Part shown: positions 1 through 38,716 of the stretch, one piece after another | Layout of the letters: the number at the start of each line of letters is the position of its first letter | Numbering within the stretch: position 1 is the stretch's first letter | From: an uncultured Clostridium sp. | GTDB taxonomy: Bacteria; Bacillota; Clostridia; Lachnospirales; Lachnospiraceae | Direction of reading: 5' to 3' | Length of the DNA stretch: 38,716 bases | Assembly: GCA_947644195.1 (NCBI GenBank) | Contig: CANRZB010000037.1 | Span: 1 to 38,716 of the forward strand | The notes under the pieces: generated by a model | Databases searched by the model: none | Told to the model about the DNA's origin: nothing | The model's input: the letters and a program-made list of their open reading frames with translations, nothing else | Made by a program: the position numbers and the translations under genes

Positions 1-55
1 CCAATACATTATATAGTTTTTGCTACACCCCATAAGTAACAAAAATACCTTCTCC

Positions 56-92
56 AGAAGAGAAATCATGACATCGTCGTGGTTTCTCTTCT
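56..92 (+). terminator. Probable terminator of a gene left of the window
   Basis: A 13-bp stem (AGAAGAGAAATCA at 56-68 with TGGTTTCTCTTCT at 80-92, one G-T pair) has an 11-nt loop and is followed by ACTTTTAAA. No reading frame of the window's left edge explains it, so it probably ends an upstream gene. A second small hairpin (TACTTTT / AAAAGTA) follows directly. Confidence 0.55.
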
Positions 93-325
93 ACTTTTAA
101 ACAACAAAAGTAAAATGATCTGCCTATCCTATGCAAGGAAAACGGTTTGGTAAAGCAAGGTAAAAAATGCGGAAACGCAAGCACCTTTTTCTTGCGCAGA
201 AAGGGGAAATGCGGTAAAGTAATAGGCAGTGCGGAAATATCCGCTGGCGGTAGCTGCCGCAAGGATGGAACCATGTGCCGGCAGATGGTACTTTGATAGA
301 ATCTTAGGTATGGAGGAAAAGCAGA
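93..325 (+). promoter_or_regulatory. Structured 5' leader of cysS
   Basis: The gap before cysS has no plausible gene but several short hairpins: CGCAAG/CTTGCG around 176-196, GCGGA/TCCGC around 232-245 and CTGCCG/CGGCAG at 254-259/279-284. The loop of the last contains AAGGATGGAACC (261-272), which resembles the T-box core AGGGTGGNACC. No terminator follows it and I could not place a specifier loop, so a T-box is only a possibility. The cysS ribosome site GGAGG lies at 312-316. Confidence 0.35.
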
Positions 326-1738
326 ATGAAAGAGGTAAATTTATATAATACATTGACGAAGCGAATAGAAGTATTCCGTTCTAAGGAAGAGGGTAAAGTA
401 AAGATGTATACTTGTGGCCCGACGGTATATCATTTTGCACATATAGGAAATTTGCGCAGCTATATTATGGAAGATGTATTGGAGAAATATCTTCGCTATG
501 CCGGCTATGAGGTAAAGAGAGTCATGAATATTACGGATGTCGGGCATTTGACCAGCGATGCAGACAGCGGGGAAGATAAAATGCTTCAGGGGGCAAAGCG
601 GGAACACAAGAGTGTGATGGAGATTGCGGAATTTTACCGGAATGCTTTTTTTGCGGATTGCGACCGTCTTCAGATCAAGACGCCGGATGTGGTAGAGCCG
701 GCGACCAACTGTATTCCAGAATTTATAGAGATGATTCAGAAATTAATTGAGGATGGCTATGCCTATGTTGCAGGAGGTAACGTCTATTTTGATACTTCAA
801 AATTAAAAGAATATTATGTGCTGTCGAACCAGAACGAGGAAGAGCTGATGGTTGGCGTGCGGGATGACGTGGAGGAAGATGAGAATAAACGCAGCAAGAC
901 GGATTTTGTGCTGTGGTTTACCAAGTCTAAGTTTGACGATCAGGAATTAAAGTGGGATAGCCCCTGGGGAGTGGGATATCCCGGATGGCATATTGAGTGC
1001 TCCTGCATTAGCATCAAACATTTAGGGGAAGATCTGGATATCCATTGTGGTGGCGTGGATAATATTTTTCCACATCACACCAATGAGATTGCGCAAAGCG
1101 AGTCCTACCTGGGGCATAAGTGGTGCAATTACTGGTTCCATGTGCAGCATCTGAATGACAAACGCGGTAAGATGAGTAAATCTGCCGGTGGTTTTTTAAC
1201 GGTATCTTCTCTGGAGGAACAAGGGTATGATCCGTTGGTATACCGGATGTTCTGTCTGCAGTCCCATTACCGGAAACCGCTGGTGTTTAGTTATGAAGTT
1301 TTGGATAATGTGAAGATTGCCTATGAGAAATTGCAGAAGCGGACCGCAGCATTGGCCACGGACGGAGAGGCCGAGCCGGAGAAAATGTCTGTGTATCGGG
1401 ATCAGTTTGCCGAAGCTATGGGGAATGATTTGAATACTTCTCAGGCGCTGACCGTATTATATGATGTGCTCAAAGCGGATCTGAGTGATGCGAGCAAACG
1501 CAGTCTGGTGGAAGAATTTGAACAGGTACTTTCCCTGGGGCTGCTTCGTGAGGAAGGGAAGACGCAGGAGGCAGATGCAGAATTGACAGCATGGATTGAA
1601 GAAAAAATAGCGGAGCGCGCCGAAGCAAAACGGGCGAAAGATTTTGCAAAAGCAGACGCGATCCGCCAGGAGCTGTCGGACCGCAGAATTGAACTCAAAG
1701 ATACCAGGGAGGGAACCGTCTGGAATTTTGTGGGTTGA
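326..1738 (+). CDS. cysS: Cysteinyl-tRNA synthetase
   Basis: This cytoplasmic class I aminoacyl-tRNA synthetase charges tRNA-Cys with cysteine using ATP. The 470-aa length is normal for bacteria. The HIGH-type motif appears as HIGN at residues 39-42 and KMSKS at 282-286. The zinc site is complete: C30, C225, H250 and E254, the last two within FPHHTNE, matching the CysRS family. A C-terminal helical DALR-type domain ends with the usual DTREGTVW. The start is set by GGAGG about 9 nt upstream. It is followed by its own terminator, so it looks monocistronic. The mini-III RNase gene often found downstream in Clostridia is absent here. Confidence 0.97.
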   Translation: MKEVNLYNTLTKRIEVFRSKEEGKVKMYTCGPTVYHFAHIGNLRSYIMEDVLEKYLRYAGYEVKRVMNITDVGHLTSDADSGEDKMLQGAKREHKSVMEIAEFYRNAFFADCDRLQIKTPDVVEPATNCIPEFIEMIQKLIEDGYAYVAGGNVYFDTSKLKEYYVLSNQNEEELMVGVRDDVEEDENKRSKTDFVLWFTKSKFDDQELKWDSPWGVGYPGWHIECSCISIKHLGEDLDIHCGGVDNIFPHHTNEIAQSESYLGHKWCNYWFHVQHLNDKRGKMSKSAGGFLTVSSLEEQGYDPLVYRMFCLQSHYRKPLVFSYEVLDNVKIAYEKLQKRTAALATDGEAEPEKMSVYRDQFAEAMGNDLNTSQALTVLYDVLKADLSDASKRSLVEEFEQVLSLGLLREEGKTQEADAELTAWIEEKIAERAEAKRAKDFAKADAIRQELSDRRIELKDTREGTVWNFVG

Positions 1739-1821
1739 TCCGTGGTTTCGAGCGGAATTCGAATGTAGCGAGAGGTAAGGAAGCAGAATGTAGAATTTTT
1801 GAAACCTTATAGAACGTGAGG

Positions 1822-1870
1822 GAACAAATGCGCTGGTATAGAAATACCAGTGTATTTGTTCTATTTTAAT
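1822..1870 (+). terminator. cysS rho-independent terminator
   Basis: An 18-bp hairpin (GAACAAATGCGCTGGTAT with ATACCAGTGTATTTGTTC, two G-T pairs) has a 4-nt AGAA loop and is followed by TATTTTAAT. It lies 84 bp after the cysS stop and is the strongest hairpin in this part of the window. Confidence 0.8.
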
Positions 1871-1954
1871 GTTTGGAATAAAAAATGAAATTAACAGGGC
1901 GGTTTTTGTTTGCAGCCTGGTAATAGATATATGAAAGCATTTCACTGGTCCACA

Positions 1955-2050
1955 CATAAACGTAGTTTATGTTGGCTATTTGCTTCTGAGCGAAAGCAAA
2001 TAGCTTGGATGGCGGATGAGAAACTACATAGGCAGTTTTTTCTCATCGCC
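1955..2050 (+). promoter_or_regulatory. Multi-hairpin leader of the sigma factor operon
   Basis: Three hairpins follow one another in 96 bp: CATAAAC/GTTTATG (1955-1971), a perfect 11-bp GCTATTTGCTT/AAGCAAATAGC (1975-2004), and GATGAGAAA/TTTCTCATC (2015-2047, extendable by GGC/GCC). GTAGTTT at 1962-1968 can also pair with AAACTAC at 2021-2027, which would disrupt the first and third hairpins. The set ends 35 bp before the sigma start codon, so it could be an attenuator or a small mobile repeat. No clear T tract follows. Confidence 0.45.
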
Positions 2051-2085
2051 TGATCGTGACAAGTCGCTTAGAAATGAGGAGAGGT

Positions 2086-2631
2086 ATGACAGAGGAGGAA
2101 TTATTGGAGACGCTGCAGGAGCGACCCAAAGAAGGTATCCGCATGCTGACGGAACAGTATGGCGGTTTAGTGTATGCCTTGACTTGGCGTCGCCTGCAGG
2201 GGAGACTGCCGAGGGAAGACATTGAGGAATGTGTCAGTGATATTTTTTTTGAGGTATATCAGTGCCGGGATAAGATTGATCTGGAAAAAGGATCCGTCAA
2301 GGCATTTCTGCTGATTGTGGCAGAGAGAAGGGCGATAAAATACTATGATCGCAAGGCAAAACCGTATGATACCGTTACTCTGGATTCCCCGGAGGGGCTG
2401 GATCTACGGGCAGAGACAGATGTGGAGAGGGAAGTTGAGAGGCAGGAGGAGAGCAGGTGTTTGATGGATGCAATTCATTCGTTGGGGGAGCCGAATGGCA
2501 CAATTATGATTCAGAAATATTACTATGGAATGACAGCAAAAGAGATTGGGAAAAACCTTGGAATGAGCAAAAATGCGGTGGAAAAAAGAATAAAAAGAGG
2601 CCTTAAGAGACTGAAACAGGTATTAAGCTAG
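2086..2631 (+). CDS. ECF-type RNA polymerase sigma factor
   Basis: This is a sigma-70 family factor of the extracytoplasmic function class, expected to redirect RNA polymerase to a small envelope-related regulon. The 181-aa protein has region 2 (residues about 15-85, with DIEECVSDIFFEVY typical of region 2.2-2.3) and region 4 (about 130-180, with the helix-turn-helix AKEIGKNLGMSKNAVEKRIKR split over two helices). I chose ATG 2086 because AGGAG sits just upstream at 2077-2081 and the protein then begins MTEEELLE; in-frame starts at 2056 (GTG) and 2074 are possible. It is followed 18 bp later by a single-pass membrane protein that is probably its anti-sigma factor. Confidence 0.85.
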   Translation: MTEEELLETLQERPKEGIRMLTEQYGGLVYALTWRRLQGRLPREDIEECVSDIFFEVYQCRDKIDLEKGSVKAFLLIVAERRAIKYYDRKAKPYDTVTLDSPEGLDLRAETDVEREVERQEESRCLMDAIHSLGEPNGTIMIQKYYYGMTAKEIGKNLGMSKNAVEKRIKRGLKRLKQVLS

Positions 2632-2649
2632 CAGACGGGAGGTATAGAT

Positions 2650-3537
2650 ATGGCGAAGGAGAGGAAAAAACATTGGAATAAATATGGAAAAAACCGGAAG
2701 CTTCGGCAGACAGAGGAGGAGAGACAGATCGCAGAGCTGTTGGATCAGGCTGATGAACAGGATTTGTTGCGGATCAGTGCGATCCATTCTACGGTTTCCC
2801 TGCCGCTTCCTAATCGGGAGAGATTAGCGTGGTCGGTCATTGATCGGGCAGAACTGGCGGATGAGGAGGAATTAGAGAGGCGTAAAAAATTTAACCAGAT
2901 GCTTCGCCGGAAAAAGATCATCCGTGCAGTGGCGGGGGTTGGATTCGTGGCGGTTATTCTGCTAGTCCTTGCATTGTGTGGTGTGTTTGACCGATTTGAT
3001 TTGCCGGCCTATGAGACCTACTATGTGGAGTCCGGGTGTAGTTTCCAGGGAGAGGAGCCGAAGGCTAATTTGCCGAAAGACCGGGCAGTTTGCTTCCCGT
3101 CTTTTGCGCAGGAACCACAGGTGGATCAGGAGAGAAGGGATAATACCGTTTACCATGCATTGGCGGAATATTGCAGTGCGAATGATTATGCGGTTGGGGA
3201 ATATCAAATCCAAAACAGAGATTATGCAGTCATAGGTGAAGATATCTACCTGGTATGTGATGTGCTGGGAGAATGTATGGATTATCGGAAGAAAGCCGGA
3301 AAGAAGACCTGGAAAGATTTGGGATACAGGGATGTCCACATGGCTCCCGATACTGGCAAGCTCTATCAAATGGCGTCGGTTCCGGGGGAATTGCCAAAGG
3401 ATGTCCAGCCGGGAGATTTGCTTTGTTTGGACGGAAAGATGATTTCCATTGATGAGAACATGCCGGCAAATGTATATCTCGTCTACATGACGTTGTATAT
3501 TAAGCTAGAAGAGCGGAATGTCAAAATAGAAAAATAG
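2650..3537 (+). CDS. Membrane anti-sigma-like protein
   Basis: A 295-aa protein encoded 18 bp after the sigma gene, with GGGAGG before its ATG. Residues 1-85 are highly charged and cytoplasmic, one transmembrane helix lies at about 90-113 (rich in V, A, L and G), and about 180 residues follow outside the cell. Operon position and topology fit the sigma-tethering anti-sigma factors common next to ECF sigma genes in Firmicutes, which release sigma after an extracytoplasmic signal. I see no zinc-binding HxxxCxxC motif, so it is not a ZAS-type anti-sigma, and the outer domain is not recognised. Role assignment rests on context. Confidence 0.6.
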   Translation: MAKERKKHWNKYGKNRKLRQTEEERQIAELLDQADEQDLLRISAIHSTVSLPLPNRERLAWSVIDRAELADEEELERRKKFNQMLRRKKIIRAVAGVGFVAVILLVLALCGVFDRFDLPAYETYYVESGCSFQGEEPKANLPKDRAVCFPSFAQEPQVDQERRDNTVYHALAEYCSANDYAVGEYQIQNRDYAVIGEDIYLVCDVLGECMDYRKKAGKKTWKDLGYRDVHMAPDTGKLYQMASVPGELPKDVQPGDLLCLDGKMISIDENMPANVYLVYMTLYIKLEERNVKIEK

Positions 3538-3593
3538 ACGAAAAAATTTAGAAAATCATCATTTTTTTGTCATATTTGCTCTCAACGGATCTC

Positions 3594-3622
3594 TTGAAGA
3601 CAAGCAGAAATCATGATAGAAT
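3594..3622 (+). promoter_or_regulatory. Sigma-A-like promoter for the L,D-transpeptidase gene
   Basis: TTGAAG (3594-3599) and TAGAAT (3617-3622) are separated by 17 bp. The ATG at 3613 lies inside this promoter, which argues for the later start codon at 3691. Confidence 0.5.
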
Positions 3623-3690
3623 ATTCTATTAGACAGTATAGTCTCAAGAAAGTTTGCGCCGGATACAGCGGCGAGGAGTGGAGGGATATT

Positions 3691-5754
3691 ATGAACAAAA
3701 AAATGCGTCAATATGGCCGTATGATCATGGTGCTTCTGGTGGGGCTAGTTACCATTGGATTCAGCAAAAATACGGTACAGGCGGCGAATATTACGGCGGC
3801 GGTGACAACAGACCGGGCCGGAGGAAACTGCCGCTATACGGTGGGCGGCCTGGATCTCACGGTCGACACTGCGTTGACTGTGCGGGTGGATCGATCGGAT
3901 AATAAGCAGCCAGTGTGGTCCCAGGAAATTGCATTGACGGAAGAAAATGTAGTAAACGGCGCCTTTAGTGGAAACGTTACTTTACAGGACTTAAAGTATG
4001 ACTATACCAGTTATGCCGTGTATGTAACTGTAGGGGGGCAGACCGTGAAAGCGGGTGTCTGTGATTTTTCGGTACATCAGAGTAAGATTTCACTTGGATT
4101 TAGTGACAATACCGGGAGTGCGAAACGTATCGTTACGATGACGGCTTCTGATACCTCTGGTGCAGTTTTGGCGCCGGGAACTGGCAATCAGGTATCGGTA
4201 TATGCTTGGCAGAAAGGACGGGCGGAATCTACGGCGAAGTTGATTGGTTCTGCACAGAATCTGGCTTCTGGCAATTTGAAGTGGACGGTGGATGTGACCC
4301 AGGCGGGAAGCGGCTATGGTCCATGGAACGCAAAGCTGGTGTTGAACAACAGTAACTGGACCCAGGGTAGGACGATTGCTTCTACGACGTATCAGATTGC
4401 ACCGACCTGCACCTCCTTTTTAGAGAAAAAGACTGCAGCGTTAGAGAAAAAGAAGTCTTTTCAGATTGAGCTGAAAGGATTGCAAAACGTTGTGAAAGTG
4501 AAATCCATTTCTTTCCAACTCTATAATGGCAAAAATAAAAAGGTTCATACGGTAGTTGCAAAGAAGTCGGGCAGCAAATATATCGCTACTGTGAAATTAA
4601 AGAAGTTAAAGTACAAATTGGAATTATATACCGTCAAGGCATTGATGAAAGATGTGGACGGAGTCGTTCAGGAGCTGGCGGTTACCGCGGATGCGGATGA
4701 ACAGGTGATCCCGGGTTCTTTTGATATCAAGGTTAAAAATAATGCAACCAGCCGAATGACATTGACTGGTGCCTATATTCCGGGCAATATTAAAAAAGTG
4801 GAATATGTCATACAGAAGCGGAATGTTAAGAAAAAACTGGGAACGTTCCGTGCCAAAGCAAAGAAAAAGAATTATACAGCGATGATCCCTAGTGAGGCGG
4901 CAGGTAGGTATACTGTAACGGCATATGGGTATACTACCTGGGGGAAAAAAGTGAAGCTGGCAGACAAAAATTATAAGATTGGCAAAAAGAATCTGGGAAA
5001 ACAGGGCTGGCATTATGAAAAATATAATGGAAAGAAATATAAATTCTATTATGTGAACAATGAGAAACAGAAAGATTTAACAAAAGTTCTGAAACTGAAA
5101 AAGGGAAGCGGGAAGTTTACCATCGAACTGAACCGTGCCGCCGGCGTTGTAACGATTTATATGTATAACGAGGATACCAAGAAGTATGACATTCCGGTAA
5201 AGAGCTGTTCCGTATCCGTAGGGCGGGATGTCAGGACCAATGCGGGGACGAGCGCCTTAAATCAAGATTCGTCCTATACGCCGATTGGAAGTTATTCTGT
5301 CTGCACGAACGGAGAGGCAGTCCGCTATCCATTAAAAACCATGCATGAGCCGGATGGCAGTATTGTATATGCCAGATGGTGTACACATATCGTTGGAAAT
5401 GTATATTTCCATGCAATTGCCGTACCGGTACAGTCGCATAATGCGCTGCGGTATACTACTTATAACCGTCTTGGAACGCCGGCTTCGGCAGGATGCATCC
5501 GTATGACGGTGGCAGATGCAAAATGGATTTATGATTATATGCCGACAGGAACTCCGGTTAAAATTGTGGTTGGAAACAGTTCTAAGCCGGGGCCTTTAGG
5601 CAAACCGGTCACGATTAAATCCAGCTATGGAATTAATTATGATCCGACAGATCCGGAAATTTCTGATTCCCAGAAAAAGAAAGATTATAAAGCAGGGAAG
5701 ATTACCGGATATATCAAGAAAAATGGTCAGAGAGTAGGATTTGATGAAGAGTAA
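3691..5754 (+). CDS. Secreted L,D-transpeptidase (YkuD domain)
   Basis: YkuD-family enzymes make or edit 3-3 crosslinks in peptidoglycan or attach proteins to it. The 687-aa protein starts with a Sec signal peptide (MNKKMRQYGR, a hydrophobic core, then VQAA about residue 30). Residues about 30-450 are beta-rich, Lys-rich repeats resembling Ig or FN3-like wall-binding modules. The catalytic domain is at about 470-655, with H574, H583 and the active-site motif SAGC where C602 is the nucleophile. ATG 3691 is chosen because GGAGGG precedes it and the signal peptide begins there. A short charged tail follows the domain. It has its own promoter but lies next to the ECF pair, which could regulate envelope genes. 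Confidence 0.88.
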   Translation: MNKKMRQYGRMIMVLLVGLVTIGFSKNTVQAANITAAVTTDRAGGNCRYTVGGLDLTVDTALTVRVDRSDNKQPVWSQEIALTEENVVNGAFSGNVTLQDLKYDYTSYAVYVTVGGQTVKAGVCDFSVHQSKISLGFSDNTGSAKRIVTMTASDTSGAVLAPGTGNQVSVYAWQKGRAESTAKLIGSAQNLASGNLKWTVDVTQAGSGYGPWNAKLVLNNSNWTQGRTIASTTYQIAPTCTSFLEKKTAALEKKKSFQIELKGLQNVVKVKSISFQLYNGKNKKVHTVVAKKSGSKYIATVKLKKLKYKLELYTVKALMKDVDGVVQELAVTADADEQVIPGSFDIKVKNNATSRMTLTGAYIPGNIKKVEYVIQKRNVKKKLGTFRAKAKKKNYTAMIPSEAAGRYTVTAYGYTTWGKKVKLADKNYKIGKKNLGKQGWHYEKYNGKKYKFYYVNNEKQKDLTKVLKLKKGSGKFTIELNRAAGVVTIYMYNEDTKKYDIPVKSCSVSVGRDVRTNAGTSALNQDSSYTPIGSYSVCTNGEAVRYPLKTMHEPDGSIVYARWCTHIVGNVYFHAIAVPVQSHNALRYTTYNRLGTPASAGCIRMTVADAKWIYDYMPTGTPVKIVVGNSSKPGPLGKPVTIKSSYGINYDPTDPEISDSQKKKDYKAGKITGYIKKNGQRVGFDEE

Positions 5755-5807
5755 TGCTTGAGAAATTGCTGCATGTTTGAAGCGGCATCGGATTCAAATC
5801 AAAGTTT

Positions 5808-5867
5808 ATACCCCGTATCACAATCTCTGTTGCAGATTATTGTAACGGAATGATAGGTACGGGGTAT
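5808..5867 (+). repeat. Inverted repeat before sppA
   Basis: ATACCCCGTA (5808-5817) and TACGGGGTAT (5858-5867) form a perfect 10-bp stem with a 40-nt loop, 21 bp before the sppA start. It lacks a T tract. It could be an mRNA leader structure or an operator; I cannot distinguish these. Confidence 0.4.
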
Positions 5868-5888
5868 CAGTACAATGTGGAGGATGAA

Positions 5889-6887
5889 ATGAAAACAAAA
5901 CAGTTGGCAGGCATTTTGATCACAGGTGCCGTGGTTATTGCAGTAGGAGTGTCCGGGGTATTATCGAATGTAGTAAAGGATCGGTACAATCAATCCCAGG
6001 GATCTTCTTTTATGAATAGTCTGATGAGTTCTGCGGAGAAGGTTTCTCTGCCGACAGAAGACTTTGTCGGTGTCATTAATATTGTTGGGGAAATCGGTCC
6101 GAGTTCAGACAATGTGTGGGCAAGTTCTTCCGGGTACAACCACAACATGTATATGAAGTATATTGAACAGATGGAAAAAAGTAATCGAAATAGAGGAATC
6201 CTTCTGTATGTGGATAGTCCGGGAGGCACTGTGTATGAGAGCGATGAGCTGTATCTCCGCCTGATGGAGTACAAGGAGAACACCGGACGGCCGATTTGGG
6301 CATATTTTGGAACACAGGCTTGCTCCGGTGGTTACTATATTGCTATGGCGGCTGATCGGATCTATGCCAATCGAAACTGCTGGGTGGGTTCCATCGGTGT
6401 CATTATTTCTCTAGCGAATTATAAGGGATTGTATGACAAATTAGGGATCAAGGAAATTGACATTACCAGTGGGGCCAATAAAGCCATGGGATCCGGTGGA
6501 TTGGATCTGACCGACGAGCAGTACGATATCCTTCAGTCACTGGTGGATGATGCCTATAACCAGTTTATCGGGATTGTGTCAGATAGCCGGAATATTGATG
6601 TAGAGACTTTAAAACCAATTGCGGACGGAAGGATTTATACAACCAAGCAGGCGAAAGAGAATGGGTTAATTGATGAGGAAGGATCTCTGCAGGATGAGAA
6701 AGAAGCAATGATCTCAGAATGGGGCATGCCATCCGATATCAAATTCTTTGAGCCAAAGACGTCCAATCTGATGATGTCCGGCTTGTTCGGGATAGCCGAT
6801 CAGATCCGTCCAAAATCAGATACAGAGTTAGCCGTAGAAATAATGGAAAATGAAGGAAAAGGAGTATTGAAGTACTATGCAGACTAA
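5889..6887 (+). CDS. sppA: Signal peptide peptidase SppA (S49 serine protease)
   Basis: This membrane-anchored protease of the Ser/Lys dyad S49 family degrades leftover signal peptides and is linked to membrane stress in Firmicutes. The 332-aa protein has an N-terminal membrane anchor (about residues 6-26). The S49 fold contains the nucleophile S146 in ACSGGYY and the predicted general base K198 in GANKAMG, spaced as in Bacillus SppA. GSIGVI and SPGGTVYE motifs are also typical. ATG 5889 is preferred over 5850 because GGAGG is just upstream and the anchor follows. Its last 11 bp overlap the RDD gene, so the two are translationally coupled. Confidence 0.9.
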   Translation: MKTKQLAGILITGAVVIAVGVSGVLSNVVKDRYNQSQGSSFMNSLMSSAEKVSLPTEDFVGVINIVGEIGPSSDNVWASSSGYNHNMYMKYIEQMEKSNRNRGILLYVDSPGGTVYESDELYLRLMEYKENTGRPIWAYFGTQACSGGYYIAMAADRIYANRNCWVGSIGVIISLANYKGLYDKLGIKEIDITSGANKAMGSGGLDLTDEQYDILQSLVDDAYNQFIGIVSDSRNIDVETLKPIADGRIYTTKQAKENGLIDEEGSLQDEKEAMISEWGMPSDIKFFEPKTSNLMMSGLFGIADQIRPKSDTELAVEIMENEGKGVLKYYAD

Positions 6888-7545
6888 AACGAATCATCAG
6901 GTTTATGCCGGATTTTTCGTTCGTCTGGCTGCCTATATTATTGACTGGCTGATCGTGGGAATTGCACTGCTGGCGGTTCGGATTCCGATCTGGTTTTCCA
7001 GCGTGGCATATCCGGGGAATTTACTGGTCCGAGATTTTATTTTTAAGTATTCGATTGCAGATATTGTTACCTATCTTTTAACGGTTACTTATTTTGTATT
7101 GCTGACCTACTATACTGGGAGGACATTAGGGAAACGTCTGCTTCAGTTGCGGGTAATCAGTGAGGAAGACCGTCCGATGACTTTCTTTGAGGTGGTTTAT
7201 CGGGAAACGGTAGGGAAATTTCTCTCCGGAGTTATCCTGGGTGTGGGCTATCTGATGATCGGTATTGACCGTAAAAAACGTGGCATCCATGATCTGCTGG
7301 CAGATACAAATGTCATTTATTTCCATGAAAAGAATGAGCCAGTACAGACGCCGATTGTATACAAGCCGGTACAGAGAACGGTTATTTATCCGGAAAATGA
7401 GAAAAGATATTATCAAAACGCTACGAAGCCGATGCAAAATCGTCAGGAACCGCCGGAATATCGTCAGGAACCACTGGAATATCGTCAGGCTCCGCCGCCT
7501 GTGCCAAAACCACAGGAACCATCCAGTCAAGATTCTGAAATGTAA
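6877..7545 (+). CDS. RDD-family membrane protein
   Basis: A 222-aa protein with an RDD domain at about residues 5-140: an Arg and Asp in the first transmembrane region (RLAAYIIDW) and Asp in the late part (GIDRKKRGIHDLLADT), with three or four membrane helices. Its substrate is unknown to me. The C-terminal 75 residues are cytoplasmic-looking, rich in Pro, Gln and Arg, and contain three imperfect copies of EYRQEP-like heptads or octads. It overlaps the end of sppA by 11 bp, and RDD proteins are frequent neighbours of SppA, suggesting a shared membrane quality-control role. Confidence 0.82.
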   Translation: MQTKTNHQVYAGFFVRLAAYIIDWLIVGIALLAVRIPIWFSSVAYPGNLLVRDFIFKYSIADIVTYLLTVTYFVLLTYYTGRTLGKRLLQLRVISEEDRPMTFFEVVYRETVGKFLSGVILGVGYLMIGIDRKKRGIHDLLADTNVIYFHEKNEPVQTPIVYKPVQRTVIYPENEKRYYQNATKPMQNRQEPPEYRQEPLEYRQAPPPVPKPQEPSSQDSEM

Positions 7546-7592
7546 AGGTATAAAACATTTGGATCTGTCAAATATAATAGTAGAGGAAATCG

Positions 7593-7625
7593 CAGCACTC
7601 CGATGGAATCGGGGTGCTGTTTCTA
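7593..7625 (+). terminator. Terminator after the sppA-RDD operon
   Basis: CAGCACTCCGAT (7593-7604) pairs with ATCGGGGTGCTG (7608-7619), with one G-T pair and a 3-nt loop. The outer GTAGA/TCTAC can extend the stem, and TTTCT follows. About 160 bp then lead to the next gene with no further gene seen. Confidence 0.7.
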
Positions 7626-7788
7626 CTGTATAGGAAACTTCCGGTTTTCTATTGCCCCCTGTATTATTGTGGTTCGCCCGTGTGAAACATAGGGAAATTT
7701 TGATTTGTTTGCACAGCAGTTTGTGTCTTTGTGCTGCTTGGCATAAATTGTGGCTGGCGCATAAAGCAGCGCAGAAATGAGGATGGTT

Positions 7789-8670
7789 ATGTTTGAAGAG
7801 AAAGAATCCATGTGGAAGAAAAAAGGATTTTATGTTTCGGTCTGTACAGCGATGATCTGTCTGTTAGCGATTGGAACGGTATATTACCGGATGAACCGGC
7901 AGACCGATGAAAATTCTCTATGGGCATCCAGAGAAGAGAGTTCCGATTCTGAATCAGATATTCCAAAGGATGCAGCAGGTGATGGTACAGAAGACAAAAA
8001 TAAAAGTCAGAGTAAATTGGCGGAGCAGGATTCTCCACATACAGAAGGCGATGATACGGCAGCAGTGGGAAAATCCCTGGACGAATCTATTCAGGAAGAA
8101 GAGGAAAAGGAGGCACATGCCAATCCTACTTCCACGCCAGTGACAGACAAGAAGCAGACATCTTCGCAGGAGAATAAACCAACGGCAAAGGCCGATCAAA
8201 AGGCTAAGAAATCTACTTCCGGCAAGGCAAAGGAAACGGCAGCTAGACAGTTGGCCTTCAATGAAGAGAAAGGCTTGCTCTGGCCGGTAAAAGGGGATAT
8301 CGTCATGAAGTATGATATGACGGGAACCACGTATTTCCAGACATTGGCACAATACCGCAGCAATCCAGCATTGGTAATATCTGCAAAAGAGGGAACGAAA
8401 GTGAAATCAGCTGCAGAAGGAGAGGTGCTTTCTGTCAGGAAAAACGATGAGACGGGAATGACCGTTACCATGAATATTGGTAATGACTATACCCTGGTGT
8501 ATGGGCAATTAAAGGATGTTACTGTAAAGGCAGGGGATTTGGTTAAGGCGGGGGATGCCATTGCCGCAGTAGCTAAACCAACGCAGTACTATGCAGAGGA
8601 AGGAGCCAATCTGTATTTCCAGGTAAAGGAAAAGAAAGAGACCGTGGATCCATTGTTATTATTGCAATAG
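7789..8670 (+). CDS. Membrane-anchored degenerate M23 (LytM) protein, SpoIIQ-like
   Basis: A 293-aa bitopic protein: a short cytoplasmic start, a membrane helix at about residues 10-30, a long acidic and Ser/Thr/Lys-rich linker to about 155, then a LytM/M23 fold to the C terminus. Active M23 enzymes use an H-x-H and further His/Asp zinc ligands; here the usual YAHL position reads YGQL and LHFE reads LYFQ, so the metal site appears lost. This matches SpoIIQ-type pseudoenzymes that act as scaffolds during spore engulfment, but assignment to SpoIIQ itself is uncertain without locus synteny. ATG 7789 is picked for GAGG 6 nt upstream; ATGs at 7777, 7783 and 7810 are also in frame. Confidence 0.72.
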   Translation: MFEEKESMWKKKGFYVSVCTAMICLLAIGTVYYRMNRQTDENSLWASREESSDSESDIPKDAAGDGTEDKNKSQSKLAEQDSPHTEGDDTAAVGKSLDESIQEEEEKEAHANPTSTPVTDKKQTSSQENKPTAKADQKAKKSTSGKAKETAARQLAFNEEKGLLWPVKGDIVMKYDMTGTTYFQTLAQYRSNPALVISAKEGTKVKSAAEGEVLSVRKNDETGMTVTMNIGNDYTLVYGQLKDVTVKAGDLVKAGDAIAAVAKPTQYYAEEGANLYFQVKEKKETVDPLLLLQ

Positions 8671-8697
8671 AAAGATTCGGGCTGCACAGGGAAATCA

Positions 8698-8757
8698 ATC
8701 CCATTAGATCGTGTAATTTTTTATAAAAATGTTTCGCGATTTAATGGGATTTTTTTA
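8698..8757 (+). terminator. Terminator after the M23-like gene
   Basis: AATCCCATTAGATCG (from 8698) pairs with CGATTTAATGGGATT (ending about 8752), with a G-T pair and a 22-nt A/T-rich loop, followed by a seven-T run. Confidence 0.8.
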
Positions 8758-8956
8758 TATCATTGTTCCAAAAAGATTAAATAATTTTTGAAGGAAAAAT
8801 GTAAGATGTATGTCATATTTTGGAAGTAGAGAATATAACCTGATCGTACTATTCTCGTAGACAGAAAGGACTTTCTGTTGTAGAATGTAGCCATGAGAAT
8901 GAGAGGGGATAAAAAGAAAAAAATAGATTTAGAAACGAGGATTTTAAAGGGAAATT
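8758..8956 (+). promoter_or_regulatory. Upstream region of the VTC/CotH operon with a perfect inverted repeat
   Basis: No gene is seen in this gap. ACAGAAAG (8861-8868) and CTTTCTGT (8871-8878) form a perfect 8-bp inverted repeat around GA, which could be a dimeric regulator site or an mRNA hairpin. ATTCTC and GAGAAT flank it further out. I cannot place a confident promoter, although TATAAC near 8834 is a weak -10 candidate. Confidence 0.35.
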
Positions 8957-9703
8957 ATGCAACAGTATAACATGATTTTCAAACGAAGTGAGAGGAAGTA
9001 TTTATTGACAGAGGAACAGTATCATGGGCTGTGGGAATTGGTGTCTGATTATCTGGAAGAGGATGAGTATGGACATAGTACCATTTGTAATATTTATTAT
9101 GATACCGCAGATTATGAGCTGATTCGTGAATCCATTGAGAAACCAGTGTACAAGGAGAAGCTCCGGATGCGCAGCTACGGTGTACCGACAGAGGATTCCA
9201 CTGTGTTTATCGAGATCAAGAAAAAATATAATGGAATTGTCTATAAACGCAGAATTGGTTTGCCGTTATCGGAAGCAGTACATAGTCTGGAACAGAGAGC
9301 GATCACGCCAAGACCGGGGCAGGAACAGATTTCCTCAGAGATCAATTATTTTCTGCGGCAATACCATAGCCCGTTGCTTCCGGCGGTATTTCTTGCTTAC
9401 GACAGGGATGCTTATCGGGGCGTGGACGACGCAGAACTTCGATTAACATTTGATTCCAATATTCGGAGCCGCCAGCATCATCTTTCGTTGACGGAAGGTG
9501 CCGAGGGGGATCCGTTTTTTGAGAATGGAGAGGTTCTGTTGGAGATTAAGACAATCGGAGCCTATCCATTATGGCTGGTGCATGCGATGGAAGAGTTACA
9601 GATCTATCCTGCATCATTTTCAAAGTATGGTAACATTTATAAGCGGACGATTTTGCCGGATTTCCTGGAGAAACAGGGAATCTTGACAAAAATTCCATCA
9701 TGA
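8957..9703 (+). CDS. VTC-domain (polyphosphate polymerase-like) protein
   Basis: A 248-aa cytoplasmic protein with a VTC domain, the catalytic fold of the yeast vacuolar polyphosphate polymerase within the CYTH tunnel superfamily. Family features visible are the basic start FKRSERKYLL, IYYDT in the first strand, KLRMRSYG, the EIKKKYNG stretch with Glu-x-Lys-x-Lys, YKRR, and the late LLEIKT and SKYGNIY. These charged residues line the triphosphate tunnel in VTC4. It heads a cluster with DUF4956 and CotH genes, an association seen widely in bacteria, so it probably supplies or senses a polyphosphate-like chain; the exact product is not established here. Confidence 0.85.
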   Translation: MQQYNMIFKRSERKYLLTEEQYHGLWELVSDYLEEDEYGHSTICNIYYDTADYELIRESIEKPVYKEKLRMRSYGVPTEDSTVFIEIKKKYNGIVYKRRIGLPLSEAVHSLEQRAITPRPGQEQISSEINYFLRQYHSPLLPAVFLAYDRDAYRGVDDAELRLTFDSNIRSRQHHLSLTEGAEGDPFFENGEVLLEIKTIGAYPLWLVHAMEELQIYPASFSKYGNIYKRTILPDFLEKQGILTKIPS

Positions 9704-9755
9704 ATCAGACCTGCAATGACAGGAACATTAGATACATAAGAAGGAGAACGAAAAG

Positions 9756-10439
9756 ATGTTTGATAGTATTTTAAATAATGTGGAGAATACCTTATCCTAC
9801 AGTGCCGCTGCTATGTGTACGGTTACTTCACTACTCTGTGGTTTATTTATTGCGTTTTGTTATTATCTCGGTTCACGGAAAAATCAGGGAAATAAAAATT
9901 TTTGTATTTCTTTGATCATTCTGCCGGCAATGGTGCAGACCGTAATTATGTTAGTCAATGGAAACCTCGGTGCCGGCGTTGCGATTGTCGGAGCGTTTAA
10001 TCTGGTTCGTTTCCGTTCTGTTCCAGGAAACAGCCGGGATATCAGTACCATCTTTTTGGTTATGACGGTTGGATTGGCTACCGGAATGGGTTATTTGACC
10101 TATGGAGCGTTTATTACGGTCTTTATCGGAATGATTTTACTTGCTGCCCGGTTTATGCCTTTGTTTGCAAAAAAAGAGAAGATGCAGATGCTGCGGATTA
10201 CAATTTATGAAAATTTAGACTATACTGGTATCTTTGATGATTTATTTGATCAATACCTGTCCTACGTAGAACAGGAGTCTGTAAAGACGGTAAATATGGG
10301 AAGCATGTATCAGGTGACTTATCATATTATTCAAAAGGACAAGAAACTGGAGAAGGAATTTATGGATGCTGTCAGAACCAGAAACGGAAATCTGACGGTA
10401 GTCTGTGGCCGGGTTCCTGCTCTTTCAGAAGAATTATAA
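9756..10439 (+). CDS. DUF4956 membrane protein
   Basis: A 227-aa protein of the DUF4956 family with three or four membrane helices in residues about 15-135 and a soluble C-terminal domain. The conserved segment GAFNLVRFRSVPG with its charged Arg residues between helices, and the following TIFLVMTVGL, are hallmarks of the family. AAGGAG precedes the ATG and the gene follows the VTC gene by 52 bp. DUF4956 and VTC genes are habitual neighbours, so this is a candidate membrane partner that anchors the VTC enzyme or moves its product. No biochemical role can be read from the sequence. Confidence 0.85.
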   Translation: MFDSILNNVENTLSYSAAAMCTVTSLLCGLFIAFCYYLGSRKNQGNKNFCISLIILPAMVQTVIMLVNGNLGAGVAIVGAFNLVRFRSVPGNSRDISTIFLVMTVGLATGMGYLTYGAFITVFIGMILLAARFMPLFAKKEKMQMLRITIYENLDYTGIFDDLFDQYLSYVEQESVKTVNMGSMYQVTYHIIQKDKKLEKEFMDAVRTRNGNLTVVCGRVPALSEEL

Positions 10440-10467
10440 TACAGTTTATAGTACAACAACGAGTACT

Positions 10468-10493
10468 CTGTGTCCCGGCGCTGCCTGACACAG
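10468..10493 (+). other. Intercistronic hairpin in the VTC operon
   Basis: CTGTGTC (10468-10474) and GACACAG (10487-10493) form a perfect 7-bp stem, extended inside by GGC/GCC. No T tract follows, so it may be a processing or stability element between the DUF4956 gene and the next gene. Confidence 0.4.
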
Positions 10494-10531
10494 AACAGAG
10501 GATTATGGCAGTGCAGAAATGGAGGGTTACG

Positions 10532-11641
10532 ATGAGAAAAGGTGTGGCTGTTTTATTGGGGGTATCCTGTATGCTGCTATCCTGTGCGATAGGACAATGG
10601 GGAGGAGTGAAAGCGGAGGCGAAATCTACGATTGCTTCGCTGGACTATTCCTATACCAATCTGCATGACACAGATACCGAGGCGAAATATATTGATCCCA
10701 AGAATCCGAAGGCAGTGATTGCGGGAGGCAAACTCAGTCTGGATCTGGCAGAGAAATATGGCGCGAAAGACAGTGGATATGCTTTTACCAAAGGAAACGG
10801 ACGTGTGTATGCTTCCTTAAATGGACAGGGAAGAAGAAAACTGGAATGGTCGGGTGAGGAAGATAAGTTCCAGGATGGCGATGCGTCGGTTTATGCGCCG
10901 GTAATCACAGCAGGTAAGAAAAATCTGTGGGATGAGAAAAATCTACCATATTATGAAGTGGAATTTAGCACCAAAGGGTATCAGGCGGTTACGTTTTCTC
11001 TCTCGATCGGTGCGACCAAAAAAGCCCCTAAAAGTTACCGGATGGCATACCGGGTGGGCAATTCCGGGAAATATACGACGTTATTTTATCAGACCGCTGC
11101 TGTGACACTGTCAAAAAACAAGCAGTTTGTCCGTATGAGCGCAGCGCTTCCGGATGCTGTCAATGACAAGGAACGCGTTATGGTAAAAATCTATGCAACG
11201 GATGCTGCTACGGTAGGAGGGGGCAAGTTATCTGACAATCCAACGGGTGGAAAAATTGGCATTAACCATATATTAGTGGAAGGTGTGCAGAGAGGTGAAA
11301 CGAAATCTGGAACACAGAATACGCCAAAGCAGAATTCAACCGATGGTAAGGCGGTGAAAGTTGGTAAAGCTACCGTATCTAAGGTTACCGTTAAGAAAAA
11401 GAAAGTGACGGTTACCATCAAGAAAATGTCTGGTGTATCCGGCTACCAGGTGCAGGCAGCCAGCGATAAGAAAATAAAAAAGAATGTGAAATCTGTCAAA
11501 GGGAAAAGCAGAAAGGTAGTATTCAAGAAATGGAACAGAAAGGCTTGCTATGTGCGGGTACGTGCTTACAAGACGGACGCCAGCGGGAAACGAATCTATG
11601 GAAAATGGAGTTCTGCAAAGAAGGCAAAAAAAGTGAAATAA
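10532..11641 (+). CDS. Secreted protein with a C-terminal FN3-like domain
   Basis: A 369-aa protein with a Sec signal peptide (MRKGVAVLLG, hydrophobic core, cleavage likely after KAEA about residue 30). Residues about 35-255 are beta-rich with a jelly-roll look (for example YEVEFSTKGYQAVTFSLSIGA), suggesting a galactose-binding or carbohydrate-binding fold, but I do not recognise a named family. A low-complexity linker leads to a Lys-rich FN3-like domain at about 285-369 of the kind common in Lachnospiraceae surface proteins (SGYQVQAA, YVRVRAYK). GGAGGG at 10521-10526 selects ATG 10532. It lies between DUF4956 and CotH genes and is presumably exported with CotH as a surface component. Confidence 0.65.
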   Translation: MRKGVAVLLGVSCMLLSCAIGQWGGVKAEAKSTIASLDYSYTNLHDTDTEAKYIDPKNPKAVIAGGKLSLDLAEKYGAKDSGYAFTKGNGRVYASLNGQGRRKLEWSGEEDKFQDGDASVYAPVITAGKKNLWDEKNLPYYEVEFSTKGYQAVTFSLSIGATKKAPKSYRMAYRVGNSGKYTTLFYQTAAVTLSKNKQFVRMSAALPDAVNDKERVMVKIYATDAATVGGGKLSDNPTGGKIGINHILVEGVQRGETKSGTQNTPKQNSTDGKAVKVGKATVSKVTVKKKKVTVTIKKMSGVSGYQVQAASDKKIKKNVKSVKGKSRKVVFKKWNRKACYVRVRAYKTDASGKRIYGKWSSAKKAKKVK

Positions 11642-11677
11642 ATACAATGAAATGATAGGATCGAATGGAGAGTGCAA

Positions 11678-13594
11678 ATGCTAAAACGAAAAGGAATATT
11701 GATTCTTGGCATGCTGTTGCTGTCAGCAGCAATTGTATTAATTTGTGTCCAGGTAAAAAATCAGGGAGGGAAAACAGATAAGGCTGCTAAGGAGCTGACG
11801 TTTTCTCAGGCGAGCGGCGTATACGAGGAACCGTTTTCCCTGACATTAGCTACGCGGAAAGGCGAGACTATTTATTTTACCTTGGATGGAAGTGACCCGA
11901 CGGATCCGGAAAACAAAGCGAGAACAGAGTACTCGGCGCCGATCTCTATAGAAGACCGGAAAGGGGACGCCAATGTATTGTCATCCATTGATCCGTTATT
12001 ATTTGATTCAGCGAATCTGGTTTTGAATAAGAGGGATCAGACGCTACATAGTAAGGTAAAGGCGCCTGCAGATGATGCGGTTGATAAAGCGACGGTGGTC
12101 CGCGCTGTGTCACAGGATGCAGATGGAAATGTCTCTGCCGTTAAGACCAATACTTATTTTGTAGGAAAAATCACGGATCATATTTCTGGGATCAAGGAAC
12201 ACTGTGAGGCTGCCGGGATAGATTTAGCGGTAATGTCAATTACGGTCAACCCGGAGGATTTTTTTGACCCGGAACGCGGCATTTATGTACGCGGAAATGT
12301 ATTTGACCAAGCCTGGGAGGAACAGTGGAAGAAGGGAGAGTTGGATGGGCATAATGTGTCAGATATTATCAGAAAAATGCCTGCCAATTATAATCAAAGA
12401 GGAAGAGACTGGGAGAGACAGGCGCACATTGATTATTTTGAGAGCAATGGGGAAAAGACAACCTGCCAGTTACAGCAGGATTGCGGTATCCGTATGCAGG
12501 GGAATTATTCCCGCTCGGACTTGCAAAAAGGAATGAGGCTCGTTGCCCGTACAGAGTATGGAATGAATAAATTTGAATATCCATTCTTTGGCGATCTGGC
12601 GAGAAATGATGCGGGCGAAACCGTTTCCAAGTTCAAAAAACTTGTTCTGAGAAATGGCGGTAATACCGCGTTTACCACGAAATGCAGCGATGCTTACTGG
12701 CAATCCCTGATCCGGGAAATGAAATGTGAGACACAGGCGTCCCGGGCTTGTGTGGCTTATCTAAATGGGGAATACTGGGGCTTCTATATTTTGCAGGAGG
12801 ATTATAGTGATTCCTATTTTGAAGAAAAGCATGGCATCAGGAAAGAGGATGTCGTTGTGTATAAGGGCGATGCGGAAACCTATGAGATTGGCTATAAATT
12901 AGATGAGGGAGAGCTGCCGCAGGGCGTCACAGATGTCAGCTATTATTTCCAGGATATATTGCAGTTTTATAAGACCCATTCCAATCTGAAAAAACAGGAA
13001 GATTATGATGCTTTTGCGCAGTTGGTGGATGTAGAATCTGTCCGGGATTATTTTGCGGTCAATGTATGGATCAACAATAAGTGGGATTGGCCGGGGAAAA
13101 ACTGGTCCGTTTGGAAGTCCATTCAGAAAGATGATACAAACCCATACGCAGATGGGCGTTGGAGATTTTGTTTCTATGACCTGGATTTTGGCGGAGTAAG
13201 CGGCAGTTCCGATGCCTATACCAATACCATATTAGAAGACAACTATAAGGACAGGGGGTTGCTGGATATGGATACCGAGAATCCGGTGGTTCTGATGTAC
13301 GCCTATCTGATGACCAACGAGGGATTCCGCAAGGATTTTTCTGAAACCCTGCAAAAACTATCGAATGAAAATTTTAAGACAGATACGGCGTTAGCGGCCT
13401 GCGATGCATACCAGAAAATATACGAACCTTTGTATGACCAGTTCTTTACACGTTTTGGCACAGGAAGTAAAAGTAATGCTATCGATGGCGGTTATGCAAG
13501 CTTTGCCTGTATCCAGGAGTTCCTTCAAAATAGAGCAGAAAACATCCCGATGATGTTAGAATGGGTGGATGAGCAGTTTGAGGAGGACGATTAA
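11678..13594 (+). CDS. CotH-type surface kinase with chitobiase-like N domain
   Basis: A 638-aa protein with an N-terminal membrane anchor or signal (about residues 5-25), a chitobiase C-terminal-type beta domain at about 38-160 (IYFTLDGSDPT is diagnostic) and a CotH kinase domain at about 175-600. CotH motifs are present: QGNYSRSDLQKGMRL for nucleotide contact, KKLVLRNGG, YLNGEYWGFYILQED and FYDLDFGG, the last carrying the metal-binding Asp. CotH proteins are atypical kinases that phosphorylate spore-coat or surface proteins. ATG 11678 has GGAG 7 nt upstream. It ends the VTC/DUF4956 cluster, so extracellular phosphorylation and polyphosphate chemistry may be linked. Confidence 0.88.
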   Translation: MLKRKGILILGMLLLSAAIVLICVQVKNQGGKTDKAAKELTFSQASGVYEEPFSLTLATRKGETIYFTLDGSDPTDPENKARTEYSAPISIEDRKGDANVLSSIDPLLFDSANLVLNKRDQTLHSKVKAPADDAVDKATVVRAVSQDADGNVSAVKTNTYFVGKITDHISGIKEHCEAAGIDLAVMSITVNPEDFFDPERGIYVRGNVFDQAWEEQWKKGELDGHNVSDIIRKMPANYNQRGRDWERQAHIDYFESNGEKTTCQLQQDCGIRMQGNYSRSDLQKGMRLVARTEYGMNKFEYPFFGDLARNDAGETVSKFKKLVLRNGGNTAFTTKCSDAYWQSLIREMKCETQASRACVAYLNGEYWGFYILQEDYSDSYFEEKHGIRKEDVVVYKGDAETYEIGYKLDEGELPQGVTDVSYYFQDILQFYKTHSNLKKQEDYDAFAQLVDVESVRDYFAVNVWINNKWDWPGKNWSVWKSIQKDDTNPYADGRWRFCFYDLDFGGVSGSSDAYTNTILEDNYKDRGLLDMDTENPVVLMYAYLMTNEGFRKDFSETLQKLSNENFKTDTALAACDAYQKIYEPLYDQFFTRFGTGSKSNAIDGGYASFACIQEFLQNRAENIPMMLEWVDEQFEEDD

Positions 13595-13601
13595 TTAGGT
13601 A

Positions 13602-13630
13602 TTTTCAAAGGGATGTGGTTGTGATAAAAT
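13602..13630 (+). promoter_or_regulatory. Possible promoter for the AIM24-family gene
   Basis: TTTTCA (13602-13607) and TAAAAT (13625-13630) are 17 bp apart, 47 bp before the start codon. The -35 match is weak. Confidence 0.4.
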
Positions 13631-13676
13631 ATTACATGATAGTGTGTTGTCACAACAGGAAGAAAGGGGATTGATT

Positions 13677-14357
13677 ATGCAATATAGGATTTTGGGGAGT
13701 ACCATGCCAGCTGTAGAGGTTATGTTTGAACAACCGGGGGAGTCTATGTATACACAGTCAGGTGGAATGGCATGGCAGAGTGAAGGGATTACGATGAGCA
13801 CGGATACCCGAGGCGGTATTATGAAAGGTGTCGGGAGAATGTTTGCGGGAGAATCTTTCTTTATGGCAAATTACACCGCGGATGTTGCAGGATCTACGAT
13901 TGCATTTGCATCGACGGTAGCCGGAGAGATTATGCCGGTCAACATCAGTGAGACAGGTGGATTGGTCTGCCAGAAAGGAGCATTTTTATGTGCACAGCCG
14001 ACCGTTAATTTAAACGTTACCTTTACCAAGAAGTTATCTGCCGGTTTATTTGGTGGAGAAGGTCTGGTGTTGCAGGATTTATCCGGCAGCGGTATGGCGT
14101 TTCTGGAGATTGACGGAGATAAGGTAGTCAAAGAGTTACAGCCAGGAGAGGTTGTAAAAGTGGATACCGGTAATGTCGTTGGTTTTGAACGCAGCGTGAA
14201 ATATGAAGTTGAAACGGTCAAAGGATTGAAAAATATCTTCCTGGGCGGAGAGGGATTGTTCCTGACGAAACTGACCGGACCGGGCCGTGTTATTTTACAG
14301 ACACAGAACTTTAATGAATTTGCCGGAAGAATTGCCAGAATGATTCCCAGCAAGTAG
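13677..14357 (+). CDS. AIM24/TIGR00266 family protein
   Basis: A 226-aa protein built of two similar beta sandwich halves rich in Gly, as in the AIM24 (TIGR00266) family. Typical features are the early MAWQSEGI segment, GGGI-like MKGVGRMFAGESFF, then a second GGEGLFLTKLTGPGRV. No signal peptide or membrane helix is seen. The family is widespread in bacteria and related to a mitochondrial inner-membrane organiser in yeast, but its bacterial role is not defined. ATG 13677 is preferred over 13644 because AAAGGGG precedes it. It appears to be a single-gene unit that ends the core part of this region. Confidence 0.85.
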   Translation: MQYRILGSTMPAVEVMFEQPGESMYTQSGGMAWQSEGITMSTDTRGGIMKGVGRMFAGESFFMANYTADVAGSTIAFASTVAGEIMPVNISETGGLVCQKGAFLCAQPTVNLNVTFTKKLSAGLFGGEGLVLQDLSGSGMAFLEIDGDKVVKELQPGEVVKVDTGNVVGFERSVKYEVETVKGLKNIFLGGEGLFLTKLTGPGRVILQTQNFNEFAGRIARMIPSK

Positions 14358-14384
14358 CCGTTCAGGGAGCGGTGAATCCATACG

Positions 14385-14546
14385 AGTGTACTGACCGGTT
14401 GATATTCTGTCAAATCTCCTTGCCTGATTTTCCATCGGACAGCGTTGTTTTCGGTCAACGATGCCACCGCATCGCCTCCCTCAAACGCCTTGTCGATGAA
14501 AAATCATTCTCAGGAGTTTTACCAGATATCAACAGGTCAGTACACT
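14385..14546. repeat. 162-bp MITE-like long palindrome
   Basis: The ends are 21-bp inverted repeats with one mismatch (AGTGTACTGACC inward from 14385; matching strand inward from 14546). The complementarity continues inward with small gaps for about 60 nt per arm, and the centre has two small hairpins, CGTTG/CAACG and CGATGC/GCATCG. The element sits 28 bp after a stop codon, next to an IS remnant. I see no clear target-site duplication. It could be a MITE, or a folded RNA. Confidence 0.6.
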
Positions 14547-14678
14547 GGGGGAGATTGCCGGTAGTATATTGGATAATTTTTAGAAAGATTAGAAAAGCCG
14601 TTTTCAGATCTAAATGATAGGATACCTCTAAAGTAGACAGATAAAATATAAAAATCTGTTACTTTGGGGGTATTTTTC

Positions 14679-14802
14679 ATGCCAAGATCAAAATACTCAC
14701 CTGAATTTAGAGCAATGGTATCACAGGAATAGATTGACGGGGAAGGTTTTGTCCATTTCCTTGCTGATAAGTATGGCATAGGGTATACAATATTAAGGGG
14801 AT
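14679..14802 (+). pseudogene. Dead IS3-type transposase orfA fragment
   Basis: From ATG 14679 the reading begins MPRSKYSPEFRAMVSQE, then hits a TAG stop, then continues in frame with IDGEGFVHFLADKYGIGYT and ILR. This is the N-terminal helix-turn-helix of IS3/IS150-family OrfA. Similarity stops near 14802 and no orfB follows, so the element is both nonsense-mutated and truncated. Its left end probably lies in 14620-14678. Confidence 0.72.
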
Positions 14803-14823
14803 CGTTTTCCTCTGCAAAATATG

Positions 14824-14852
14824 TTGTATATGATAGAAATAGGTTGTATAAT
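14824..14852 (+). promoter_or_regulatory. Promoter of the NLR module
   Basis: A perfect TATAAT (14847-14852) lies 17 bp after TTGTAT (14824-14829), with the start codon 33 bp further on. The -35 box keeps only the TTG core. It lies immediately beside the broken transposase. Confidence 0.6.
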
Positions 14853-14885
14853 ATCAGATAACGATACAATAAGGAGAGAAAATAT

Positions 14886-15104
14886 ATGGATATGTTTAAT
14901 ATCATCAGTGGGACATGCTCGGTACTTGGATTGCTGGTTTCTCTTTTCACGGCGGGAAAGGTAATCAAAGTGACACAAAAGCTGAATTGCAACGAGAGGG
15001 ATGACCACTCCAAAACGGTTACTAAAACGTCGAACAGTACTATAAATGGAGTACAGGTGGGGAGGGATCTAAACGATGGGGCCGGAAACAGAAAACAAGA
15101 TTAA
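14886..15104 (+). CDS. Small membrane peptide with a C-terminal amyloid-like motif
   Basis: A 72-aa ORF with AAGGAG upstream and a promoter with perfect TATAAT. Residues about 5-24 form one hydrophobic helix (GTCSVLGLLVSLFTAG), residues 25-50 are polar and basic, and residues 51-63 read STINGVQVGRDLN. That motif matches the N terminus of the next protein (SVINGTNVGRDMN), and its VQVG core resembles the RHIM-type amyloid core. The 3' end overlaps the NLR gene by 29 bp in another frame. In known NLR-effector amyloid pairs such a partner is the executing toxin; here a membrane-damaging role is an inference. No named family is recognised. Confidence 0.6.
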   Translation: MDMFNIISGTCSVLGLLVSLFTAGKVIKVTQKLNCNERDDHSKTVTKTSNSTINGVQVGRDLNDGAGNRKQD

Positions 15105-17190
15105 GGATAGTGTAATCAATGGAACGAATGTCGGCAGGGATATGAATACCACCAATTATGTGGATGTCACGGTGTATCAGGATTCTGAACGGGATTTTGT
15201 GGTAACGCACAATGCGGAGATCAAGCCGGTATCCTATTTTACAGGCCGTGAAAGTGAGCTCCAAAAGCTGCGGCAACTCCTGGAAGATGGGGGAAAGTGT
15301 GTCCTGGTCAGTGGAATGGGAGGGATTGGCAAGACGCATATCTGTCGCAAACTGTTTGAGGAATACTATCACAACCATGGAAAAGGTGGGGAGGAACCGT
15401 TCCATCATATCGGATACATAGAGTATAATGGAGATATGGATAGCAGCCTCCAGCAATGTTTAAAATTTCGGAAGCAGGATCATCCGGAACAAAATGTGGA
15501 AGCTGCCTGGCGGGAATTGGAACATCTGGCGGCGGATGGAAAGCTGTTGCTGATCGTTGATAATGTAAATGTGTCATTGAGGGAAGACCCCGGTTTAGCC
15601 AAGCTGCAGGAGATTCCCGGAGCGATCATAATAACATCCAGAAGAGGAGCGATGGGCAAGGCGTTTAAACTATTTCGCATTGATTTTATGGACACAGAAC
15701 AGTGCAGAAAGATTTATGAACGGATTCGCTTTGGCGGCAGCGACAAGGCCGTGTCCGAGGAAGAAGAATCGGATCTGAAAGAGATCATTGAGAAGATGGC
15801 AGCCAGACATACCATAACTATTGAATTTTTGGCGCATTTGGCGAAAATGAGGCATTGGAATGTGCTTAAGCTGCGGCAGGAGCTGGAACAGAATGGATTC
15901 TGCTTGCAATACACGGATGAGGAAGAGTGCCCGGTAAATCTCCAAAAATCTTATGAAGCATTGTATGATTTATCTGAACTGACAGAAGCGGAGCAAAACA
16001 TTTTGGAGGCATTTTCTGTGTTTCCCTATCTACCTTTGGAGGTGGAAGTGTGTAAGGAATGGCTGCTTGCCGATGCAGGGGCAGAGGATGATATTCTAAA
16101 TGGCCTGTCCCGAAAAGGCTGGCTGCAGTTTTCGATAGATTCGGAGAGCTATCGTTTACATCCCGTGTTTGCCCAGTTTATCTACGAGAAAAGGAAACCG
16201 ATAGGGGATCATCATGTAGAACTGGTCGAGGCGTGTGTGAAAAGTTTAAAAGTTGCTGACAATGGTTCGGCGCAGGAATGTCAGAATTATCTTCCTTTTG
16301 CGGAGAGCATAGTGGAAAAGTTGGATTTTGGGGAGCACGAAGAACGGGCATATTTGATGTCAGAAATTGCATATCTTTTGCATTATATCGGAGAATACAA
16401 AAGAGCGGAAGAATGGAATATGAAAAGCTTGCGGATCCGAGAGGAAATTTTAGGGGTGGATAATCCAGCCACGGCAAGTAGTTATCATAATCTGGCATAT
16501 TTGTATCATAGCCAGGGAGAGTATAAGGAAGCGAAGAATTTATATGAAAAAGCACTGTGCATCCGAGAGAAAACTCTAGGGGAAGAGCATCCAGCCACGG
16601 CAACTAGTTATAATAATCTGGCAGGGGTGTATAAGAATCAGGGAAAGTATAAGGAAGCGGAGCAACTATATAAAAAAGCACTGCGGGTCCGTGAGAAAGT
16701 TTTGGGTAAGGATCATCCAGCCACGGCAACTAGTTATAATAATCTGGCATTACTGTATAAAAAGCAAGAAAAATATAAAGAAGCGGAAAACTTATATGAG
16801 AAAGCACTGGGGATTCGGGAGAAAATCTTGGGAGTTGATCATCCGGACACGGCAAGTAGTTATAATAATCTGGCAGGGCTGTATGAAGACCAGGGGAAAT
16901 ATAAGGAAGCGGAAAACTTATATGAGAAAGCACTGCGGATTCAGGAGAAAACCCTAGGGAAAGAACATCCGGACACGGCAAGTAGTTATAATAATCTGGC
17001 AGGATTGTATCGAGAACAAGGAAAGTATTCAAACGCAATAGAATGTTATCTAATATCATTAAATATATTTGCCAATAAACTGGGAGTTGACCATCCATCA
17101 ACACAAATTGTCCGCAAAAATTTAGAAATTGCTTACGAGGAAAGCAACCCAGACGGCAACTTTGCCGAGTGGTTGGAGGAGAATATTTGA
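15076..17190 (+). CDS. NLR-like STAND ATPase with NB-ARC and TPR repeats
   Basis: A 704-aa STAND NTPase. Residues 11-24 carry a short motif (VINGTNVGRDMN) shared with the preceding 72-aa peptide. The NB-ARC module starts near residue 55 (YFTGRESEL), with Walker A GMGGIGKT at about 79-86, Walker B LLIVDN at about 156-162, and the sensor IIITSRR at about 183-189. A winged-helix region follows (about 290-375, ending RLHPVFAQFIYEK). From about 415 to 685 there are kinesin-light-chain-type TPRs in 42-residue units (YNNLA, YKEAE, LYEKAL). Such proteins oligomerise after sensing a trigger through the repeats, as in antiphage and programmed-death systems. GGGGAGGG precedes ATG 15076. Confidence 0.85.
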   Translation: MGPETENKIKDSVINGTNVGRDMNTTNYVDVTVYQDSERDFVVTHNAEIKPVSYFTGRESELQKLRQLLEDGGKCVLVSGMGGIGKTHICRKLFEEYYHNHGKGGEEPFHHIGYIEYNGDMDSSLQQCLKFRKQDHPEQNVEAAWRELEHLAADGKLLLIVDNVNVSLREDPGLAKLQEIPGAIIITSRRGAMGKAFKLFRIDFMDTEQCRKIYERIRFGGSDKAVSEEEESDLKEIIEKMAARHTITIEFLAHLAKMRHWNVLKLRQELEQNGFCLQYTDEEECPVNLQKSYEALYDLSELTEAEQNILEAFSVFPYLPLEVEVCKEWLLADAGAEDDILNGLSRKGWLQFSIDSESYRLHPVFAQFIYEKRKPIGDHHVELVEACVKSLKVADNGSAQECQNYLPFAESIVEKLDFGEHEERAYLMSEIAYLLHYIGEYKRAEEWNMKSLRIREEILGVDNPATASSYHNLAYLYHSQGEYKEAKNLYEKALCIREKTLGEEHPATATSYNNLAGVYKNQGKYKEAEQLYKKALRVREKVLGKDHPATATSYNNLALLYKKQEKYKEAENLYEKALGIREKILGVDHPDTASSYNNLAGLYEDQGKYKEAENLYEKALRIQEKTLGKEHPDTASSYNNLAGLYREQGKYSNAIECYLISLNIFANKLGVDHPSTQIVRKNLEIAYEESNPDGNFAEWLEENI
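16465..17094 (+). repeat. Five 126-bp tandem repeats encoding TPR units
   Basis: Units start at 16465, 16591, 16717, 16843 and 16969, exactly 126 bp apart, each opening with CCAGCCACGGCA or CCGGACACGGCA followed by AGTAGTTAT or ACTAGTTAT. The first four are highly alike at DNA level; the second half of the fifth has diverged. This points to recent duplication and copy-number change in the sensor part of the NLR. Confidence 0.85.
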
Positions 17191-17218
17191 ATGACATATT
17201 CTCAAACAGGAGGACGCG

Positions 17219-17824
17219 ATGAAACTGCTATATGGTACGGGAAATCCAGCAAAATTAGCTGCTATGAGAAACAGGCTGGCTGAGTTGGATATTGAATTGA
17301 TGGGGCTGCAGGATCTGGATTGTGAGATTCCGAGTGTCCTGGAAGATGGACAGACTCCACTGGAAAATGCGAGGCAAAAAGCGACCGCCTATTATCGCAC
17401 TTTTCAAATTCCTGTGTTTTCCTGCGATTCCGGGCTGTATTTTGATGATGTTCCCGATGAAATTCAGCCGGGAGTGCATGTTCGGACGATTGACGGAAAA
17501 TATTTGACGGATGAGGAGATGGTCGAATATTATACCAATCTTGTCAGGCAGTACGGAGATTTGACGGCGAGATACAAAAATGCGATCTGTTTGGTGCTAG
17601 ACGAGACACATGTTTATGAGGCCATGGAACCATCAATGGAAAGCGAGCCGTTTTTGCTGACGGGGAAGCCGCATGCCAGAGTAAATAAGGGATTTCCGTT
17701 GGACAGTTTGTCCAAGGATCTCAGGACTGGAAAATATTACTATGATCTGCCGGACGGTGGATTGGAGCAGTTGGCGGTAGAGGACGGTTTTATAAAATTT
17801 TTTCGACAAGTGCTATCTGGTTAG
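17219..17824 (+). CDS. Ham1/RdgB-like NTP pyrophosphatase, divergent
   Basis: A 201-aa protein with the Ham1 (ITPase) start YGTGNPAKLAAMRNRL and the catalytic-loop region SCDSGLYFDD at about residues 69-78, so it probably hydrolyses non-canonical purine nucleoside triphosphates to monophosphates. The C-terminal half departs from RdgB: the GYDPIF-like segment reads NKGFPLDSL, and the end is GGLEQLAVEDGF. AGGAGG is ideally placed before ATG 17219. It follows the NLR gene by 28 bp with no terminator, so it is probably co-transcribed, but whether it belongs functionally to that module is unclear. The substrate range may be altered. Confidence 0.72.
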   Translation: MKLLYGTGNPAKLAAMRNRLAELDIELMGLQDLDCEIPSVLEDGQTPLENARQKATAYYRTFQIPVFSCDSGLYFDDVPDEIQPGVHVRTIDGKYLTDEEMVEYYTNLVRQYGDLTARYKNAICLVLDETHVYEAMEPSMESEPFLLTGKPHARVNKGFPLDSLSKDLRTGKYYYDLPDGGLEQLAVEDGFIKFFRQVLSG

Positions 17825-17869
17825 GGAACTACCTCTGTTTGTGCGGTCGCTTATGATGCGCAGATCAGA

Positions 17870-17992
17870 AATACCGTAGATTTGATCGTAGACGGTTTTA
17901 TAAAGACAGGAATACCGTAGATTTGGTAGCAGACAGTTTTATAAAGACAGGAGTACCGTAGATTCGGTGATAGACTGTTTAATAAAGAAAGG
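17870..17992. repeat. Three 41-bp tandem repeats before the VOC gene
   Basis: Copies at 17870-17910, 17911-17951 and 17952-17992 are contiguous and each has the pattern A-A/G-TACCGTAGAT, then GTAGAC or a variant, then TTTTATAAAGACAGG or a variant. The third is the most diverged and ends in the ribosome site of the next gene. The 41-bp period is close to four helical turns, which would align protein sites on one DNA face. No spacer structure is present, so it is not a CRISPR. Confidence 0.8.
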
Positions 17993-18001
17993 CGGTGGAC
18001 A

Positions 18002-18364
18002 ATGAAATTAAGAAATGTCTTGATTGTGGTAAATGATCTGGAAAAATCCATTGCATTTTATCAGGAGTTATTTGGTCTGGAGGTAATTTTGGATCAGGAT
18101 GGAAATGTGATCATGACGGAGGGATTGGTATTGCAGGATGCAAAGATTTGGAAGAAGTTTTTGGATCGGGAGATAATTCCGCGGAATCATTCTTGTGAAT
18201 TGTATTTTGAGGAGCAGAATATCGAAGAATTTGTGGATAAATTGGAACATTATCGTGAACCAATTGAATATGTCAATCGCCTGATGACACATTCCTGGGG
18301 ACAGCAGGTGGTTCGATTTTATGATCCAGACGGCAATTTGATTGAGGTTGGCACGCCTATGTAA
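18002..18364 (+). CDS. VOC (glyoxalase/bleomycin-resistance) family protein
   Basis: A 120-aa vicinal oxygen chelate protein, the normal size for a single two-module unit. The first half has LIVVNDLEKSIAFYQELFG and the second half has VRFYDPDGNLIEVG, both family hallmarks; the final Glu is the usual metal ligand or its structural equivalent. The exact substrate cannot be deduced. AAAGG sits near the ATG at the end of a 41-bp tandem repeat array that may regulate it. Confidence 0.88.
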   Translation: MKLRNVLIVVNDLEKSIAFYQELFGLEVILDQDGNVIMTEGLVLQDAKIWKKFLDREIIPRNHSCELYFEEQNIEEFVDKLEHYREPIEYVNRLMTHSWGQQVVRFYDPDGNLIEVGTPM

Positions 18365-18463
18365 TGTGGATGGGATGGCAGCGGATGGAAATGAAACGCC
18401 AGAATATATGTGGTCGAAAAATGGGACTTTGGAGAATCTATGAAAAGAAATGAGAGGGATTGC

Positions 18464-19111
18464 ATGAAAAAGTGTATAGTAATGATTGCGTTGGCAGTTT
18501 TATTAATTTATCTCTCAGAATACGTCAAAATTGCCAGGGAACCGATGGTTAAATTGTCCATAAAAACGGACAGTAGTACGGAAAAGAACCAGAGTAAGGC
18601 GATGCCATTACCTGAGGATTGGAGAGTGGCATATCAGAAGCAATTAGATGAACTGTACGGGCAGAAACGTTCTGGCCGGTATTATACGGTCAAAGACCTA
18701 GATGCCAATGGAATACCAGAATTGATCATCCATAAAGGGACAGAATTAACGGTATATTCCTATGACCAAGGAATAAAACGATTTGGTTCTTATGATTTTG
18801 TGACTGGCACAACGGTTCTGCTGGTATCCGAGCAGTCGGACTATCCGGGTATTTTTTATTATTGGGTAGGTGGTGGATTGGAACATTATGGCTATCTTTC
18901 TTTGATGGGACAGCAGATACATACGGAAGAATTGTGGAATGAGGATTTTACTGGAATTACCAAGGAATGGAGGACGGATCGTGGAACGATTTTGGAGATT
19001 TCGAAAGATCCTGATTTAATTCGGGAATCAAAACGGGTATACCAGAGCAAGAAGGAGCTTTCTTGTAAAAAGATTCTTCCTGATAATGAGATAGATTTGT
19101 CTGAGTGGTAG
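18464..19111 (+). CDS. Small N-terminally anchored extracytoplasmic protein
   Basis: A 215-aa protein with an N-terminal hydrophobic helix (MKKCIVMIALAVLLIYL), likely a signal anchor, and an outer domain of about 170 residues. Within it, YYTVKDLDANGIPELIIHKG has the Asp/Asn/Gly pattern of a calcium-binding DxDxNGxxE loop seen in many Clostridial secreted proteins, followed by beta strands. I do not recognise a named family. ATG 18464 gives the cleaner anchor and has AGAGGG upstream; ATG 18440 with GGAG upstream is an alternative adding eight residues. A terminator follows. Confidence 0.6.
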   Translation: MKKCIVMIALAVLLIYLSEYVKIAREPMVKLSIKTDSSTEKNQSKAMPLPEDWRVAYQKQLDELYGQKRSGRYYTVKDLDANGIPELIIHKGTELTVYSYDQGIKRFGSYDFVTGTTVLLVSEQSDYPGIFYYWVGGGLEHYGYLSLMGQQIHTEELWNEDFTGITKEWRTDRGTILEISKDPDLIRESKRVYQSKKELSCKKILPDNEIDLSEW

Positions 19112-19145
19112 GACTTTTTCTATTCGTTTGGCGGGGTCTGATATC

Positions 19146-19189
19146 AAAGGGCTGGTAAATCGTGAGTTGTCATGGTGGATCAGCCCTTT
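19146..19189 (+). terminator. Probable terminator after the anchored protein gene
   Basis: AAAGGGCTG (19146-19154) and CAGCCCTTT (19181-19189) form a perfect 9-bp stem with a 26-nt loop, followed by ATGTTTAG. The T tract is weak. Confidence 0.55.
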
Positions 19190-19441
19190 ATGTTTAGAAA
19201 AATATTATATTTATAAAATTGTTTTCTATATGCATACAGATCTATGATAAATAGATTAATTTTCATCATTTTGTTTTTTCATGCGCATTTGGGTAACTAT
19301 CAGAAAAGAACGGAACAGTAGCGTGTTTGATGAGGGGAACATTATGTGGTATGATTGGGTTCGTGTAAAAGATTTACTCATTGCATATTTCATCAATTGT
19401 AAAATGGTGTAATGAAGTTGCCTTTTCGTCATGGAATAGAA
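19190..19441. other. A/T-rich gap between convergent genes
   Basis: This 250-bp stretch is very A/T rich on its left side. Apart from one 22-codon ORF with a good ribosome site I see no gene, promoter or repeat that I would support. Confidence 0.5.
19344..19412 (+). CDS. Possible 22-aa peptide
   Basis: ATG 19344 with GAGGGG six bases upstream opens a 22-codon frame (MWYDWVRVKDLLIAYF then INCKMV) that could form an amphipathic helix. It has no partner gene on this strand and no clear promoter, so it may be chance or a gene remnant. Confidence 0.2.
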   Translation: MWYDWVRVKDLLIAYFINCKMV

Positions 19442-20317
19442 TTATTGGGGGATATCCCGCAATAATTCATCCCGGTGTTTTTCGAAAAAGTCAAAGTAGA
19501 TTCGAACATTTTTTAATTTAGTCCATGGGCTGACACACATTGTCTCTTCCTCCAGATTATAAATCTTTGTTTGTTTCATGGAGAGCAGGAATGGGGAGTG
19601 TGTGGCAATAATAAACTGGCACCCGAAAAAGCGGGCGGATTCTTCAATGTATTCCGCCAGTTCCAGTTGACGTAAGGGGGAAAGGCTGTTTTCCGGCTCG
19701 TCGAGTAAATATAAGCCGTTTTCCTGGATTTTTTCTGTGAAATACAAAAATGCAGATTCGCCATTAGAGTGCTCTCTGACATTATTATTGAGTTGACTGC
19801 CGGTATATTTGGATTTGGACAGTCTTCTGGAGGCATTTACTTTAACGAGTTGGTCGTAGTCTGCCAGGGAGTGCAGCTGAAAATCCGATGATTTGTTTTG
19901 ATAGTATTCTTGAAACAGATCAGTTCTTCGGTTGTCGATTCCTTCATTCAGGCTGCGGATATTTAACATAAAATCAAATACATCATCACTAGTAATGATT
20001 CTGCTGTGATCCGGCAGACTTCTTGTGAGTACATGTTCACACATGGATACAAAGTCGGCGAAAAAATTAGTTCGGTTATATAAAGTGTCCCTCTGCAGTT
20101 CCAAAGCCTCAGCAATAATATTGAGGGCAGTTGTTTTACCGGAACCGTTTCCACCATATAGAATTGTGATAGATTCATCAAAATTTAAGGTGTGTATTCC
20201 ATTCTTGGTCAAGATTTGAAATGGATAAAAGGTGGTAAAGCAGGTCTCTTTGATCCCATGCAGGAACATTTCTTCCCGTTCAGGGGAGGGGTAGATAAAT
20301 TGAGATAAATAGTTCAT
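19442..20317 (-). CDS. AAA/ABC-type ATPase (AAA_21-like)
   Basis: A 291-aa soluble ATPase of the RecF/SMC-like ABC class. Walker A is GGNGSGKT at residues 55-62, an ABC-like signature NGESAFLY lies about 185-195, Walker B is LYLLDEPENSLSP at about 203-215, and ATHSPFLL carries the switch His near 236. There is no coiled-coil arm or nuclease domain, so it is a stand-alone core. Such proteins occur in OLD-like, toxin-antitoxin and defence contexts, but none is identifiable here. ATG 20317 is chosen for GAGAGG upstream in mRNA sense. It runs opposite to the recombinase. Confidence 0.78.
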   Translation of the reverse strand: MNYLSQFIYPSPEREEMFLHGIKETCFTTFYPFQILTKNGIHTLNFDESITILYGGNGSGKTTALNIIAEALELQRDTLYNRTNFFADFVSMCEHVLTRSLPDHSRIITSDDVFDFMLNIRSLNEGIDNRRTDLFQEYYQNKSSDFQLHSLADYDQLVKVNASRRLSKSKYTGSQLNNNVREHSNGESAFLYFTEKIQENGLYLLDEPENSLSPLRQLELAEYIEESARFFGCQFIIATHSPFLLSMKQTKIYNLEEETMCVSPWTKLKNVRIYFDFFEKHRDELLRDIPQ

Positions 20318-20359
20318 AACAGATTCCTCTCTTGTTTTGCAATGAAACCAGGCAAGCAA

Positions 20360-20382
20360 GAATTCGGCGCAGGAACGAATTC
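20360..20382. repeat. Operator-like inverted repeat between divergent genes
   Basis: GAATTCG (20360-20366) and CGAATTC (20376-20382) form a perfect 7-bp inverted repeat with a 9-bp centre, lying in the leader of the AAA ATPase gene just after its -10 box. Confidence 0.4.
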
Positions 20383-20393
20383 AGATAGTATAG

Positions 20394-20402
20394 ATTATAA
20401 CA
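20394..20402 (-). promoter_or_regulatory. Extended -10 promoter of the AAA ATPase
   Basis: On the minus strand the sequence reads TGTTATAAT, a perfect extended -10 element. A -35 box 17 bp upstream is poor (TTTCTC), as expected for an extended -10 promoter. It is 77 bp from the chosen start codon. Confidence 0.5.
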
Positions 20403-20437
20403 TATGCCGTTGAAAAGAGAAATAAGAGGAGGACAAG

Positions 20438-20545
20438 ATGAGAGATGTTTTTTTCAGACAAAAGGAATCCTCTTTTTGGATTCGGGATGCTCCGATTCTA
20501 TCAGAAACTGCAAATGATGATAGAAAGATTGGAGTGTGCAAATGA
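20438..20545 (+). CDS. 35-aa leader ORF coupled to the recombinase
   Basis: A strong AGAGGAGG site (20425-20432) precedes ATG 20438. The frame runs 35 codons (MRDVFFRQKESSFW at the start, DDRKIGVCK at the end) and stops at TGA 20543-20545, overlapping the recombinase ATG by 4 nt (ATGA). This is a classic translational-coupling arrangement. The peptide resembles nothing I know; it may act only in cis by controlling recombinase translation. Confidence 0.5.
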   Translation: MRDVFFRQKESSFWIRDAPILSETANDDRKIGVCK

Positions 20546-21399
20546 AGAATTTAACAGATTACAAGAGCTATTTAATTGGTCAAGAGTTATCAGATGCTAC
20601 AATTACAGTATATATGCGGGTTGCAAAGGAGTTTCTTCATTTTGTAGGACAGAGGAACATAGATAAATGGATCGTTTTGGATTATAAAAAGAAAATGGAA
20701 GATTCCGCTCTCGCAGTGACAACCATGAATCAGCATATTATTGCGGTCAACCGTTATCTCCGTTTTTGTGGATATTCGGAATGTGCGGTAAAGACTTACC
20801 GGATCCAAAGACAGACCAGCTTGTCGAACGTCATTGATGATGAGGATTATCAGAAAATGTTGGTCTATGTGATGGAAAAACAGGATGACAAATATTATGC
20901 CATTATGAAAACACTGGCGCTTACAGGAATTCGGGTCAGTGAATTAGCGTATCTTACCGTTAGCAATATCGCAAAAGGCCATATTGTGGTACGCAATAAA
21001 GGGAAAGTCAGGGAAATATTATTGCCGGATTGCCTCGTTACCATTTTGAAAGAGTTTTGTGTAAAGTATGGGATCACGGAGGGCTGTATCTTCCGGGGAA
21101 ATGCTGGAAAACCGATTAGCCGCGAAGCGGTATGGGAAAAAATCAATCGCATTGCTGCCAAAGCAGGCATAGATCGGAAGAAGGCGCATCCTCACAGCTT
21201 TCGTCATTATTTTGCCCTTTTGTATCTCAAGAAATACTCCAATATGTTTGAACTCGCAGATATATTGGGGCATGCCAGTTTGGAAACGACTCGTATTTAT
21301 GCGATGGCAACGGTGGAGGATAAACGGAAGAGGATGGAGCAGTTGGATTTTTGTGGAGTTGACGGAATACAATATTCTGATAAGAAAGTCAAGAGGTAA
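20542..21399 (+). CDS. Tyrosine recombinase, likely the invertase of the adjacent switch
   Basis: A 285-aa XerC/D-like tyrosine recombinase. Residues 1-85 form the SAM-like core-binding domain and 95-280 the catalytic domain with R131 (TGIRVSE), H218 and R221 (HSFRH), H244 (LGHASLETT) and nucleophile Y253. A perfect inverted repeat overlaps its last codons (residues about 275-281) and recurs 200 bp downstream, so it most likely inverts this segment. As written it ends KKVKR; after inversion the frame would run on for 46 residues. GGAG sits 7 nt before ATG 20542, coupled to a 35-aa ORF. Its regulation may depend on the switch. Confidence 0.9.
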   Translation: MKNLTDYKSYLIGQELSDATITVYMRVAKEFLHFVGQRNIDKWIVLDYKKKMEDSALAVTTMNQHIIAVNRYLRFCGYSECAVKTYRIQRQTSLSNVIDDEDYQKMLVYVMEKQDDKYYAIMKTLALTGIRVSELAYLTVSNIAKGHIVVRNKGKVREILLPDCLVTILKEFCVKYGITEGCIFRGNAGKPISREAVWEKINRIAAKAGIDRKKAHPHSFRHYFALLYLKKYSNMFELADILGHASLETTRIYAMATVEDKRKRMEQLDFCGVDGIQYSDKKVKR

Positions 21400-21604
21400 A
21401 AGAAAAAAATTTTTAATTAAATTCAAGTGAAATCAAAGGATATTTACATGTTAGTAGTAAAGATATTGTAAATATCCTTTTTGATTTTAAATAGATCATT
21501 TATTTCTTGGATAGAATTATTCCCGCCAATGCTGTGTTTTTCGTCTATCATAAAAAATACACAAATATAAGATAGAAAAATTCTCTTATCAGAATATTGT
21601 ATTC
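21365..21604. repeat. Candidate 240-bp invertible switch with 21-bp inverted repeats
   Basis: The left copy at 21365-21385 begins GAATACAATATTCTG and is perfectly repeated in reverse at 21584-21604. Each copy contains the near-symmetric core AGAATATTGTATTC. Flanks diverge immediately on both sides. The left copy lies in the recombinase 3' end; the right one lies 41 bp before the first gene of a long operon. This is the layout of known invertons controlled by tyrosine recombinases in gut Firmicutes. Orientation-dependent promoter and terminator signals are described separately. Confidence 0.8.
21435..21484 (+). terminator. Rightward terminator inside the invertible segment
   Basis: AAAGGATATTTAC (21435-21447) and GTAAATATCCTTT (21468-21480) form a perfect 13-bp stem followed by TTGATTTT after a run of five T. 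In the present orientation it ends recombinase transcripts before the operon. Reversed, its tail would be TTTGATTTC, a poorer terminator. Confidence 0.75.
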
Positions 21605-21605
21605 T
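21583..21605 (+). promoter_or_regulatory. Half promoter at the right repeat, completed only by inversion
   Basis: TATTCT (21600-21605) matches -10 at its three most conserved bases (T, A and final T). As written the -35 position holds AAAATT (21577-21582). The minus strand at 21392-21387 reads TTGACT; inversion would put it exactly 17 bp before TATTCT, backed by the A/T tract now at 21400-21422 as an UP-like element. Transcription would start about 35 nt before ATG 21646. Confidence 0.6.
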
Positions 21606-21645
21606 GTAAATGCAACGATAATCAGTACGAGAAAGGAGGTACAAA

Positions 21646-22245
21646 ATGAGTGATTTGAATGCATCAGTAGGCATTGATTTTTCCCTGTTGGGAACCAATC
21701 TGCATGCGGCCTACGAAAGAAAAGGGGAGGACGGATACGCAGTTCTGCTGCTTCCTACCGAACAAAATCCAAACAATGGAGTGTCAATTAAAAATGTCAT
21801 TGATGATATTAAAAAGCTGGTCACTGGCGTTGACAGCAGCGTGAAAACAGATGGCATGGACGAAGACCTGATGGATGGCGTTAATAGCAGTTTGGCGATT
21901 ACTGAAGATCAGGGGAAAGAAGGCAAAACAGGATTAGAAAATCTGATGGTAAAACTTCAGATGGCCTATCTGTATATCCGCAAGGTTCCAAACCAGGAAT
22001 CTCAATTGGAATATGCGTTCCAGTTACAGGTCATTGCCAAGGACGTAATTCCAAAAGAAATCCAGAGTTTGGTGGATGTGGAGAATGTTTCCATCTCGGT
22101 ATGGAATACCGGCAGACAAAAGATTCTGGACAAAATGTCGCTCGTGACAATTGACGAGTATATTGGCATTGCAGAAAAGCCGGAAGCAGGAACGGAAGCT
22201 GGTTCTGAACCAGAAAAGAAACCGGAAGCAGAGAATCCGCAGTAG
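21646..22245 (+). CDS. Unknown 199-aa protein, first gene of the switched operon
   Basis: I do not recognise this protein. It has no signal peptide or membrane helix. Residues 1-165 look like a compact alpha/beta or beta domain (GIDFSLLGTNLHAAYERKG; YLYIRKVPNQ; FQLQVIAKDV) and the last 25 residues are a Pro/Glu/Ala/Lys-rich tail. An ideal AAAGGAGGT lies 6 nt before the ATG. It is the first gene after the putative invertible promoter and 52 bp before the 1059-aa gene, so it is likely a partner or chaperone of that large protein. Confidence 0.7.
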   Translation: MSDLNASVGIDFSLLGTNLHAAYERKGEDGYAVLLLPTEQNPNNGVSIKNVIDDIKKLVTGVDSSVKTDGMDEDLMDGVNSSLAITEDQGKEGKTGLENLMVKLQMAYLYIRKVPNQESQLEYAFQLQVIAKDVIPKEIQSLVDVENVSISVWNTGRQKILDKMSLVTIDEYIGIAEKPEAGTEAGSEPEKKPEAENPQ

Positions 22246-22297
22246 TACGAGCAAGAAGTTTGTAGGTGAAATGTTACCAGAAGGGAGGCAGGTCCAT

Positions 22298-25200
22298 ATG
22301 AAACAGAAGGAACTATCTTATCACATAGCAGCAGAAGGAACGGTTTTACAGTATCCCGCCAGAATTATGCTGGGTAGCCATGACGGACAGTTCCTGTTCT
22401 GCGGCAAGATTCAGTGGAGTGGGGAAAAATTGTCGGATTCTTTGGAAGTCATTGGCGATACGATGGCAGATCGCTTCCGCAGTTATGTGGATGACCTGCT
22501 TCCCTCCCAACTTCCGGGAGAACTAACCGTATATTATGAAAACGAATTGCTGGAATTTGGTTTCCAGGAGAGCAGCCTGTATTTCAAATTGGCGAAAGCC
22601 GGAGATAGCAGTGCATTACTGTTTGCATTTCAGATACCAAAAGAACGGACGACGGGGCAGGCGTGTTCTACTTTTCAGAATGTATTAGAGAAAGTAGCTG
22701 ACTTTTTTGGGGTCCGTGAGTTTTTATTCTATGCACAAACGGGAAATCATTGGATACTGCCACGGTTAGCGCCAGATTCTATCGGTGTAGAACGGGTTCC
22801 GGCTGAAATTAGAAACTGTAGTTTTATGACATATTCCCATATTGTGATGGAGGGTGACAGTGTTTTTGTAAAAGCAGTGAGAACATTGTTTGGATTGAAA
22901 GAAACGGAAGTCTTTCTGGGAGCAGGCAAGCAGCAATTTCTCTGTATGATCCGTATTCCGTCCTTTCAGACAGGGTTTATGGAAAGCAGTGATATGTATA
23001 TGTTGATGGAACTGGGAAGCCGTCCGGCATTTGTGATTAAGGGATCCTTTACCTTTCCGGCAGTTCCGGGGTTAAAGTTTACTGTGGACTGTGGGGTGCA
23101 GGAAAACGAATTTGCACTGGAAGCATTTGCGCAAACGACAGAGCCGGTTCCTCTTTTTAGTATTTTTTCTATTGGGGATACCTGTCTGATGATTCGGGTA
23201 TCCAGTGGAATTACTTTTGGGTTGTACACCAATCTGTATATTCGGAAGATTCGATTGTTTGGAGCGGTAATTTTGCGGGTACAGGGCAGTGCGGCAGTAC
23301 CGGAATTATTGTCGGCGGCCGTCAGCGATTTATCCATCCCTATTTTAATGGATAATCTGTTGGGGACCCATCTCAATGGGATTGAAGTTTTTGATTTTAT
23401 CCGCATAAAAGGACTACCTTTTCAAGCGCTTTCCCCTTTTGGTTCTGCGATGGTCCAAAATCGGGACATCGAGGGGATTGTAGCGCATTTTAATGCGGAA
23501 GTGAAGTCTTCCTCCCTGCATTTGGATGCGTCGCAGGTACAGATCACTAAATTTGGGGATGGCGTGGATGTGACCGATTTAAAACGGATGCGCCACTATT
23601 ATATTGATGCTTCCGGTCGTTTGAAACTGATGGCGCAGTTTTATTATGCGACCCAGAACACCAGGTTGGGCAATTATACGGTGGAGCGGGGAATCTTTAT
23701 CTGTGCCGTGATAGAACTCTTTGGTAAAGCCTTTGAAGTGCTGTTTTCGTTTCGGGAAGGGGAGGGACTGCTCGCCTATGCCCGGATACCGGAAATTAAT
23801 TTGGGATTTTTGCAGATTGGTGCATCGGAGTTTAGCCGTAACAGCAGCTCGGCGCTTCCGATTGCGCAGGATAGTGTGATGGCTCAATTTGTGAATCCAC
23901 AGAGTGACGGTATGATCTTTTTCCTCTCTGCCGGCAAAAGGGAAATCTCTTTCTATTTTGACGGAAGGGTAGATTTCTTGTCTCTTTTCCATGTAGATAC
24001 CAGAATTATCTTTTGTAAGGGTTTGATTTCGCTGGATATGAGGACGATCTGGTTGGGGATTTTTCAAATTACCTTGCAGCTTCGGGTAGCATATCAAAAT
24101 TTTTCTTCCGGGCAGTTTGCATTTTGCCTGACAGTTGATACCTCTCCGTTGACAGAAAAATTAACCACCGTGATCCAGGGGATTGATCAGGCGGTGCAGA
24201 AACTGCGGAATAAAATCAATGACGCAACCAGGGAGATCGATCGGGCGCAGGCACATGTCAATGAGTTATATCGAGAGATTGACCGTTTTAATTGGAAGAT
24301 AGAGAACTGTAAACGGGAAATTCGCGAAGCAAGCTGGTGGGAAAAAGTCTTTGTAGCGATCGCAAAAGGTATTGAAATTGGGGCTTATGAAGTGGCGAAG
24401 GTCGGAATCTATGCTGCTATTGGTGTGGCGACGGCGGCGCTTCAGGTAGCGAAGAAAGTGGTGGAGTTCTCAGGAAAGCTGGGAGAAGGTGTTCTAAAAG
24501 CAGTAAAGGGTGTGGTTCAGGGGGCAATGTCCCTGTTCTATCTGAATTATATCCGACTGTCTGCCCATGCGAGCGCCAGCCGGTATGGGAACAATGAAAT
24601 CAGTTTTAAGGCAGAGATTGGATTTGTGGCGCTGGGGAAGACCTATCAACTGAAGGAAAGTATTACAAGCGGGCAATTGAAGAGTTCCAAGGTAGGAGTT
24701 TTTGACCGGACGATCCATCAAAGCCTGGACAAGGATTTAAAGGATATAGAAAATGGAGCGTTTCGCAGCAATTGGCAGAAATACCGACACGAAAACTATA
24801 CTACGATGCAACACTGCAAGAGGCTCGACCAGGCAAAAACGCATCTTGATTCCTCCGTGGCAATGATGACCCGGATGCAGAAGATTTATCAGGATGAGTT
24901 TCAGACACCGATGGAAGAATTTGATGCGATGAATGTATCCCTTATGGATGCGCTCGATCAGGCAGGGAATACCCTGGATACCGGTGCCAGGGCAGGTGAT
25001 GTATCACAGCTTGCCAATGCTATGGGCGGCTTAAAAAGAAGTGTGAATTATCAGGAGAAACAGGGGGTTTTCCGGGATGGGGAACTGGCAGAGACCAAGG
25101 AATTAATTGCTGAATATGATGAGGCAAGGCTGCTTTACGATAAAGTGGTGTCCAGTGCCGAGAGAATACAGAAACAGAAAGACAAGCTGGAAAAACATCA

Positions 25201-25477
25201 GGAAAAGGCAAGAGCACAGACCAGCCAGTCCTATGGAGAGTGCCTGATGCATGGAACCGAGGGGGATATGGCAGGCGTCCTGACGCAGGTGGAAAAAGAG
25301 ATGTATCAATGTTTTCCAGTGGACCGGAGTGGAACAGAGTTTATTAATCTGTCCAGGGAACCATTGATCCAGGAATGTTTTGTGGAGGCGGAAAAAGAGC
25401 TGGGGGTTACCCCGGCGGCGGAATTGCAGGCAATGCGTAGCAGAAGCCGGAAAGGTAGTTATCGAAGCAGATTGTAA
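22298..25477 (+). CDS. Unknown 1059-aa beta-rich protein with an amphipathic Gly/Ala segment
   Basis: Unrecognised large protein without a signal peptide. Residues 1-610 appear as a succession of beta-rich domains with repeated patterns such as FLFCGKIQ, FVIKGSFTFPA and FYFDGRVDFLSLFHV. Residues about 620-680 are a likely coiled coil (IDQAVQKLRNKINDATREI), and about 684-750 form a long Gly/Ala/Val-rich amphipathic helix region (YAAIGVATAALQVAKKVVEF) that could insert into membranes. The last 300 residues are again helical and charged, ending in a Ser/Arg tail. GGGAGG precedes ATG 22298. Operon context with protease, lysin and DUF2589 genes suggests a structural or pore-like component, which is inference only. 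Confidence 0.72.
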   Translation: MKQKELSYHIAAEGTVLQYPARIMLGSHDGQFLFCGKIQWSGEKLSDSLEVIGDTMADRFRSYVDDLLPSQLPGELTVYYENELLEFGFQESSLYFKLAKAGDSSALLFAFQIPKERTTGQACSTFQNVLEKVADFFGVREFLFYAQTGNHWILPRLAPDSIGVERVPAEIRNCSFMTYSHIVMEGDSVFVKAVRTLFGLKETEVFLGAGKQQFLCMIRIPSFQTGFMESSDMYMLMELGSRPAFVIKGSFTFPAVPGLKFTVDCGVQENEFALEAFAQTTEPVPLFSIFSIGDTCLMIRVSSGITFGLYTNLYIRKIRLFGAVILRVQGSAAVPELLSAAVSDLSIPILMDNLLGTHLNGIEVFDFIRIKGLPFQALSPFGSAMVQNRDIEGIVAHFNAEVKSSSLHLDASQVQITKFGDGVDVTDLKRMRHYYIDASGRLKLMAQFYYATQNTRLGNYTVERGIFICAVIELFGKAFEVLFSFREGEGLLAYARIPEINLGFLQIGASEFSRNSSSALPIAQDSVMAQFVNPQSDGMIFFLSAGKREISFYFDGRVDFLSLFHVDTRIIFCKGLISLDMRTIWLGIFQITLQLRVAYQNFSSGQFAFCLTVDTSPLTEKLTTVIQGIDQAVQKLRNKINDATREIDRAQAHVNELYREIDRFNWKIENCKREIREASWWEKVFVAIAKGIEIGAYEVAKVGIYAAIGVATAALQVAKKVVEFSGKLGEGVLKAVKGVVQGAMSLFYLNYIRLSAHASASRYGNNEISFKAEIGFVALGKTYQLKESITSGQLKSSKVGVFDRTIHQSLDKDLKDIENGAFRSNWQKYRHENYTTMQHCKRLDQAKTHLDSSVAMMTRMQKIYQDEFQTPMEEFDAMNVSLMDALDQAGNTLDTGARAGDVSQLANAMGGLKRSVNYQEKQGVFRDGELAETKELIAEYDEARLLYDKVVSSAERIQKQKDKLEKHQEKARAQTSQSYGECLMHGTEGDMAGVLTQVEKEMYQCFPVDRSGTEFINLSREPLIQECFVEAEKELGVTPAAELQAMRSRSRKGSYRSRL

Positions 25478-25492
25478 GCGAGGAGGGATGGC

Positions 25493-27385
25493 ATGGAACA
25501 GAAAAAACAGAAAAACAGTAAGCCTTTGTGGATGGGTCTGTTGGGGGTTCTGGCAGCCGGGGCAGTCATTACCACGACGAATGGTTTGCAGCGGGAAGGA
25601 GTCCGGGTCAGGCAGTATTCGGAACTGGCGTCCAAAGCATATTGTACGGTGCTGGTATATATGGATGGCAGTGACCTGGAAAGTGATTATGGAGCGGCGG
25701 CAGAAGATTTGGAGGAGATGGAACAGGCGGTCCGGGATTCGGGAATGGATGCCGATACCCTGCGGGTGGTCGTAGAAGCAGGGGGGGCGTCCCGGTGGCA
25801 ATATGAACCTATGCAGGACAAGGAATACGGAAGATTTTGTATTTCTCAGGAAGGAATACAGCACGAGGAAACGTTGGAAGTCCGAAATATGGGCAGTGCA
25901 GATACCCTGACAGACTTCATCAATTATGGTGTGCAGTCCTATCCGGCAGAGCATTACGGCCTGGTGTTGTGGAATCATGGCGCCGGACAGATTGAGGGAT
26001 TTGGCAAGGATTACCATTTTGAAGACGCGTCTCTGCCACTGGCGGAGATCGGGGATGCCCTGGAAGCTTCGGCGCAGAAATCGGCATTTGATTTTATTAG
26101 CCTGGACGCCTGCCTGATGGGAAATCTGGAATTGGTATCTGTGCTGAAAGATAAAACGAATTATCTCATTGCTTCGGAGGAATTGGAACCGCAGAATGGC
26201 TATGATTATAGCTGGCTAAAGGCAGTCGGAACGGAGAGGAAAGAACAGACGGGGGCTCTGGGAAAGACGATTGGGGAGGCGATGTTGGCATCCTATGAGA
26301 CATCCTATGCAGATCAGGAATATAAGCTGACGCTCAGTCTGATTGATATGAAAGCCTATCCGGCGTTTCACGATATCTTTCATCAAATGGTGGAAAATGT
26401 CCTGGAACATGTGGACGAGGAGTTATGCCAGAAGTTTGGTCAGGTTCGTAAAGAATTGCAAGGGTTTGGCAGCAGGCAGGAGGGAATGGCGGCGGAGATC
26501 ATTGATGTCATGGATTTGCTGGAGGCTATGGGAAGCATACAGGAGAACCAGGATCTATGCAGGCAGGCAGAACAGCGGGTGCAGGAACTGGTACTCCGAA
26601 AAGTGACGAGAGGTTATTCGGCGGAACCCTGTGGTTTAAGTATCTATCTGCCGAGCGGATCGAATGAGTGGCTGCAGGACGATATCGCTGTCTATGACGG
26701 GATTTCTTTCTGCGAGACTTACCGGAATTTATTACATCAGTATCGGGACTATCTCATCAAAGAAAATAAAATGGAATGGCGGACTCCTTCCAGGAAAAAG
26801 AAATCCATTCGACTGGAACTAGAGCCGGAGCAAATGGATGAAATTGCTGGGGCGTATCTGTCTGCCTTTTGCCAGACAGAAGATGAAGTTTCCTATCTGC
26901 TCAGTACAGACAGTGATGTGACAATCCATCGAAAGGGGTTTCTGGAATCCACACCGGCAGAAACATACTGGGGATTACAGGGGCAGGTTCTCTGTCTGAT
27001 GGAGACACTGCATACAGATCAATTTACGGAGTACCATGCCCCCGTTTTATATAACGAGGAACTCTGTATTATGGTGATTGGATTTGATGAGGATCATCCA
27101 GATGGAAAAATCCAGACGATTATGCCGGTGGAAGTTTCCAAGCAGGAGTATGAGATTCGGGAGGGAGATCGTATTGTACCGTTGTATCCCTTAAAGGATG
27201 CGGTGGAGAAGTCGGAGAAAATTTATGAAGATTCCTATTACATGGGCGATCCGATTTCGATTGCCAGCCTGGAGAGGGGGGATGCGCTGCTGGAGCAGAT
27301 TTCGGTAAAGCAGGATGCCTGTTCTTATGGTTTTCTGATCCAGGACACAAGACAGCAGTTACATGATACCGTATTGGCAGAATAA
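25493..27385 (+). CDS. Clostripain-like C11 cysteine protease, membrane-anchored
   Basis: A 630-aa clostripain-family (C11) peptidase, expected to cut after Arg or Lys. The N terminus has a basic start then a hydrophobic segment (residues about 12-30), either anchor or signal. The caspase-like fold at about 45-430 contains YMDGSDLE, catalytic H162 in LWNHGAG and C207 in SLDACLMG. The C-terminal 200 residues form a beta-rich domain that I cannot name. AGGAGGG lies ahead of the ATG, and the gene follows the 1059-aa gene by 15 bp, so it is co-translated. It may process the large operon proteins or attack outside targets. Confidence 0.88.
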   Translation: MEQKKQKNSKPLWMGLLGVLAAGAVITTTNGLQREGVRVRQYSELASKAYCTVLVYMDGSDLESDYGAAAEDLEEMEQAVRDSGMDADTLRVVVEAGGASRWQYEPMQDKEYGRFCISQEGIQHEETLEVRNMGSADTLTDFINYGVQSYPAEHYGLVLWNHGAGQIEGFGKDYHFEDASLPLAEIGDALEASAQKSAFDFISLDACLMGNLELVSVLKDKTNYLIASEELEPQNGYDYSWLKAVGTERKEQTGALGKTIGEAMLASYETSYADQEYKLTLSLIDMKAYPAFHDIFHQMVENVLEHVDEELCQKFGQVRKELQGFGSRQEGMAAEIIDVMDLLEAMGSIQENQDLCRQAEQRVQELVLRKVTRGYSAEPCGLSIYLPSGSNEWLQDDIAVYDGISFCETYRNLLHQYRDYLIKENKMEWRTPSRKKKSIRLELEPEQMDEIAGAYLSAFCQTEDEVSYLLSTDSDVTIHRKGFLESTPAETYWGLQGQVLCLMETLHTDQFTEYHAPVLYNEELCIMVIGFDEDHPDGKIQTIMPVEVSKQEYEIREGDRIVPLYPLKDAVEKSEKIYEDSYYMGDPISIASLERGDALLEQISVKQDACSYGFLIQDTRQQLHDTVLAE

Positions 27386-27469
27386 GCCTGTAGTTTCATG
27401 CTTGTTACGGTATGGGTAGGTTTTGGCACTGGAAACTAAAAATATTGATGGCAAAAGGAGGAGACAGGA

Positions 27470-28174
27470 ATGTGTGATAGTTTAGGAAAGAGAGTGAGCA
27501 GAAAGGTAAAGCGGGATGGATTTATCGAAGAGGAAGAATTTGAACAGATCCTGATAGAGGAATACGGTCTCACGGAAGAAGATTTGGAGGACGATGTCGC
27601 CCCCCATGGAAGTGCGGGATCCTTTCATGTCGATAGGGCTGATATTCTGCTACCGGACGGGCAGAGCGTGACCCTGTGTGTAGATAGGAATAGCGATTGT
27701 AATGTCCTGTTGTATCTGGAAAATCAGTTGGATATCCCTACGGTATCCGAGCTGTGGAAAAACAAAGAGAATCAGAAAGCGATCGGCGCATTGATCCGTT
27801 ATCCCGGAGGATGGCATGAGTGGTTGATGGTGGCATCGCTTCCCCTGTTGAAAGCAATGGAAATTCCCCTGGCATGGATTTGGGAATTTCGCACGGAAAC
27901 GGCAGAGTGTCAATTTTATTATCAGGAAGGAGACAGATATTATCCTGGAATTCATGGCGGTGAGGGAAGTACCAGGATGCATAATGATTTATTTCGCTGT
28001 TATTCCAGTGTTTATTTCGAATTTTATCAGGGGCAGTGCAGAGCAGGAGCAGATGCGGCGGGAAGAATTCGGAGCAATCTGCTGAAGTTTGCAGGAGAGC
28101 ATTTTGATGAAGAAATTATGATCCCAGATGCTCTGAGCAGCCTGATTGACCGTTTGGGATCATATGACAGATAA
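27470..28174 (+). CDS. Unknown 234-aa soluble protein
   Basis: I do not recognise it. There is no signal or transmembrane segment. Residues 1-60 are acidic and helical, followed by a mixed alpha/beta part with several Trp and Tyr residues (YPGGWHEWLMVASLP, IPLAWIWEFRTE, YYQEGDRYYPGIHG). A typical AGGAGG ribosome site precedes the ATG. The 84-bp gap after the protease gene contains only a weak 7-bp inverted pair. Its place between the protease and the lysin-like gene suggests the same system. Confidence 0.65.
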   Translation: MCDSLGKRVSRKVKRDGFIEEEEFEQILIEEYGLTEEDLEDDVAPHGSAGSFHVDRADILLPDGQSVTLCVDRNSDCNVLLYLENQLDIPTVSELWKNKENQKAIGALIRYPGGWHEWLMVASLPLLKAMEIPLAWIWEFRTETAECQFYYQEGDRYYPGIHGGEGSTRMHNDLFRCYSSVYFEFYQGQCRAGADAAGRIRSNLLKFAGEHFDEEIMIPDALSSLIDRLGSYDR

Positions 28175-28239
28175 ATCATCCGGTGGGTAGAGTTGGCAGA
28201 CAGCCTGACCGGATACCAAAGAGAAAGGAAGTGGCAAAT

Positions 28240-28746
28240 ATGGGAGTAATGATAGGACATGCATCAATTGATGAGAGAGGCAGGGCGCGTGGCGGCCAGG
28301 CGGGAGACCAGACGGGCAGGGAGGTATGTATCCGTTCCTGGTATAACCATGGATGGAATAAAGTCATCCGCCCGAAAAAAGAAGAGGAGGCGGCAAAAAT
28401 TGCTAAGGCAATGAAAGCAGCATGCAAGAATGACAACATCGGATATGATCAGAACCAGCGCACCACATTGTACGAATTGGCAAAGTCCAAAAAGTGGGAC
28501 ATTGCAGCGGTAAATAAAAAATGTGAAACAGATTGCTCTGCTTTGGTGGCAGTCTGCGTCAATGCGGCAGGAATTAAAGTATCCGGTTCCATTTATACCG
28601 GAAATGAAGCCGCAGCGTTGGAACAGACGGGACATTTTAAGGTACTGACTGACGCCAAGTACACCAAAAGCGATAAATTGTTGAAACGCGGAGACATTCT
28701 GTTAAAAGAGGGAAGCCATACAGCAATTGTGGTGTCTGTAGGATAG
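28240..28746 (+). CDS. NlpC/P60-like lysin without signal peptide
   Basis: A 168-aa papain-fold cell-wall hydrolase resembling phage endolysin catalytic domains. The start IGHASIDERGRARGG plus QAGDQTG and SWYNHGW are typical of a phage-type group in Clostridia. The catalytic Cys is C99 in TDCSALVAVC and the His is H160 in GSHTAIVVS. No signal peptide or wall-binding domain exists, so export would need lysis, a holin-like path or the operon's own machinery. ATG 28240 is chosen for GAAAGGAAG upstream. Its company is not phage structural genes, which makes its location unusual. Confidence 0.75.
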   Translation: MGVMIGHASIDERGRARGGQAGDQTGREVCIRSWYNHGWNKVIRPKKEEEAAKIAKAMKAACKNDNIGYDQNQRTTLYELAKSKKWDIAAVNKKCETDCSALVAVCVNAAGIKVSGSIYTGNEAAALEQTGHFKVLTDAKYTKSDKLLKRGDILLKEGSHTAIVVSVG

Positions 28747-28787
28747 GATGTTTTGTGCAGAGGGCTAAGTGAAAGGAGGCAGCAGTT

Positions 28788-29660
28788 ATGCGTGGAACGA
28801 CAGAGGAAGAGATGGGAATTTCCTTGGAAGACAAGGAAGCGCATGAGGACGGGGAGGCAGAATACCAGGACAATCATTTTATCCGGCTGGAAGAGTTAGT
28901 TTATGCTCCGCTCCACGCTCTGGTAACCTCCAATCAGCGGCTTCGCTCCGAGGTGTTGCAAACGGTGCGCAGCATGGCGACTGTCAAACAGCAGGGACGG
29001 GAAGAGATTGTGCAGCTCAACCATATGAATATCGCCTATGACCAGATTCGGAATGAAGAGGAGGATCATTGTCGGGTAGATAAGCTGCAAATGCAGCTTC
29101 CCCTGCTCTCCCTGGTTCCTTTGAATACATTATCTATTGAGAAAGCGGAGATTCAATTTGCAGCAGAGGTATGTGTGGATGGGGAAGCGGAGGAGAATGT
29201 TGTCAAGGCGAGGATTTGTTCTCCAGAGCAGAGAGACAGTGATTTTCTGCCAAAGGTGCAATATCATTTACAGGTGGGCGCACTTCCGGCTTCGGAGGGG
29301 ATTCTGCGCCTAACGGATCTGCTCAGTGCGAACCAGGTTGTGCAGCAGACGGATACGACTCCAGTGGGAGTGCAGGGAAAAACAGGCACGGATGAGCAGA
29401 AACAGATCTGGAAAGAGATTGACCGCTTGAGAGCAAAAGTCAAGAAATTGAAACAGCTTTACCAAAAAGTGCAGCATATGTTGGAGGAACAGGAAAGGAT
29501 CTATCAGATCAGCAAGGACGGTTTTCAGGAAAATGCTTATGATTATGACCGGGATAAATATGCCATGGTAAAGACCAATATTATGAACAGGATTCTAAAA
29601 TACCAAACGCGTATCATGGATCTGGAAATTGCCTACGGACTGGATCATGATTACGAGTAA
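28788..29660 (+). CDS. DUF2589-related protein with C-terminal coiled coil
   Basis: A 290-aa protein whose middle (residues about 25-195) fits DUF2589: LEELVYAPLHALVTSNQRL for the N-terminal helix, the block LQMQLPLLSLVPLNTLSIEKAEI matching the family PLL-x-x-VP-hydrophobic pattern (written here in part), then a beta strand with acidic residues. Residues about 200-290 form a coiled coil (IDRLRAKVKKLKQLYQKVQ). No signal is present. DUF2589 function is unknown. AAAGGAGG precedes the ATG. It is followed 17 bp later by a second, simpler DUF2589 gene, and the two probably assemble together. Confidence 0.72.
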   Translation: MRGTTEEEMGISLEDKEAHEDGEAEYQDNHFIRLEELVYAPLHALVTSNQRLRSEVLQTVRSMATVKQQGREEIVQLNHMNIAYDQIRNEEEDHCRVDKLQMQLPLLSLVPLNTLSIEKAEIQFAAEVCVDGEAEENVVKARICSPEQRDSDFLPKVQYHLQVGALPASEGILRLTDLLSANQVVQQTDTTPVGVQGKTGTDEQKQIWKEIDRLRAKVKKLKQLYQKVQHMLEEQERIYQISKDGFQENAYDYDRDKYAMVKTNIMNRILKYQTRIMDLEIAYGLDHDYE

Positions 29661-29677
29661 GAGAATGGAGGGATAGC

Positions 29678-30271
29678 ATGGCTGCAGAGCAGTTTACTGG
29701 GATGGATATGGGACAGTTAGTGAGCGCCCCGCTGGTGGCAGCGTGCGATGCACAGATGCAGCTGGCACGGTCTACAGCCGGGTTCATACAGCAGGTGGGC
29801 GTGGACGAACAGGGAAAAACACGGACTGCCAGTTTCCTGTACCAGCAGGAAACCGAAGGAGGGGAACGGCAGGAGATGCAGGTGGAGGTTCCTCTGCTTG
29901 CTGTGGTTCCCTTGCCAAATTTACAGATTGATGAGGTAGGGCTTACCTTTGATATGGAAGTACGGCAGAGTGAGCAGAAGGAATCGGAAATGCAGGCAGA
30001 AGGAAATTTGGAAAGTGGTTTGGGGTTTGGACCTGCCAAGGTATCCATGCGAGGAACCGTCAGTTCGCACAGTCATCATACCAGGGCTTCGGATTATTCT
30101 GCGAAATATCACTTTGAAATTCGTGCCGCCAATCATGGGACGCCCGAAGCGATAGAGCGGGTGCGGGATCTGATGCTGGCTGGAATCGTGCCAGATGATA
30201 GGAAAAACATGCGGGAGGACAAGCGAAAGAATATGGCGCCGTCGGAGCAAAAAAAGCAGGAAAAGAATTAA
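29678..30271 (+). CDS. DUF2589 protein
   Basis: A 197-aa member of DUF2589 with clear family pattern: LVSAPLVAACDAQMQLARS at the start, VGVDEQGKTRTASFLYQ, then VPLLAVVPLPNLQIDEVGLTF. The middle is acidic and the C terminus is Lys-rich (DDRKNMREDKRKNM). A His/Ser stretch (SSHSHHTRAS) lies about residues 128-137. It has no signal peptide. It is the cleaner of the two adjacent DUF2589 paralogues and has GGAGGG just before ATG. The family has no known activity; pairing here suggests a hetero-oligomer. Confidence 0.82.
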   Translation: MAAEQFTGMDMGQLVSAPLVAACDAQMQLARSTAGFIQQVGVDEQGKTRTASFLYQQETEGGERQEMQVEVPLLAVVPLPNLQIDEVGLTFDMEVRQSEQKESEMQAEGNLESGLGFGPAKVSMRGTVSSHSHHTRASDYSAKYHFEIRAANHGTPEAIERVRDLMLAGIVPDDRKNMREDKRKNMAPSEQKKQEKN

Positions 30272-30338
30272 CAGAAATGCCTTTGCAAGGTGGAACACCC
30301 AAAAATAGGAGTTTGAGAGTAAAGGAACGGAGGAAATT

Positions 30339-31073
30339 ATGACAATAAAGGAAAACAGAGATGGGCAGAAATTAACGATCACTCTGACCGGAAGATTAGA
30401 TACCACGACTGCCCCCGCTTTGGAGGAACTTGTCAAGGCAAGGTTGGATGGAATCAGGGAACTGTTCTTTGATATGAAAGGGTTGGAGTATCTCTCTTCC
30501 GCTGGATTGCGGGTATTGCTTCTGGCGCAAAAGGTTATGAACCGGCAGGGGAATATGGCAGTCTGCAATGTGGGGGAGACCGTTATGGAGGTTTTTCATA
30601 TTACAGGTTTTGATGATATTTTAACCATACTGGCACCTCAGGAGGATGCGGAGGTTTTTTCGATCGAGGCAAAGACGGAAAACCTGGGGCAGGTGCTGGA
30701 ATTTATTCGAGGTCAATTGGAGAAACAGGATTGTCCAGTCCGTATTTTGGGACAGATAGAAATCGCTGCAGAAGAGATCTTCGTCAATATTTCCCGCTAT
30801 GCATATGAGACAGGGGTGGGCGATGCAGGAATCCGGGTAGAGGTAGAGCAAGATCCACTGCGTGTGGCGATTACCTTTATGGATCACGGCGTTCCCTATG
30901 ATCCGTTGCAGAAAGAAGACCCGGATACGGCACTTTCCGCAGAGGATCGGCAGATTGGTGGCCTGGGCATCTATATGGTGAAAAAAAGCATGGATCAGGT
31001 CTGCTATGAGTACCAGGATGGTAAAAATATTTTAACCATACGCAAGAAGATATCGGATACGGGGAAGCGGTAG
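30339..31073 (+). CDS. STAS-HATPase fusion: anti-anti-sigma joined to RsbW-like kinase
   Basis: A 244-aa protein joining two normally separate partner-switching parts. Residues 1-100 are a STAS domain (LTGRLDTTTAP; YLSSAGLRVLL) with the phosphorylatable Ser at 53 or 54. Residues about 115-240 are an HATPase of the RsbW/SpoIIAB class with E145, E146 and N150 in the N box, DHGVPYDP at 182-189 and GGLGIYMVKK near 207. All ATP and Mg residues look intact. It would phosphorylate a STAS protein, perhaps itself, and the SpoIIE-type phosphatase downstream would reverse it. There is no sigma factor in the operon, so the regulated target is unclear. Confidence 0.88.
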   Translation: MTIKENRDGQKLTITLTGRLDTTTAPALEELVKARLDGIRELFFDMKGLEYLSSAGLRVLLLAQKVMNRQGNMAVCNVGETVMEVFHITGFDDILTILAPQEDAEVFSIEAKTENLGQVLEFIRGQLEKQDCPVRILGQIEIAAEEIFVNISRYAYETGVGDAGIRVEVEQDPLRVAITFMDHGVPYDPLQKEDPDTALSAEDRQIGGLGIYMVKKSMDQVCYEYQDGKNILTIRKKISDTGKR

Positions 31074-31112
31074 GAGAAAAAGAAAGGTATGTTACGTAGG
31101 AAAGGAACGGAT

Positions 31113-32609
31113 ATGGAAGAAAAGCTGATGCAGTGGATTCGGGAAAATGCAGATACAGAGTTTGGAAAAGAGCATCAATTCTGTAAGATTCAAAGTTTGG
31201 CAGATTATCAACACTATGTACCTCTTTCTGACTATTCGGATTATGCAGATGCCGTACAGCGGATGTATGAGGGAAACAGCAATATCCTTACCGCTTATCC
31301 ATTATATGGTTTTGTCATGACCAGCGGCAGTATGGGAAAACCAAAGAGGATCCCTTTGACAGTAAAAGGATTGGAACCCTTTGCCAGGGCATATGGAGAT
31401 ATCATGCGTCAGGTAGAGGGAATGGCAGGAAAACATCTGCACTTGTCGGTATTTCCTTCCATAGAAAGTGAACTGGGAAATGAGGGGATGATTAGCACCG
31501 CAGCATATCGTTTTCTCTATGAGCAGGGCGAAATACATCTGGATCAATATGTGGGCGGGAAAGATTTTCTGTTTACTGGGGAAGTGGGAGATCATTTCTA
31601 TGTAAAACTGTGGATGGCTTTGCAGGAAGAAAATCTCCTTTCCATTCAGAGTATTTTTCTGTACGACACATTATTGTTCTTTGGTTACTTGGAGGAACAC
31701 GGCATGGAAATTTTGTCTGCCATGGAGAAGGGAGTTATTCCACCCGAAATCCAGCTATCTGAAAAAATAAAAGCCCGGCTCCTGACAGAATTTCGTCCAT
31801 CCATGCAGAGGATTTATTTTTTAAAAGAGGAATTCTGTCAGGGGTTTGAAGCGATAGCTCCGCGAATTTGGAAAAGACTGCATATGATCAGTGGCATTGG
31901 TGGCGATTTTTTTCGTTACCGGGAAAAATTACTGCGAAGATATACGGGAGAGATTCCATGGCAATATTTTATGTATGGGTTATCCGAATGTTTGGCCGGC
32001 TATGCGGAGGGACTGGAGAATCCAAGTTATACATTGATACCGGAGAATGGATATTACGAATTTTTAGACCTGGATACCGGGATTGTCTATCCTATGGGAG
32101 AAGGCAGCATTCATAAAATCTATGAACTTGTTCTTACGAATCGTTCTGGTTTCTATCGTTATCGCTTTGGCGATTTGGTCAAGATTAAGAGATATCAGAG
32201 GGGAATACCGATACTGGAAATCATAGGGAGATCTCAACAGGTTTTGAACATAGCGGGAGAAAAGATAGATGCAGTCATGTTGGAAGCTGCGGTTTTGCGC
32301 TTTGCAGAGAAACAGGAGATGGTCTTTCATGATTATGCAGTGACGGTGGAGGAATCCCGGTTACCAATGGGATATCTGCTGTATTTAGAGCCGGAAAGAG
32401 GCCCGGTTCGGGAATCCGTACAGGAGATGTCACGTACCTTTGATCAGATTCTCAGGGAAATAAATTCCGATTATGATGATCTGCGGAATCGGAAGAAACT
32501 ATCTATGCCCCGAATCTGCTGTCTGCGGAGAGGAGAACTGGAGCACAGGAGGAAGTATCGGAATACGGCACAGAACAAACCGGGACAGTCGGTTCATTGG
32601 AACATTTGA
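31113..32609 (+). CDS. Bacterial GH3-family acyl-adenylating enzyme
   Basis: A 498-aa GH3 (auxin-responsive) family protein. Plant GH3 enzymes adenylate a carboxylic acid and join it to an amino acid; bacterial members are mostly uncharacterised. The ATP P-loop is TSGSMGKPKRIPLT at about 69-83, followed by FMYGLSECLAGYAEG with the conserved Glu, and LVLTNRSGFYRYRFGDLVKI near 345-365. The C-terminal lid ends KPGQSVHW. ATG 31113 has AAAGGA at good distance; ATG 31089 is possible. Next to a MATE exporter it could make an acyl-amino acid or related conjugate that is exported; this is inference. Confidence 0.87.
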   Translation: MEEKLMQWIRENADTEFGKEHQFCKIQSLADYQHYVPLSDYSDYADAVQRMYEGNSNILTAYPLYGFVMTSGSMGKPKRIPLTVKGLEPFARAYGDIMRQVEGMAGKHLHLSVFPSIESELGNEGMISTAAYRFLYEQGEIHLDQYVGGKDFLFTGEVGDHFYVKLWMALQEENLLSIQSIFLYDTLLFFGYLEEHGMEILSAMEKGVIPPEIQLSEKIKARLLTEFRPSMQRIYFLKEEFCQGFEAIAPRIWKRLHMISGIGGDFFRYREKLLRRYTGEIPWQYFMYGLSECLAGYAEGLENPSYTLIPENGYYEFLDLDTGIVYPMGEGSIHKIYELVLTNRSGFYRYRFGDLVKIKRYQRGIPILEIIGRSQQVLNIAGEKIDAVMLEAAVLRFAEKQEMVFHDYAVTVEESRLPMGYLLYLEPERGPVRESVQEMSRTFDQILREINSDYDDLRNRKKLSMPRICCLRRGELEHRRKYRNTAQNKPGQSVHWNI

Positions 32610-32705
32610 TGTGACAGTTGAAGAAGACCGGAAGATCTTGGTGTATCACTGGTTGATGTATCTGAATAATTGGAACGGAGCAGAGGAGAAAGTAGGGAGA
32701 GTTCA

Positions 32706-34430
32706 ATGGAAGAGGGAAACCACATTTTAAAGGTTACCTATCAAAAAGCATTACTGCCTAATATTTTGATGACTCTAGGAGGCACGATTCCTGTTTTTAC
32801 AGACAGTCTTCTGATTGGTAGAAAATTTGGAGTAGGAGGAATGGCAGCCGTAAACCAGTGCTTTGCGGTCCATTTGCTGTTATGTACATTTGGCTCGTGC
32901 GTTGCAGCCGGAGCGATGGCAGAGGCAAGTCATTTTCTGGGAAGAAACAGAACGGCAGATGCAAACAGGATTTATTGTATTTCCATAGAATGGATGCTTC
33001 TGATGGGAGTGATGATAACGGTCATTGGGAGCTGGTTATCCCATTCTATGGCAGTTTTTTGGAGCTCCCCGGACACCACGGTATTTGTGGAGCGTTATCT
33101 TAAAATTGTTTTTGCTAGCAGCCTATGGAAACTATTGCTGTATGTTCCGGTATATTTCCTTCGTTTGCAAGGCCGGATAAAGCGCATGGCAGGGATGACT
33201 TTTTTTATGGCGTTATTGCATATTGTTTTGGACTATGTTTTTTTGTATGTGCTCGATTTGGGGATGGAGGGAGCGGCGTATGCTTCTATGATTGCGACGG
33301 CATCTGCAGTTTTGCTGGGTTTCTGTTTCCTCATGGGTCGGGGAAGTGGTTTTTATTTTCATCCGGTCAGGTTAGATGGGAAGACACTATGGAAAGTAAT
33401 GCAGAATGGATCTCCGGTTGCCGCAAATAATTTTTTGGCGGCGGTTCGCCTTATCTTGTTAGGTAGTATTATGAAGCAGGCAGGAGGCAGTGCGTTGGTG
33501 GCAGTGTTTGCGATTACTAATAATGTAAATGAATGTTTGGCTTGTATTCAGGTTGGAATTCCTCAGACTGGCATGACCATGTTAGGGATTTTAGCCGGAG
33601 AAAAGGACGTCGGAGCTATCAGGATGATACAGAAGATGCAGATGAAATATGGAATATGGTATTCCATGGGGTTGGCAGGGATAATTGCAGTTTTTTCCAG
33701 GCAGATCGGTGGGATCTTTGGTAATCCATCAAATGTTCGTCTGGCTTTGCTGCTATTTGCATTGGGGATTGTTCCGGCTACGGTCAATAGTGTTATGAGT
33801 TATTTTTATTTTGCCTTGAAAAGAACCAGACAGGCAGTTGGCCTTATTTTTCTTAGGGTTCTTTTTTTTGCGGTGAGTTTTGCATGGTTGTTATCTGATT
33901 GCGGAGATGGGATATTTTTGTTTTACCTGTTATCGGAATTGGCAACTACATTTTGCTGGTTGCTGACTGACTGGTGGTTGTATCAGCATCACTCTGGAGG
34001 ATCCCTGTTTTATTTGCTGAATGAAGGCTCGATAAAGAATGGGCGGAGTATTAGTTTTACGGTTTCCTGTGATCCGAAATCTATTTGCAATGCGGCTTCT
34101 CGGATCGGAGAATTTTGCCAGGATTATGGTTTTACATCCGGACAGCTAAATGGTATTAGTTTGGCGCTGGAAGAGATTCTGGTGATTATTTCTGAGAAAT
34201 CATTAAACTGGCAGGGGACGATTGATGTAAGAGTATTGAGTAAGGGTGAAGGCGGAATTCTCCGTTTTCGCTCTGCTGGAAAATATTATAATCCCTTGGA
34301 GTTGGCAGACACGGACAGCCTTGATTACTTGGGGATTCGGATGATTACCGGATTGGCAGAAAGGATAGAGTATCAAAGTACGCTGGGACTGAACACGTTA
34401 CTGGTAGTTATAGAAAAGAGGGATTTATGA
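32706..34430 (+). CDS. MATE-family transporter fused to a degenerate HATPase domain
   Basis: Residues 1-435 form a 12-helix MATE efflux protein (TDSLLIGRKFGVGGMAAVN; GMTMLGILAGEKD). The remaining about 135 residues are an RsbW-like HATPase fold. Compared with the STAS-HATPase product, its N-box Asn is replaced by I494 (EEILVII instead of EEIFVNI), the DxGxP motif reads SAGKYYNP, and GLGI reads YLGI. Thus ATP binding is probably lost and the domain may be a docking or sensor part. The 574-aa length is far above the usual 450 aa. GGGAGAG precedes ATG 32706. The stop overlaps the next gene by 4 bp. Confidence 0.85.
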   Translation: MEEGNHILKVTYQKALLPNILMTLGGTIPVFTDSLLIGRKFGVGGMAAVNQCFAVHLLLCTFGSCVAAGAMAEASHFLGRNRTADANRIYCISIEWMLLMGVMITVIGSWLSHSMAVFWSSPDTTVFVERYLKIVFASSLWKLLLYVPVYFLRLQGRIKRMAGMTFFMALLHIVLDYVFLYVLDLGMEGAAYASMIATASAVLLGFCFLMGRGSGFYFHPVRLDGKTLWKVMQNGSPVAANNFLAAVRLILLGSIMKQAGGSALVAVFAITNNVNECLACIQVGIPQTGMTMLGILAGEKDVGAIRMIQKMQMKYGIWYSMGLAGIIAVFSRQIGGIFGNPSNVRLALLLFALGIVPATVNSVMSYFYFALKRTRQAVGLIFLRVLFFAVSFAWLLSDCGDGIFLFYLLSELATTFCWLLTDWWLYQHHSGGSLFYLLNEGSIKNGRSISFTVSCDPKSICNAASRIGEFCQDYGFTSGQLNGISLALEEILVIISEKSLNWQGTIDVRVLSKGEGGILRFRSAGKYYNPLELADTDSLDYLGIRMITGLAERIEYQSTLGLNTLLVVIEKRDL

Positions 34431-36085
34431 AAAATAAAAGAAAACTAGTGCGAAAATTTATTTTGGGTTTTGTAATAGTAGGAATGGTAATTAGTGGGAT
34501 CAGTATTGTCATTGGTGTTCATGGATTTGGGGAATCCATCAAAAAACAATATAACGATACGGCATATGATATCGCTGAAACGGTAGTGACAATGCTATCA
34601 CAGGAGGAGCTGGCGGCCTATGCCGAACTCTTGCAAACAAAGGATGAGGATATTTTTCGGTCAGTGATGGAGTCGGAGCGGTATCAGGAAATATGGCAGC
34701 AAATGGATCATTTGCGTGCCAGTATGGGGGCAAACGATATATTTATCGCAGTCGTGGATCGGGAGCAATTGAAGGAAGAAGCTATGGCAGCAGAAGATTG
34801 GGCGCCTCTGTACTATCTGTTTGATACCTTTCATCAAGTAGAGGATTCCTATGCATTGGGCAATACGGGCCCCTTTAATCCGAAATATGCGAAAGAGATC
34901 AATCTGCAGTTGGAGACATATTGCCGGACGTCTAATTACTATATTTCCAGGAGCCAATATGGTTATAATACATCGGCCGTGCTTCCCGTGCGGGTACAGG
35001 AACGGGATCTGCCAATCCTGATATGTGTCGAAATACCAATGTCTACGCTACAGAGTGCGATTTTGGAATTATCGTTCCATACTCTGGGATCGATTGTGGT
35101 TGCAATGGCAGTCATTATTTTGCTGTTTGTGTATTATCTGTATCGCACTGTTATTCGGCCGATTGATATTATTGCAGAAGAGACAGAGAACTTTGGTGTT
35201 TCCGGCACCCAGCTTTCGAAACGGTTATGGACGATCCAGACGGGAGATGAGTTGCAGGGCCTGGCAGAATCTGTCCTGAAAATGGAACAGGGTATTTTGG
35301 ATTATGTACAGAATATAATGGCTGTGACCGCTGAAAAAGAGCGTATCAGTGCGGAATTAAATGTAGCCACAGAGATTCAGGCAGATATGCTGCCAAGGAT
35401 ATTCCCGGCATTTCCAGACAGAAGAGAGTTTGATATCTATGCATCTATGACTCCGGCGAAAGAGGTAGGTGGGGATTTTTATGATTTCTTTCTGGTGGAT
35501 GAAGATCATTTGGTTATTGTGATAGGAGATGTGTCGGGGAAAGGAGTTCCTGCTGCTCTGTATATGGTAATTGCAAAAACACTACTGAAAAACCAGGTAG
35601 GGAATTGTCTTTCTCCAAAGGAAATTTTGGAAGAGGTCAATGGGCAGCTATGCGAGAACAACCAATCCGATATGTTTGTGACGGTATGGCTGGGAATTAT
35701 GGAAATTTCCACAGGTAAAATACTTGCGGCTAATGCAGGCCATGAATTCCCGGCAGTACGGAAAGGGGATGGCGGATTTTGTCTGTTGCAGGATAAGCAT
35801 GGCTTCGTGCTCGGTGGAATGGAGGGATCAAAATATACGGAATATGCTTTTGATATCCAGGAAGGAGAAAGTTTATGTATCTATACGGATGGTGTGCCGG
35901 AGGCTACCAATGCGGAGAATGAGTTGTTTGGGACCGATCGGATGCTGGAGGCCCTGAATGAAGACCAGCATGCGGACCCACAGAGAATGGTTCAGCAGGT
36001 ACAGGATCGTATTGATGAATTTGTCGGGCAGGCTCCGCAGTTTGACGATCTTACTATGCTGGTTTTGGTGAGAAATCAAAGCTGA
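34427..36085 (+). CDS. Membrane RsbU/SpoIIE-type PP2C phosphatase
   Basis: A 552-aa protein: first membrane helix at about 10-33, an outer sensor domain to about 205, a second helix at about 215-240, a HAMP linker, a short coiled coil, then a SpoIIE-class PP2C phosphatase (about 300-550). Metal-binding motifs are complete: GGDFYDF, IGDVSGKG, YTDGVPEA and DDLTML. It should dephosphorylate a STAS protein, here most likely the STAS-HATPase product, on an extracellular cue, and thereby drive a partner switch. Start ATG overlaps the MATE stop (ATGA), so the two are translationally coupled. It is the last gene of the long operon. Confidence 0.9.
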   Translation: MKNKRKLVRKFILGFVIVGMVISGISIVIGVHGFGESIKKQYNDTAYDIAETVVTMLSQEELAAYAELLQTKDEDIFRSVMESERYQEIWQQMDHLRASMGANDIFIAVVDREQLKEEAMAAEDWAPLYYLFDTFHQVEDSYALGNTGPFNPKYAKEINLQLETYCRTSNYYISRSQYGYNTSAVLPVRVQERDLPILICVEIPMSTLQSAILELSFHTLGSIVVAMAVIILLFVYYLYRTVIRPIDIIAEETENFGVSGTQLSKRLWTIQTGDELQGLAESVLKMEQGILDYVQNIMAVTAEKERISAELNVATEIQADMLPRIFPAFPDRREFDIYASMTPAKEVGGDFYDFFLVDEDHLVIVIGDVSGKGVPAALYMVIAKTLLKNQVGNCLSPKEILEEVNGQLCENNQSDMFVTVWLGIMEISTGKILAANAGHEFPAVRKGDGGFCLLQDKHGFVLGGMEGSKYTEYAFDIQEGESLCIYTDGVPEATNAENELFGTDRMLEALNEDQHADPQRMVQQVQDRIDEFVGQAPQFDDLTMLVLVRNQS

Positions 36086-36121
36086 TGCAAAACAAAAGCA
36101 CTATTATTTGTCAGTAGAGAA

Positions 36122-36150
36122 TTGACTTGGCTGTCGGGAAATCATATAAT
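36122..36150 (+). promoter_or_regulatory. Near-consensus sigma-A promoter for the two-component pair
   Basis: TTGACT (36122-36127) and a perfect TATAAT (36145-36150) are 17 bp apart, 27 bp before the response-regulator ATG. It separates this pair from the preceding operon, although no terminator is visible between them. Confidence 0.85.
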
Positions 36151-36177
36151 TTATTAGGTAATAGGAGGAGACAGAAG

Positions 36178-36936
36178 ATGTACAATATAGGAATATGCGA
36201 TGATGGCTTGAATACCTGTTCGTTCTTTGAAGAGACAGTTCGAAAATATGCAGAAAAAGAGTTGCTGCAGGTACAGGTTGAGTGTTGGAATTCTGGGGAA
36301 TCCTTAAAACATGCCCTGATGAATGGCTGCCATATTGATGTCTTGTTTCTGGATATTGAAATGTATGAACTGAGCGGCATTGATATTGGTAAATACATAC
36401 GGAACCAGATGGATGACCACTGTATGCAGATTATTTATATTTCGGGAAAATCTTTTCATGCAAAAGATTTGTTTCAGGTACAGCCGATGGACTTTCTGGA
36501 AAAGCCAGTTACGGATGTGCAGATTGAGAAGGCGCTTCAACTGGCAATAAAGTTGACAGACAAATGGAATAAGCGTTTTGCGTATAAAATAGGGAAGGAT
36601 TATTTTTATGTGCCATATCGGGATATTCTGTATTTTACTAGTTATAACCGACTGATACAGATCAATATGGCGGGCAGTTATGGTAATTTAGAATGGCATC
36701 TGGACCAACCGGGCCATTCTATGGAGGAAGGGAAAATAGAATTTTACGGGAAGATGCGTGATGTGCTTGCTAAGATACCGGTGGGATTTCAGCAGATTCA
36801 TCATTCCTATATTATCAACACCATGTATGTCAGAAGATATCAATACGACCAGGTGGAATTGGTGAATGGTGTTATATTGCCGATTAGCAGAAGTTATCGG
36901 AAAGAAGTCAGACGTCGGATTTTACAAGAGGGATGA
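36178..36936 (+). CDS. LytTR-family response regulator
   Basis: A 252-aa AgrA-like regulator. The receiver domain (1-120) has the acidic pair D8/D9, the phosphoacceptor D59 in LFLDIEM and the conserved Lys in LEKPV. The LytTR DNA-binding domain spans about 140-250 (YFYVPYRDILYFTSYNR; IHHSYIINTMYVRRY; ISRSYRKEV). Such regulators bind direct repeats near promoters and often control peptides or bacteriocins. GGAGGAG precedes ATG 36178. It has its own near-consensus promoter and is followed 3 bp later by the kinase gene. No direct-repeat target is obvious in its own promoter. Confidence 0.92.
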   Translation: MYNIGICDDGLNTCSFFEETVRKYAEKELLQVQVECWNSGESLKHALMNGCHIDVLFLDIEMYELSGIDIGKYIRNQMDDHCMQIIYISGKSFHAKDLFQVQPMDFLEKPVTDVQIEKALQLAIKLTDKWNKRFAYKIGKDYFYVPYRDILYFTSYNRLIQINMAGSYGNLEWHLDQPGHSMEEGKIEFYGKMRDVLAKIPVGFQQIHHSYIINTMYVRRYQYDQVELVNGVILPISRSYRKEVRRRILQEG

Positions 36937-36939
36937 GAC

Positions 36940-38178
36940 ATGATGAATGGAGTAGTGTATTTAATTTGCAACTTAATTCGGATCTATTTAATCCGACAAT
37001 TTATCGTATTGTTTTTTGACGATCATTCTGTGTCCAAGCGAATGGAACTCTTAGTGTACGGTGCTTTCTTTGCAGTAAACAGCGGCTTGTACCTGGGATT
37101 TCATACTGCCTGGATTAATCTGGTAAGCAGTCTGGCAGGAAACACCATAGTTATTTTGCTCTACACCAGAAGGTGGAAAAACTTTTTATTTGTGAGCGCA
37201 ATGACAGCCGGGCTATGCGCAGGCTGTGATGTGGCGGCCACGGGATTGCTTCTGCCGGCGTACCGGGATGGACAGAGGATTGATTCTCTGTCTTTTATCG
37301 TTGTAGATATGATTATGATGGTATGTGTCGTATTGATGAACAGGATATTTGAGATCAGAAAACAGCAGGGAAATCTTCCGAGCATTGTCCTGGTATTTGT
37401 TCCGATCTGTAGTGTCAGTATTATTTGTTATATGACCTATACCCATAAATATCTGTCATCAGAGTACATCATCATCAGTACGGGAGTTTTACTGATCAAT
37501 TTTATTGTGATCTATCTCTATCATATGATGTTGGATTATATGTATCAAAAGAACGAAAATAGATTGCTGCATCAGCGATTGCACAGTTATGCCAATCAGC
37601 TGGATGTTATTTTGGATTCGGAGAACCGTGTAAAACAGTTGCGGCATGATATGAAGCATCATCTGACAGAGATCCGGCTGCTGGCGAAACAAAAACAGGA
37701 TACGGAAGTGGAGCAGTATATTGATACGATGACGGAATACATTCACAATCCCAGGGAGTTTGTGAGTTCAAACGATACAGAAATTGACAGTCTGCTAAAT
37801 TATATGTTAGCTAGGGCGAAAGAGGAGGGGATTGACGTATCGGCGGAGGTTCAACTGCCGAACTCCTTGACTTGTTCTTTTGATATTAATGTTATCTTGG
37901 GGAACCTGTTGGAAAATGCTATTGATGCAGCATTGCACAGTCAGGAACCGAAAATGTCCGTATCCATTCAATGGAAGCAGGGAATATTAAAAATTCGAAT
38001 TGAAAATAGCTTTGACGGAGTGATTCAAAAACGAGGTAAATTTATCACAACAAAAGCGGATAAGGAAAATCATGGATATGGGATTCAGAGTGTAAAGGAA
38101 ATGGTAAGACGTTACCATGGAGAGATTATATTTTCAGTGGAGGAATCCTTTTGTGTTGTCGTAGTTCTCTATATGTAG
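36940..38178 (+). CDS. GHKL-type sensor histidine kinase (AgrC-like)
   Basis: A 412-aa kinase with six or so membrane helices in residues 1-210, then a dimerisation segment with phosphoacceptor H236 (LRHDMKHHL) and a GHKL ATPase domain with NLLENAIDAA as N box and GYGIQSV as G box. The form fits peptide-sensing AgrC-type kinases, but no AgrB/AgrD genes are present in this window. It starts 3 bp after the regulator. Its end is tail to tail with the XRE gene, one base apart. Confidence 0.9.
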   Translation: MMNGVVYLICNLIRIYLIRQFIVLFFDDHSVSKRMELLVYGAFFAVNSGLYLGFHTAWINLVSSLAGNTIVILLYTRRWKNFLFVSAMTAGLCAGCDVAATGLLLPAYRDGQRIDSLSFIVVDMIMMVCVVLMNRIFEIRKQQGNLPSIVLVFVPICSVSIICYMTYTHKYLSSEYIIISTGVLLINFIVIYLYHMMLDYMYQKNENRLLHQRLHSYANQLDVILDSENRVKQLRHDMKHHLTEIRLLAKQKQDTEVEQYIDTMTEYIHNPREFVSSNDTEIDSLLNYMLARAKEEGIDVSAEVQLPNSLTCSFDINVILGNLLENAIDAALHSQEPKMSVSIQWKQGILKIRIENSFDGVIQKRGKFITTKADKENHGYGIQSVKEMVRRYHGEIIFSVEESFCVVVVLYM

Positions 38179-38179
38179 A

Positions 38180-38503
38180 TTATTGGTCGGCGTTCTTTTG
38201 TTCTTCCATATAGTTCTGGTGTGCTTTCATGTAATGCAAAAGTCGACGGGTTACCTCAATTCCATCATGATCCAGGTAGGAGACATCAATGATCTGCGCA
38301 TTGCTTCTTCCAATCAGAAAGTCAGTGGTAACTTGAAACAAATCTGCAATATCGGCCAATTTATCAATGGACGGTTTATTGGTGCCCATTTTCCAAGCGT
38401 TTACGGTGGATCGAGTCACAGACAATTTCCGTGCCATCTGAGATTGGGTAAATCCGTTCGCCTCTCTCAGTTCTTTAATTCTTTCAGCAGTTTTCAGTAC
38501 CAT
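38180..38503 (-). CDS. XRE-family transcriptional regulator
   Basis: A 107-aa regulator with a Cro/C1-type helix-turn-helix at residues about 8-62 (TQSQMARKLSVTRSTVNAWKMG, given in part) and a helical C-terminal part of about 40 residues for dimerisation. ATG 38503 is preferred because GGGAGGAG lies about 10 nt upstream and the protein then starts MVLKTAERIKELREA; the longer frame to 38572 would run through the operator. The gene is convergent with the kinase gene and carries an inverted repeat in its leader consistent with self-repression. Confidence 0.88.
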   Translation of the reverse strand: MVLKTAERIKELREANGFTQSQMARKLSVTRSTVNAWKMGTNKPSIDKLADIADLFQVTTDFLIGRSNAQIIDVSYLDHDGIEVTRRLLHYMKAHQNYMEEQKNADQ

Positions 38504-38544
38504 GGATTGTAAACTCCTCCCTATGAATGGATCACAACTATCTA

Positions 38545-38573
38545 TTTGTACTAATGTAATCATAGTATACAAA
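38545..38573. promoter_or_regulatory. Operator-like inverted repeat of the XRE gene
   Basis: TTTGTACTA (38545-38553) and TAGTATACAAA (38563-38573) form an imperfect inverted repeat (two extra bases in the right arm) just downstream of the -10 box, suitable for a dimeric repressor. Confidence 0.45.
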
Positions 38574-38590
38574 ATGATTAGCGCGAAAGA

Positions 38591-38620
38591 ATTATCCTAA
38601 GTGATATTGTTGATTGACAA
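38591..38620 (-). promoter_or_regulatory. Promoter of the XRE gene
   Basis: On the minus strand TTGTCA (38620-38615) and GATAAT (38596-38591) are 18 bp apart, each matching consensus at five of six bases. The rest of the window to 38716 is A/T rich with no gene that I can support. Confidence 0.55.
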
Positions 38621-38716
38621 AAACCTTGAATTTGGGATGAAAAAGTCCTTTTTCTACAATGTTATATACAATTTATGACAAATTTCGGCATAAAACTCTT
38701 TTTTATTTTACAATGA

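What the first reader, a model, noticed from the sequence alone, without database searches (positions are those of the whole stretch)
21365..21604. Candidate invertible promoter switch controlling a 14-kb operon
The sequence shows a perfect 21-bp inverted repeat around a 198-bp spacer, directly after a tyrosine recombinase and 41 bp before an 11-gene operon. As written, the spacer has a rightward terminator and the right repeat has only a -10-like TATTCT. Inversion would bring TTGACT to exactly 17 bp upstream, with an A/T-rich tract behind it. So one orientation should be OFF (the one here) and the other ON. Tyrosine-recombinase invertons are established in gut bacteria; a promoter split across the repeat, plus an orientation-dependent terminator, would be a double lock.
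Basis: partly seen in the sequence, partly recalled or inferred. Interest (0 to 1): 0.92.

Follow-up and report, generated by a model that had tools for sequence, protein, structure and literature searches.

The report
Default-OFF invertible split-promoter switch
A short DNA segment next to what is probably its own flipping enzyme looks like an on/off switch: flipping it should join two halves of a promoter and turn on eleven genes, and the same design recurs in relatives, where every clear case is drawn in the off position.

Summary
A perfect 21-bp inverted repeat (21365-21385 / 21584-21604, 198-bp spacer) overlaps the end of a tyrosine recombinase gene and precedes an 11-gene operon by 41 bp, far beyond chance. 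In-silico inversion forms TTGACT-17-TATTCT facing the operon.

New evidence: the design recurs in five other genera. In 21 such switches (window plus 20) a -35 of at least 5/6 sits 17 bp from the repeat's -10 at the operon-distal end in 20, and at the operon-proximal end in none; the operon-side -10 is better in 14, equal in 5, worse in 2. A promoter kept pointing away from its operon makes sense if it is sometimes turned round. Sixteen of these switches precede DUF2589 operons.

Against: no inverted copy of this locus was found, no window-type switch is drawn ON, and the window's promoter score alone is not significant (9% of shuffles). One pair of related species, outside the window's group, appears inverted.

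Most likely a rarely-ON tyrosine-recombinase promoter inverton whose promoter is split at the recombination site: a new variant of a known kind.

The parts
20542..21399 (+). Tyrosine recombinase (285 aa from ATG 20542; ORF opens at GTG 20536)
   Evidence: Pfam Phage_integrase 5.8e-25; XerA/PsrA-like matches; R, K, HxxR, H, Y residues readable in the sequence (motif recalled)
21365..21385 (.). Left inverted repeat, inside the recombinase 3' end
21386..21583 (.). 198-bp spacer, proposed invertible segment
21387..21392 (-). -35 hexamer TTGACT, pointing away from the operon as written; lands at 21577-21582 (+) after inversion
21435..21480 (.). 14-bp-stem hairpin, terminator-like, both strands
   Evidence: not reported by the scan
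21584..21604 (.). Right inverted repeat
21600..21605 (+). -10 hexamer TATTCT, five bases in the repeat and the last T outside
21632..21639 (+). Shine-Dalgarno-like AAAGGAGG of op1
   Evidence: sequence printed
21646..22245 (+). op1, 199 aa, no family match
   Evidence: match in its own genome only, 1 of 61 searched
22298..25477 (+). op2, 1059 aa, no Pfam match; weak PHROG matches only
25493..27385 (+). op3, clostripain family (Peptidase_C11)
27470..28174 (+). op4, 234 aa; 33% identical homologue in the operon of G857
28183..28746 (+). op5, endolysin-like domain (ELLD)
28788..29660 (+). op6, DUF2589
29678..30271 (+). op7, DUF2589
30339..31073 (+). op8, STAS + HATPase_c_2 (anti-sigma partner-switching type)
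31089..32609 (+). op9, GH3 family acyl-adenylate synthetase-like
32670..34430 (+). op10, MatE family transporter
34427..36085 (+). op11, SpoIIE-type phosphatase; proposed end of the switched operon
36122..36150 (+). TTGACT-17-TATAAT promoter-like site before the LytTR/GHKL pair
   Evidence: best of 33 sites (11 of 12 matches); 31.6 sites expected by chance in that region

Best explanation
The recombinase (20542-21399) inverts the 198-bp segment at the two 21-bp sites. As written the segment is OFF: the only good -35 lies at the recombinase end and points away from the operon, and the operon side has a -10 without a -35. Inversion carries the -35 to 17 bp from the fixed operon-side -10, making TTGACT-N17-TATTCT with transcription predicted to start about 35 nt before op1. 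The promoter is thus split at the recombination site: the -35 is mobile and the -10 straddles the repeat border. The spacer hairpin mainly shields the operon from recombinase read-through. ON is rare. Shown: sequence anatomy, conservation, and the orientation pattern in relatives. Inferred: that inversion happens here, that this recombinase does it, and that transcription follows.
For: Anatomy. Of 84 recombinase places examined (window included), 60 have an inverted repeat just downstream; 58 of 84 score at least 14, against 3 of 1680 shuffled stretches. Fifteen of the 24 misses have contigs that end within 450 bp. In 21 window-type switches the -35 (at least 5/6) is at the distal end in 20 (exact TTGACA in 18) and at the proximal end in 0; the operon-side -10 is better in 14, equal in 5, worse in 2 (sign test 0.004). 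Two G811 switches with no recombinase match in about 20 kb around them keep the design, so it is not just antisense control of the recombinase. Pattern TTGACA-N10-AATATCGTATT in 138 genomes: all 14 exact matches are such switches. Best promoter scores exceed those of shuffled spacers (mean 10.4 against 7.8). G810/G814: spacers align inverted (z 8.5) rather than the same way (z 2.8). Clostridial tyrosine-recombinase invertons are measured elsewhere (PMC11892184, passages).
Against: No inverted copy of this locus: one assembly, two repeat copies; no match in viral contigs. None of the 21 window-type switches is drawn ON (one, G811:C10, is undecided by score), so inversion is not shown in the window's own group. 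G810/G814 lies in the other recombinase clade and is a single pair: the BLAST match is 41 nt at 78% (E 2.6e-4), and in the all-pairs local screen all 20 pairs above threshold favoured the same orientation. The window's ON score is reached by 9% of shuffled spacers. A chance-level site, CTGATA-17-TATATT, also lies in the segment. Two relatives have the better -10 on the distal side. Of 13 one-mismatch pattern matches only 1 is a switch; the reversed control gave 2 hits.
Confidence: 0.76

Rival explanations
1. Fixed or decayed element: the repeats are recombinase-binding operators or remains of a switch that no longer inverts, and the operon is silent or read from elsewhere.
For: No window-type switch is drawn ON; four related species with 77-89% similar spacers share one orientation; all 20 alignable spacer pairs in the local screen are in the same orientation; no inverted copy found.
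Against: Both arms, the distal -35 and the better operon-side -10 are kept although few spacers still align; recombinase genes are intact; the wider family has ON calls and one apparently inverted pair.
Confidence: 0.16
2. Attenuator switch like C. difficile cwpV: the promoter is upstream (the recombinase's) and inversion only changes termination in the spacer.
For: A spacer hairpin is present in the window, and the recombinase runs codirectionally into the operon.
Against: The hairpin folds on both strands. In 16 spacers the tail of the best stem is T-richer in the drawn direction in 8, poorer in 6, equal in 2; that script returns a best stem whatever its quality. The conserved -35/-10 halves would be unexplained.
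Confidence: 0.05
3. The repeats are an attachment or transposition site of a mobile element carrying the recombinase.
For: The recombinase matches integrase families, and distant plasmid and phage homologues exist.
Against: The repeats are inverted and close together and keep their place and order across genera; plasmid and phage matches are all under 60% identity, the best listed 48% over half the protein.
Confidence: 0.03

Closest known systems
E. coli fimE-fimS-fimA switch
   Same: Tyrosine recombinase gene directly upstream of an invertible promoter segment followed by the operon (recalled); termination behind fimE depends on orientation and biases to OFF (as told in PMC2784873, passages)
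   Different: One recombinase gene here, 21-bp repeats, promoter split at the repeat instead of inside the segment (fim details partly recalled)
Clostridial inverton group 139 with invertase group 35 (PMC11892184, passages)
   Same: Clostridia (32 of 33), tyrosine recombinase beside the inverton, measured inversion
   Different: Its repeat motif is in supplements that I could not read, so whether it is this family is untested
B. fragilis BF2766/Tsr19 with IVp-I and IVp-II (PMC4747536, passages)
   Same: Tyrosine recombinase with a local and a distant promoter switch; the local one mostly OFF in culture and in most faeces tested
   Different: Bacteroides promoter type; no split promoter in the passages seen
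C. difficile RecV switches cwpV and cmr, and the pdcB switch (PMC2784873, PMC8844915, PMC9286219, passages)
   Same: Imperfect 21-bp repeats 195 bp apart at cwpV; invertible promoters at cmr and pdcB
   Different: recV is not at the switch; at cwpV the segment holds no promoter; the pdcB recombinase is unknown per the passage
PsrA of streptococci (PMC7096588, search listing and start of abstract only)
   Same: A plasmid psrA gene is 31% identical over 91%
   Different: Per a listed abstract (PMC11709252) it inverts hsdS genes, not a promoter

Membership tests
Tyrosine-recombinase promoter inverton | Inverted repeats flanking a short segment upstream of an operon | tested here: met
Tyrosine-recombinase promoter inverton | Tyrosine recombinase that acts on the repeats, usually nearby | tested here: inconclusive
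   Gene present and intact, repeats track it in relatives; activity not tested
Tyrosine-recombinase promoter inverton | Promoter faces the operon in one orientation only | tested here: met
   In silico: 6.6 as written, 9.6 inverted; same pattern in relatives. Caution: 9% of shuffles reach 9.6
Tyrosine-recombinase promoter inverton | Both orientations exist | tested here: inconclusive
   Not at this locus or in its type; one apparent pair in the related clade, 20 of 20 other pairs same way
Tyrosine-recombinase promoter inverton | Expression depends on orientation | not testable with these tools
   no transcript data
fim-type switch | Complete promoter inside the invertible segment | tested here: not met
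   Best promoter after inversion is the split one; the only other site, CTGATA-17-TATATT, begins in the right arm and scores at chance level
cwpV-type attenuator switch | Promoter outside the segment, termination in one orientation only | tested here: inconclusive
   Conserved mobile -35 speaks against and the hairpin folds both ways, but neither start site nor termination was measured

The most novel reading that the evidence does not exclude
A recombination site that is also half a promoter: because the -10 sits in the recombinase's own site, enzyme binding and transcription would exclude each other, giving a default-OFF, rarely-ON switch. It is attached in several genera to a DUF2589, wall-hydrolase and partner-switching module or to bacteriocin-type export operons, i.e. 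a phase-variable antagonism or self-lysis programme that only a small fraction of cells would run.
Probability: 0.3. Interest if true: 0.7.

Novelty: new variant of a known kind. Interest (0 to 1): 0.5.

Why it matters
It would add a conserved switch design (mobile -35, fixed -10 at the recombination site) and give the uncharacterised DUF2589 operon a testable biology: population-level, mostly OFF, linked in different genomes to wall hydrolases, clostripain, nuclease-like or export genes. Standard cultures would miss such operons because they would be silent. The design also makes ON or OFF predictable from a single assembly.

Tried and rejected
Recombinase C-terminus swap: inversion would extend the recombinase from 287 to 329 aa, counted from GTG 20536. 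Not a conserved device: in 16 of 16 window-type relatives the gene stops 17 residues after the catalytic tyrosine, before the repeat; the window runs on to 32. In the wider family the repeat overlaps the gene end by 1-35 nt in 13 of 60.

Antisense control of the recombinase by the outward promoter: downgraded, because the distal -10 is usually the weaker one (TATTCC in the window) and two G811 switches have no recombinase match beside them.

Contig breaks as a sign of inversion: of 84 places, 12 contigs end within 200 bp downstream and 4 within 200 bp upstream of the recombinase (P 0.08); suggestive only, and repeated sites would do the same.

DUF2589 is not tied to a switch everywhere: seven DUF2589 loci of the class outside the family (found, read) have no repeat core of this type, and only one has a recombinase match (22% identity).

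DUF2589 fold: low-confidence model (mean pLDDT 52.8), so no fold search was run; no PDB sequence match. The genome-contig scan gave three remote matches, not used further; viral contigs gave none. Scripts mis-sliced or missed rows; one search replaces their promoter tables. One search cut promoters at the exact repeat edge; one search replaces it. Of the five ON calls, G208 rests on a doubtful 12-bp repeat (as does the undecided G026). G374 (16-bp spacing, other core) was left out.

Full report
WHAT IS THERE. The window is a complete contig (C37, 38,716 bases) of an unnamed 3.44-Mb genome in 82 contigs. A tyrosine recombinase (20542-21399, Pfam Phage_integrase 5.8e-25) carries in its last codons the left arm of a perfect 21-bp inverted repeat with 198 bp between the arms. 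200 dinucleotide shuffles of the surrounding 3 kb gave at most 13 bp, and the genome has no third copy within 3 mismatches. The operon starts 41 bp after the right arm: 11 genes to 36085, comprising two unknowns, clostripain, an unknown, ELLD, two DUF2589, STAS-HATPase, GH3, MatE and SpoIIE. A LytTR/GHKL pair follows behind its own promoter-like site.

WHAT INVERSION WOULD DO. As written the best rightward promoter in the repeat-bounded region scores 6.6; after inversion TTGACT-17-TATTCT scores 9.6. That score is reached by 9% of shuffled spacers, while a -35 of at least 5/6 at the right spot is a 0.7% event. The final T of the -10 (21605) is fixed flank; at the left end the hexamer reads TATTCC, so the outward promoter in the present state is the poorer one. 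The consensus scan of 20400-22300 lists three promoter-like sites, all on the minus strand, fewer than the 5.2 expected by chance.

RELATIVES. Counting its own genome, recombinase relatives were found in 49 of 392 genomes of the order (E <= 1e-30) and 14 of 28 of the genus (E <= 1e-25), and in 29 of 121 of genus g39 (E <= 1e-40). I examined the 84 places whose DNA I had fetched, window included; the other listed places were not examined. Sixty have an inverted repeat just downstream; 58 score at least 14, against 3 of 1680 shuffled stretches. Of the 24 misses, 15 have contigs ending within 450 bp, and G358 has an imperfect repeat. Compared with their own inverted form, 43 of the 60 are OFF, 5 ON (one doubtful) and 12 undecided; shuffled spacers gave 262 OFF, 243 ON and 695 undecided of 1200. 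A score of at least 10 occurs in 60% of switches and 7% of controls.

TWO DESIGNS. In the recombinase tree (83 rows) nearly all rows that have a repeat but no split promoter (43 of 44) fall in one supported clade (61 rows, 100/99). The split-promoter rows lie outside it: 13 of 16 in a 14-row clade (95/91), while the window, G361 and G374 branch separately and the window's place is weakly supported (71/16). tabulates 21 split switches: distal -35 at least 5/6 in 20, exact in 18; proximal in 0; operon-side -10 better in 14, equal in 5, worse in 2. Besides the window (g1) they come from five genera: g39 (16 switches in 14 genomes), g44 (G361), g427 (G963), g465 (G1001) and g488 (G1024); G374 (g9) has a 16-bp variant. 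Few spacers still align with each other. G811 has three such switches, two of them with no recombinase match in about 20 kb, which suggests action in trans. A search for TTGACA-N10-AATATCGTATT in 138 genomes of g39 gave 27 places in 24 genomes: all 14 exact matches are these switches, and of 13 one-mismatch matches one is; the reversed control gave 2 hits.

IS IT REALLY INVERTING. In the other recombinase clade, sister species G810 (called ON) and G814 (called OFF) appear to carry the homologous segment in opposite orientation (inverted z 8.5, same z 2.8). This is one pair, with a 41-nt BLAST match (E 2.6e-4); in the local all-pairs screen the 20 pairs above threshold all favoured the same orientation. 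For the window's type there is no ON form among 21 (G811:C10 undecided). So either ON is rare or inversion has been lost; conservation of both arms and of a promoter that points the wrong way favours rare ON. OFF dominance has a precedent in B. fragilis (PMC4747536, passages).

WHAT IT CONTROLS. DUF2589 genes follow 16 window-type switches (window, G235, G322, G358, G361, G899, G895, G822, G813, G901, G910, G886, G884, G857, G963 and G811:C24). They were not found after G374, G811:C10, G811:C3, G1001 or G1024; G883's fetched DNA is too short to tell. No locus of the other clade searched gave a DUF2589 match, though many of those loci are short. Conversely, seven DUF2589 loci elsewhere in the class have no such switch. 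The operon shared by most g39 genomes with the switch holds an amidase-lysozyme, two DUF2589 proteins, STAS, and SpoIIE with HATPase (some names by eye). G322 adds DUF6765 and has eCIS-type genes upstream. Other cargo: C39-peptidase ABC exporters downstream in G374 and G1024, and radical SAM, ABC exporter, subtilase and Exo_endo_phos genes in G1001. I infer secretion or antagonism; no function is shown. DUF2589 occurs in one paper of the library, and a combined search gave none.

LITERATURE. Invertible promoters and clostridial tyrosine-recombinase invertons are known; I saw search listings and passages of six papers. I did not see the split-promoter design in the listings or in those passages; this is no search of whole texts for it, subscription papers are mostly missing, and the 2019 Science survey (named in a reference list) is not held. 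Hence 'new variant', with modest confidence on novelty.

Noticed in passing
L141 (G008:C181, same genus as the window), 2621-8734: A switch of the related clade, called OFF, precedes what looks like a contractile injection system operon: one of 34 first genes matches CIS_tube, which I take to be this one; spike, gp25-like and baseplate-like names for the following genes are by eye.
   Followed up: partly
L042 (G322), 51-8863: eCIS-type genes (AAA ATPase and eCIS_core matches) lie immediately upstream of the recombinase of the DUF2589 locus.
   Followed up: partly
L184 and L185 (G811): Two switches with the same repeat core and split promoter but no recombinase match nearby, one of them before a complete DUF2589 operon; probably served in trans.
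   Followed up: partly
L045 (G374), L196 (G1024), L195 (G1001): Switches upstream of bacteriocin-type export or radical-SAM operons.
   Followed up: partly
L044 (G361), 6390-7988: The switched DUF2589 operon holds a glycosyltransferase with a Pfam TcdA/TcdB-type catalytic domain match, next to a glucosaminidase; described only.
   Followed up: no
Relatives: Of 34 first genes behind other-clade switches (34 of the 57 listed), 6 match BspA-type leucine-rich repeats; single ones match capsule, S-layer and CDP-glycerol transferase families.
   Followed up: no
20542-21399: In the inverted state the recombinase frame would read into the spacer and gain 42 residues (329 aa counted from GTG 20536).
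   Followed up: yes
14385-14437 / 14494-14546: 53-nt imperfect inverted repeat (74%) with 56 nt between, between an AIM24 gene and an NB-ARC/TPR gene.
   Followed up: no
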